Assembly: GCF_964204645.1 (NCBI RefSeq)
Contig: NC_134027.1
Span: 661,501-725,500, forward strand
Direction: 5' to 3'
Length of the DNA stretch: 64,000 nucleotides
From: Tubulanus polymorphus
Taxonomy: Eukaryota > Nemertea > Palaeonemertea > Tubulaniformes > Tubulanidae
The first letter of the stretch is position 1, and every line of letters begins with the position of its first letter. Below, one piece after another: positions 1 through 64,000 of this stretch. The notes below the pieces were generated by a model. That model did no database searches. It was given only the letters and a program-made list of their open reading frames with translations, and was not told the DNA's origin. The translations under genes were made by a program, and so were the position numbers.

Positions 1-51
1 TCTACCAAACCTAGAGCCATAATAACTATGTTTCAAATTCGAAACATTGAT

Positions 52-880
52 GCCAGGCCGCCCGGACCAGACCGGATGTTCAGTACCTGATGATGCCTGG
101 ACCGGACCGGACTGGATGTACAGTTCCCAGTGATGCCTGGACCGGACCAGACTGGATGTTCAGTACCCAGTGATGCCTGGACCGGACCGGACTGGATGTA
201 CAGTTCCCAGTGATGCCTTGGCCGGACCGGACTGGATGTACAGTTCCCAGTGATGCCTGGACCGGACCGGACTGGATGTTCAGCACCCAGTGATGCCTTG
301 GCCGGACCGGACTGGATGTACAGTTCCCAGTGATGCCTGGACCGGACCGGACTGGATGTACAGTTCCCAGTGATGCCTGGACCGGACCGGACTGGATGTT
401 CAGTACCCGGTGATGCCTGGACCGGACCAGATGTTCAGTACCCGGTGATGCCTGGACCGGACCGGACTGGATGTTCAGTACCCAGTGATGCCTGGAATGG
501 ACTGGTGCTCAAAGCTGCTGGACCGGACCAGATGTTCAGTACCCGGTGATGCCTGGACAGGACCAGACTGGATGTACAGTTCCCAGTGATGCCTGGACCG
601 GACCGGACTGGATGTACAGTTCCCAGTGATGCCTGGACCGGACCAGACTGGATGTTCAGTACCAGGTGATGCCTGGACGGGACCAGATGTTCAGTACCCT
701 GTGATGCCTGGACCCAACCGTAGCTTGAGGCCGCCCGGACCGGACAAGATGTTCAGTAACCGGTGATGCCTGGACTGGACCGGTGCTCGGAGGTGACCGC
801 ACCGGACTGGATGTACAGTTCCCGGTGATGCCTGGACCGGACCGGTGCTCGGAGTAGCCCGGACCGAACCCGAGTTCCTG
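52..880. repeat. 40-bp satellite, left arm
   Basis: About 20 tandem 40-bp units with the core cagtgatgcctggaccggac. Units vary mainly in ccag/ccgg and tacagt/ttcagt. Open frames on both strands here are satellite read-through. The array abuts the 3' end of the left gene copy. Confidence 0.95.
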
Positions 881-885
881 TGCGA

Positions 886-1002
886 TATCTGGGAAATACC
901 ATTCGGACAGTGAACCAGCTGAACCATTGATTGACTGGTGACTGACCGGCACTAGAGAACCAGCGATCCTCCTCAGAGAATGGAGTTGGGAAACCAACCT
1001 TG
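886..1002 (-). other. Unique segment kept only in the left arm
   Basis: About 50 bp of non-repeated sequence downstream of left exon 7 are missing from the right arm, where the satellite starts directly at about 26,203. The satellite has evidently expanded into, or replaced, unique sequence in the right arm. Confidence 0.6.
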
Positions 1003-1031
1003 CTAGTACAGCTGGCGACCGCTGTTACTTT
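1003..1031 (-). CDS. Left terminal exon 7
   Basis: Acceptor gtctctatttcag. With the phase-1 base of exon 6 it reads K-SNSGRQLY followed by TAG. It is the same in the right arm. The other frame across this acceptor is open too, but does not fit the phase of exon 6. Confidence 0.45.
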
Positions 1032-1751
1032 CTGAAATAGAGACATCAATCGGTACATCGACAGAAACTGTACTTTCTGTTTCTGGGACTTCTCGGCCCG
1101 AACCCATAGATCTTCCGACCACAATCCGCAAGTCCAGGAAGGATTAACTCATATAACGCCCGATGTAGCCAAACAGGATGAACACAGAACGTAATCAGGG
1201 CCCGAACAGATGACCGCATCCCTCACGATGACGACGCTGGACTTTAGCAGGGAGCGGCATTATCGCATTCAAAATACAACAATTAAATATTCGGTTTAAA
1301 TATAACAGATATTTTAACGTTATAACTTACATAATATTATAACATACACGCAATTCAAGAAAGATGCACTGATTTGATTTGATTCAAACAAAAATAAAAT
1401 TCACGAGGGAACAAAAACAGAACAAACTCACTGCATAGAGAGTACAAGTGTCTCTTAAATTCCTAAATCCCTTAGAGACAAAATCAAACACCTTCTTATA
1501 AAAAACGCCAAGAAAAAGGATGGCTAAATGCAATACAGCAGAGCCGGGTCGTATAGAAAAACCGCTGGCGATCATTCAATCCAAATTGGCAAAAAACATA
1601 GGAAAGGGTCCGGTACTCGATGGAAATATGATATTGTATTTTGTCTCACACCTGACGTCACGGAGTTATGAAAACTAGTCACAACTTTAACCGTTTTAAC
1701 GCCATACAAAAAATTGAATGCGTTGAAATTGTATTTGAAGACTGAACTTAC

Positions 1752-1821
1752 TTCTTGCTTGCAAGTCGGGAGGCGTCTCCGGCGGGAGGGGTGCGCTGCT
1801 GCTGCTGCTGCTGTTTGACAA
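1752..1821 (-). CDS. Left exon 6
   Basis: Acceptor tatttatag, 70 nt, donor gtaagt. It encodes a short Ser run followed by APLPPETPPDLQAR and ends in phase 1. Only about two substitutions separate it from the right copy, unlike exon 5. Confidence 0.55.
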
Positions 1822-2031
1822 CTATAAATAGAAATAATATATAAATCAATGCAACAGAAAATGAACACAACAGGTACTGATTACACGGTAGTTCAGTAGA
1901 ATGAAGGGGTCTGGGTACAAAAACGTGTATTCTAAGATTATCAGTATATATTTTCTTGAGGAATTTCATAAAAATGGTTACATTAGGAGGGAAGTGAGGC
2001 ATGTGAGATTGAGGGCGTCACTGATACTTAC

Positions 2032-2070
2032 ATTTAGAGATGGAGAATGCGCAAGGCGACCGATATGACC
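2032..2070 (-). CDS. Left exon 5, hyperdivergent 39-nt microexon
   Basis: Acceptor tttcatttctag and donor gtaagtatcag match the right copy. The 39 nt encode GHIGRLAHSPSLN, against RQFASEAGSPSLN on the right. Twenty of 39 bases differ, including synonymous third positions in SPSLN. The 30 bp upstream differ at one base, and about 100 bp downstream match. Confidence 0.65.
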
Positions 2071-3984
2071 CTAGAAATGAAAATAAAAAAAATACATTAG
2101 TCAAATTCATTAACGGTTGAATTTTTAAACATTTTCATTATGACGTTCATTAGTTCAAGGTGCTGGTTTTTTAGACAATTTCAATAAGAGAAAAGTATTC
2201 AGGTATAGCTAGCACTATATCAGGAACGTAGCTTGAAGCGGTTCAGGGGGGTTCGAAAATTCAGTTCCTTACAAAGAAAAATTAAAAACAGAAATGTTAA
2301 ACTTACAAATATTAAAATTTGTTCATTCAATCAAAACCTTGTTAATCAATCTCCCAGAGGCAATTTATCTGGGCACGTTTTCAAAATTTGTTTTGGTTAG
2401 GAGACCCCGTTCTGGTCCAGTCAAACGCTACGGACCTGTCTATGGCAATAGCTAATCAACATTGATATAATTATCACCGGTCGCTGTGGTCAATACACCG
2501 TGCATTGTTAAACTTGATAGGCGTTCATTTCCTGTATATGAGGGCGCTGCTGGTTACCTCGCTTCAGTATTAGGGAATAGATGGAGCCACTTGTCGAATC
2601 ATACTCGATTTATAAAGCTAACTCCACTGTATAGATGGCGCCACTCACCATGATTTCCACGGAAACTAGAATATATACTTAGTAAGCAGAATATGAGTGG
2701 GAAGGGTTTCAAGCGTAATATCAAAATATTGATTTGATCGGTTTAAAAATCTCCAAAACGCTTTCATTTCACAACAAAGTTAAACATCCGTTTTCTAACT
2801 TTACTTTATCACACGCCAAACAATGGGATACCCGCAGTTTTACTGTGGCAATCGAGGATTCCACTTATGGCATGCGATGATCCACCAGGTGTCGCTAGTA
2901 AATAGTTGGTCGTCTGCGTTCGATTTTCTTGTACATTTCAATTAAATCTGAATGAATTGTTCTCTTAAATGAATCAATTATTAATGAAAACTAAACCGAT
3001 ATCAGAGTAGAAGAATGAAAGTATTTCTTCTTCAAACCAGTTCAAAGTTCATTGAAAATGAACTAATTTTGACAACGAACGACCTACTACTCGTTGCGCC
3101 ATCTGGTGGAATAGCTGGTTTTGCGGGTATCCCATATATCAAATATCACACTTATGGCGCCATCTAACGGTAAAAGTAATACGCACAGGTTTTTAAACAC
3201 GGAGGATATTAATATAAGGTGACGAACACCTTTTAAACATTGGAACTAGGAAATACAACAGATTGATATCATACATTGACACGCGAGACCAAATACTCTT
3301 ATACAACAGACCCTTAACTCAAAAAGTCAATATGAAAAATAACAATTTCATTACATTTATCACAAATCTATTGATTCACAGCAGGTTCATATTTGCTGTG
3401 TTTTGATCTCATGGTTGTTGATCCAATTACAAGACCGATATCAATGTATGGTATATCAATATATTCTATCAAATAAAAATATTAATGTATTATTAAAATA
3501 TTAACGGTATAACTAGGGGTGCAGGGACCCACTTTGGAAGTGGTCTGAAATGCTCGACGATCTGACATTTTCAAATTTAACTCCCCCTGGTTTAAAAGGA
3601 ACCAAAGACATTGAAACTCACTACACATATACAGAACATGTCATGAGATTATTTATAACTTTATTTATAACTAGAGCAAAAACCTGCTCTATACTGATAT
3701 ATATTAAACTCTGATTTCAATGTAATATAACAACAACAGAATTGATCCTAAAGCGCTGATTTTGCCGGGGAAAAAAATGGTCATACAAGTCCGCCATCTT
3801 AATTCCAATTGTGCCAATATTTTGAGTTTGAGTAGTTTGAGTATATAAACCAATTATCAACACGATAAATCAAAAACTAGCCGAGACAACTGGACGCAAA
3901 GTGAACGCAATAACTATAGTCCCGAGTGAGATAAAAAATAAATTAGTTTGAACTTAAAATTCAAGATCAATGTTTAATGTCTTA

Positions 3985-4011
3985 GTCCACGTGCTGTATC
4001 GGTGATATGTT
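3985..4011 (-). CDS. Left exon 4, 27-nt microexon with broken donor
   Basis: Acceptor ttatctttacag, 27 nt encoding NISPIQHVD. The donor reads taagac instead of gtaagac (one G deleted). The first two codons differ from the right copy (DL). Flanking intron sequence is almost the same in both arms. Confidence 0.55.
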
Positions 4012-4227
4012 CTGTAAAGATAAAATAAAACAAAATATTAGATGGATATTCATGAATGCATGTATCACTGATTCGGGTTTTCAATAAAAACTGATTAACG
4101 AATGATAAGTTAATTTTGCAGCAAATTCTCCAAGATTAGAACAAAACCAGTAGTTATATAGTAGAGGCTTTTGGGTCATGAAGCAAATTAAGTAGTAAAT
4201 ATAACACTTAATTTAAATGACAACTGT

Positions 4228-7200
4228 AAGGGTGTATGCGACAAATAAGGAAAATACAGTTAATTTCCCTGTTTTCGGCTTAAATTTGAAGTAGATGAAA
4301 ACCTGTTTTCTTTGAATTGAAGCCACGGGAACCACTTAACCTCATTTTCAAGCCGGCTTAGAATTGGCGATGTTGGGTTATTATGTCATTGATTTGCACA
4401 AAACGGACACCAGTATAATCAAATTCCCATCCTCGATGGCAAGCGTTTCCAAAAACCCAGCAACAGTGAGTTCCGGGAACTCATTTTGACATGGAATGTC
4501 GGAATCCAAGCCTTCGATAATTTCCCATCTCCACCGTGACCCGATAGACTCAATTACTCAAATAATTTGCGGACCTCCCATTTTGACACGACATTAAGAA
4601 TTCAAAACCCGCCAAGGAATCGACCACGAAATTCAATTAATTCAATTTTTAATACATGAATAAAAGTTAACCGGTAGGAAATTATACGGAACAATTATCA
4701 TCTTACCCACGTACGTGTATATATATACCCAGCATTATAGATATTATTGAAGTTTTCAGTTAAACAAGCCATAATAGAATTTAGGTGACATGAACTACTA
4801 CCAAAAAATAAGCTTTTCATCTTATTCCTAAAGGAACTGGTTCAACACAAATCAGTTATCTATTTTGTTACTAGCATGCAAAGCAAAACATTCAAATGTT
4901 CAAAAACATTTAAATTTTTGATATATTCTAAATGTATTGTTTGCTTTTATTTCTATTAACGGAATTGATGAAAAAGTTGTTTAGCTGAATCGCAGTATCG
5001 TCTCGCAACTGGATCTTTTATGACACAGTGTATTATACTTTTTCCACTTTGGGGTTATTTTCTAAGTGATTCACAATACGCGAGCGGATAGTGATGGTGA
5101 TTGAATACTGATTAAAGATAAAATGTCAGCTCTTTAATCTGTATTAGTGTATATGCCCATATAATAGCTAGAAAGGACATATGCAGCAAATAATCACGAA
5201 TCTGAGGATGTTCAATGTATACACTGACTTTTAAGTGTTCTTAATATCCAGCAGTGATGTATAGTGTGTGTATTATTGAAGTCCGTGTCCATGTGCAATA
5301 GGTATTATCGAGTAGACGGAATGGCCTGGTCGCTTTCGGTCTATGTGGCTTTATGTTGTAATGTTACGGAATTATAAATAAAATGCTCTAGTATAGGCCT
5401 ACAAAGAAAGTCTTTATAGCGGTCAAATGCATGGTCTCGAAGAAAGAGTGAACCATGCGAAAGTTATTTACAAAATAATGTGAATTATCAGGCCATGGTA
5501 GTAGGCGGCATTGCAACTGATTCGAAATAGTCGTGTCATCATTAAGAAATATCACATTTAGATTAATAGTTTTAGCCGGTGCTCGTGGTAATTCTGATGC
5601 GAGAATGGTGTGATAAGATTAAACCAAATGATATTTTAATTTTCGTGTAGTGATAACAATTGGTCGTTTGATTCAGTTGTTCATTTTCTTGAAAATAGAA
5701 ACCCTTATAGAACTCAGATGGAAAATCTACTATGTTAATCCACTAGTTTAAGCAAGTTTCGTTTTATCTAAATAATATATTAATATATTTAGTGTAGTTT
5801 CGATCACAATGAGTTAAATTAGATATGATTATCATTGTTATGAGAATGAGGCAAATTAGGTTGGACTTATGATCGGACGTTCCGGTTTCATACAACAAAA
5901 CAAATAGAATGGATATTCTATATCATGAAAATATATCAAATATGTGAAACAGTTCGCATTGACACGATGCAGTGATATTAATGAGCTATTTGTTCTATTG
6001 ACGTTGACCATGAACATGAATAAAGGTACTTAAGTACCAGCAGAACAGTTTTTAGTCTTTGAACAGTCTAACTTAACTAAATGATATTTTCATTTAGGTA
6101 TCTGCTTACAGCGTTCTATTTTCTTGTTTTGAATAATTTTTTGTTTCATATTGGTAGCGACGTATTGGTTTGATGTCTGCTCGGGAATTCTATTACTGAC
6201 GAAATAGAATTACCTCCAGTTGAAGAATCAACTTATAGTATTTGAAAAAAAAGATTTTAACGCCTGATTCATAAGTCCTCATTCAATATCTTCTGATATC
6301 TGTCTCATAATCGGGTAAAGCATTTAGTATAGGAGCAAACCTCACGGGTTTCAAAGTCCTGAAATAGGCTTTTGAGATCGGAATCGCTGTCGCCATCTTG
6401 TTATCATTTTAATACCGTCAACATTATTTAGAGCTTATGTTCATCTCTTATTTATTTGGCGTGTCCCTACAAACCCACCACAACTGCCGGGACTGAATTA
6501 CGGGCTCAGAATTTGAAGTCAAAATTCGGGGTAACGAATATTCTATGTATGGATTATCGCAGATTCACTGAAATTTCAGTTTATATAAAATATCCAGTTA
6601 AGAAATTCCAGTTCAGTAAATAATTCCATTCAACCTGCACCAGCAAGCAACGATCTGGGGCTTTTAGTGTCGGCATTATATAGGCCTACATTGACATTCT
6701 GAAATAACTGAGCCATATTGACTGCATATTTTCTGCTCTCGTTTTCAACGAATAAATAGTCAGAAAGTTACTATTAACACATGACACTAGGCACGCTATG
6801 GTTAACATAATATTGAATTCGACCAGTCTACTGCGACACAGATTAAAGGTATCAGTAATGAAGACTAGTTATGAAAAATAGGGTCCGAGTGCTGACACCT
6901 ACACCCTAAATTCTAGTAAAGAAATTATTTTTTCATGTGGTCCAACCAGTATTTGATAAATCTATGCCAATGAACCTACAGAAAGATAGATCGCATAGGA
7001 AACAGTTTAGGTGATGGTCTCACTGTATAACCTATAGGGTTGCTAATGTTCACCTATTGATGACGATCGTTCAGCCGCTCTCAAGAGCTCTCAAGAATAC
7101 TTAGTTCTAATCCATCCCAAAATGAATTGGGCCATTTCTATTGAAGCCTTTTACCTTATACAAAAACAAGAGGATATCGCCATAGTTGCACCATGGGCTC

Positions 7201-9220
7201 GCTATAACAAAAACAACTGAGGAGGTCAATAGTCAACAGGATCTAATATTCGGTACTCTGCTATGCACTTAAAATGGACCTACGAAAATCCGAATACATC
7301 TCTACATTTCGTTTCATGTCTTGCGAGAAAATAGGAAAACCACACTATCAAAAAACGATGATGTCTTAAATGTGCAATGAACACCTTTAGGCAAATACTG
7401 ACCTTCAAATTCAAACATTGTATTTATAGATTAATAATACAACATACGATATACATCAATACACATAATTTAGTTATCGGGCCCATTGCAGGTCTACGCA
7501 ATCTGATATTATTTGAATATGTATTTATAAAGGAAGATGACGCGTTAACACGGTTGTTGATTGATAAGCGTGAGTCTATCTGGGTAACGGGTAATAATCC
7601 GCCACATAAACATCTAGCACTTCCAAATTTAATTTCATAACATGTTAATCGATGATTCTCATCTTGATTAAGAAAAACATATATCGATGTTACTATTTCT
7701 ACGGAGCACTAGATGATTGACGGTTATCCCTTCAAAGTGTACTATGAACGCCAGCGAAGCGCACGAATCATTTTAAGGATTGATAACTTGATATTTTGAT
7801 TCGAGGAGTACGAGTTGTTGATTAGATTCGAACCTCAGCCCATAGAGCAAAGACCATTGGCTAATTAAGGTCACGTGAAAATGGATAATTTATATTTAAC
7901 ATTAATTCAATGATTCTACATACATATATTCCTCAACACCTTTGTGAAAAAAATTATCCACGGGTTTCTAAAATATTGCATTTTTCCACTATTTGACAAT
8001 CTCTGCAGTATGCAATCCTTACTTCGAATTAAATACTACGATCAGAATTACAATTTCATAACCTTGTTTATCAACTCTAGGTGACAGTGACCAAATGATA
8101 ATTGAGAATAATAAAGAATATTGTTTCTGAAGTATACTTCAGAAACAATATTGCTTGGGGTATGTTTTCGATTGAATTCGATTAATTCGCCATATAAAAC
8201 AAAAGCGATCAGACCATTTTAGTACCCCGATAATACGGATTTAGGCACGGGTATTTGTGCGGGCATCATCATCTCCATATACACATGATAAATTATTGCT
8301 GGAGATTTATAATAAAAGTCAAAGCACTGATGCAGCATTGTAGTAAAGATTGACTGTTTATTTCCTGACGCCCGTTATTGCCTATAGGCCTACACAAGAA
8401 TGGAGATCAGATGAAATGAAGTCCTGTCATTCAACCAAACGGATATTCAATTAATTTCGTTAATAAAGAAGCAAACAAAACTAAAGAAATAAAATCATTT
8501 CTTTGACAGAATTTGAACTTGGACCTTGAATGCTTTGTTTTGCACACACCCAGCTACTAACAAAATAAACAACAGTCTGTATTGCCTATTGATTCATTGC
8601 GCATGTAGTGACGTCATTGTAGTGTATAATACTATTTCTCGTGGTTTTTATTGGGAGGTTGGAAAATAAATGCGCTTACACTCTGCAAATATGTTTTATA
8701 CTCTAGTCTATCAAGCATCAGAATTTGATAAAGTAACTTATCTATAATAATTGTGACTTTCATAATTACGGAACTTTGTTCCAGGTTTTGGAACCTAAAA
8801 TTTCGATTGTTATAATATGTTTAAAAAGATGTATAGTGTACAACCCACTGATTAATGAGGTTTCAATTTAGGTTTATATGCAGTGGACCTAATAATAGTA
8901 ATACAAAAGATAGAATAGTTTTTTTTGGAGTTTTTCTTTTGGATTCCGACATTCCATGTCAAAATGAGTTCCCGGAACTCACTGTTGCTGGGTTTTTGGA
9001 AACGCTTGCCATCGAGGATGGGAATTTGATTATACTGGTGTGCTTTTTGTGCAAATCAATGACATAATAACCCAACATCGCCAATTCTAAGCGGGCTTGA
9101 AAATGAGGTTAAGTGGTTCCCGTGGCTTCAATTCAAAGAAAACAGGTTTTCATCTACTTCAAATTTAAGCCGAAAACAGGGAAATTAACTGTATTTTCCT
9201 TATTTGTCGCATACATGCTT
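4228..9220. mobile_element. 5 kb non-autonomous long-TIR DNA transposon
   Basis: Ends are inverted repeats of about 282 bp (4,228-4,509 and 8,939-9,220) starting near TGTATGCGACAAATAAGG, with few mismatches. The target ctgt(a) is duplicated at 4,224-4,227 and 9,221-9,224. The right arm has the uninterrupted site at about 22,890. No transposase-like frame is visible inside; the largest frame (7,377-7,640, 87 codons) has no recognisable feature. The interior is AT-rich and otherwise featureless apart from a 36-bp palindrome. Superfamily not assigned. Confidence 0.9.
8117..8152. repeat. Perfect 36-bp palindrome inside the transposon
   Basis: An 18-bp sequence starting aatattgtttctgaagta is followed immediately by its exact reverse complement, with no loop. 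Confidence 0.9.
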
Positions 9221-9376
9221 CTGTAGAGATAGCATCATTAATATATGACTTCTACGATGATGACACTTAATCGAATTTGAATTTATTCCTAATTAGCATA
9301 ATTTATGCAAAACAGCTACTGCCCTCTATTTTCAAATTACAAATTGAAATAAGCGTGATTTATAAGAAAATAGTTT

Positions 9377-9420
9377 GGCGTAGTAGGCAGCGAACCGCTG
9401 GGCGGCGTTGACGGCAAAAA
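9377..9420 (-). CDS. Left exon 3, donor deleted
   Basis: Acceptor attttcag, then an open stretch starting FLPSTPPSG. The right copy has gtaagt directly after ACGCCG; here about 9 bp covering the donor are gone and the sequence runs straight into intron sequence. There is a 3n length change and several substitutions relative to right exon 3. Confidence 0.55.
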
Positions 9421-9979
9421 CTGAAAATACAATCAAAGACAATGTTAAAAACCTGATCTGATTTGTATAGTGTAAGTAAATGGTTTTGGGGTTCGGACCG
9501 TCTGCCCACACGAGAACACCCGACCCTCGTGCTACTGCTGCATTTGACTGCTCGGTGCGTCTGAGGAGCCTTGATGGACAGAACACACCATTGATGGAAT
9601 AATGGTTAATCAGTCTAACCTCGTTAAAACTCTGTAAATGTGAGTTAAACTCATTGAAATTCCCTTATGTTTACCATGAGGTAACATTGAACTGGTTTTC
9701 CAGTTTTTCTCCACTCGTCTATAACGGGCTATCAATCAATATGGTCGAATGTGCAGAATGTTCCAGCTGATAAAAACTGGGTTCCAAAATAATCAGCCCT
9801 TTGCATGTGATGATGCGAACGATCAGGCTGGGTGCACCCTGGTATAGATTTGACGATGCAGTAATGTATGACGGACATTACCTGTCAGTAGCAGAAGCAG
9901 GGTTTAATATTCTATATATATAAATTTCGGTTTCAAGCTCAAGAATGATGACTTCAAACAGGCGTTTACGATAACTTAC

Positions 9980-10063
9980 GTCAATCCCAGACATGGAAAT
10001 GTTAAAACGTTTTTGCTGTTGCTGCTGTTGTTGTTGTTGTTGTTGTTGTTTTTTTTCAGTTGT
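9980..10063 (-). CDS. Left exon 2, polyglutamine
   Basis: Acceptor cttttatag, 84 nt, donor gtaagt, phase 0-0. It encodes TTEKK, 12 Gln (CAA/CAG mixed), then KRFNISMSGID. It is a second copy of the tail of left exon 1. Compared with right exon 2 it differs in the ends and the Gln number, although both flanking introns are almost identical between arms. Confidence 0.6.
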
Positions 10064-10236
10064 CTATAAAAGAGAAAACATATTCATACAATGACAAGAA
10101 ATAGGACGGACGCGAAATCAGAGTTTATCTAACAGTTTATCTCCAGGATGGATGTGGCTGTGAAATCAGACAGTTTATCTCTAGGACGGACACGCCTGTT
10201 AAATGTTGCCACTGGTTACCTCGAACACAAACTTAC

Positions 10237-10356
10237 GTCGATCCCAGACATTGAAATATCAAAGCGTTGTTGTTGTTGTTTTTCAGTTCTGTTATTATAG
10301 GGGCTCAATGTTGAGGGCCCCACGCCCCGAGTTTTTTTCATTGCTTTTGGCATTAT
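10237..10356 (-). CDS. Left exon 1, fused with a polyQ exon
   Basis: Acceptor ttgtttttctag, then ATA and ATG, 120 nt open, and donor gtaagt after a phase-0 codon. The encoded start is MPKAMKKTRGVGPS and the end is QQQQRFDISMSGID. It unites in one exon what the right arm splits between 20,815-20,880 and 22,038-22,130. The junction is exact at codon level (AAC AGA here, AAA|AGA there). The start is basic with no signal peptide, suggesting an intracellular protein. Confidence 0.6.
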
Positions 10357-10425
10357 CTAGAAAAACAAGTAAAAATATTAAATCATTTGAAAATATATCA
10401 GTCAGTCTTATTCTGGTTCAATGAA

Positions 10426-11690
10426 CTAATTCTCTATATGATGCATTTAGGGGTCCAGGGACACCACATCCACTAATTCTCTATATGATGCATGTAGGGG
10501 TCCAGGGACACCACATCCACTAATTCTCTATATGGTGCATGTAGGGGTCCAGGGACACCACATCCACTAATTCTCTATATGGTGCATGTAGGGGTCCAGG
10601 GACACCACATCCACTAATTCTCTATATGGTGCATGTAGGGGTCCAGGGACACCACATCCACTAATTCTCTATATGGTGCATGTAGGGGTCCAGGGACACC
10701 ACATCCACTAATTCTCTATATGATGCATGTAGGTGTCCAGGGACACCACATCCACTAATTCTCTATATGGTGCATGTAGGGGTCCAGGAACACCACATCC
10801 ACTAATTCTCTATATGATGCATGTAGGGGTCCAGGGACACCACATCCACTAATTCTCTATATGATGCATGTAGGGGTCCAGGGACACCACATCCACTAAT
10901 TCTCTATATGGTGCATGTAGGGGTCCAGGGACACCACATCCACTAATTCTCTATATGGTGCATGTAGGGGTCCAGGGACACCACATCCACTAATTCTCTA
11001 TATGATGCATGTAGGGGTCCAGGGACACCACATCCACTAATTCTCTATATGGTGCATGTAGGGGTCCAGGGACACCACATCCACTAATCCTCTATATGGT
11101 GCATGTAGGGGTCCAGGGACACCACATCCACTAATTCTCTATATGATGCATGTAGGGGTCCAGGGACACCACATCCACTAATTCTCTATATGGTGCATGT
11201 AGGGGTCCAGGGACACCACATCCATAAATTCTCTATATGGTGCATGTAGGGGTCCAGGGACACCACATCCACTAATTCTCTATATGGTGCATGTAGGGGT
11301 CCAGGGACACCACATCCACTAATTCTCTGTATGGTGCATGTAGGGGTCCAGGGACACCACATCCACTAATTCTCTATATGGTGCATGTAGGGGTCCAGGG
11401 ACACCACATCCACTAATTCTCTATATGATGCATGTAGGGGACCAGGAACACCACATCCACTAATTCTCTATATGATGCATGTAGGGGTCCAGGGACACCA
11501 CATCCACTAATTCTCTATATGGTGCATGTAGGGGTCCAGGGACACCACATCCACTAATTCTCTATATGATGCATGTAGGGGTCCAGGGACACCACATCCA
11601 CTAATTCTCTATATGATGCATGTAGGGGTCCAGGGACACCACATCCACTAATTCTCTATATGGTGCATGTAGGGGTCCAGGGACACCACA
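10426..11690. repeat. 47-bp satellite, left inner end
   Basis: About 27 nearly identical 47-bp units with core gtgcatgtaggggtccaggg. They begin 70 bp upstream of left exon 1. The same satellite lies inverted at 20,505-20,746. Confidence 0.95.
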
Positions 11691-12484
11691 TCCTCTATTC
11701 TGTTTGGGGCATGGAGATTGCCCAGATTGCCTCTGCTAACAACAGACACCCATTCAACATTTCTCTTTGTGGTACTTTCTTCTTCCTCTTTTCTCTCATT
11801 TTACAAATTGATATTCAACTATGACCTTTTTTATTTTGATATGATGTTTATCTTTACATCATGGTTGCTGGAGATTGTACAAGGAATGACACAAGAAATA
11901 ATATCCTTAGTTTTAAACTCACAGCTGTTTGCAATTCTTTCATTTAATCACAGGTTCAATTGAAACGATGCATTCCTATACATATACGCAATCATATCTT
12001 TTTTCGAGTCATCATTCTCAGGGAAATTTGATCTGCACTCAGGTACAGTCTACTGGCTTGCCAGTTATCCTTTAACTTTTTTACAAAATTATCTTTTCAA
12101 AATGAATTACCATGAAAGCAGTAAATTTGAACTTGCCTTATCATAAGGGGTTTTTCTTTTACTCTTTGTTTTAGCTTTAGGTATCTTTGATTTGCTGGTG
12201 GTTTAAACATGCATGTCGAGGGAGCTCTCAATCCAGGAACAGTCAGCTCACAAGCAGCCCCTGCCCCAAAAGGTTTTGACATATTTTCAAAAGCTCTAGT
12301 TGTTCCGTAGAACCGAGAGCGGAACTCTGACTTGTTCCCCTCACTGTTGAGGTCTACTTTCTCTGATTCGCTGATTGGCTTCTCTTTGGTACATTTTGGA
12401 TGATCAAAAACTAGGAACTGTCATGCGTTTATTCATTTTGGTATATGTTAAAATTATTTTTCCAGTAAAGGCATATTAGGCACA
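11691..12484. other. Loop segment with a diverged exon-1-like copy
   Basis: Mostly AT-rich without a convincing gene. On the reverse strand, about 12,194 down to 12,137 reads IPKAKTKSKRKTPYDK. It is followed by gcaagttcaaatttactgct, resembling right exon 1 (MPKA...SPYNK) and its intron start gtaagtacaaatttactgct. The donor is GC rather than GT. No clear acceptor is visible upstream. Confidence 0.5.
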
Positions 12485-12850
12485 TCAAAACAAATCCGGA
12501 ATTGTCCCCGAACGAAGTGGCTCCCTCCACTCTCCATCAGTATGCCGGGCCACCACCTCTACCTCTCGGGCCACTCGATCACTCGCCAGCTTTTTGGCGA
12601 GTGAACGAGTGACCGCCCGAGATACGGATGGAGGAGCAGGACCCGCACCTGCCCCAGCCCCACCACCATCCCTCTTCGGCCTCTTCCTATTTATCCCATC
12701 CCCTTCCTCCCGATTACCTTCGTCAGCCGCACCATCCGCCGGGACCACTCTTGCTCCTCCTCCCGCGGAGCCACGACGACCGCAACTGGTACTTTTCGGT
12801 TTCTCATGGTTTCCCACCATCTTTCAAAAGAGAACTATCGATATATCATT
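12485..12850 (-). pseudogene. Inverted, frameshifted copy of the exon at 35.2-35.6 kb
   Basis: Reverse strand, 111-codon frame from 12,820. It shares GARVVPADGAADEGNREEG and SRAVTRSLAKKLAS with the exon at 35,244-35,636, with scattered substitutions. One base is missing near the start of the match, so the upstream frame of the intact exon does not continue; the copy stays open only from an alternative ATG. Its stop lies at a different base after PDLF. Homology ends near the 12,891 duplication border. It could be a pseudogene or a re-started short gene. Confidence 0.6.
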
Positions 12851-14408
12851 AGCTACAAGGAAACTTTTTCAGGTCATTCATTCTTGTATTATTAGCATTT
12901 GATTCTCTATATATCGTCAGAACATGGACTCAGAGTGTTTCTTTAATGGTTAAGAATGTCTCTTTAACCAACATCCCCCTCGCCTGCTTCCTACATATCC
13001 CTTCCCTTTCCTCCTGATTACCTTTGATCCCCACTGCCTAGCAGCTAACAGCTGCTGCTATTTTATCTGGTTTACATGTTTTGCAAATAGTGTCTGTTAT
13101 GCTATAGTTGTTCTTTTAATTGTTTAACTTCTTCATCTGAAATTTCATTATTCTCATTTCAGTTTCACGCAGGAAATGGTTCATGAAAATCTGCATTGAG
13201 ACTGGGACGAAATGTGCATTGAGACGGATGAAATCTGCATGAACAGAGATATACTTTAAGATCCCCATTTTATCCATCGGAGTGAATGTACATCCACTAC
13301 TCACAGGTAGCAAACCTACAAACGCTAAACACTCATCCCTGGGCCCTGATTCAAAAATAAAAATAAAAGATTAAATTAAGAATTAACAATTTTATGAATC
13401 AGTGATCAGTTTCATAAAATAAGTCCTAAATTAATTTTAGGGGTTTATTATTTCATATTGAAATGAATTCTTCATGTTTATGCAATTCTCATCATCTTTC
13501 ATTGCAGCATTTATATATTCATTTTTAATCATACATGTGAAATATATAATGTATTTTCAGGGAAACGTAAACAAGAAAGGAAGGGAAGAAAGAGAAGGGA
13601 AGAAAGAGTTGGATGATTAATGCGCACTTATTCTCCATTCCGAATTCCTGTATTCGACTCTAGGTGATCATCATACGAACGAGATATAGAAAAAAAACAT
13701 TACTGAAGTCATCTCTATTTTTTAGTCTCAATTTGTATTTCTAATTCAATTTACTAAGTGTGTAAGTCATCATTTGGAAGTGTAAGTCATCATTTGGATA
13801 AATCGTCACATTACTGAAGTCATCTCTATTTTTTAGTTGTAATTAGTATTTCTAATTCAATTTACTTATGTCAGTTATCATTTCGATAAATTGCCACATT
13901 ACTGAAGTCATCTTTATTTTGAAGTCTCAATTAGTATTCGGTTTACTTCAGATAACGTAATTTGGTTTAATCACAAGTCGTCAACATTATAATCAATGTA
14001 ACTACAGTGACTACATTATTGTCTTTTTATTGAGAAATTTATGTTAATTTTTGATTTCTGGGATAAATCAAAATTCAAATGTTATCATTTTTTGTATCAA
14101 AAATTGTAAAAAATTGAATAACTTGTGTGCTATTGAAACATTCAGTTATGGAGAGTTTTTAGCTCAGAAAACTTTGAGCCTGTTTATACAAGTGTTGTAG
14201 CAAGTGTTGAACAATTCAAAGATCATGTTTTTTATACTTTGTCATGTTAGAAAATATTTTTTCTGGTATATTGATGTTTCTAAAAAAACATATGATTCAA
14301 CTTTAAAAGGCCAACAAGCCTTCTAATAAAACTAGTTTGTCATATATATATATATATTACTTGTCAAGTCATTGTCAAGTTTTTTAAAAAATATTTTGGT
14401 TTTCTCAG

Positions 14409-14782
14409 CTTTCTCTGGTGGAAATTTCTTCGTGGAATTCCTCTTCTATACAAGTTCCTCCTCAGACTGTTTTTATGCGAGAGTTTATAACAACCGGATC
14501 CTCAGAAAATGGTCGGAGTGCCAAGTCTTCGATTTAAGATCACCAGTCTTATCTGAGACCATAAGTTCACTAGCAAGTTTCACTAGCGATTCCAACAGCT
14601 ATAGGATGGAACAGTATTATTATATAGGTCACCACTGTGCAATTGAGCCCAGATCATCAGAAAAAGATAGTGAAGATGTGATGGGATTCATTGAAAATTT
14701 TGCATATATAATTAATTCATTGAACGACTTAATTTGTATAATCTATTTTTTGGGAATTTTCGAATTTTTCATCAATAACTAG
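14409..14782 (+). CDS. Candidate exon of unknown gene, copy 1
   Basis: Acceptor ttttggttttctcag, then a 374-nt open stretch starting FSGGNFFVEFLFY and ending with TAG at 14,780-14,782. Middle part is Ser-rich with an acidic stretch. An internal donor may end the exon earlier, so the last 20 codons may be intron; most differences from copy 2 lie there. No family recognised. Confidence 0.4.
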
Positions 14783-14879
14783 TATATATTTCTTTTCAAG
14801 TTGTGAGCGATCTAGTTCTCTGTCGACCCATTGAAAATGAATCGACTCTGAACTGTAGAACTGGACCCAGGGAACTGAA

Positions 14880-15110
14880 TCTCGCGTGCCACAGCAAGAT
14901 ACAGAGCTCTTCAATGTATTAACCGTTAGGTGCTGCCCCTAAACAAATCAATAGCGGTAAATCTGTGAACTAACTTATAGCTCGCTTGCCAGAGTAGAAT
15001 CATACCGAGCTGTCTAAAATCTTGAACCGTCTAGTGCTGCCCCTCAATCGATATGTATCGGAAAAGTGAATTTATTACTCGCATGCCACAGTAGTTGTGT
15101 AGTTGGAACA
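14880..15110. repeat. Three diverged ~100-bp units with a tcgcNtgccaNag motif
   Basis: Motifs ctcgcgtgccacag, ctcgcttgccagag and ctcgcatgccacag recur about every 90-100 bp. Two are followed by accgt(c)tagtgctgcccct-like sequence. Related motifs occur at about 56,503 and in the palindrome arms. Confidence 0.5.
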
Positions 15111-15439
15111 TCATGATAGACTCGTTTTTCTGTGCAGCTATAACGGGAGCTATTTCAGATCTGACAATGAATATAAACTCAATCACAGTTCGATAACAAA
15201 CGCCGCTGGGTGGAATTGATGTAAACAATTAATCGTGTTGAAATTGAATTTAGTTTAAGATATATTTTCGAGGTAGTTTTTATTTTCAAGCTGTTTACGT
15301 TCACTTCAAATGATGAAACGATGAAACCATATTAAATACATCCCTGTTTTAGTGGGGATTTTGAGTTTTGGTCCTTTCCGTATCTTCTAGAAACATCAAG
15401 TAGAAAGGCATTAACTGAACCCTATGTCTTTAACTTCAG

Positions 15440-15624
15440 GAGTCTATGGAGTTTTCGGATGCCTCTTTTCCTCACTTCTTGCATTCGTCACCATTAGAAA
15501 TCTGGACAAACTGAATTCAGTTCGACGAGGCCGAAGAACAGAAGACCAAAGAGTGATCTGCACTAGCCGCAGGGTTCGTGTTGGCTTGAATCGGTGGGAG
15601 GCAATCAAACCCCGACAGGGATAA
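15440..15624 (+). CDS. Candidate exon with hydrophobic start, copy 1 (shortened)
   Basis: Acceptor tctttaacttcag. The frame begins with a hydrophobic stretch VYGVFGCLFSSLLAF, a possible membrane segment, then an Arg-rich part ending KPRQG. Compared with copy 2, a 68-bp deletion with CA microhomology replaces the last 17 codons by two. Entry phase is 1, compatible with the candidate exon upstream. Function unknown. Confidence 0.45.
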
Positions 15625-15829
15625 CTCTTCGGCGGGGCGTGATCGCGTGAATAGCCCAAACTAAACCTTCAGAGTTCACTGTACTACAGCATACAACATC
15701 TGATAACTTGCATAATAAAGCGCGGCGTGCATGAAAAGAATTGTATAAATGCGGGCAAGATTCCGTGCCGGAGTGGAGGTATTCCATACACTGGTAGGTG
15801 AGTCGGAGCATAGACTGTTTGCCTGTCCC

Positions 15830-15880
15830 ATAGACTGGTTGCCGGTCTCTACCTTCAGTTAGAGACCGGTTGATCCCATC
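15830..15880. other. Hairpin with repeated accggtctct
   Basis: Inverted ccggtctct ... agagaccgg across a short loop, followed by ETS-like acttccgg (15,928-15,935) and an ATGGCG start. The same arrangement is found at 57,590-57,735 and 61,665-61,770. Confidence 0.55.
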
Positions 15881-15927
15881 CTCCATTTTACATTTTCCAT
15901 GCATGTCAAACATGTCAGTATCGAGTT

Positions 15928-15998
15928 ACTTCCGGGTTAAAATGGCGTCTCATCGAATAAGCGAAACTAGGAGTAATATCAAAATCGCGCTGGAATGA
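15928..15998 (+). promoter_or_regulatory. Candidate promoter/5' exon: ETS site, YY1-like ATGGCG
   Basis: acttccggg followed by aaaATGGCGTCT, a short 18-codon frame (MASHRIS...), then a good donor gctgtaagtatc near 16,091. This resembles housekeeping-type 5' exons. The diverged third copy at 57,733 keeps MASLRI but lacks the equivalent GT donor. Confidence 0.35.
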
Positions 15999-16099
15999 TT
16001 GATTACAGTAAATCAGCTGATTATCTATGAATCATAAATGTAAACAGCAAACAAAAGGAAATTTAAAGACCGAAGAATAGGCATTAATTGCTGTAAGTA

Positions 16100-17290
16100 T
16101 CGAAATAATCCGCTGATATTTACTCGGAATTCAAACTGACAACTGAATTGATACTTATTCATTTTGTAGGTAAGAAAAAGGGCTCAGCCGCGATAGTCAT
16201 TCTGAAGGAACTTGGCCGAAGGGGGACATGCTTTCTTTATAAACCGTATGTGAAATATATTCAGTGAATTGTTTTGTTTATGACGTGAAAATCACTAAAG
16301 TCTGAATAAAGTTTACAATAGTTGAACTCCTTTGTCAGTGTTTTGCGAGATCAGATATTTGGATCCACTGCAGCATCTTCACTTATATTGTCGATACAGA
16401 CAATGAGTTGGGACAGACTTGGGTAAGACCAATAATTCAGATCATCTGGATATTCAAAATATTTTCCTCTCCTCATGGACCAACATGATTTTTGCTAGAA
16501 ATTGAGTATAAAATCCATCAAGAAAAACTCTTTTTTACTGCCATTCTATATTTATTGTCCACTTCTAGTACAAAATCTAATTCAATATAAAGACAGCCTG
16601 ACAAGACGATACATATTTTGTGACATTGCAAATTGTGTGACAACAGAATGACTCTGATATCTCTAACTTAACTCGAATCACAAAGACCAAGTCTTGACCA
16701 GACAGTAGGTCTAAATCCATGCTCGCTCGTGTAGTTATTCATAAATTCCAGCTCTTTAAACCTCATCATCTCAGAATCAAGGAGTTTCATCGTTATTTGG
16801 AATCTAATTTCATGACGATTAGAGCTGGATTCGTTAATCTCTTTGATTCGTGATTGACGTTACTTTCTGAAATTGAATCAATACACATATCACCAACAAT
16901 TAAACCTGGATTGACTTTTCAATTCATGTCCCATCCATTTTTCAAACTTACCATGATACAACGACAATTCATTCTGTGCACGTTGAGCTCATTCAATTTA
17001 ATATTGAGTTGTATCTCAGAAAATCTTCATCAGAACACACACAATGACCTACAAATAGACAATCAACAGAATATTTATAAATAAGTATTCATTTACTGTT
17101 CACAAGTTTTAAAAGACATTGTCATTGAAGTGAAGTTACCTGTCGTATAATATTTTCACCACACTGTCATTGGGGGTCACTGAAATTGACTGCTAATGTC
17201 CAGTGTCACATTCAGAATAATCAATCAATCATCTTAAGTGAACTGACAAATTGCCGGTGTCGTGGCCTCTGCTGCATGGCTGTTTCAGTT
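16100..17290. other. No convincing gene
   Basis: AT-rich, present in the direct duplicate and, up to about 16,955, in the diverged third copy. Open frames (e.g. 16,854-17,084) have no splice or compositional support. Confidence 0.5.
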
Positions 17291-17297
17291 CAGTACG

Positions 17298-17495
17298 TCA
17301 GTCAGTGGAGATTGGTTTTTCCATCTCAAGTTCGTTGTTGTTGTCGATTGACGACAGTTCATTCGAGCAGGGTAGATTTTGACGGCGCTGTAACGGAGAC
17401 ATCTTGAATTGTATATCGATATTTTCGAAGCCACACGTAGTACAGGTGCCCGCAGAAAGGTTACCTGATAGTTTTGGTCGAGTTTCTTTCTTCAT
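17298..17495 (-). CDS. Candidate small ORF, reverse strand, copy 1
   Basis: 65-codon frame starting MKKETRPKLSGNLSAGTC, kept in copy 2 with one substitution (K to Q). A 22-codon frame starting MAASRVSRF at 17,560 ends at 17,492 and overlaps its ATG as ATGA. A GT after KLS could be a splice donor instead, so the real product may differ. Unknown function. Confidence 0.35.
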   Translation of the reverse strand: MKKETRPKLSGNLSAGTCTTCGFENIDIQFKMSPLQRRQNLPCSNELSSIDNNNELEMEKPISTD

Positions 17496-17559
17496 TGGTG
17501 TAAAAATCGACTTTTAAGCGGTCCATGGAACGTAAATCGAGACACTCTGGATGCGGCCA

Positions 17560-17630
17560 TGTTACATTGTACACGTGATGAAATACTGAAATCTGATTGG
17601 ATCCGTACATTCCGTGGAAGATGGCGGACG
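17560..17630 (-). promoter_or_regulatory. Candidate promoter: E-box, CCAAT box, YY1-like site
   Basis: Upstream of the reverse-strand ORF lie cacgtg (17,573-17,578), a reverse-strand atccaatcag near 17,592-17,601 and gccatctt (YY1-like) near 17,620. The set is repeated in copy 2. Confidence 0.4.
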
Positions 17631-18186
17631 GGTTAAACCTGTCCTATTCTGACTGCGCATGCAGGTGGCGCAGAATTGGACAGGCGACCAGTCTACCTGT
17701 CCCATAGAGACCGGTAACCAGTCTAGCCACCTCACGATCAGTCTACATTGAAAAACCATTACTGAAATATGGTTGACGGAAATATTCATTTTATATCAGA
17801 TTCTGAAATATTTTCCCATATTGATTACAAAATTTTTCATTATCTTAATAAGATAAATCTGCAAAAGCTCAACAATTTGAATTAGTGAAAACCGATGTGC
17901 GAAGTCGTCAATTCAGTAGCCTGATAGAGCCCGGTAACCAGTCTAACTGTCAATGTTCATTGCGCGGGAATGAACGGGCAACCAGTCTACGATGAAAAAT
18001 CATTTCTGAAAAATTATGAACGGAGATATTCATTTTACTTTGAATTTTGAATTATCTTATAAAACTGACAGCCATATTAACCAAAGTATTAATAGTAAAT
18101 CTGATAAAATCTAATACCGGTTTTAGAATAGGTGAAAACTGATTTATGTGATGCCGTCGGTTCAGAAGACTGATCCGTAGAATCGT

Positions 18187-18980
18187 TCGCCACTTTCTTC
18201 CGGTCCACTTACTTCCGCGTTTGTGATTTACATACAAGTAGTTTGAATGTTAAATGTATGAAGCCGCGTGTTGATTGGTTGAGGTCAGTGCGGTTTACTG
18301 AACGATGACCAGCTGTCAGCAGATCGAATCATTCGTTTCACAGACATTACGACGTAAGTATATCTTACATCTTTGATCAAAAATTGTTGTGAAAAAACTC
18401 AAAACTAAGGCCTCTATAAATGATCGATTGACTTTAAATGATTACTTTAGCACAGCTCTTGTAGACAATGATTAGGTGTCATAGTAGTTTAGCTCGAAAG
18501 TGCACATATAAGGTTAATTTTCATCCCTTATTTAGAGACCGAGGTATTGAGCGTCCATTTCAGCCCTTAAAACATCATCAACCTACCTCAAACTGACTGT
18601 TTTTAAATCCAGCAATAGTTACCTAACTATTGACTCATCATGGATTCGATTCAAAAACAATTTTTGATGATCATAGTGATTCGAAACATTTGAATTTTTG
18701 AAAAACGCGAATGCTAAACGACAGATCCGGACTTCGATTGTGGCCCAATGGCAGAGTTGATTTTTTTATTTGGAATTTGAAGATATAAATCACTGAAATC
18801 AATTGGTTTTGCCACCAAAATTAAAATTAAGAAGAATTTAGGATGGAGATGTTTGATTTTCATTTTGTCGAAATGCCGATTTAAAAATTAATTTGATTGA
18901 ATCAAATTAATGAATTCATCATTTCACGATATTATAGATAATCAAAATGTGAATATGAAATCACCTTTTCAATCGCTGTT
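18187..18980. other. Unique loop segment with a possible 5' exon
   Basis: tcttccgg and acttccgc (ETS-like) lie near 18,195-18,215, with a strong donor gacgtaagta at about 18,352. It could be a noncoding first exon for the right gene copy, whose first coding exon has a good acceptor. The rest is AT-rich without features. Confidence 0.25.
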
Positions 18981-18984
18981 TTTG

Positions 18985-20450
18985 GGTAAGATCGCAGTTT
19001 TTAGGTTAGATCGCTGTTTTGTGGTTAGATCACTGTTTTTGGTTAGATTGCTGTTTTGTGTTAGATCGCTGTTTTGTGTTAGATCGCAGTTTTTAGGTTA
19101 GATCGCAGTTTTTGGGTTAGACCGCAGTTTTTTTGTGAGATCGCAGGTTTTAAGTTAGATCACAGTTTTTAGGTTAGATTGCTGTTTTGTGATAGATCAC
19201 TGTTTTTGTGTTAGATCGCAGTTTTGTGTTAGATCGCTGTTTTAGGTTAGATCACAGTTTTTAGGTTACATTGCAGTTTTTAGGTTTGACCGCAGTTTTT
19301 TTGTTAGATCGCAGTTTTTAAGTTAGATCACAGTTTTAGGTTAGATCGCAGTTTTGTGTTAGATCACTGTTTTAGGTTAGATCGCTGTTTTTAGGTTACA
19401 TTGCAGTTTTTAGGTTTGACCGCAGTTTTTTTGTTAGATCGCAGTTTTTAAGTTAGATCGCTGTTTTGGGTTAGATCGCAGTTTTTGTGTTAGATCGCTG
19501 TTTTTGGGTTAGATCGCAGTTTTGTGTTAGATCGCTGTTTTAGGTTAGATCACAGTTTTTAGGTTACATTGCAGTATTTATGTTAGACCGCAGTTTTTTT
19601 GTTAGATCGCAGTTTTTAAGTTAGATCGCTGTTTTGGGTTAGATCGCAGTTTTTGTGTTAGATCGCTGTTTTTGGGTTAGATTGCTGTTTTGTGTTAGAT
19701 CGCTGTTTTGTGTTAGATCGCTGTTTTAGGTTAGATCGCAGTTTTTAGGTTAGATCGCAGTTTTTGGGTTAGACCGCAGTTTTTTTGTGAGATCGCAGTT
19801 TTTAAGTTAGATCGCTGTTTTGGGTTAGATCGCAGTTTTTGTGTTAGATCGCTGTTTTTGGGTTAGATTGCTGTTTTTGTGTTAGATCGCTGTTTTAGGT
19901 TAGATCACAGTTTTTAGGTTACATTGCAGTTTTTGGGTTAGACCGCAGTTTTTTTGTTAGATCGCTGTTTTGGGTTAGATCACAGTTTTGTGTTAGATCG
20001 CTGTTTTTGGGTTAGATCACGGTTTTTGTGTTAGATAGCTGTTTTTAGGTTAGATTGCTGTTTTTGGGTTAGATCGCTGTTTTTGTGTTAGATCGCTGTT
20101 TTTGGGTTAGATCGCTGTTTTGGGTTAGATCACAGTTTTTGGGTTAGATCGCTGTTTTGGGTTAGATCACAGTTTTTGTGTTAGATCGCTGTTTTTGGGT
20201 TAAATTGCTGTTTTTGTGTTAGATCATTGTTTTTTGTGTTAGATCGCAGTTTTTAGGTTAGATCGCAATTTTTTGTGTAAGATCGCAGTTTTTACTAGAT
20301 TAGATCACTGTTAGATCACTGTTTTTGGGTTAGCTCGCTGTTTTTGAGTTAGATCGATGTTTTTAGGTTAGATCGCTGTTTTTGTGTTAGATCGATGTTT
20401 TTGGGTTAGCTCGCTGTTTTTGAGTTAGATCATTGTTTTTTGTGTTTTTG
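18985..20450. repeat. TTAGATCGCWGTTTTT satellite
   Basis: About 80-90 degenerate 16-20 bp units of the type ttagatcgctgtttttggg, with cgc/cac and ctg/cag variants. It lies between the loop duplicate and the right arm, with no counterpart in the left arm. Confidence 0.95.
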
Positions 20451-20504
20451 TCAATCATCATATCAAGATTTGCAATCCCAGTTGCCTTCACGTTTCATAT
20501 AGAG

Positions 20505-20746
20505 AAATAGTGGATGTGGTGTCCCTGGACCCCTACATGCACCATATAGAGAATTAGTGGATGTGGTGTCCCTGGACCCCTACATGCACCATACAGAGAA
20601 TTAGTGGATGTGGTGTCCCTGGACCCCTACATGCACCATATAGAGAATTAGTGGATGTGGTGTCCCTGGACCCCTACATGCACCATATAGAGAATTAGTG
20701 GATGTGGTGTCCCTGGACCCCTACATGCACCATATAGAGAATTAGT
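20505..20746. repeat. 47-bp satellite, right inner end
   Basis: About five units, inverse orientation to the 27 units at 10,426-11,690. They adjoin the region upstream of right exon 1 at the matching place. Confidence 0.95.
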
Positions 20747-20814
20747 TCACTGAACCAGAATAAGACTGACTGATATATTTTCAAATGATTTAATATTTTT
20801 ACTTGTTTTTCTAG

Positions 20815-20880
20815 AATATGCCAAAAGCCATAAAAAAAACACGGGGCACGGGCCCCTCACATTCGAGCCCGTATAATAAA
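20815..20880 (+). CDS. Right exon 1
   Basis: Acceptor ttgtttttctag, then AAT ATG, 66 nt, donor gtaagt. Encodes MPKAIKKTRGTGPS and SPYNK. It differs from the left copy at about a dozen positions, starting right after the acceptor, while about 75 bp upstream differ at one base. Confidence 0.6.
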
Positions 20881-23800
20881 GTAAGTACAAATTTACTGCT
20901 TCCATGCTTATTTATTCATCCAATACTTAGTATTTTGTACCCCTGGGTCCAGTTTCACAAAAAGGATTAACGCCTAAATCGATTTAAGATAAACTGAATT
21001 AATGAAGAAATTAAATCGATTTAAGAGTTAAACCTGTTTGTGAAACTGGGCCCTGAATTGCATCTAGAATGAAAAAAAAGAAAAAAAAATATTGAAAATA
21101 ACGTTGGTGAAATATTTCTGGATCTTTCTGGATTTCTGCTCAATGCATCGTTTAGTAAAATATCGATATTCTCTAAAAGTAAAGATATAAGAATAAAAAT
21201 ATTGTATTGAATCGTGATTAGTTACTGTATGCGCTGCTAGTTGTTGCCCAACCCATAGCCTCATTTCTCTCCATTCTAAATTTGCATTGTTTAACATTGC
21301 CTGGTTGCTATGGAAACTATTTATTTAAGTTTCTTTGTGGTATCCATGGCAACAGTAACGTTTAGGTAGTGGCACCAATTATGGGTCCCAACGTTCCCAT
21401 GGCGATACATGAGAACATTTATCCTATTTTTGACCTTCATGACGTAAGATGGTAGTGAGTCGATGACGTCATTTTCGTCTCACCACTAATGAAAAAAAAA
21501 AAATGAAATGAAAAAAAAGGAAAAAATGGTTAGAATTACGTTTATAAAATTTTTCTGGATCGGCTAAATGTATTGTTCGATTAAATATCGACATTCTCTA
21601 AAATCATAGGCATCAATATCAAAATGATGATACAGCAGACTCCGCTTAACTCTGTTCTATTTGGACCATTAATTAACCGAATACCGACTTTTTAAATTTT
21701 AGGATTTTAACTTTAAGGATCAGAAAATGTGTATGCAATATCAACCGGGTACCGAGTAGGGTGGCCGAGTCTACTGTAGTCTGCTGCCCCCTCGAATCCA
21801 TTACCTTATTATCTCTCAATTTGCATTGTTTGACCTCGTCTGGTTGCTATGGAAACTATTTAGTTATATCAGGAACGGTTTTTTCGAGGTAACCAGTGGC
21901 AACAGGCGTGTCCGTCCTAGAGATAAACTGTCTGATTTCACAGCCACATCCGTCCTGGAGATAAACTGTTAGATAAACTCTGATTTCGCGTCCGTCCTAT
22001 TTCTTGTCATTGTATGAATATGTTTTCTCTTTTATAGAGAACTCAACAACAACAACAACAACAGCAACAACAACAACAACAACAGCAGCAACAGCAACAC
22101 AAATTTGATATTTCTATGTCTGGGATTGACGTAAGTTATCGTAAACGCCTGTTTGAAGTCATCATTCTTGAGCTTGAAACCGAAATTTATATATATAGAA
22201 TATTAAACCCTGCTTCTGCTACTGACAGGTAATGTCCGTCATACATTACTGCATCGTCAAATCTATACCAGGGTGCACCCAGCCTGATCGTTCGCATCAT
22301 CACATGCAAAGGGCTGATTATTTTGGAACCCAGTTTTTATCAGCTGGAACATTCTGCACATTCGACCATATTGATTGATAGCCCGTTATAGACGAGTGGA
22401 GAAAAACTGGAAAACCAGTTCAATGTTACCTCATGGTAAACATAAGGGAATTTCAATGAGTTTAACTCACATTTACAGAGTTTTAACGAGGTTAGACTGA
22501 ATTAACCATTATTCCATCAATGGTGTGTTCTGTCCATCAAGGCTCCTCAGACGCACCGAGCAGTCAAATGCAGCAGTAGCGCGAGGGTCGGGTGTTCTCG
22601 TGTGGGCAGACGGTCCGAACCCCAAAACCATTTACTTACACTATACAAATCAGATCAGGTTTTTAACATTGTCTTTGATTGTATTTTCAGTTTCTGCCGA
22701 CAACGCCGCCAAGCGGTACTTCTACGCCGGTAAGTGATAACTATTTTCTAATAAATCACGCTTATTTCAATTTGTAATTTGAAAATAGAGGGCAGTAGCT
22801 GTTTTGCATAAATTATGCTAATTAGGAATAAATTCAAATTCGATTAAGTCTCATCATCGTAGAAGTCATATATTAATGATGCTATCTCTACAGTTGTCAT
22901 TTAAATTAAGTGTTATATTTACTACTTAATTTGCTTCATGACCCAAAAGCCTCTACTATATAACTACTGGTTTTGTTCTAATCTTGGAGAATTTGCTGCA
23001 AAATTAACTTATCATTCGTTAATCAGTTTTTATTGAAAACCCGAATCAGTGATACATGCATTCATGAATATCCATCTAATATTTTGTTTTATTTTATCTT
23101 TACAGGATTTATCACCGATACAGCACGTGGACGTAAGACATTAAACATTGATCTTGAATTTTAAGTTCAAACTAATTTATTTTTTATCTCACTCGGGACT
23201 ATAGTTATTGCGTTCACTTTGCGTCCAGTTGTCTCGGCTAGTTTTTGATTTATCGTGTTGATAATTGGTTTATATACTCAAACTACTCAAACTCAAAATA
23301 TTGGCACAATTGGAATTAAGATGGCGGACTTGTATGACCATTTTTTTCCCCGGCAAAATCAGCGCTTTAGGATCAATTCTGTTGTTGTTATATTACATTG
23401 AAATCAGAGTTTAATATATATCAGTATAGAGCAGGTTTTTGCTCTAGTTATAAATAAAGTTATAAATAATCTCATGACATGTTCTGTATATGTGTAGCGA
23501 GTTTCAATGTCTTTGGTTCCTTTTAAACCAGGGGGAGTTAAATTTGTAAATGTCAGATCGTCGAGCATTTCAGACCACTTCCAAAGTGGGTCCCTGCACC
23601 CCTAGTTATACCGTTAATATTTTAATAATACATTAATATTTTTATTTGATAGAATATATTGATATACCATACATTGATATCGGTCTTGTAATTGGATCAA
23701 CAACCATGAGATCAAAACACAGCAAATATGAACCTGCTGTGAATCAATAGATTTGTGATAAATGTAATGAAATTGTTATTTTTCATATTGACTTTTTGAG

Positions 23801-26115
23801 TTAAGGGTCTGTTGTATAAGAGTATTTGGTCTCGCGTGTCAATGTATGATATCAATCTGTTGTATTTCCTCGTTCCAATGTTTAAAAGGTGTTCGTCACC
23901 TTATATTAATATCCTCCGTGTTTAAAAACCTGTGCGTATTACTTTTACCGTTAGATGGCGCCATAAGTGTGATATTTGATATATGGGATACCCGCAAAAC
24001 CAGCTATTCCACCAGATGGCGCAACGAGTAGTAGGTCGTTCGTTGTCAAAATTAGTTCATTTTCGATGAACTTTGAACTGGTTTGAAGAAGAAATACTTT
24101 CATTCTTCTACTCTGATATCGGTTTAGTTTTCATTAATAATTGATTCATTTAAGAGAACAATTCATTCAGATTTAATTGAAATGTACAAGAAAATCGAAC
24201 GCAGACGACCAACTATTTACTAGCGACACCTGGTGGATCCTCGCCTGCCATAAGTGGAATCCTCGATTGCCACAGTAAGACTGCGGGTATCCCATTGTTT
24301 GGCGTGTGATAAAGTAAAGTTAGAAAACGAATGTTTAACTTTGTTGTGAAATGAAAGCGTTTTGGAGATTTTTAAACCGATCAAATCAATATTTTGATAT
24401 TACGCTTGAAACCCTTCCCACTCATATTCTGCTTACTAAGTATATATTCTAGTTTCCGTGGAAATCATGGTGAGTGGCGCCATCTATACAGTGGAGTTAG
24501 CTTTATAAATCGAGTATGATTCGACAAGTGGCTCCATCCATTCCCTAATACTGAAGCGAGGTAACCAGCAGCGCCCTCATATACAGGAAATGAACGCCTA
24601 TCAAGTTTAACAATGCACGGTGTATTGACCACAGCGACCGGTGATAATTATATCAATGTTGATTAGCTATTGCCATAGACAGGTCCGTAGCGTTTGACTG
24701 GACCAGAACGGGGCCCCCTAACCAAAACAAATTTTGAAAACGTGCCCAGATAAATTGCCTCTGGGAGATTGATTAACGAGGTTTTGATTGAATGAACAAA
24801 TTTTAATATTTGTAAGTTTAACATTTCTGTTTTTAATTTTTCTTTGTAAGGAACTGAATTTTCGAACCCCCCTGAACCGCTTCAAGCTACGTTCCTGATA
24901 TAGTGCTAGCTATACCTGAATACTTTTCTCTTATTGAAATTGTCTAAAAAACCAGCACCTTGAACTAATGAACGTCATAATGAAAATGTTTAAAAATTCA
25001 ACCGTTAATGAATTTGACTAATGTATCTTTTTTATTTTCATTTCTAGCGTCAGTTTGCCTCAGAGGCTGGGTCGCCGTCGCTTAATGTAAGTATCAGTGA
25101 CGCCCTCAATCTCACATGCCTCACTTCCCTCCTAATGTAACCATTTTTATGAAATTCCTCAAGAAAATATATACTGATAATCTTAGAATACACGTTTTTG
25201 TACCCAGACCCCTTCATTCTACTGAACTACCGTGTAATCAGTACCTGTTGTGTTCATTTTCTGTTGCATTGATTTATATATTATTTCTATTTATAGTTGT
25301 CAAACAACAGCAGCAGCAGCAGCGCACCCCTCCCGCCGGAGACGCCTCCCGACCTGCAAGCAAGAAGTAAGTTCAGTCTTCAAATACAATTTCAACGCAT
25401 TCAATTTTTTGTATGGCGTTAAAACGGTTAAAGTTGTGACTAGTTTTCATAACTCCGTGACGTCAGGTGTGAGACAAAATACAATATCATATTTCCATCG
25501 AGTACCGGACCCTTTCCTATGTTTTTTGCCAATTTGGATTGAATGATCGCCAGCGGTTTTTCTATACGACCCGGCTCTGCTGTATTGCATTTAGCCATCC
25601 TTTTTCTTGGCGTTTTTTATAAGAAGGTGTTTGATTTTGTCTCTAAGGGATTTAGGAATTTAAGAGACACTTGTACTCTCTATGCAGTGAGTTTGTTCTG
25701 TTTTTGTTCCCTCGTGAATTTTATTTTTGTTTGAATCAAATCAAATCAGTGCATCTTTCTTGAATTGCGTGTATGTTATAATATTATGTAAGTTATAACG
25801 TTAAAATATCTGTTATATTTAAACCGAATATTTAATTGTTGTATTTTGAATGCGATAATGCCGCTCCCTGCTAAAGTCCAGCGTCGTCGTCGTGAGGGAT
25901 GCGGTCATCTGTTCGGGCCCTGATTACGTTCTGTGTTCATCCTGTTTGGCTACATCGGGCGTTATATGAGTTAATCCTTCCTGGACTTGCGGATTGTGGT
26001 CGGAAGATCTATGGGTTCGGGCCGAGAAGTCCCAGAAACAGAAAGTACAGTTTCTGTCGATGTACCGATTGATGTCTCTATTTCAGAAAGTAACAGCGGT
26101 CGCCAGCTGTACTAG
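20815..26115 (+). CDS. Right copy of the microexon polyQ gene (7 exons)
   Basis: Exons 20,815-20,880, 22,038-22,130, 22,691-22,729, 23,106-23,132, 25,048-25,086, 25,297-25,366 and 26,087-26,115. Each has a pyrimidine-rich acceptor and gtaag-type donor. All joins are phase 0 except the last (phase 1), and the chain ends in TAG. Product is about 120 residues: a basic start (MPKAIKKTRG), 18 Gln, then Pro/Ser/Thr-rich pieces. No signal peptide or membrane segment is seen. The translation start is inferred as the ATG at 20,818; the acceptor just upstream implies a further 5' exon. I do not recognise the family. Symmetric microexons recall schistosome micro-exon genes in architecture only. Confidence 0.6.
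20881..21888. other. Right-arm-specific intron segment with X-box-like sites
   Basis: Absent from the left arm. It holds a foldback element (20,942-21,055) and a tandem pair of roughly 400-bp diverged units. Each unit has an RFX X-box-like gttgctatggaaac (21,304-21,317 and 21,843-21,856); a ccatggcaac half-site lies near 21,344 and ggtaaccagtggcaac follows at 21,889. Confidence 0.6.
20942..21055. mobile_element. Foldback MITE-like element
   Basis: Inverted ends gggtccagtttcacaaa and tttgtgaaactgggccc, with internal inverted taaatcgatttaa. Related ends occur at 29,750-29,915. Confidence 0.65.
22038..22130 (+). CDS. Right exon 2, polyglutamine
   Basis: 93 nt, phase 0-0: RT, 18 Gln (CAA with CAG interruptions), HKFDISMSGID. 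The mixed codons show the run is not a pure CAG repeat. Confidence 0.6.
22691..22729 (+). CDS. Right exon 3, 39 nt
   Basis: Acceptor gtattttcag, donor gtaagtgat, encodes FLPTTPPSGTSTP in phase 0. Confidence 0.6.
23106..23132 (+). CDS. Right exon 4, 27 nt
   Basis: Acceptor ttatctttacag, donor gtaagac, encodes DLSPIQHVD in phase 0. The donor is intact, unlike the left copy. Confidence 0.6.
23133..25047. other. Intron 4, no further gene seen
   Basis: Nearly identical to the left arm outside the insertion site. Contains several gcgccatct motifs and one gatggcgcaac next to ccaccag, resembling a CTCF-type core, but no coding segment. Confidence 0.5.
25048..25086 (+). CDS. Right exon 5, hyperdivergent 39 nt
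   Basis: Encodes RQFASEAGSPSLN in phase 0, donor gtaagtatcag. Twenty of 39 bases differ from the left exon, whereas the flanks are nearly identical. Confidence 0.65.
25297..25366 (+). CDS. Right exon 6
   Basis: Acceptor tatttatag, 70 nt, donor gtaagt. Ser run, then APLPPETPPDLQAR; leaves phase 1. Confidence 0.55.
26087..26115 (+). CDS. Right terminal exon 7
   Basis: Acceptor gtctctatttcag. In phase 1 it reads SNSGRQLY and TAG. A second frame (KVTAVASC...) is open into the satellite but is out of phase with exon 6, so it is less likely. Confidence 0.45.
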
Positions 26116-26202
26116 CACGGTTGGTTTCCCAACTCCATTCTCTGAGGAGGATCGCTGGTTCTCTAGTGCCGGTCAGTCACCAGTCAATCAATGGTTCAGC
26201 TG

Positions 26203-27087
26203 GCATCCCAGGGTACTGAACATCCAGTCCGGTCCGGTCCAGGCATCACTGGGAACTGTACATCCAGTCTGGTCCGGTCCAGGCATCACTGGGTACTGAA
26301 CATCTGGTCCGGTCCGGCAGCTTTGAGCACCAGTCCATTCCAGACATCACTGGGTACTGAACATCCAGTCCGGTCCGGTCCAGGCATCACCGGGTACTGA
26401 ACATCCAGTCCGGTCCGGTCCAGGCATCACTGGGAACTGTACATCCAGTCCGGTCCGGTCCAGGCATCACTGGCAACTGTACATCCAGTCCGGTCCGGTC
26501 CAGGCATCACTGGGTACTGAACATCTGGTCCGGTCCGGCAGCTTCGAGCACCAGTCCATTCCAGGCATCACCGGGTACTGAACATCCAGTCCGGTCCGGT
26601 CCAGGCATCACTGGGAACTGTACATCCAGTCCGGTCCGGTCCAGGCATCACTGGGAACTGTACATCCAGTCCGGTCCGGTCCAGGCATCACTGGGAACTG
26701 TACATCCAGTCTGGTCCGGTCCAGGCATCACCGGGTACTGAACATCCAGTCCCGTCCGGTCCAAGCATCACTGGGTACTGAACATCCAGTCTGGTCCGGT
26801 CCAGGCATCACTGGGTACTGAACATCCAGTCTGGTCTGGTCCAGGCATCACTGGGAACTGTACATCCAGTCCGGTCCGGTCCAGGCATCATCAGGTACTG
26901 AACATCCGGTCTGGTCCGGTCCAGGCATCACCGGGAACTGAACATCTGGTCCGGTCCGGTCCAGGCATCACTGGGAACTGTACATCCAGTCTGGTCCGGT
27001 CCAGGCATCATCAGGTACTGAACATCCGGTCTGGTCCGGCCAAGGCATCATCAGGTACTGAACATCCGGTCTGGTCCGGGCGGCCTG
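26203..27087. repeat. 40-bp satellite, right arm
   Basis: About 22 units, inverted relative to 52-880. It replaces the unique sequence kept at 886-1,002 in the left arm. Confidence 0.95.
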
Positions 27088-27234
27088 GCATCAATGTTTC
27101 GAATTTGAAACATAGTTATTATGACTCTAGGTTTGGTAGAGGGCGCTATTCTACCAGACGCAGGAGTAAGGTCACCTTCACTGATATCGAGGATGGATCG
27201 AGAGATTATGATTTATTCTGTAGGAACCATCATC

Positions 27235-27725
27235 ATTCATCAGTTCACGTCGAGGGACCGTTTAGGAAGTTCATGTCTTTCACGTCGAGGGACCGTTTAG
27301 GAAGTTCACGTCTTTCACGTCTAGGGACCGTTTAGGAAGTTCACGTCTTTCACGTCGAGGGACCGTTTAGGAAGTTCACGTCTTTCACGTCGTGGGACCG
27401 TTTAGGAAGTTCACGTCTTTCACGTCGAGGGACCGTTTAGGAAGTTCACGTCTTTCACGTCGAGGGACCGTTTAGGAAGTTCATGTCTTTCACGTCGAGG
27501 GACCGTTTAGGAAGTTCATGTCTTTCACGTTGAGGGACCGTTTAGGAAGTTCACGTCTTTCACGTCGAGGGACCGTTTAGGAAGTTCATCTCTTTCACGT
27601 CGAGGGACCGTTTAGGAAGTTCACGTCTTTCACGTCGAGGGACCGTTTAGGAAGTTCATGTCTTTCACGTCGAGGGACCCTTTAGGAAGTTCATGTCTTT
27701 CACATCGAGGGACCGTTTAGGAAGT
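27235..27725. repeat. 35-bp satellite
   Basis: About 14 units of 35 bp with core gtcgagggaccgtttaggaa. Not seen elsewhere in the window. Confidence 0.95.
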
Positions 27726-27973
27726 CGTCACAATAATCGGGATTTCCGTGATTTCGAAAGTAAGATGTTATTGTCATTGTAAGCTACCGCAGTTACAGGT
27801 AAGCCTATTCTTGATTGCCCGGTTAGAAGTTCAGTTATTCGGAATTCTGACTCTGAATTTCTGAGGGGTAGCATCTGATTTCAACGAGGATCTAGTTCCT
27901 GCAGCAATAAGCTTCGGGTTGCCGCTCACAACGGAAGCTCGTAACACGGTTAGCCATGCCTGCAGGGGATATG

Positions 27974-28015
27974 CTATTTTTTACCCCTCAGCCATAGGAC
28001 GCAAGGGGTAAAAAA
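27974..28015. other. Hairpin with 13-bp arms
   Basis: attttttacccct and aggggtaaaaaat separated by about 16 nt. It lies just upstream of the YY1-motif tandem region. Confidence 0.7.
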
Positions 28016-28029
28016 TCACTTATGTCCGG

Positions 28030-28520
28030 ACGGGTGGGCTGTTTGTTTTTGACATATACAGGTCATCCAAGATGGCCGCCACAGCCATTGCAATGTGTTA
28101 AATAGCCATTTGAAGCTTGTTATCGCTCTACAGACTTAAGTTTTTCATTGATTTTCTTGTGACTTGGTTTGTTTGTTTGAGGTGTGAGATGGATGAGCCC
28201 TATTATTTTTGACATATATTGGTCATCCAAGATGGCCGCCACGGTTGTTTTAATGTGTGAAATAGCTATATTTTGGAGCTTGTTTTCCACTGTACAATCT
28301 ACAGTTTTATACTGATTTTCTTATCACGTGCTATGTGGATTGAAGGCATAAGGATCGATGAACTCTACTGTGTTTGATGTGTGTAGGCCACCACAGTTAT
28401 ATCAGTGTCTTGAATAGCCGATTTGGAGCTTGTTACTGCTCTAAGATGTAGAAGCTTAGAGGATTATAATTTTATTCATACTTGTACTGTGGTTTATTTA
28501 TGGTGGTCAGAGGATGAGCC
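28030..28520. repeat. Three diverged ~170-bp tandem units with YY1-like sites
   Basis: The first two units contain ccaagatggccgccac; the third is degraded (taggccaccac). All share gagcttgtta-like and gatgagccctatta segments. Confidence 0.6.
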
Positions 28521-28575
28521 CTATTACAATTTTGCATTCTCTACTTGACTCACTGGTCAAGGGTTAATATCTAGT

Positions 28576-30130
28576 TTGTTAAATGTGGAGAAACTCGTGC
28601 TAAGTCCTCGGCAGGTCCCCATGTCGGTGAATCACCACCACCCCCACCCCCCGGACTTTGATCTCAATATTTTGCGTGAATCGTCAGCAGTTTCAAGAGA
28701 ATGGGCTCGATTAGGTGTGGAACAATTGGAATCCTCGATTGCCACAGTCGAACCTAGAGTATTAAGAGCTCAATTAGGTTCGTCTTTGCGTCTCTTCTCC
28801 GGTTGGAGTGCTCCAGTTTTGACCAAACGGAGGAATATTCGAGAGGTGCAGATTCAAGTCAACCATGCGGACTCCGTGAAGTACTGGTCCAGCTCCAGCT
28901 CCGACAGCTGAAGGTTCAGCTCCGGCTCCGACAGCTAAAGGTTCAGCTCTGGCTCCGGCAGCTCAAGGTCCGGCTCCGGCAGCTCAAGGTCCAGCTCTGG
29001 CTCCGGCCGCTCAAGGTTCAGCTCCGGCTCCAGCTCCGGCCGCTCAAGGTTCAGCCCGAACTCACACAATGCCATCTCAAGCATCTTACTTTCTCAAGCG
29101 GCTACTGGTGGTTGGAGAACAAGTGCACAGCTCCAACATTCTCGTGCCCCTTCTGGTCAGAATAATTCTAATTCATATCACTAAAAGGAGCTCTTCCTCT
29201 CGGAGAAACTCAAAATGAATGCTCGGGGCCAGTGAGAGGTTGTCTGCAGCAGGCAGCCACTGGTCCGTCGGTCCCGGGTCGTATCACGGAGGCTACTGTC
29301 TTCAATTCTGAACACCTCTCGACATGCGCCCGAAAGCAGATCAGGAGACACTAATCTCGTCAGCTCTCAAAGATCTGGCCAAAAAGAGAGCAATAGAACC
29401 AGTACGCGACGAAGCCACATCCGGCTGGTTTTCATGAAAATTTATGCTCCTGAAAACCACAGGGCGTCGATGGACTGTCATTCCTCGAGCGGCACCTGGA
29501 TATCCCGAGGCTTCCGATGACTAAAACAGGGAGGTAATTCAAGGTCTCCGTCGAGGTTAATGGGCGGCTGCATTGGACCTGAAAGATGCATATTTTCAGG
29601 TTCCTGTTCACCCGAAATCCTGTCAATTTTACAGAATAAAAGTTGAAAGGCTGCCAGTTCCAGTTCAGGTCTCTTCCAATCGGCCTCAGTACAGCCCACG
29701 CCCTGGGTATTTACCAGCTTGGGTCAAGTCCAGAAGGTACATTACAGTCCAGGGCTGGGTTTCATAGATATGGAAGAAAAATAATTCCAGGGAACATTTT
29801 GAAATTTGTCAGTTATAACCATGGTTTCTCATTGTTAGTATGGTGGTTGTTACCAAGATTGAGGATTTACCCCTAGGGATAACTTTGATACTCAGTCTAT
29901 GAAACCGGGTCCTGGAGTATTTGTCTGTTGGTTTACCTCGACGACTGGTTACTAGTACCAAACTCGACTATAGAATGTCAGGAGGCGAGGACCGCTGTCG
30001 TAGACTTAGTTCACCAGTTCCGCGTAAACTAAGTAAAATCTCACTTGATGCCATCCCAACAGTTCACATCTCCGGATCAGCACGGTCTTTCCGTCCATGG
30101 CTCGAGTAGCCAAACTTCAAGAAGCGTAGT
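28576..30130 (+). mobile_element. Decayed DIRS-type retroelement with RT blocks
   Basis: A 111-codon frame and an Ala/Pro-rich repeat (28,880-29,050) precede broken reverse-transcriptase pieces. These are KKRAIEPVRDEATSGWF (29,336-29,437), ALDLKDAYFQVPVHP (29,564 on) and VYLDDWLLVP (29,931-30,032), the last with the catalytic YLDD typical of DIRS-type RT. Pieces lie in different frames with stops, and a MITE splits the RT. Inactive. No tyrosine recombinase was recognised. Confidence 0.75.
29750..29915. mobile_element. MITE inserted in the DIRS RT
   Basis: Inverted ends ccagggctgggtttcataga and tctatgaaaccgggtcctgg, about 165 bp, placed between the LDLKDAYF and YLDD blocks where RT sequence should be continuous. 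Confidence 0.65.
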
Positions 30131-30164
30131 TACCACAAACGAGAGGACAGCTAGTTATCGGTGA

Positions 30165-30280
30165 CGCCTGTGGCTAAATGCAATACCGCAGTGCCAGGGA
30201 TCGTATCTCTGGCTATCTACACATTCAGAGAATATTAACTAAAACCATAGGAAAGGGTCAAGCACTACTCCGAAAAAAAA
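30165..30280. repeat. Dispersed repeat shared with the palindrome arm
   Basis: ggctaaatgcaatac and ccataggaaagggtc correspond to 1,519-1,620 in the left arm, with an insertion/deletion between them. Confidence 0.5.
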
Positions 30281-30544
30281 CTAATTTTATTTCCAAAAAA
30301 TTATGATATTATATGGATTGCATGCTGTGTGGAAGAAGTTTTCAAAATTATTTAGGAGCTTATTATAATTTGAATGCATGAATTGAGAGCAATTTGAAAT
30401 GTATTGATATCCGAAAGTGTCTCCATTGACTTCACTCATTCACCTGATGAAGCTTCTATACATTAGTACCCAAAGCTTGTGTGTCAAATAAACTAGTTAC
30501 ACGTCCTATAAAGTACTACTTGTCTCGTTATATATTCTAAACCC

Positions 30545-31490
30545 CAGTTAACAATTCCAGTAAGTCAGGTTTAGGGAATAGATATTTAAACCTTGAGATG
30601 ATACCAATGTGATACAATTCCAGTAAGTCAGGTTTAGGGAATAGATATTTAAACCTTGAGATGATACCGATGTGATACAATTCCAGTAAGTCAGGTTTAG
30701 GGAATAGATATTTAAACCTTGAGATGAAACCGATGTGATACAATTCCAGTAAGTCAGGTTTAGGGAATAGATATTTAAACCTTGAAATAAAACCGATGTG
30801 ATACAATTCCAGTAAGTCAGGTTTAGGGAATAGATATTTAAACCTTCAGATGAAACCGATGTGATGCAATTCCAGTAAGTCAGGTTTAGGGAATAGATAT
30901 TTAAACCTTCAGATGAAACCGATGTAATACAATTCCAGTAAGTCAGGTTTAGGGAATAGATATTTAAACCTTCAGATGAAACCGATGTAATACAATTCCA
31001 GTAAGTCAGGTTTAGGGAATAAATATTTAAACCTTGAGATGATACCGATGTAATACAATTCCAGTAAGTCAGGTTTAGGGAATAGATATTTAAACCTTGA
31101 GATTAAACCGATGTGATACAATTCCAGTAAGTCAGGTTTAGGGAATAGATATTTAAACCTTGAGATGAAACCGATGTGATACAATTCCAGTAAGTCAGGT
31201 TTAGGGAATAGATATTTAAACCTTGAGATGATACCGATGTGATACAATTCCAGTAAGTCAGGTTTAGGGAATAGATATTTAAACCTTGAGATTAAACCGA
31301 TGTAATGCAATTCCTGTAAGTCAGGTTTAGGGAATAGATATTTAAACCTTGAGATGATACCGATGTGATACAATTCCAGTAAGTCAGGTTTAGGGAATAG
31401 ATATTTAAACCTTGAGATGATACCGATGTGATACAATTCCAGTAAGTCAGGTTTAGGGAATAGATATTTAAACCTTCAGATGATACCGAT
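30545..31490. repeat. 63-bp satellite
   Basis: About 15 units of 63 bp with core ccagtaagtcaggtttaggg. Since 63 is a multiple of 3, long reverse-strand frames result (YHIGIISRFKYLFPKPDLLEL); not taken as a gene. Confidence 0.95.
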
Positions 31491-31948
31491 GAATTTAGCA
31501 ATTTTGAATGAATTAAACCAATATGAGATTTCGATCCTAAGAATATTGGAAGCTTGTGTTTAACGTTACTAAATAGTAATATTATATAAAGCTAGAAGGA
31601 CACGAGGGTATCCATTTTTTTGCCCGATCGCAACGATTAAATTTGCCGGTGAATTTATACGCCCGATACGAGTGGGTACCGATCTATCTATAAATCGGCC
31701 GTCACGGTGATTTCGTCGCCCGCCAACATTAAACATGTTCTATATTTACGCCGGTGTTCGGGTCACTTGTTAATTCGCTCGTCTTGTCGGCAAGCTTAAA
31801 AAGATTTAGAAAAAACTACATATTCTTCTTCCTGAATAAACTGGATTCACCTGGGTTCAGTTTCATGAGACACAGTTCAAACTGCTCTTGAATTTGAGTT
31901 TGTAATTAATGTATGTGATTATAATGAATTGTATTTTTTGTTTTACAG
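31491..31948. other. No convincing gene
   Basis: AT-rich lead-in to the exon at 31,949. Contains a gtttcatgagac segment resembling MITE ends. Confidence 0.4.
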
Positions 31949-32014
31949 CACTGATATTTAGATTGAGTCGTGCGTTCCGGCGGGAGGAGTTCGTACGCTT
32001 ATTTTTACCGGAGT
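31949..32014 (+). CDS. Exon A of the basic-protein gene
   Basis: 66 nt, open only in the frame that continues into exon B; encodes LIFRLSRAFRREEFVRLF and LPE. Confidence 0.55.
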
Positions 32015-35000
32015 GTAAGTAGTTTAACTATTTTCATACAATATCATTTAGTGTGACGTGTGTTACTGATCCAGGAATTTTTCCAAGAGGGGGTTCATAA
32101 TAATCCTGACTTAAATCTCTAATGATAGCCGGGGCCTATACGGCATATTGTTTGGCCAAACATAAGATCATATGGTACCGGTTTTTTGGCTTTTCTCGCG
32201 TAAGCATTTACATTCCTTCAAGAAAACTAATTTTTAGAATTTTTGGTAGCTGATCAGCGGGGTCACGACCCCTGAAACCCTCCCTGGATCCGCGCCTGTG
32301 ATATCTCCTCAAAATCTAATAAAAACATTCAACAAATTAATGCTATAATGACGATATGTAGCCTGTTATATCTGTCTATTTGAATGCATTTGCATAAAGA
32401 AATAGTTGCGGAATTATCAACTGCAAATAACAGTGTAACCCTAGTGGGTCTTAAGAGACGGCCAGAGCCTTTTTATAGGTTGTTATGGCTCACAACCTGA
32501 CTGAGTTAGCTGTACGGACCTGTCAGATTAGTTACTTCTAGAAGTTATGTTAGTCACATTTTCTGACTATATTCTGGAAAACAGTGGAAGCTTGTATCCA
32601 CCCTAGATTAGAACCAATCAGAATAGAACCAATCAGAATAGAACCAATCAGAATAGAACCAATCAGAATAGAACCAATTAGAATAAAACCAATCAGAATA
32701 GAACCAATCAGAATAAAACCAATCAGAATAAAACTAATCAGAATAGAACCAATCAGAATAGAACCAATCAGAATAGAACCAATCAGAATAGAACCAATCA
32801 GAATAGAACCAATCAGAATAGAACCAATCAGAATAGAACCAATCAGAATAGAACCAATCAGAATAAAACCAATCAGAATAAAACCAATCAGAATAGAACC
32901 AATCAGAATAGAACCAATCAGAATAGAACCAATCAGAATAGAACCAATCAGAATAAAACTAATCAGAATAGAACCAATCAGAATAGAACCAATCAGAATA
33001 GAACCAATCAGAATAGAACCAATTAGAATAAAACCAATCAGAATAAAACCAATCAGAATAGAACCAATCAGAATAGAACCAATCAGAATAGAACCAATCA
33101 GAATAGAACCAATCAGAATAGAACCAATCAGAATAGAACCAATCAGAATAAAACTAATCAGAATAGAACCAATCAGAATAGAACCAATCAGAATAGAACC
33201 AATTAGAATAAAACCAATCAGAATAAAACCAATCAGAATAAAACTAATCAGAATAGAACCAATCAGAATAGAACCAATCAGAATAGAACCAATCAGAATA
33301 GAACCAATCAGAATAAAACCAATCAGAATAGAACCAATTAGAATAAAACCAATCAGAATAAAACCAATCAGAATAAAACTAATCAGAATAGAACCAATCA
33401 GAATAGAACCAATCAGAATAGAACCAATCAGAATAAAAGCAATAAATAGTGTTTTTTCTCGAGTAGTTGCCGAAGAAGCATAAAAATTTGATTCAATTTC
33501 ATTCAGATTTAAACAAACAAATCGAATTTCATTTCATTCAGCGCAAACTTCAAATCTAATTAAAATTTTGTTCAGTATGAATAAGTTGCAAATCATTGAG
33601 AGGAAAAAATAATTAATTGTGTTACTTAAAAAAATCACAATTGTGCTGTGTTTATCAAAACAGGAGACCACAGGACCTTTGGTCCTCTAGTATTCTTTTC
33701 CTAGTTATTCCAAAAACACTAAAACAGTCCAATCAGCGATGGCTGCCAGACCAACACGATTACATTGAAATCAAACTTAAGTAACATCAGGCGCCCCCTG
33801 TTGGAATAATATTCATAGCCGTAGCATCGAAACCATTCGACTTGTTGTTTAATGTATTTCTCTCTATTTTTATTTTACAGTTCTGCAAGTTTTAGAAGAC
33901 TGCCCCTTTGAGGATTTGGTGGGGGAATTCAAAAGAAACTTGGTTCCCGATAGGATATTACCACCACCGGTTAATCCTATGTCGCCCGCTGCTGCCCCTC
34001 CCCCACGTCCATTAAATTCGCCTCAGCAGCGGCCTGTCAGACAGCCGCCCCCGGCCGCCACTCGTTCGTCAGACAGAGTCCGGGGACGGCTGTTTGAAGG
34101 AGATCTGACGGAGGTAAGAATCTTTATTTGTTTTCATATTTTATTCAGGATATCAGTTGAAGTTCAGCAAATAAATTACCAGACCTGTAAACAGAAGAGT
34201 AGTTATAAATTTCCATTTGCGGGTAAAACCCCATAGTCGAAAACCTTCGGTTATTGATCTATATCTGCTTAAAAGACCAATGGTTGTACACACGAGTGCG
34301 AAAACTTATCGCTCAAACTTTGATTGTATCCATGGTAACGCGTACAGTATACTATGCGTGACTTACCGTTTCCTATCACTGGAATACAATACTGTTTTAG
34401 ACCATGAGCGCCATCTGCGGCGGTCATAACGGACTGAGTGGTGATTGGCTGAAATGCTCGTCTACCGTGGTGACGATTATTCGGTGTTACACGTGCAGCA
34501 GACACGTCTCTGAATATCTAACATTTGATTGTTGTAACTCATCGGGAAAAATATGTTTATGAGTCGATTTTTTGTCGAAATTTTGTTCGGCAGAAAATTG
34601 GCTGCATACGTCAAGAAGGCGGCTGATATTTGTATCGTGTGACCCCTCGTCCCGGTAATATGCCGACCCACGTACACCTGAGACCAGTTGCATAGTCAGA
34701 GCTTAGAATTAAGACCGTTTTAAGACCAACTTAGTTCTATAGCCAATCTAATAACTTAAGACCAGTCTTTAGATTTAAGACCACTTTTGGACTTAAGTCT
34801 TGACCATGGAATCGGCCCCAGATGCTTATTCCGCTGTATTGGATGCTGACGTGCTCGTGTCTTCCAGCAATGTTGTTATTCACCAAAAATATCATGTTTT
34901 GTTCGAATAACACGATTCATCTGAGTCTGGGTTTAACGGATGACACGTTCAAACAGAACTACGAAATCAATATCAGAAGTCCTTTTATATTGAAACGGTC

Positions 35001-35636
35001 CCAGAAGTCCCTGTTATAATGGGTACTTTTTCAAAAAAAGTAACGAGAACTCCGATGGCTTTCCGTATTCACCGAACTATTTCTATGAGCATCACTCGTA
35101 GATTAACCGAAACGCCACCTTGTGGCACGATATCCTAACTACGTATAGGTGTTTTATTTGCTGAATCGCTGGTTTCTCATTCTGATTTTTTATGTAGTGT
35201 TTAATTTTATACTAAACAAATTTTTCACTTTTTCTCTTTACAGACACGACCACCGCCAAAAAAAACTCGAACTAAAAGGAAAAGAAAAGTTGCGGTCGTC
35301 GTGGCTCCGCAGGGAGGAGGAGCAAGAGTGGTCCCGGCGGATGGTGCGGCTGACGAAGGTAATCGGGAGGAAGGGGAGGGGATAAATAGGAAGCGGCCGA
35401 GGAGGGATGGTGGTGGGGCTGGGGATGGTGCGGGTCCTGCTCCTCCTGCTCCTCCATCCGTATCTCGGGCGGTCACTCGTTCACTCGCCAAAAAGCTGGC
35501 GAGTGAACGAGTGGCCCGAGAGGTAGAGGTGGTGGCCCGACATACGGATGGAATGTGGGAGGAGCGGCTTCGTTCGGGGACAATTCCGGATTTGTTAACT
35601 GATTTAAAAAATATTCTTTCAGTGAAGGGATATTAG
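31949..35636 (+). CDS. Three-exon gene for a basic Pro/Ala/Gly-rich protein (5' end not seen)
   Basis: Exons 31,949-32,014, 33,881-34,113 and 35,244-35,636, with acceptors tgttttacag, tattttacag and tctctttacag and donors gtaagt and gtaaga. Phases agree: exon A enters in phase 1 and leaves in phase 1, B leaves in phase 0, and C runs to TAG. Exon A plus the start of B give a helical, charged stretch (RREEFVRLFLPE, LQVLEDCPFEDLVGEF). The rest of B is Pro-rich. C starts with a nuclear-localisation-like PPPKKTRTKRKRK, then Gly/Ala-rich sequence and SVSRAVTRSLAKKLASERVA. Probably nuclear. No family recognised. An upstream exon is required. Confidence 0.65.
32609..33443. repeat. 15-bp satellite of CCAAT boxes
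   Basis: About 56 units of aatagaaccaatcag with a few variants (aattag, aaaacc, aaaact). Each unit matches the NF-Y core (RRCCAATCAG). It lies in the intron between exons A and B. The 299-codon frame with pentapeptide EPIRI is a by-product of the 15-bp period. Confidence 0.95.
33881..34113 (+). CDS. Exon B of the basic-protein gene
   Basis: 233 nt, open throughout, donor gaggtaagaa in phase 0. Contains LVGEFKRNLVPDR and a Pro/Ala-rich tail with PRPLNSPQQRPVRQPPP. Confidence 0.65.
34114..35243. other. Intron between exons B and C
   Basis: No convincing coding sequence. A short region at 34,700-34,815 repeats ttaagacc-type words (MITE-like). Confidence 0.5.
35244..35636 (+). CDS. Exon C, C-terminal exon of the basic-protein gene
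   Basis: 131 codons including stop. Ends with RSGTIPDLLTDLKNILS and a few more residues. GC-rich against AT-rich surroundings. A related copy lies inverted at 12,485-12,850. Confidence 0.7.
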   Translation, partial: TRPPPKKTRTKRKRKVAVVVAPQGGGARVVPADGAADEGNREEGEGINRKRPRRDGGGAGDGAGPAPPAPPSVSRAVTRSLAKKLASERVAREVEVVARHTDGMWEERLRSGTIPDLLTDLKNILSVKGY

Positions 35637-35689
35637 GTGCCTTGAACGCATGAGTCGTTCATGCGCGCCTAATATGCCTTCACTGAAAG
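35616..35689. other. Long hairpin overlapping the stop codon
   Basis: ctttcagtgaagg-atattagg pairs with cctaatat-ccttcactgaaag (about 25-bp imperfect stem), with an inner cgcatga/tcatgcg stem. The TAG of exon C lies in the stem. Confidence 0.8.
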
Positions 35690-35731
35690 AAAATCAACTA
35701 TAACATGTACCACATATTTTTTGATTTAATT

Positions 35732-35947
35732 TTAGTCCAATTCCACAATTATTTCGGCTTTCAATAGTGTCTTCAATTCTTTAAAGCCCAAAGCACCTTT
35801 TTGACTCAACATCCAGTATGAAGGTGGTCGGGAATTGGGCCTGTTTTCTTCGATTTTTGTATCCCGCCCAGCATACTGGTTGTTGACTCGAAAAGGTGCT
35901 CGCTCTGGGAGCTTATCAAAGGCAGGTGATGGGAAAGGTGCCATCAC
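35732..35947 (-). CDS. Candidate exon, reverse strand
   Basis: Open for about 80 codons between a TGA and a TAA. Composition looks protein-like (MAPFPSPAFDKLPERAPFRV, then NNQYAGRD and a charged tail with FKELKTLLKAE). No clear acceptor or promoter seen. Function unknown; convergent to the basic-protein gene. Confidence 0.35.
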   Translation of the reverse strand: MMAPFPSPAFDKLPERAPFRVNNQYAGRDTKIEENRPNSRPPSYWMLSQKGALGFKELKTLLKAEIIVELD

Positions 35948-36284
35948 ACACTCTCCTTTGATAAGTTTCCTAGAGTGTCACGGGCTTTAACGGATTGAAT
36001 TCACTATAATACCAATTTTCCAAAATCAATTTAATTTCTTTCAGGCCATTCTTTTTCCATGTTTTTCTGGTACATGTTATGGTTGATTTCCATTTTCGAA
36101 AATCCGGAATTGAAGCCGTTCGAAGTCGGGGGGATGGTGGTGGGGTTGGGTTAGTTTAGGGTTCCTCTCTGATTACCTTCTTTAGCTCATCATCCGTGCA
36201 GGTGGCGCTTGCTCTTCTAGCCGGTGTTCCCTGGGGTAAACATTTTAAATTAAAAAAATAAAAAATTTAAAAAAAATTATAAAA

Positions 36285-36985
36285 TCTTTAAAAATCTCAT
36301 CTCATTTCATCCAATTTATTTATTTGCGGGTGCGATCCCTATCGCACCCATTCATGTCATTCATCCAAAAAAAATTAAAAACTAAAAAAGAAAAAAAAAT
36401 ATAAAAATTTAAAAAATCTCATCTCATTTCATCCAATTTATTTATTTGCGGGTGCGATTCCTATCGCACCCATTCATGTCATTCATCCAAAAAAAATTAA
36501 AAAATTAAAAACAAAATAGAAAATTATAAAATCTTAAAAAATCTCATCTCATTTCATCCAATTTATTTGCGGGTGCGATTCCTATCGCACCCATTCATGT
36601 CATTCATCCAAAAAAAATTAAAAAATTAAAAACAAAATAGAAAATTATAAAATCTTAAAAAATCTCATCTCATTTCATCCAATTTATTTGCGGGTGCGAT
36701 TCGTATCGCACCCATTCATGTCATTCATCCAAAAAAAATTAAAAACTAAAAAGGAAAAAAAAATATAAAAATTTAAAAAATGTCATCTCATTTCATCCAA
36801 TTTATTTGCGGGTGCGATTCCTATCGCACCCATTCATGTCATTCATCCAAAAAAAATTTAAAAATTAAAAACAAAATAGAAAATTATAAAATCTTAAAAA
36901 ATCTCATCTCATTTCATCCAATTTATTTGCGGGTGCGATTCCTATCGCACCCATTCATGTCATTCATCCAAAAAAAATTTAAAAA
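36285..36985. repeat. ~120-bp tandem repeat, each unit with a perfect hairpin
   Basis: Six units. Each has gggtgcgat, a 4-nt loop and atcgcaccc, then cattcatgtcattcatcc and an A-rich spacer of variable sequence. Confidence 0.9.
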
Positions 36986-37227
36986 CTAGAAATTAAAGTT
37001 CTAAGTTTGTTGTTAGATTCTATTCAAAGAACGTTGTAAAGTTCTTAATTTGTCGTAAAAAACGTTTGAAAAAAAGAACTTCTTAAAGTTCTCAATCTGC
37101 CGTAAAATGCAATTGAAAAGATTATAACTCACATGAAAATTAAAACGATAAAATTATTGATAAATAATCATTAATAAAAATTGAACTTTGGTCTCGCAAT
37201 GTTTCCCCGTTATGCATTTTTTACTCG

Positions 37228-37830
37228 TCGTCAAACATCGGCAGCTCATCGTCGATACTCGCAGCTCGATACACAACAGCAGTTCGTCGTCGATACACAC
37301 CAGCAGTTCGATACACGCTAGCAGCTCGATACACACCAGCAGCTCGTCGTCGATACACACCAGCAGTTCGTCGTCGATACACACCAGCAGTTCGTCGTCG
37401 ATACAGACCAGCAGTTCGTCGTCGATACACACCAGCAGTTCGTTGTCGATACAAACCAGCAGTTCGATACTCACCAACAGCTCGATACACGCCAGCAGTT
37501 CGTCGTCGATACACACCAGCAGTTCGTCGTCGATACACACCAGCAGTTCGTCGTCGATACACACCAGCAGTTAGTCATCGATACACACCAGCAGTTCGTC
37601 GTCGATACACACCAGCAGCTCGATACACACCAGCAGTTCGTCGACACTCACCAGCAGCTCGTCGTCGATACACACCAGCAGTTCGTTGTCGATACACACC
37701 AGCAGTTCGATACTCACCAGCAGCTCGATACACACCAGCAGCTCGTCGATACTCACCAGCAGCTCGATACTCACCAGCAGCTCGTCGTCGATACACACCA
37801 GCAGCTCGATACACACCAGCAGCTTGATAC
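37228..37830. repeat. Composite 15/21-bp satellite (cgtcgatacacaccagcag)
   Basis: Units alternate between ctcgatacacaccag and tcgtcgtcgatacacaccag, giving open frames in three or more frames on both strands. Not a gene. Confidence 0.9.
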
Positions 37831-38804
37831 CAAAACAGCTTTTAGCTGGTGAAAACCTACCCCCCCATCGGGGTTAAACATGATCAAGCTATTATTCTAG
37901 GAATATAACTGTTGCAAGGGAAGTTAAGATTCATTAACCTAAACTTGATACAAAGAGATTATTGCTAATTATGAATTTCAAGGGTTTAAAAACTGATTTA
38001 AAAATCTTGAAAGACGCTCGGTCTCACTAGAGATTTTCATCTTAAAGATTTATTGTCCTCTTACTATTGTTTAGGTGATCTATAATTTGGTAAATGCTGC
38101 TGTTGGAAAGATGCCAGAAGAAAGTTGATTCATGCACATCTTCACTTCACGTATTTATTGCACAAGGCGCCGACTTGCACCTGCACTACACCATTCACAC
38201 TTCATCACTTCTGCATCTTTATCAATTAATTCTGGCATCTATTTGAAAATTACTTTAAACATCAGATCTCAAACTGAAACATTGAGGTATTGAATTTCAA
38301 ACTGAAATATCGAGCTATCGAATCTCGATCTCAAATGTTTACTGGAAGCCATATTTGATGTTGTATTATTCATCATAGATTGTTTAGTGTTTTCTGGCAT
38401 ATGCGGGCCATTTAAGATGGTCAGATAAATTCCCCGGTGGAAAATATATCTCGTGGAAGAGTCATGGAAATGAAAAATATCTTATGTAGATGTGAAGTTA
38501 GGAACCTTGCAACAGTTATTCCACCTGAGGATAATTTGATATAAGATGAATCAGTTATTGGATCATTTAACTGAAGCCAAATATAGTGAAAAATCTTAGT
38601 ACAAATTTGTCTCAAACTACAATTGAAAGGACTTATCACAGTTCTAATTCGACTCTAGGTGCGTTCAGAAGAACTTCTTAACAGTGAAAAAACTTGACTA
38701 AAAATCAGGAATCGACCCTGTTCATTGATAAGATTTGATCTTTATTTGAAGATTAAGAATCAAACTCGCTAATTCACAATTTTTGGTAGTAAATACTGTT
38801 GATC
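37831..38804. other. No feature seen
   Basis: AT-rich, no supported gene or repeat. Confidence 0.4.
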
Positions 38805-39000
38805 CATCATATTCGCAGCCCCCGTGGGCTTACCAATCCATCATACGTGCAGCCCCCTTGGGCTTACCAGTCTATCATACTCGCAGCCCCAGTGGGCTTA
38901 TCAATCCATCATACGTGCAGCCCCCTTGGGCTTACCAGTCTATCATACTCGCAGCCCCAGTGGGCTTACCAGTCCATCATACGTGCAGCCCCCTTGGGCT
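38805..39000. repeat. 34-bp satellite in alternating dimers
   Basis: Six units of ccatcatacgtgcagccccc-type and ctatcatactcgcagcccca-type alternate, so the higher-order period is 68 bp. Confidence 0.9.
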
Positions 39001-39455
39001 GAATTTGAATATTTGATACGCGACGCGCGTGATTGAAGCTTTGTTTATGTTCGTGCTTGCCGCGATGAATTGTCATAAATATATCCTCCGTACTGGAGGA
39101 CCATGAAAAGGTTTGAAGGGATCCCTAGTTAGCGCCTGTCCAGGTTTGGCTCTGGACCCGCTTGTTCGACGAGGCATCTTGTTGGAAATTTTGTCGACTG
39201 AAACTTTCGTAACTTTCGTTTTAGACCTCGCTTAGAAACCGCCTTATTCTTCTGCCGTAGATGTTGACTGTGTCGTACCCACAGTAGTATCATTTGAGAT
39301 CTTCAAAGTCTCATTGCTTGAAAGTAGCCGTCTTAAATTCAAATAGTTTCGGACATTTGAGGTCCTCATCAACTCCGAGTCTTCATTCAACTGCAGTTAC
39401 TGCCATTTGCCTGTGTCTGATGTAGAAGTGTCTGACTTGACATTTTGATTTTCAG

Positions 39456-42400
39456 AATTAAAACCTTTTTTCTATTAAAGAAATTACATATTGGTTAAAA
39501 AAAACGAGTGAATAATTGTTTGTAAGAAAAAAGAAAATCTTGTTAGAAAAAAATATAGATGTAAAAAAATATTGATGTAAGAAAAAAAAGTATATTGTAA
39601 ATCGACGAGACAACAGAACCAGCATCAGCAACAACAACATCAGAGGAAGCAGTAACCAGTTATTTATCAGCTCCATAAATTACTGAAACGAAATCCACAA
39701 CTTGGAAACCAGACACGCTCAACTCTAGAATTGTTTATACAACTGTCAACATGGAGTTCATCTCACAAGCAAATTAGGTAATTATCTTATGATTTTGTAT
39801 GAAATGCTAATTTTACATTTTTGCATTTAAGTTTAAATGAGTTTAAAATCACGTTTCATTTGTTGTTTATTTTGTCGTTTCAGTTTTCAATTTGCCGAGA
39901 TTAGTCGTCAGAAAACTGTTACAATGGAAACTAAGATAACAAAAACTTGATTCGGCAAAGATTGAAGAAATCTTGCGAAGAGATTGTTCATAGAACTGTC
40001 AACATGGAGTTCATCTCACAAGTAAATTAGGTAATTATCTTATGAAATTGGATGAATTGCCGATTTTACATTTTTGCATTTCAAGTAGGTGTAATTGAAT
40101 GTTTGTCAACCTAACTCTTATAAAACTGTGTTAACCGTTGAACAGGATTCTAGAACTGTGCAGAAAACCCGTTATCGCTGCTTTGCAGCTATATCTATCT
40201 TATGATTTTGTATGAAATGCTAATTTTTGCATTTACGTTTAAATGAGTTTAAAATCATGTTTCATTTGTTGTTTATTTTGTCTTTTCAGTTTTCAATTTG
40301 CCGAGATCAGTGGTCAGAAAACTGTTACAACGGAAACTAATGTATCAAAGACTTGATTTGGCAAAGATTGAAGAAATCCTGCGAAAAGATTATTCATGAA
40401 TTGTTCATACAACTGTCAACATGGAGTTCATCTCACAAGCAAATTAGGTAATTATCTCATGATTTTGTATGAAATGCTAATTTTTACATTTTTGCATTTA
40501 AGTTTAAATGAGTTTAAAATCACGTTTCATTTGTTGTTTATTTTGTCGTTTCAGTTTTCAATTTGCCGAGATTGGTCGTCAGAAAACTGTTACAATGGAA
40601 ACTAAGATAACAAAAACTTGATTCGGCAAAGATTGAAGAAATCTTGCGAAGAGATTGTTCATAGAACTGTCAACATGGAGTTCATCTCACAAGCAAATTA
40701 GGTAATTATCTTATGAAATTGGATGAATTGCCGATTTTACATTTTTGCATATCAAGTAGGTGTAATTGAATGTTTGTCAACCTAACTCTTATAAAACTGT
40801 GTTAACCGTTGAACAGGATTCTAGAACTGTGCAGAAAACCCGTTATCGCTGCTTTGCAGCTATATTTATCTTATGATTTTGTATGAAATGCTAATTTTTG
40901 CATTTACGTTTAAATGAGTTTAAAATCATGTTTCATTTGTTGTTTATTTTGTCTTTTCAGTTTTCAATTTGCCGAGATCAGTGGTCAGAAAACTGTTACA
41001 ACGGAAACTAAGATATCAAAGACTTGATTTGGCAAAGATTGAAGAAATCCTGCGAAAAGATTATTCATGAATTGTTCATACAACTGTCAACATGGAGTTC
41101 ATCTCACAAGCAAATTAGGTAATTATCTCATGATTTTGTATGAAATGCTAATTTTTACATTTTTACATTTAAGTTTAAATGAGTTTAAAATCACGTTTCA
41201 TTTGTTGTTTATTTTGTCTTTTCAGTTTTCAATTTGCCGAGATTAGTCGTCAGAAAACTGTTACAACAGAAACTAAGATATCAAAGACTTGATTTGGCAA
41301 AGATTGAAGAAATCCTGCGAAAAGATTATTCATGAATTGTTCATACAACTGTCAACATGGAGTTCATCTCACAAGCAAATTAGGTAATTATCTCATGATT
41401 TTGTATGAAATGCTAATTTTACATTTTTGCATTTAAGTTTAAATGAGTTTAAAATCACGTTTCATTTGTTGTTTATTTTGTCTTTTCAGTTTTCAATTTG
41501 CCGAGATTAGTCGTCAGAAAACTGTTACAACAGAAACTAAGATATCAAAGACTTGATTTGGCAAAGATTGAAGAAATCCTGCGAAAAGATTATTCATGAA
41601 TTGTTCATACAACTGTCAACATGGAGTTCATCTCACAAGCAAATTAGGTAATTATCTCATGATTTTGTATGAAATGCTAATTTTACATTTTTGCATTTAA
41701 GTTTAAATGAGTTTAAAATCACGTTTCATTTGTTGTTTATTTTGTCTTTTCAGTTTTCAATTTGCCGAGATTAGTCGTCAGAAAACTGTTACAATGGAAA
41801 CTAAGATAACAAAAACTTGATTCGGCAAAGATTGAAGAAATCTTGCGAAGAGATTGTTCATAGAACTGTCAACATGGAGTTCATCTCACAAGTAAATTAG
41901 GTAATTATCTTATGAAATTGGATGAATTGCCGATTTTACATTTTTGCATTTCAAGTAGGTGTAATTGAATGTTTGTCAACCTAACTCTTATAAAACTGTG
42001 TTAACCGTTGAACAGGATTCTAGAACTGTGCAGAAAACCCGTTATCGCTGCTTTGCAGCTATATTTATCTTATGATTTTGTATGAAATGCTAATTTTTGC
42101 ATTTACGTTTAAATGAGTTTAAAATCATGTTTCATTTGTTGTTTATTTTGTCTTTTCAGTTTTCAATTTGCCGAGATCAGTGGTCAGAAAACTGTTACAA
42201 CGGAAACTAAGATATCAAAGACTTGATTTGGCAAAGATTGAAGAAATCCTGCGAAAAGATTATTCATGAATTGTTCATACAACTGTCAACATGGAGTTCA
42301 TCTCACAAGCAAATTAGGTAATTATCTCATGATTTTGTATGAAATGCTAATTTTTACATTTTTGCATTTAAGTTTAAATGAGTTTAAAATCACGTTTCAT

Positions 42401-43680
42401 TTGTTGTTTATTTTGTCGTTTCAGTTTTCAATTTGCCGAGATTGGTCGTCAGAAAACTGTTACAATGGAAACTAAGATAACAAAAACTTGATTCGGCAAA
42501 GATTGAAGAAATCTTGCGAAGAGATTGTTCATAGAACTGTCAACATGGAGTTCATCTCACAAGCAAATTAGGTAATTATCTTATGAAATTGGATGAATTG
42601 CCGATTTTACATTTTTGCATATCAAGTAGGTGTAATTGAATGTTTGTCAACCTAACTCTTATAAAACTGTGTTAACCGTTGAACAGGATTCTAGAACTGT
42701 GCAGAAAACCCGTTATCGCTGCTTTGCAGCTATATTTATCTTATGATTTTGTATGAAATGCTAATTTTTACATTTAAGTTTAAATGAGTTTAAAATCACG
42801 TTTCATTTGTTGTTTATTTTGTCTTTTCAGTTTTCAATTTGCCGAGATCAGTGGTCAGAAAACTGTTACAACGGAAACTAAGATATCAAAGACTTGATTT
42901 GGCAAAGATTGAAGAAATCCTGCAAAAAGATTATTCATGAATTGTTCATACAACTGTCAACATGGAGTTCATCTCACAAGCAAATTAGGTAATCATCTCA
43001 TGATTTTGTATGAAATGCTAATTTTTACATTTTTACATTTAAGTTTAAATGAGTTTAAAATCACGTTTCATTTGTTGTTTATTTTGTCTTTTCAGTTTTC
43101 AATTTGCCGAGATTAGTCGTCAGAAAACTGTTACAACGGAAACTAAGATATCAAAGACTTGATTTGGCAAAGATTGAAGAAATCCTGCGAAAAGATTATT
43201 CATGAATTGTTCATACAACTGTCAACATGGAGTTCATCTCACAAGCAAATTAGGTAATTATCTCATGATTTTGTATGAAATGCTAATTTTTACATTTTTA
43301 CATTTAAGTTTAAATGAGTTTAAAATCACGTTTCATTTGTTGTTTATTTTGTCTTTTCAGTTTTCAATTTGCCGAGATCAGTCGTCAGAAAACTGTTACA
43401 ACAGAAACTAAGATATCAAAGACTTGATTTGGCAAAGATTGAAGAAATCCTGCGAAAAGATTATTCATGAATTGTTCATACAACTGTCAACATGGATTTC
43501 ATCTCACAAGCAAATTAGGTAATTATCTTATGATTTTGTATGAAATGCTAAATTTTACTCGTTATTTTTTTACTAATAAGTTGACTTTGAAATCTTTATT
43601 TATTTCTTGTTTATTTTGTCTTTTCAGTTTTGAATTTGCCAAGATTCACATGTAGCAGATATAATGGAATTAAGTATTGA
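39456..43680 (+). repeat. Tandem array of exon-plus-intron modules
   Basis: After a first exon-like segment (about 39,456-39,777) come 12 repeated exon-like blocks bounded by ttgtcttttcag and attag|gtaatt. They start at 39,884, 40,290, 40,555, 40,961, 41,226, 41,490, 41,754, 42,160, 42,425, 42,831, 43,096 and 43,361. A final acceptor lies at 43,628. Exon types are A (158 nt) and B (147 nt, shorter, with early stops). Introns are about 107 nt after A and about 260 nt after B. The order B A B A A A is repeated twice, a higher-order unit of 1,870 bp. Could be a noncoding RNA gene or a short-peptide gene. Confidence 0.85.
40396..41070 (+). CDS. Representative spliced ORF of the exon array
   Basis: In type A exons an ATG (MNCSYNCQHGVHLTSKL) runs across the donor into the next exon. 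If that is another A exon, it continues VFNLPRLVVRKLLQ and a basic helical stretch ending LRKDYS-TGA, 53 residues. The TGA overlaps the next ATG as ATGA. Joining to a B exon gives an earlier stop. Coordinates here span an A-to-B-to-A stretch for orientation; clean A-A joins occur at 40,961-41,650 and 42,831-43,520. Unspliced 69-codon frames are intron read-through. Confidence 0.35.
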
Positions 43681-44505
43681 GAACCGCAACTTAACAATAA
43701 ACCGGATCAACTTAATATAGTGCTGAGGACCAAAAATAAACAATAAACCCGACCAGTGTAATTCAGTGTCGAGAACCGCAGTTAAACGATGAACCCGACC
43801 AGTGTAATTCAGTGTTGAGAACCACAATTAAACGATGAACCAGACCAGTGTAATTCAGTGTCGAGAACCACAATTAAACGATGAACCTGACCAGTGTAAT
43901 TCAGTGTCGAGACCAACAATTAAACGATAAACCGGACCAGTGTAATTCAGTGTCGAGAACCTCAATTAAACGATGAACCCGACCAGTGTAATTCAGTGTC
44001 GAGAACCCCAATTAAAGGATGAACCGGACCAGTGTAATTCAGTGTCGAGACCAACAATTAAACGATAAACCCGACCAGTGTAATTCAGTGTCGAGAACCG
44101 CAATTAAAGGATGAACCCGACCAGTGTAATTCAGTGTCGAGACCAACAATTAAACGATAAACCAGACCAGTGTAATTCAGTGTCGAGAACCGCAATTAAA
44201 CGATGAACCCGACCAGTGTAATTCAGTGTCGAGAACCGCAATTAAAGGATGAACCGGACCAGTGTAATTCAGTGTCGAGACCAACAATTAAACGATAAAC
44301 CCGACCAGTGTAATTCAGTGTCGAGGACCACAATTAAACGATGAACCGGACCAGTGTAATTCAGTGCCGAGAACCACAATTAAATGATGAACCGGACCAG
44401 TGTAATTCAGTGTCCAGAGCCGCAGTTAAACAATGAACCGGACCAGTGTAATTCAGTGTCGAGAACCGCGATTAAACGATGAACCGGACCAGTGTAATTC
44501 AGTTT
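43680..44505. repeat. 46-bp satellite
   Basis: About 18 units, core ccagtgtaattcagtgtcga. Adjoins the last acceptor of the exon array, so it may form its terminal exon. Confidence 0.95.
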
Positions 44506-44689
44506 CGCAATAACCGCAATAAAACGATTATCTGGAGTTGTAATAGTGTTGTGTATTTGCGTAGTGGATCAAGTGGAAGGATTTTAAGTGTATTTGGTGA
44601 CTTTAATTCGTTCGCATCCAACAGAATCAACAAAGACATTACAAAAAACGACAAAAAATGATTGAATGTAAATGCATTGAATTTAGGTT

Positions 44690-45700
44690 TGATGATCAAG
44701 ATAATCACTGATCAAGATTGACAGTTATAATCCATAATTGTTGAACTTGATCAGAGATTTTCAAGATCGATTTTAAGGTGATTCAGAAGTTTAAATCTGA
44801 TGTTTTAATCTCTGGGACTCAGATATTAAATCAATAGATTTTTACTGCTGAATGATCTTCATGTACAGATGAGCTACAATTGTTCCTAGTGTGTTCTGTT
44901 AAGACTGATTAAAGGGTGGAAAAACTTGACTCAAATTCAAATTGAGTCAAGTTTTTCTAAGATAATCTCTGATCAAGATCGGCAGTTACCGGTATAATCC
45001 ATAATTGTTGAACTTGATTGGTGATATTCAAGATCTGTTTTAAGGTGATTCACAAGTTTAAATCTGATGTTTGAATCTCTGGGTTCCAGATATTAAATCA
45101 ATAGATTTTTACTGCTGAATGACCTTCGTGTTCAGATAAGCTACAATTGTTCCTAGTGTGTTCTGTTAAGAAAGGGTGGAAAAACTTGACCCAAATTCAA
45201 ATTGAGTCGAGTTTTTCCAAGATAATCTCTGATCAAGATCGGCAGTTATAATCCATAATTGTTGAACTTGATTGGAGATTTTCGAGAACTGTTTTTAAGG
45301 TGATTCAGAAGTGTGAATCTGATGTTTTAATCTCTGGGTTTCAGAGATTAAATAAATAGGTTTTTACTTCTGAATCACTTCGGGTTTAGGTAAGTTAAAG
45401 TGGTTCCTATTGTAATCTGTTAAACTGATTAAAGGGTGGAAAAACCTGATTCAAATTAATAATCTGAATCAAGTTTTCCAATGATAATCCGCGATCAAGT
45501 TCAGCAGTTATAATTCATAACTGTTGAACTCAATTCACAATTAAATGAACTGTTTTAAGGTGATTCAGAAGTATAAATCTGATGTTTTAATCTCTGGGTT
45601 TCAGAGATTAAATCAATAGGCTTTACTTCTGGATCACTGTTGGGTTTTGATAAGTTGTAAGTTGTTCCTATTGTTTAAATGAATTGGTAGAAATTCTATT
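44690..45700. repeat. Four ~255-bp tandem units with hairpins
   Basis: The first three units end in hairpins, aaaaacttgactcaa/ttgagtcaagttttt in the first two (near 44,930 and 45,185) and a diverged version near 45,440. Shared segment ataatccataattgttgaac. Confidence 0.85.
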
Positions 45701-46440
45701 TTTAGGTGACAGGTCAAATAGATTAGAGCAATAATTTATGCAGAGGTTGAATTAATTTAATGTTTAATATACCAAAGAATGGTTTATTGTGAAGATTTAA
45801 TTAAAATCTTAAATAAAGAGTTGTTCAATTTCATAAATGTTTTGTTTTCGATGAAGTTTTTTCATTTTCTGGATTTGAGGAATTTGACTTTAAACACATC
45901 AGTGGATTCAGCACAGTTCTGTGGACACAGTTTTGGGACCGAGACCTGGAGACACAGCTCAAGACCCAGTTACAAGTTCAACTGGACTCCATCCCAAAAA
46001 ACCCTGGGCCCTTCAAACCTTTAAGTAAGATGCTCACTTACAGATTCATAAAATTGACCCTTATTATCTTGTCATCTGCAGCACCATCTCAGAGGCTTAA
46101 ACCAAGAATTTCTTGTAATGTTCAACAAATGTGAATTATATTAAGTAATTTTTGAGATCGACTTACACCTGAGTTTTTTCTAAATCACAGTCTACTTATT
46201 TCATAGTCATCCACGATTTCATAGCTCTCTAACTATTCAACCCTTTCCCTGATGGGCCCTGGCCCCAATTGCTGAACCCAGTTCTTCAAGTCTAATTTCT
46301 GGGTTTAGTGGTTTATCAGGAAATTATTGGATTAATTGGAAATATATCTAACAGTCATAATAAAGTTTGAAATTAATCATTTGACATATCGTAATTGATT
46401 TTGTTCGCCACAACGCCTTTCTCAGCAGGATTATAGCATT
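45701..46440. other. No convincing gene
   Basis: An 81-codon frame at 45,779-46,024 has no splice or compositional support. Confidence 0.4.
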
Positions 46441-46558
46441 TTACTTTCTATGGGTTTTTTAAAGGTAAGTTTTCAAAGGACAGAATGTCCGAATATACGT
46501 CCGGATCCGCCTTTATATGCCTCAATCCGATTCTGCTCATTTGCATATATTTTCAGCA

Positions 46559-46691
46559 AGTGGAAATCCCCGAATTCCAAGATGGCGGCGACCATGATAT
46601 ATCAAATAACAACTATTTTGGGCCAAATCAACGCTTTCTCAAGCTCAATATGAGTTTTCCCGAGTGCAAATGTAACTTAAAGAGAAAATAA
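46559..46691 (+). CDS. Candidate terminal exon
   Basis: Acceptor catatattttcag at 46,546-46,558, then QVEIPEFQDGGDHDISNNNY and a basic Cys-containing tail to TAA. Also contains aagatggcggc, so it may equally be a YY1-type promoter site. Unknown function. Confidence 0.3.
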
Positions 46692-47649
46692 TCCTGTTGG
46701 TTAGTTATATTTTTGATAATTGAATTTATTTGCAAAGTTAAAGTGAAGTTCCAATGACAGATAGAAACGTTGAAAGACTGGGGTAGATTGAAACATGCCC
46801 TAGCCACTGGCCACTATCATATGAACAGTCCTAAACGTTTTGATCCAACTGCACCAGTTGAGGTCACCGACTGTGTGGCCCTTATTTAACAATAATGTGT
46901 ACATATAAGCACAAGGGCCCCCAAACTGCAGTTGCTCTGTTGGTTTTAAATCTGTATATAGTCTTAGTCATTTTTGATCTTATCATCTGTTCTCCACCTT
47001 TTTGAGTGTGAGAGTTTTATGAACTGTTGTGAAGATTGAGGAAGTCGATAGAAAGAGATGAAAATTGTCAAAGTTGTTATCATGAAAATGACTGAGCTTA
47101 CTATGTACAGTATATACGACCCAGAGGGACATGGCTTATTATGAGAAACATTGAGGTTTTCATGAAAGTTCATGAATTTTGCATGAAAGTACAATGTTGG
47201 AAAATATATCCCCTATGTCACACTCCCTGATTCTTTTTCATTGCCCTCATTTCTCTGAAAGGCCCTTCAACTGAATCAGTCTCCAGTCGAAAAGGTTCCT
47301 CTTATAAGTTCAATTGTCTATAACTGATGATGTGATGTGAAGAGTCTACAATTGAACAAATACCGCATTGAAATCAAATCTTCTCTATTTCAGGCATTAC
47401 TTCTGGCATAAAACACTATTCAAGCAATGTAGGAGCATTTATAGGCGCAGCAGGAAGGAGGAGTTCAGGAGCAGCATCATATAGGAGTTGCACAGGAGCA
47501 GCATCATAGGAGTAGTGCAGGAGCAGTGAGAGCTTCATAGGAGCAGCAAGACCAGCATCATAGATAGGAACAGTAGCTGAAGGAATGAAACAAGATAAGT
47601 AGCATTTGAAATATAGAAAATAGAAAAGCTGTAGAATGTTTTCTATTGT

Positions 47650-50600
47650 AAAAATATTTTCAAATTCAGTCTGATTTGTGCCAGATTGTAACTGTAGAAG
47701 TTTCACTCATTGTTTCAGTCTAATTGAGATGTGGCTGGTGTACATGTATCACTGACTGTGTAACACTGCAGTCATTTCTTCAATTATTCCTCCTCAGTTG
47801 GAAGAATGTTTGTTCTCTTATCTTCATTAGCGATAAGAATCAATCCCATCCGTCTAACAACAGCATCGTAACATTTCCACTTATCTAATCCTAGAGGGAA
47901 TGAGTAGTATGAGGTTTGGGTATGGAGTGGGGCAGGGTAAGGTGTAGTTGACAGTTAGGGTAGGATAGGGTAATGTGGTGAGGTAAGGTCGGTTTGATGA
48001 TGCAGGGTTATTTGATGTGGTTGGATTCGATGATGAGTTTGATATGGAACTGGTCGAGGTGGGTGTTTGTGGTAGTGTACGGTGTGTATGTTCGGAGGGT
48101 GTATGATAACTGATTGAAAGGTTGCTGTTAGAGGTCAGTGCAGTAGTGATGCTGGTATAGTTTGTGTAAGGTAGGCGTCGGTGTACCGGCTTAAGTATAG
48201 GGTAAGGCATGGTCAGAGTAATGTTACCGTAGAGGAAAAGTTATGTGGGGAAGGGTGTTTTTGTTTTCAGCCCACTTGAGACTTAAGTCTCAGCGGGCCG
48301 TTGCATTTTCTTTTCATCCGTTGTCCGTTTGTGCATCCGCAGACGGAATACAGTTAATTTTGGAGGTTTTTAAGTTTTCCAACGCCACTGCACATGTTCT
48401 CCAGGGGGTGTTGAGTATAGAATTTTCAGATTGTCAGGAATTTCACCAAGTGTGCATGGTGTCCCTGGACTCCCCAATTTTGAAATTAGGGTGAATTCTG
48501 TAGAATTCTAATGATTGGTTAAATGGGCATCACTCTTTATTGGAATTCTGTGCTTAAAATATTGAATATGAAAGTAAGAACAGACGTCGTAGCTGTCACT
48601 GTGGACAGTGAATCTATTTCTGATTTGTGTGGATGTGATGGCGCAGGTGGTGGCCATAACTTCGAGGTCACCTCTTAATCATTACATGTCCTTAGATGGA
48701 TAGGACACAAGGGTAAATGAAAACATTCTTTAGGTTACTGCCAGGTTTTAGGGTATCGTACCAAGCCTTACCTTCCCGACCTCCTTCCCGCGCTAGCTAT
48801 TCCAAAATCTCTATATGAGATACATCGATAACGATGCTACTGAAGATTGAATTCATCGATTCATTTTGGAATTGAAACTTGTTTCATGGAACAAATGGTG
48901 CTGCAAATAAACAATATCATCAAACAATGATTCTGATTGACTATAGTGAACTGCTGCCCTACTACTGGTTTTAAAAGCACTGATTGAGATAGATTCAAAC
49001 CCAGTTCGATTACTTATTTCCGAACACTTACTGCCGGTTGGTACTGGTACATAGCCAGGAGAGACAGCCATAAGAAAAAGAAAGAAAATGAAGAACATGA
49101 AGAGTGGGGGGTTTAGTCCACTGTCTGCCTAGCGGGTAGGCAGTGGTCTATTACTACCTCGACTCAAAAAAAAGGTGAGCTTAAAGCCACCAAGCACAAA
49201 AGTGGGGTCCGAAGGGTAGTCCTCTGCTGGCTTAGAGGGCAGGCATTGGTCTATTCTTACCTCACGTGCTTAAAAATGTTCACAAAAATGGCTATTAAGA
49301 GAGAGAGAGTGAGAGAGAGGAGGTGCTAAGTTTCCTGTACTTGACTGGGTGTAAAGTGATCAATAATGGAAATCATTTACGGTAAACCTTGAGTTTACTA
49401 ACAATGTATTTTGGGTTCAGAGTCTATTTCCCAACAGTTTGCTGTTCACAAGCTGGTAGTAGGGTAAAAACTACCGGTATTCAGAGATTTGTGAATCAGA
49501 AGTTTTGCCATCATTTGCTTCATGAATCATTCACTTGTTAAAATGAATGATGTGACACACATGTAAAATACTGTTACTGATTTATCATTTTTGATGGTGT
49601 CTTGATATTCGACATCTTGCAGGTATCGTCTCCTAGTATTTCACATAGAATTGAGGAGTAGTTTGAGTGAATGGGAGGCATGGAGAGATTGGGCTCAAGA
49701 TATCTCACTCGTTTGTTTAGGTTTAGTTTGGGATCATCTTATTCAGCTTCAGTGTATATAATACATCCTCGACTACTTTTCAACTAGTAGTTCATCGTAG
49801 GTTTTTGACATCACATCCATAGCTCCTTCCACTACTCGTGAATTTACAATTCATTCCTTTCCGATGATGCTATTTATGATGGAATGTGTTAAAGTAGATG
49901 TCTATGTGTTTTCATCTTTTGGTAAATCGTGAAAAATTCTGGCTAATTTGAATCGAAAGCCATTGATTATTATCTTGCGCGGTAATGATGGAAAAATTCA
50001 AAATGCGAATAGCTGTGTGGAATAAGAGAATGTGTTAAAAGGATTTGAGACATTGAGATGTGTAAAGAGAGACTGATTACACCTGTACTGTCCTAGCCCC
50101 TCCCCAGGCAGTCACCACCTCGCCCCAACCAATTTTACCAAATCACCCTCACCTCAACAACATCAAAATCCCTTTCACTTTTCCTCTACCATTATTTTTA
50201 CCATGCCGGCTACCTTATCCCTAACCCTGCAAACCACACTCTACTCTACACAAACCATACCAACATCACAACTGTACCGTCCTCCAGCACCAACCTTTCT
50301 TCATTGTCAGACACCTCTCTAACTATACATCGTACACTACCACGTACACCCACCTCGACCGGTTCTATAACAAGCTGATCATCTAATCCAGCCATATCAA
50401 ACAACCCTGCATCATCCAACCTGACCTTACCTTACCACAATACCCTATCCTCCCCTAACATGTCAATCACACCATTCCCTTTTCCATTCCATTCCCAAGC
50501 GCCATACTACTCATTCCCTCTATGATTGAATAAGATAGAAATGTTACAATGTTGTAGTTAGACGGATGGGATTGATTTTCTTTGCTAATGAAGATGAGAG

Positions 50601-50770
50601 ATCAAACATTCTTCTAACTGAGGAGGAATAAGTGAACAAACTACAGCGGTGTTACACACTCAATGTTACATGTACATCAGTTATATCTCAATTAGACTGA
50701 AACAATGAGTGAAACTTCTACAGTTACAATCTGACACAAATCAGACTGTGTCAGAAAACATTTTTACATT
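47650..50770. repeat. Diverged inverted repeat, arms ~600 bp, spacer ~1.9 kb
   Basis: 47,650-48,245 is matched inverted by about 50,150-50,770 (e.g. gtaactgtagaagtttcact and its complement). Arms include low-complexity gtaggg-type sequence and appear roughly three-quarters identical. Could be an old long-TIR transposon; the spacer shows no transposase-like frame. Confidence 0.65.
48246..50150. other. Spacer of the inverted repeat
   Basis: Contains a 16-bp palindrome tgagacttaagtctca (about 48,278), an 83-codon frame without support, a short duplicated ctctgc/tggcttaga region (49,110-49,260) and a GA microsatellite (about 49,300). No supported gene. Confidence 0.5.
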
Positions 50771-51024
50771 AGCTCCACGTGCTGAGTGGATGATAGACAT
50801 CATGAGACTCATCAAATTTTGAGAAATTAGTTTAATTGAAAAATTAATCTAAGCAATGTCTGTTTTTGCATTTCAGAGGTTGATGTTACCTGAACATGCA
50901 GTTCTGAGCTGACTCCAGATCAGGTGAGCATGTATGCAGTGAAATTGGATAAAATCATGAGATTTTCCAAGAGCTCTTATTATTGGAATTTTGTCTCTAA
51001 TAGCCCTTGATCCAAGTGCTGCCC

Positions 51025-51178
51025 TGTGAGACACTGTCTGGTGAACTCAACATCCAAGTGCTGCAGAATCTACCCCCAGTGAGACACTGTCTGGTGAACT
51101 CAACATCCAAGTGCTGCAGAATCTACCCCCAGTGAGACACTGTCTGGTGAACTCAACATCCAAGTGCTGCAGAATCTA
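51025..51178. repeat. 54-bp satellite, first block
   Basis: Three units of gagacactgtctggtgaact type. Confidence 0.95.
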
Positions 51179-52354
51179 GGTTTGAATTCTCTTAGATTTT
51201 TTAAACCTAAAATTCTAAGATATTCTGTGAAGACAACAATTTGACCAGTTGTCCTTTTGACTGCATGTTTTGAGTGATTTCCAATTAGCTACATGATTCA
51301 ATGTGTGGTTGTCAAATGGCTCAATATTTCCCAAACCATTTTCTAATTTATAACTGTCAAAATTCATTTGTTCAATCATGAGGTCTAGAATTGGTTTTCA
51401 TTGAATACATGAAATCCAGATATTTTATTTGTTGATTTCAAAATTATTTATTTCGCCGATTCCTTTCTAATCTCACTTTGGCAACTCATTCTGAATCAGC
51501 GACGGAAGGTGACAAACTGGTCACATCGAAATACGCTGTGCTCGGTGCCTCGGGATCCGAACCGAAACCTGACCGCACGTATAAATTCAATTGAATCCAT
51601 TCGGGTTCTTCCTTTTCTTAGTTAAACTTGTTTCTGTGGTTGCGAGACGGCGGGAAGAAAAATAGCGGTGGCGGTAAGGGGGGTGGTAGCCCTTTAAGTG
51701 AATATGCTCGGTGACAGGGATGGCGAAAGGCCACCCGGGGAGGACGATAGCATGAGGGCATCGGACGCTCCTTTACTGAACCGCGGACTCTGGGGCCCGA
51801 GAGTATCGTGTGTATGATCACTTACTCGATAGGGTAGTCATGTGCATCAAGAGATACGGGCATTTCTATCCTAGCCTCAGTTGTCTGCGGGGACGCACCT
51901 TAAAACAGTTTGAAAAAATCACCTCGAACATGTTTAAGCATAATTCACGGGCGCAAAAAAGAATAAACAGAAAGAAAGAAAGAGGTGTCGGTCGTTTTTA
52001 TAAACCACTAGGGGCGAGTTAAGCTTAGACGAGGAATTTGGCATCTTAGAAATATATTCGAAATTCCTAGGTTTTAATGGAGAATTCAGCAGGTAAAATA
52101 TTTGAGTATTTTATGTGATTCAATTCTAAATTGTAACCTCATCGTGCAATGTATTTTATTGGAATGAACTTAAACATGCAGGCTGGACTTTCACGTGATG
52201 CTTTGAAATATAGATTCAGGAACATTGACAATTCCTGATTTGAAGCACATGTTTTTACCACAAAGCAGTTAAACTTTACTCTATCTACTGTATGATTACA
52301 TTCTAACATGTATTTCTTTCCATTATTTTTCTATCATTCATGCCGAGATCATCT
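51179..52354. other. GC-rich ORF-bearing segment between two satellite blocks
   Basis: Between two blocks of the same satellite. A frame ending at about 51,593 reads SATEGDKLVTSKYAVLGASG. From 51,640 to 52,022 the sequence is much more GC-rich and holds two plus frames in different registers that meet near 51,790-51,810. The second runs to 52,022 with a Lys/Arg-rich end (AQKRINRKKERGVGRFYK). It may be a decayed foreign or transferred gene; origin not recognised. Confidence 0.4.
51810..52022 (+). CDS. Unrecognised basic ORF in the GC-rich segment
   Basis: 70 codons from GTG (first ATG 11 codons later), ending in TAA. Strongly basic C-terminus. The frame is open a further ten codons upstream. 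No splice sites or promoter evident. Confidence 0.3.
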   Translation: MYDHLLDRVVMCIKRYGHFYPSLSCLRGRTLKQFEKITSNMFKHNSRAQKRINRKKERGVGRFYKPLGAS

Positions 52355-52870
52355 ACTCCCAGTGAGAACTGTCTGGTGAACTCAACATCCAAGTGCTGCA
52401 GAATCTACCTCCAGTGATACACTGTCTGGTGAACTCAACATCCAAGTGCTGCAGAATCTACCCCCAGTGAGACACTGTCTGGTGAACTCAACATCCAAGT
52501 GCTGCAGAATCTACCCCCAGTGAGACACTGTCTGGTGAACTCAACATCCAAGTGCTGCAGAATCTACCTCCAGTGAGACACTGTCTGGTGAACTCAACAT
52601 CCAAGTGCTACAGAATCTACCCCCAGTGAGACACTGTCTGGTGAACTCAACATCCAAGTGCTGCAGAATCTACCCCCAGTGAGACACTGTCTGGTGAACT
52701 CAACATCCAAGTGCTGCAGAATCTACCCCCAGTGAGACACTGTCTGGTGAACTCAACATCCAAGTGCTGCAGAATCTACCCCCAGTGAGACACTGTCTGG
52801 TGAACTCAACATCCAAGTGCTGCAGAATCTACCTCCAGTGAGACACTGTCTGGTGAACTCAACATCCAAG
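52355..52870. repeat. 54-bp satellite, second block
   Basis: About 9-10 units, the same sequence as 51,025-51,178. Confidence 0.95.
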
Positions 52871-52899
52871 GAGATGATCTGTTAATTAGACTCATGGTT

Positions 52900-55090
52900 G
52901 TGCTGGCTACTGATATGGGAGGTATGTATCCTATCTGGAGCCAATTTCACTTTGATTCCAACAACTAATTTCTTATGATTCTCCATTTCATTTTCCATTA
53001 GAAGGAACTGTGTTATTATGATTTGTCTGAGTGTCCGTTAATGTTAGTTGAACTGTAACTCAGAGAAGTGAACCGTGGATGTTATAACTCCACAGATGTC
53101 ATGTATGTATCAGGACAACTTTCATTATCAATGAATATATGTTTTATTTTTTCATAATCTATGAAATAGATGTCATTGAATCTGTTATTTTCATTTCAGT
53201 GTCCTAAGTTTAACTGTAAAGGATAGAACCGATAGCTGAATTGAATTCAACTCCTCCGGCAATGTTTGAGTCAGCTTCAGATATGAGTGGTATGTGTGTA
53301 TGGAGACGAATTCAATTTGTGAGAATCTGTGAGATATAAATTTTACAATGTAGAATTTGTTATTCTCATTTCAGTGTCCATCAATATTAAGCTGAACTGA
53401 TGCAGAATGAACTTATAGATAATGAACTGAATTGCTGGAGTCAGCTACTACTGGTGTGTGGTATGTGTTTGGAGCCAGAAATTTAACAATGACTTCATAA
53501 TTTCCTGTAATATAATCTCAGAGCTGCCAACTGTTACTGATTTTCAGTATTTGTAACGATTTTGTTACGAGAAATACTGATTTAGTTAATTCACATTTTG
53601 ATGAAATGTTACTGAAAAAAGCTCAATTTGTTGGTTATAACACTTTTCAGGGGTTGGCAGCCCTGTAATCTGATAAATAGATGTAATAAACAGATTGTTC
53701 TCATTTCAGTGTCCGATCAATGTTAGTTACACTATAAGGAATAGACCCAGTAGCTGAATTGAACTGAACTGATCCACAGTGAATATTTGAGTCACCTTCA
53801 GATATTAGTGGTATGTCTGTATGCAGACAAAATTCTATTTTAACAACTGAGTTTGTGTTTTAAATCTTTGAAATAAGTAGGCCTATAATATCATTGAATC
53901 TGTTATTTTCATTTCAGTGTTTGTCATTATAAGCTGAACTGGTAAATAATTAACGTACAAACTCCACTGGTTGAGTCACCTACAGACACATGGTATGTGT
54001 ATAGAGATTAATTCAATGAATCTGAAATACTTTGTTTCTTAGTTATAAATGATTTTCCATTTTTTATTTATCTGTTAGGAGATGAACTGAACAAATCAAC
54101 AGTTCGAATTCTGTATCAATAAGTGGTATGTATGAAAATAGAATTTCAACAACTTATTTCATAATTTCCTGCAATAGAATCTGATAAATAATTGCCATTG
54201 AATCCGTTGTTTTCATTTCAGTGTCAATCATTGTTCGTTGAACTGTAAAGAATGAATGAACCAACATCTTATTTGAACTGAACTCTACAGTCCATGGTTG
54301 AATCTATAGCTATAGACATACAGTACGTGGTGTGTGTGTATGGAGGCAATTTCAATTTAATTGAAACACTTGTTTCATTATAATTATTAATGATTATTAT
54401 GATTATCCATTTTGTTTTAATCTGTTTAGGAGAAACCTGAACCAAGGATGTTATATTGCCACAGATATCATGTATGTATCAACGTCTTTCTGTTTTATTC
54501 CGTTTCTGTTCTGCAGAAGAATCTGAGATGATTATAATGTTATGGACTGAATGTGTTTTCCATTTTAGTTTCCATCAATGTTAGTTGAACTGTAACTGAT
54601 AGAAGAGAACCATGGACGTTATAACTCCCCACAGATGTCGTGTATGTATCTGTAGAGGAATCTTTGAGAGATAGATTTTATAGAATCTGTTATTTTCAGT
54701 GTTGGTCAATGTTAGTTGAACTGTAATGAGTAAAACCAGTAGTTACTTCACAGTCAATGGTTTAGTCAGTAACAATGTATGTGATGTGGTTTGTGTGTAT
54801 GGAGACAATGTCATTATTTTCATTAATTATTTGTTAGGCAATGACCACATGGGATGACCGATTACTAGTAGATGACCAGGGTTGACCAATTGCCAGATGG
54901 CCAATTGCCAGAAATGATCAGGGAACAGTCAACATGTATGTATCGAGACAATTTTCTGTTGTTATGAGGAATCTCATAGAATCTGTTATTTTTATTTCAG
55001 TGTCCGTCATCATGAGTTGAAACGAATATCTGATTTGAAGTGAACTCTGCAGTCATTCAACAGTTGAGGAGCCCTTACACATATATAAGT
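52900..55090 (+). repeat. Second tandem array of exon/intron-like modules
   Basis: About nine diverged units of roughly 150-350 bp. Each has an acceptor such as ttattttcatttcag followed by tgtccatcaatgttagttga-like sequence and a donor gtatgtgtgtatgga. Acceptors lie near 53,001, 53,199, 53,374, 53,709, 53,918, 54,222, 54,569, 54,699 and 55,000. All three frames of the exons checked contain stops, so a noncoding transcript is more likely than a protein. Confidence 0.65.
53521..53667. mobile_element. MITE with CAGAGCTGCCAAC ends, copy 1
   Basis: Ends cagagctgccaac and gttggcagccctg; flanked by taatct on both sides (6-bp target duplication). Inserted in the exon/intron-like array. Confidence 0.75.
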
Positions 55091-55194
55091 TACGTATTAG
55101 TGATATTTACCACTGACAGACAATTAAAACAACTTGTATTATAATGATTTGCTGTTTGTGAATGAACTTGAGAACAGTCGCTACTCCTTAATGC

Positions 55195-55350
55195 TATCAG
55201 TTACAGCCACCTTTTGATAGAATCTCTGTCTAAACCTCTTGCATGATCATCTCTATCTCAATTATAATATAATAAATACTAATCCTTCATTTTAACTCTC
55301 TTCTATTCTAATACATTGTATGAGTCAAAAGATGGTTGTCACTGATAGAA
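55195..55350. mobile_element. Foldback element with gccacctttcga-type ends, copy 1
   Basis: cagttacagccaccttttga and tcaaaagatggttgtcactg are imperfect inverted repeats. The 75-codon frame at 55,320 starts inside it. Confidence 0.55.
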
Positions 55351-55359
55351 TTAGGGACG

Positions 55360-56340
55360 CTATACAGCTGGCTAATTGTCATAATCTAAACCCTTTTTGT
55401 GTTCACTGCATACTCTGTGACCCTCCACTTCAATGCATTTTAATTGATTCAATTGCACCAACTTTTTATTTTTTTTTTCATGTCAGCGTCAATCGTTTTT
55501 ACCTGCTGCAGGTAGAAATGAATCCACTGCTTGAGTGGCTATAAAAGTCGGTGGTGAAGACAAGTACACTCAATTGGAGACAATAATTTCTTTGAGATCT
55601 GACAGTGGTGGAATTGTAACATTTTAATATATAAGGGGCACATCTAGAAAATTGGAAGACACGTTTTAATTGATATCTGTTATTTTACGTGTTTCAGCTT
55701 CGAGTTTTCAGCTTCAAGTTTATCTGAGTTCTACCAAATGAGATTATTCACCCATGAAGACTCGACTGATTCATACCCACATAAGGTAGTTGTACTTTCA
55801 TTTTTATTAAACATTTCAATAATTAAAATTGACGCTATTAAGAAGAAAAAAGAAATTCATAAATTGCATTATTTAAAGTACTTTGATTTAAAAACCTATT
55901 CATAAATAACAATGCGGTACCGCTGCATAACAGATGGCACCACTATACGGTCGTTGGTACTACTAGACTGGTTACCTGTATAATAAGTACAATACAATGA
56001 ATTTTATTCGCACGGTGACGGGTGTATTGGCATTGAAGCGCTCACTTATAATTCTATTGTAGTGAATGTAGACCCAGAAAACCACGAAGGCTGCATTACG
56101 ATTGCACCTTACACACAGGGCCACCTTCGGTTATCGGAGTCAGTCGACTTATAGTAGTCCCGGAACTCGGGTGCCGAGTAACTCATGTCAAATGTCGGAA
56201 CTATATTCCGGAAATAGTTCGAAAATCAAGCGCATTCGGTTATTAGTTCCAACCACTAGTCGACTAGCTACCGATTACCAAATTTGGCCCAGCCTGTCTA
56301 ACTCTGGATTCGCAACTGGCAACCGAGTTAAGTGCTTCTC
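55360..56340. other. No convincing gene
   Basis: Scattered short frames, including 56,102-56,446 (114 codons), which runs through the hairpin at 56,357 and lacks other support. Confidence 0.4.
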
Positions 56341-56356
56341 GCTAGCCAGGTTGCCG

Positions 56357-56455
56357 CTAAGCGGCCACCAGTCTATAATATTAACCCAATCACACGTTGT
56401 TTGTCACTCGCTGATTCGCTACGCATCTGATTGGCTAGATATATAGACTGGTGGC
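56357..56455. other. Hairpin with gcggccaccagtctata arms
   Basis: gcggccaccagtctata and tatagactggtggccgc form a near-perfect stem around a loop of about 65 nt containing two CCAAT-type motifs. Confidence 0.8.
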
Positions 56456-56814
56456 CGCTTGACCATTGAGGCAAGCGAGGATGGTTGCGTGACTTATCGA
56501 AATGTTCGCTTGCCACAGCAGGAATACCGTCCAATGTAATAAGTGTTTATGTATTAATTGTAGGAATGCCTGGTGATGTAGATCAAGTTCACAGAAACTG
56601 AAAACAGAAAGAAACCTGGCGGAATCTATTGTGTATAAATAAATATATTTATTATCGTGTTGTGTTGTTTATTCTGAGTGCGATCTGTGGTGATTCAACC
56701 ACTTGGTCCTCTCAAGTTTTTTCCCCATCCAAATTTTTGAATCCGTTTGCGCCGTTTTGACTGAAGTGACCTTTAAATTTGTATTAGTTCTAAGACTTAG
56801 ACAGGTCTTAAATT

Positions 56815-56915
56815 CTTTCAGTTGCGGCCACCTCTCGACAAAAATCTATTGTACTAATCCTTAATAACTTATAATCGCATGCGTCGAAAGGTAGCTGTCA
56901 TAGATGGAATTAGAG
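56815..56915. mobile_element. Foldback element with gccacctttcga-type ends, copy 2
   Basis: cagttgcggccacctctcga and tcgaaaggtagctgtcat; related to 55,195-55,350. Confidence 0.55.
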
Positions 56916-57043
56916 ATATAATCAGTGTCTAAGATGAATACAATTGCGTTTAATTTGAAACTGCTAAACAGTTGCAGTAAGAGTTAAATAACGATCATCG
57001 CTGTATCTATGCTTGTGATGATTGTTCCACTCTCAGTAATTAC

Positions 57044-57231
57044 AGAGCTGCCAACTGTTACTGATTGCCAGTATTAGTTAGTATTTTATAACGAGAAATA
57101 CTGATCTGATTTGTGAAGGTCTTGCCGTTGATTACTGATTAATTGAACATTCCTTTCATATTTCAATGAAACGTTACTGAAAAAAATTCAATTTGCTACT
57201 GATAGGACTTTTCAAAGGTTGGCAGCCCTGT
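57044..57231. mobile_element. MITE with CAGAGCTGCCAAC ends, copy 2
   Basis: Same ends and internal gttactga and aacgagaaatactgat blocks as 53,521-53,667; flanks taatta and tagtta resemble a target duplication. Confidence 0.75.
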
Positions 57232-57316
57232 AGTTATCTTGGTCTCGCAACTTTACCACCTCAGTACCGGCGACGCTTCACTCGTAATCCTCGCCTTCCA
57301 TTCCGCGCATTTAGCT

Positions 57317-57412
57317 ATCCTCGCTTGCCGGGGTTTAATTGGTTCTGCCCAATCAGATGCGTTGTTTTTCTACCAATAAGGGGCGCCAATTTAAACCCCG
57401 GCAAGCGAGGAT
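57317..57412. other. Hairpin with 22-bp perfect arms
   Basis: cctcgcttgccggggtttaa and its exact complement at 57,391-57,410 (22 bp counting both flanks) around about 52 nt with CCAAT motifs. Confidence 0.9.
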
Positions 57413-57554
57413 TAATTTGTCAGCGTTGCCACCGTTAGCTCCAGTACTGTGCCATTGTCAGTTAGACTGGGTCTGAAATGGTGGTGGCAAGCTGCAGGTC
57501 TGGACTGCGCGACCAACATTTTCCGTTCCTACATCCGAAATCTACACGTTTTCT

Positions 57555-58741
57555 TGTAGACTGGTTGCTGGTTGCTAGTTTACATTAGACTGGTTGCCGG
57601 TCTCTTCCTGTAGACCGTTTACCGGTCTCTATCTTTCATTAGAGACTTGTTGTGCCCATCCTCCATTTTACATTTTCGATGCATGTCAAATAAGGTCAAA
57701 CATGTTAAGTAGCAAGTTACTTCCTGGTTAAGATGGCGTCTCTTCGAATCTGCTTGGCTTCGAGCGATATTAAAATTGCCCTTTATAATGGACGGAAAGA
57801 CATTAATTGCTAAGTATCAGATAAATCCGCTGATAATTTACCTGGTACTCGAAATACCGACTAACAAGGATCGAAATCTAATGCGAGGTGAGCTCTGCCG
57901 CGACCGTCACTGAATACAGAACATTCTGAAGGAACAGAGGACATCCTTCCTATAACTACCGTTCGTGGGATGTATTTAGTGAATTGATGTTTTAATACAG
58001 TGTTGTAAAATGACTATATTTAGTATCTGAATAGAGTTTACAATTGCTGAACTCCTTAGTGCTTTGTTAGATCAGATATTTGGATCCACCTCAGCCTACT
58101 GATTTCCTGATACAGACAGCAAGTTGGGACAGTCAAATTAAGAGATTTGGTCAAGACAAGTTACTCAGATCACACTGGAAATTCGCAATATCCTCTCTCC
58201 TCATGGACCACACATTGTCAATGTTGACTTTGCTAGAAATCGATTATAAAATTCACCACGACCAATTCTTTTTCACTGAATTCAATATTTATTGTTCACT
58301 TCTGGTACAAAATCTTGTTCAGCCCCTGACAAGAGAATAAACAATGACACTACGTATTTCATGACATAGAACAGTAGTTTTTTTTTCATCGACAAATTGG
58401 GACGATCCTGATATCCCTGATTTGAATGATAGTGTCTTTAGAATCATAAAGACCATGTCTCGACCAGACAGATAATCCAATCACAATTCAAATTGAAGGC
58501 TCGCTAGTGCAGTTATTCACAGAATCCAGCTCTTTAAACCTCATCAGTTTATCAGAATCGAAGAGTTTCACCGCCTGTTATTTGGAATTTCATTTCATGA
58601 CAGCTAGTGCTGATTCTTTATTCTCTTTGATTACTGCATGATGTTATCATTCTGAAATTAAAATACATATCACACTTATAATTAAACCTGGATTGACTTT
58701 ACAAATTTATGGTTCAGAATCCATTTTTCAAACTTACCTTG
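57555..58741. repeat. Diverged third copy of 15,825-16,955
   Basis: Follows copy 1 from the accggtctct hairpin and ATGGCGTCT to the aaacctggattgactt block, with many substitutions and indels. It stops exactly where the near-identical duplicate starts (58,742 corresponds to 12,891), suggesting an older tandem unit of about 4 kb. Confidence 0.85.
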
Positions 58742-60148
58742 ATTAGCATTTGATTCTCTATATATCGTCAGAACATGGACTCAGAGTGTTTCTTTAATGG
58801 TTAAGAATGTCTCTTTAACCAACATCCCCCTAGCCTGCTTCCTACATATCCCTTCCCTTTCCTCCTGATTACCTTTGATCCCCACTGCCTAGCAGCTAAC
58901 AGCTGCTGCTATTTTATCTGGTTTACATGTTTTGCAAATAGTGTCTGTTATGCTATAGTTGTTCTTTTAATTGTTTAACTTCTTCATCTGAAAATTTCAG
59001 TTTCACGCAGGAAATGGTTCATGAAAATCTGCATTGAGACTGGGACGAAATGTGCATTGAGACGGATGAAATCTGCATGAACAGAGATATACTTTAAGAT
59101 CCCCATTTTATCCATCGGAGTGAATGTACATCCACTACTCACAGGTAGCAAACCTACAAACGCTAAACACTCATCCCTGGGCCCTGATTCAAAAATAAAA
59201 ATAAAAGATTAAATTAAGAATTAACAATTTTATGAATCAGTGATCAGTTTCATAAAATAAGTCCTAAATTAATTTTAGGGGTTTATTATTTCATATTGAA
59301 ATGAATTCTTCATGTTTATGCAATTCTCATCATCTTTCATTGCAGCATTTATATATTCATTTTTAATCATACATGTGAAATATATAATGTATTTTCAGGG
59401 AAACGTAAACAAGAAAGGAAGGGAAGAAAGAGAAGGGAAGAAAGAGTTGGATGATTAATGCGCACTTATTCTCCATTCCGAATTCCTGTATTCGACTCTA
59501 GGTGATCATCATACGAACGAGATATAGAAAAAAAACATTACTGAAGTCATCTCTATTTTTTAGTCTCAATTTGTATTTCTAATTCAATTTACTAAGTGTG
59601 TAAGTCATCATTTGGAAGTGTAAGTCATAATTTGGATAAATCGTCACATTACTGAAGTCATCCCTATTTTTTAGTCTCAATTTGTATTCAGTTTACTTCA
59701 GATAACGTAATTTGGTTTAATCACAAGTCGTCAACATTATAATCAATGTAACTACAGTGACTACATTATTGTCCTTTTATTGAGAAATTTATGTTAATTT
59801 TTGATTTCTGGGATAAATCAAAATTCAAATGTTATCATTTTTTGTATCAAAAATTGTAAACAATTGAATAACTTGTGTGCTATTGAAACATTCAGTTATG
59901 GTTAGTTTTTAGCTCAGAAAACTTTGAGCCTGTTTATACAAGTGTTGTAACAAGTGTTGAACAATTCAAAGATCATGTTTTTTATACTTTGTCATGTTAG
60001 AAAAAATGTTTTCTAGTATATTGATGTTTCTAAAAAAACATATGATTCAACTTTAAAAGGCCAACAAGCCTTCTAATAAAACTAGTTTGTCATATATATA
60101 TTACTTGGTCATTGTCAAGTTTTTTAAAAAATATTTTGGTTTTCTCAG

Positions 60149-60522
60149 CTTTCTCTGGTGGAAATTTCTTCGTGGAATTCCTCTTCTATACAAGTTCCTC
60201 CTCAGACTGTTTTTATGCGAGAGTTTATAACAACCGGATCCTCAGAAAATGGTCGGAGTGCCAAGTCTTCGATTTAAGATCACCAGTCTTATCTGAGACC
60301 ATAAGTTCACTAGCAAGTTTCACTAGCGATTCCAACAGCTATAGGATGGAACAGTATTATTATATAGGTCACCACTGTGCAATTGAGCCCAGATCATCAG
60401 AAAAAGATAGTGAAGATGTGATGGGATTCATTGAAAATTTTGCATATATAATTAATTCATTGAACTACTTAATTTGTATGATTTATTTTTTGGGAATTTT
60501 CGAATTTGTCATCAATAACTAG
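60149..60522 (+). CDS. Candidate exon of unknown gene, copy 2
   Basis: Partner of 14,409-14,782, same acceptor and frame. Amino-acid differences are confined to the last 20 residues. Confidence 0.4.
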
Positions 60523-61179
60523 TATATATTTCTTTTCAAGTTGTGAGCGATCTAGTTCTCTGTCGACCCATTGAAAATGAATCGACTCTGACCTGTAGAA
60601 CTGGACCCAGGGAGCTGAATCTCGCGTGCCACAGCAAGATACAGAGCTCTTCAATGTCTTAACCTTCAGGTGCTGCCCCTAAACAAATCAATAGCGGTAA
60701 ATCTGTGAACTAACTTATAGCTCGCTTGCCAGAGTAGAATCATAGCGAGCTGTCTAAAATCTTGAACCGTCTAGTGCTGCCACTTAATCGATATGTATCG
60801 GAAAAGTGAATTTATTACTCGCATGCCACAGTAGTTGTGTAGTTGGAACATCATGATAGACTCGTTTTTCTGTGCAGCTATAACGGGAACTATTTCAGAT
60901 CTGACAATGAATATAAACTCAATCACAGTTCGATAACAAACGCCGCTGGGTGGAATCGATGTAAACAAATAATCGTGTTGAAATTGAATTTAGTTTAAGA
61001 TATATTTTCGTGGTAGTTTTTATTTTCAAGCTGTTTACGTTCACTTCAAATGATGAAACGATGAAACTATATTAAATACATCCCTGTTTTAGTGGGGATT
61101 TTGAGTTTTGGTCCTTTCCGTATCTTCTAGAAACATCAAGTAGAAAGGCATTAACTGAACCCTATGTCTTTAACTTCAG

Positions 61180-61415
61180 GAGTCTATGGAGTTTTCGGAT
61201 GCCTCTTTTCCTCACTTCTTGCATTCGTCACCATTAGAAATCTGGACAAACTGAATTCAGTTCGACGAGGCCGAAGAACAGAAGACCAAAGAGTGATCTG
61301 CACTAGCCGCAGGGTTCGTGTTGGCTTGAATCGGTGGGAGGCAATCAAACCCCGACACGTGAAGATGTCATCCTCAAAAATAAGGATACCGGGACGCTTC
61401 TCTGGTTTACGATGA
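61180..61415 (+). CDS. Candidate exon with hydrophobic start, copy 2 (full length)
   Basis: Same as 15,440-15,624 through KPR, then HVKMSSSKIRIPGRFSGLR and stop. The 68 bp coding most of this tail are deleted in copy 1. Possible single-span membrane protein fragment; family unknown. Confidence 0.45.
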
Positions 61416-61577
61416 TTAGTCTGCAGGGATAACTCTTCGGCGGGGCGTGATCGCGTGAATAGCCCAAACTAAACCTTCAGAGTTCACTGTACTACAGCAT
61501 ACAACATCTGATAACTTGCATAATAAAGCGCGGCGTGCATGAAAAGAATTGTATAAATGCGGGCAAGATTCCGTGCC

Positions 61578-61595
61578 CTGGCAATCGAACGCCAG
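61578..61595. other. 18-bp hairpin insertion
   Basis: ctggcaatcgaacgccag is present here and absent from the corresponding position in copy 1 (about 15,767). Confidence 0.8.
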
Positions 61596-63111
61596 AGTGG
61601 AGGTATTCCATACACTGGTAGGTGAGTCGGAGCATAGACTGTTTGCCTGTCCCATAGACTGGTTGCCGGTCTCTACCTTCAGTTAGAGACCGGTTGATCC
61701 CATCCTCCATTTTACATTTTCCATGCATGTCAAACATGTCAGTATCGAGTTACTTCCGGGTTAAAATGGCGTCTCATCGAATAAGCGAAACTAGGAGTAA
61801 TATCAAAATCGCGCTGGAATGATTGATTACAGTAAATCAGCTGATTATCTATGAATCATAAATGTAAACAGCAAACAAAAGGAAATTTAAAGACCGAAGA
61901 ATAGGCATTAATTGCTGTAAGTATCGAAATAATCCGCTGATATTTACTCGGAATTCAAACTGACAACTGAATTGATACTTATTCATTTTGTAGGTAAGAA
62001 AAAGGGCTCAGCCGCGATAGTCATTCTGAAGGAACTTGGCCGAAGGGGGACATGCTTTCTTTATAAACCGTATGTGAAATATATTCAGTGAATTGTTTTG
62101 TTAATGATGTGAAAATCACTAAAGTCTGAATAAAGTTTACAATAGTTGAACTCCTTTGTCAGTGTTTTGCGAGATCAGATATTTGGATCCACTGCAGCAT
62201 CTTCACTTATATTCTCGATACAGACAATGAGTTGGGACAGACTTGGGTAAGACCAATAATTCAGATCATCTGGATATTCACAATATTTTCCTCTCCTCAT
62301 GGACCAACATGATTTTTGCTAGAAATTGAGTATAAAATCGATCAAGAAAAACTCTTTTTTACAGCCATTCTATATTTATTGTCCACTTCTAGTACAAAAT
62401 CTAATTCAATATAAAGACAGCCTGACAAGACGATACATATTTTGTGACATTGCAAATTGTGTGACAACAGAATGACTCTGATATCTCTAACTTAACTCGA
62501 ATCACAAAGACCAAGTCTTGACCAGACAGTAGGTCTAAATCCATGCTCGCTCGTGTAGTTATTCATAAATTCCAGCTCTTTAAACCTCATCATCTCAGAA
62601 TCAAGGAGTTTCATCGTTATTTGGAATCTAATTTCATGACGATTAGTGCTGGATTCGTTAATCTCTTTGATTCGTGATTGACGTTACTTTCTGAAATTGA
62701 ATCAATACACATATCACCAACAATTAAACCTGGATTGACTTTTCAATTCATGTCCCATCCATTTTTCAAACTTACCATGATACAACGACAATTCATTCTG
62801 TGCACGTTGAGCTCATTCAATTTAATATTGAGTTGTATCTCAGAAAATCATCATCAGAACACACACAATGACCTACAAATAGACAATCAACAGAATATTT
62901 ATAAATAAGTATTCATTTACTGTTCACAAGTTTTAAAAGACATTGTCATTGAAGTGAAGTTACCTGTCGTATAATATTTTCACCACACTGTCACTGAAAT
63001 TGACTGCTAATGTCCAGTGTCACATTCAGAATAATCAATCAATCATCTTAAGTGAACTGACAAATTGCCGGTGTCGTGGCCTCTGCTGCATGGCTGTTTC
63101 AGTTCAGTACG

Positions 63112-63309
63112 TCAGTCAGTGGAGATTGGTTGTTCCATCTCAAGTTCGTTGTTGTTGTCGATTGACGACAGTTCATTCGAGCAGGGTAGATTTTGACGGC
63201 GCTGTAACGGAGACATCTTGAATTGTATATCGATATTTTCGAAGCCACACGTAGTACAGGTGCCCGCAGAAAGGTTACCTGATAGTTTTGGTCGAGTTTC
63301 TTTCTTCAT
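63112..63309 (-). CDS. Candidate small ORF, reverse strand, copy 2
   Basis: Partner of 17,298-17,495 with one residue change. The upstream MAASRVSRF frame and promoter-like motifs are also conserved, but the duplication is too recent for this to prove coding. Confidence 0.35.
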   Translation of the reverse strand: MKKETRPKLSGNLSAGTCTTCGFENIDIQFKMSPLQRRQNLPCSNELSSIDNNNELEMEQPISTD

Positions 63310-64000
63310 TGGTGTAAAAATCGACTTTTAAGCGGTCCATGGAACGTAAATCGAGACACTCTGGAGGCGGCCATGTTACATTGTTCACGTGATGAAATAC
63401 TGAAATCTGATTGGATCCGTACATTCCGTGGAAGATGGCGGACGGGTTAAACCTGTCCTATTCTGACTGCGCATGCAGGTGGCGCAGAATTGGACAGGCG
63501 ACCAGTCTACCTGTCCCATAGAGACCGGTAACCAGTCTAGCCACCTCACGATCAGTCTACATTGAAAAACCATTACTGAAATATGGTTGACGGAAATATT
63601 CATTTTATATCAGATTCTGAAATATTTTCCCATATTGATTACAAAATTTCTTCTTATCTTAATAAGATAAATCTGCAAAAGCTCAACAATTTGAATTAGT
63701 GAAAACCGATGTGCGAAGTCGTCAATTCAGTAGCCTGATAGAGCCCGGTAACCAGTCTAACTGTCAATGTTCATTGCGCGGGAATGAACGGGCAACCAGT
63801 CTACGATGAAAAATCATTTCTGAAAAATTATGAACGGAGATATTCATTTTACTTTGAATTTTGAATTATCTTATAAAACTGACAGCCATATTAACCAAAG
63901 TATTAATAGTAAATCTGATAAAATCTAATACCGGTTTTAGAATAGGTGAAAACTGATTTATGTGATGCCGTCGGTTCAGAAGACTGATCCGTAGAATCGT

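Follow-up and report, generated by a model that had tools for sequence, protein, structure and literature searches.

Exon-restricted divergence among nearly uniform introns in an arrayed gene family of Tubulanus polymorphus

ASSET-type switching, as set out in one account of toxin genes (PMC2474615), concerns genes whose exons diverge faster than their introns: very different exon segments stand among introns that stay alike, with the provenance of the new segments described as unknown. In conotoxins, according to a second study (PMC3862624), introns are conserved within superfamilies, and in the A superfamily both Dn and Ds are higher in exon 2 than in exon 1 by a factor of 2 to 8. Three routes have been proposed for intron loss, one of them through reverse-transcribed mRNA; cDNA that recombined with genomic DNA would leave exact exon-exon joins (PMC3652778). 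In a further system, locus-specific hypervariability is ascribed to rule-governed editing; there the loci hold single genes, and it is motifs within a central domain that vary. Lamprey VLR genes are flanked by arrays of partial coding cassettes that share short homology with the gene.

The gene family described here, of which no report was found in the literature searched, resembles the lamprey VLR in having partial coding cassettes near the gene, and is known from the sequence of a single assembly. Its hypervariability is locus-specific, like that of the system with rule-governed editing, and unlike that system it comprises many paralogues in which blocks of exon vary. It also shares with ASSET-type switching (PMC2474615) introns that are highly similar around very different exon segments; it differs in that pS exceeds pN in most variable exons, the borders lie at exon edges, candidate donor fragments adjoin the genes, and no toxin family was matched. 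The original prediction had named conotoxin and snake PLA2 genes as precedents, and the pattern is indeed known in snake and cone-snail toxin genes (PMC2474615, PMC3862624). In conotoxins, however, the authors place positively selected sites mainly in the mature peptide (PMC3862624), whereas most exon change here is silent. A further likeness is to CEACAM32, described as escaping concerted evolution, where gene conversion was found in the leader exon and introns but not in the domain exons; unlike what we describe, the available part of that account mentions neither spare-exon blocks nor a silent excess (PMC7042247). Exact joins of the kind that mRNA-mediated intron loss would leave (PMC3652778) are found here in spare fragments, whereas complete-looking copies keep their introns. 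What looks new is the presence of spare blocks and of spliced joins, and the excess of silent change. The family thus offers many copies, sharp borders, a silent excess and candidate donors in the same arrays, two kinds of candidate donor fragment having passed through spliced RNA, and it makes the question of where switched exons come from answerable by long reads from a few individuals.

The whole stretch of DNA analysed, hereafter the window, is the 64,000 bp of C3:661501-725500, where C3 is one of 77 contigs of a 268-Mb assembly. It contains an inverted pair of arms, A on the minus strand (from position 1 to about 10.4 kb) and B on the plus strand (about 20.5 to 27.1 kb). The gene copy of arm B, at 20,815-35,636, looks complete, and that of arm A is truncated and inverted. 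A and B align as the inverted pair that had been described, but the supposed palindrome is a local piece of an array. The fifth coding exon (E5) of arm A, GHIGRLAHSPSLN, of type GHIGRLA (2032..2070, minus strand), differs from its counterpart in arm B, RQFASEAGSPSLN (25048..25086, plus strand), at 20 of 39 bases, from the first exon base onward, and both copies have a TAG acceptor and a GTAAGT donor. Around E5 the arms differ once in 59 bases upstream and not at all in 200 downstream. Over 21,878-25,900 their introns differ at 29 of 3,753 bases, and at that rate the binomial probability of 20 or more differences in 39 is 3e-32, a value uncorrected for the site having been picked by eye; the largest number of differences in any non-exon 39-bp segment is 9, at the deleted E3 donor of A. 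Differences per exon are 13/84 in E2, 7/36 in E3, 3/27 in E4, 20/39 in E5 and 2/70 in E6. Base-by-base alignment of the arms thus bears out the claimed E5 divergence, its near-clean flanks, and a later exon that is nearly identical (E6). It also agrees with the reported contrast of DL with NI in E4 (DLSPIQHVD in arm B, NISPIQHVD in arm A) and with silent change in SPSLN, where four of five codons differ silently.

When the E5 region was searched against the genome at the DNA level, the best candidates comprised about 30 matches on three contigs. Among the matches listed, C3 carries seven plus-strand copies between 408 and 734 kb, two inverted copies (arm A and its sister L013) and two more, near 1.24 and 1.32 Mb, of which one was hit as two separate pieces; C8 carries one copy and C6 carries 18 near-full copies. 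Single-unit neighbours on C3 are spaced 43-47 kb apart. A search with E8-E9, in which the best 40 candidates were scored, gave 29 copies, 25 full-length and four in two pieces. We read 8.6 kb of sequence surrounding each of 19 of these matches, among them 9 of the 18 near-full copies on C6, and most of these 19 complete-looking copies have open frames and splice sites; A and L013 are not counted among them and were treated as spare copies. E8-E9 was read in 13 of the 29 copies, of which 12 were fetched and seven of these compared with B for pS and pN (NG86 proportions), and E7 was read in 10 copies and three spare fragments. The repeats in E2 led us to omit this exon from the pN/pS, site-type and 171-pair counts; the last of these also omits E6. 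Gaps were not scored as differences in the exon and intron divergence figures, so the 9-bp E3 insertion of L010, L015, L016, L017 and L018 does not enter them.

On the basis of open frames and splice sites, copy B has nine coding exons, E1-E9, joined in frame on the plus strand. Besides E5, these are E1 (20815..20880), hypervariable in the family; E2 (22038..22130), poly-Q and variable; E3 (22691..22729), FLPTTPPSGTSTP, variable and mostly silently so; E4 (23106..23132), DLSPIQHVD, for which the family has DL and NI types; E6 (25297..25366); E7 (31949..32014), with two types within the C3 array; E8 (33881..34113), whose first 36 bp are hypervariable and whose remainder is nearly constant; and E9 (35244..35636), a nearly constant, basic C-terminal part ending in the stop codon TAG. 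A putative 5' untranslated exon on the same strand (18243..18353, start approximate) is partly conserved upstream of the older C8 gene. This segment, followed by GTAAGTAT, is probably the untranslated first exon, which makes 20,818 the probable start codon of B. The predicted product of about 340 residues has, by eye, a poly-Q tract, short SP/TP-rich exons and a basic KRKRK near the C-terminus. A homology search with the 340-residue protein gave nothing at E 0.001 among the 8,000 scored candidates that share most words with it, solved structures gave two chance-level matches and no convincing relative, a Pfam scan of ten pieces gave one sub-threshold DUF match, and Rfam gave nothing within the window at gathering scores. 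A long, near-perfect hairpin (35614..35691, plus strand) overlaps the stop codon, with a folding energy of -51.8 kcal/mol for 35600-35710 (z -10.2). It is kept in the window copy, in 12 of 12 other E8-E9 copies read and in the C8 E9 copy L045, and is shortened in the spare fragments of L041-L043.

Across the family, young and almost uniform introns surround particular exons in which divergence is large, mostly silent and bounded by the exon borders. Mean pairwise divergence among the seven C3 copies is 0.0038 in introns, 0.122 in E1, 0.068 in E2, 0.064 in E4, 0.024 in E5, 0.015 in E6 and 0.000 in E3, with the 9-bp E3 insertion uncounted. Among the nine C6 copies the corresponding values are 0.0089 in introns, 0.142 in E1, 0.110 in E3, 0.039 in E5, 0.028 in E2, 0.010 in E6 and 0 in E4. 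Between C3 and C6, introns differ by 0.022, E1 by 0.150 and E3 by 0.148 (range for E1, E2 and E3, 0.15-0.16). Equal divergence of exons and introns is not what we find: that of E1, E3, E4 and E5 together exceeds that of the introns in 167 of the 171 pairs formed by the 19 copies. That every exon varies is ruled out, since E6, the E8 tail and E9 are near constant.

Divergence plotted against exon borders, as the original prediction had suggested, steps at the exon edges in the 19 copies. In E1-E5, variation begins within the first four bases of the exon, and the 40 flanking intron bases on each side are nearly invariant. Mean diversity before exons is 0 at positions -1 to -10, 0.013 at -11 to -20 and 0.011 at -21 to -40, and rises to 0.24 in the first three exon bases; the first five bases past the donor show none, and the values from there to +40 are 0.003-0.03. 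E7 and the first 36 bp of E8 show the same border pattern, whereas the E8 tail and E9 do not: diversity is 0 in the 20 intron bases before E8, 0.20 in its bases 1-36 and 0.0055 beyond. Splice signals would account for part of the zero diversity beside exons, but we do not think that they account for 40 bases of it. The older C8 gene matches B at every one of the 46 bases that precede E4, while most of its introns are unalignable. Together with the near flanks of E7 described below, this suggests that exon flanks tend to be more conserved than other intron sequence; they may act as homology arms or as splicing signals.

Silent sites account for most of the exon divergence. For E1, pS is 0.25 and pN 0.08 in C3, and pS 0.34 and pN 0.08 in C6, in arrays whose introns differ by 0.4-0.9%; for E3 in C6, pS is 0.28 and pN 0.04. 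Indeed, pS exceeds pN in E1, E3, E4, E7 and the E8 head wherever these are variable, the exception being E5 within arrays (pN 0.03-0.05, pS 0). Since silent sites diverge most, protein selection alone cannot explain the exon divergence, a point on which the earlier suspicion is upheld by the excess of pS over pN in E1, E3, E4 and E7. Positive selection in an arms race was set aside as sole cause, as pN does not rise above pS in the variable exons other than E5.

The strongest single fact concerns E7, in which half of the silent sites have changed between near flanks without substitution. Type B and the common type differ by eight silent changes in 16.3 sites and four protein-changing ones in 49.7 (pS 0.49, pN 0.08). 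Both types occur within one array, on C3, and they are two amino acids apart, so that protein selection has little hold on them. In a comparison with one common-type copy, the nearest flanks are free of substitutions over 98 bases upstream and 64 bases downstream, though they contain two gaps, one of 1 base and one of 12. Farther out the introns of the two types do differ, at 12 of 450 bases upstream and 7 of 141 bases downstream, before the local alignment ends; the E7 region may therefore be older. E7 type and E8-head type go together in 7 of 7 C3 copies. In the E8 head, L029 is the same as B, and the other six of the seven copies compared have pS 0.38-0.65 and pN 0.21-0.27, whereas none of the 44 silent sites of the E8 tail is changed in any of the seven and E9 has pS 0.01-0.06. 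Thus, hyperdivergent and near-constant exons sit in the same genes. Exchange through cDNA would affect the 3' exons most; the greatest uniformity is seen in the E8 tail and E9, less clearly so in L040. L039, on C8, differs from B at 128 of 1,100 bases of intron 8, with 0 of 44 silent changes in the E8 tail and 2 of 105 in E9, which hints at homogenisation limited to the 3' exons. L040 is not strong support for this, with 57 of 940 bases of intron 8, 6 of 105 silent changes in E9 and 6 of 149 in the E8 tail and E9 combined.

Exon types are mosaics that cross contigs. Types of E1 are combinations of blocks present on both C3 and C6, and polymorphism common to the two arrays is found at 12 of 322 sites in exons and at 4 of 4,579 in introns (Fisher P 8e-12), the last four lying in or beside an A-rich run. 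Fixed differences between C3 and C6 are not commoner in exons (5/322) than in introns (52/4,579; P 0.42). The introns themselves have recombined: about 4.7 kb contain 199 informative sites and give Rm 44, against Rm 3 for the 66 bp of E1. On C3, distances in E2, E4, E5 and E6 track intron distances (r 0.61-0.86) and those in E1 do not (r -0.18); on C6, E1 (r 0.67), E3 (0.44) and E5 (0.35) track them and E2 and E6 do not. Full independence of exon variants from introns is rejected for several exons, which follow intron kinship.

Arm A forms the margin of a block in which exon fragments run opposite to the genes. On the minus strand arm A carries, besides E5, E6 (1752..1821, the exon with two differences from B), E4 (3985..4011, NISPIQHVD, its GT donor lacking the G), E3 (9376..9420, its GTAAGT donor deleted), a second E2 copy (9980..10063), and E1 joined to an E2 copy without intron 1 (10237..10356, exon-exon join at 10290/10291). 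An E9-like fragment lies on the strand of arm A at 12489..12797, and the E8-E9 search, with its best 40 candidates scored, found no full-length E8-E9 beside A, where fragments lie instead. With the E3 and E4 donors lost, A does not look like a working gene. It differs from its near-identical sister L013 by three mismatches in 4,228 bases; their second E2 copies differ in the 5' half although the flanks agree, and one E1 base and one intron base nearby also differ. A 5-kb insertion in arm A at 4229-9220, with inverted ends of about 280 bp that are 99% alike, is absent from L013 and looks like a young transposon.

Such blocks were found on C3 (A, L046, L047) and C6 (L041, L042, L043, L048), all opposing the adjoining genes, and those read contain scrambled E1 to E9 fragments with intron stubs. 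L049 (C8:15156001-15166000) consists of tandem modules of about 2.69 kb, with four E1 pieces and with E5 and E9 pieces between; there, the intron before E5 is conserved and E5 itself differs. Partial coding cassettes with homologous flanks are thus arrayed near the genes. Outside the 19 copies, 57 E1 hits represent 42 distinct exon sequences, a few of them belonging to older genes such as L045; some spare E1 have an intact frame and splice sites, and others have shifts, stops or lost splice sites. Full-length, stop-free spare E1 have pS 0.40 and pN 0.15 among themselves, close to the 0.36 and 0.11 of the genes, and so have not drifted freely for long. One spare E1 of C3, at L046:2595, matches that of L019 (C8) at 66 of 66 bases, with four flank positions different, and another, at L046:2421, is one base from L010 and L011, with six flank differences. 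The best spare E1 read is identical for one of the 19 copies and 1-14 bases off for the other 18, and none of the three spare E7 read is a close match to E7 type B (pS 0.24-0.42).

Several spare fragments lack an intron exactly. E1-E2 joins occur as three distinct sequences (one in the window and L013, one in L041 and L048, one in L041), and an E5-E6 join, exact to within one codon, occurs in L041, L042 and L043. The older C8 gene keeps both introns that the joins lack, so the joins are most simply derived; exact joins where the intron is ancestral are thus found in spare fragments and not in complete-looking copies. Such joins point to spliced RNA written back into the genome. This indicates that RNA copies entered the spare blocks; a rewriting of the genes by such copies would be a further step.

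Two explanations carry most weight, and both of those originally offered, the sparing of old exon differences and the replacement of exon cassettes, survive in part. We favour templated replacement of exon-sized pieces, in gene copies that otherwise share a recent common ancestor, over the long sparing of old exons among homogenised introns, and consider the chances of such replacement about even. Gene conversion would overwrite single exons or parts of exons, the source being spare exon fragments or, alternatively, reverse-transcribed spliced mRNA of diverged family members. A DNA-fragment template could use the conserved stubs, about 40 bp on each side, as homology arms; with a cDNA template the conversion tract would end at the exon edge because cDNA has no introns. 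The evidence for replacement is the spare fragments, the exon-exon joins, the borders at exon edges, the mostly silent divergence, and an E1 common to two contigs at 66 of 66 bases despite different flanks. Against replacement, a donor is lacking for most exon types among the spare copies read, introns recombine too and several exon distances follow intron distances, fixed C3/C6 differences are not commoner in exons, the outer E7 introns differ, and the E8 tail and E9, which are not hyperdivergent, show that not every exon is affected; moreover, a 39-bp exon at 50% divergence would be a poor target for plain cDNA pairing. Under the sparing of old differences, which we regard as possible but less likely than not, frequent DNA gene conversion and unequal crossing-over would keep the introns uniform. 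Conversion tracts would stop at the exon because mismatched heteroduplexes are rejected and because selection opposes the loss of exon types; borders would coincide with exons because the first mismatch stands there. Heavy intron recombination (Rm 44), exon types that partly follow intron kinship, and pN below pS in most variable exons, as expected of old constrained lineages, all fit. However, the near introns must then convert up to the edge of an exon that reaches pS 0.3-0.5, and protein selection has little reason to separate E7 types that differ by two amino acids against eight silent changes. Replacement from a diverged template explains the E7 pattern in one step, where sparing needs long shielding with the edges converted. 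In addition, the 52 fixed C3/C6 intron differences argue against free homogenisation of introns from one contig to another, although exon types are common to both, and sparing leaves the spliced joins unexplained.

The remaining explanations all seem to us remote to some degree. Exon-targeted hypermutation, for example by error-prone reverse transcription followed by selective removal of harmful changes, would put pS above both pN and the introns, as seen, and, with E2 set aside, at least three alleles segregate at 8 of the 46 variable sites in exons and at 2 of the 218 in introns; yet the changes are largely shared blocks rather than scattered private ones, and there is no clear mutation bias (transitions/transversions 24/14 in exons, 128/88 in introns). 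Three C6 copies, L022, L023 and L025, have the same E1, E3, E4 and E5 despite pairwise intron differences of 1, 17 and 18, which favours episodic replacement over steady mutation. A steady exon mutator, the targeted form of which had also been raised, is accordingly judged unlikely, and we consider exon-targeted hypermutation as a whole very improbable. We think it just as improbable that selection acts on the mature RNA, with antisense small RNAs made from the inverted blocks and any exon change aiding escape while introns, being removed by splicing, stay as they are. Silent and protein-changing exon sites do both vary, two variable exon bases precede the probable start codon, and the blocks found on C3 and C6 oppose the adjoining genes, but E9 hardly varies although it has spare fragments, and one spare exon is identical to a gene exon. 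An artefact of assembly or polishing is scarcely credible: multi-copy arrays are hard to assemble, but the same pattern appears in 19 copies on three contigs with frames and splice sites mostly intact, and false polishing with RNA reads would be expected to make exons more alike, not less.

Templated replacement could also take a heritable, exon-rewriting form, in which spliced transcripts of the family would undergo reverse transcription and be written, one exon at a time, into the arrays from which they came. We consider this unlikely. The inverted banks of spare exons would then be stored variants, and the hairpin at the 3' end of the transcript could help to start reverse transcription. 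If true, exons of a eukaryotic genome would be replaced from RNA templates while their introns stayed intact.

Some other features of the window are recorded here. Broken open frames lie at 28549-30200; residues near 29,570, picked out by eye, resemble a reverse-transcriptase motif, so that an old retroelement piece may sit in intron 6. The segment 12891-18186 repeats at 58742-64000 with 97-98% identity, about 45.8 kb further on, which is the array unit. Minisatellites lie at 10255-11850, 26200-27830, 30425-31606, 32454-33450 and 43573-44608, with units in the window of 47, 40, 35, 63, 15 and 46 bp, and the 47-bp array is also present upstream of E1 in the copies read.
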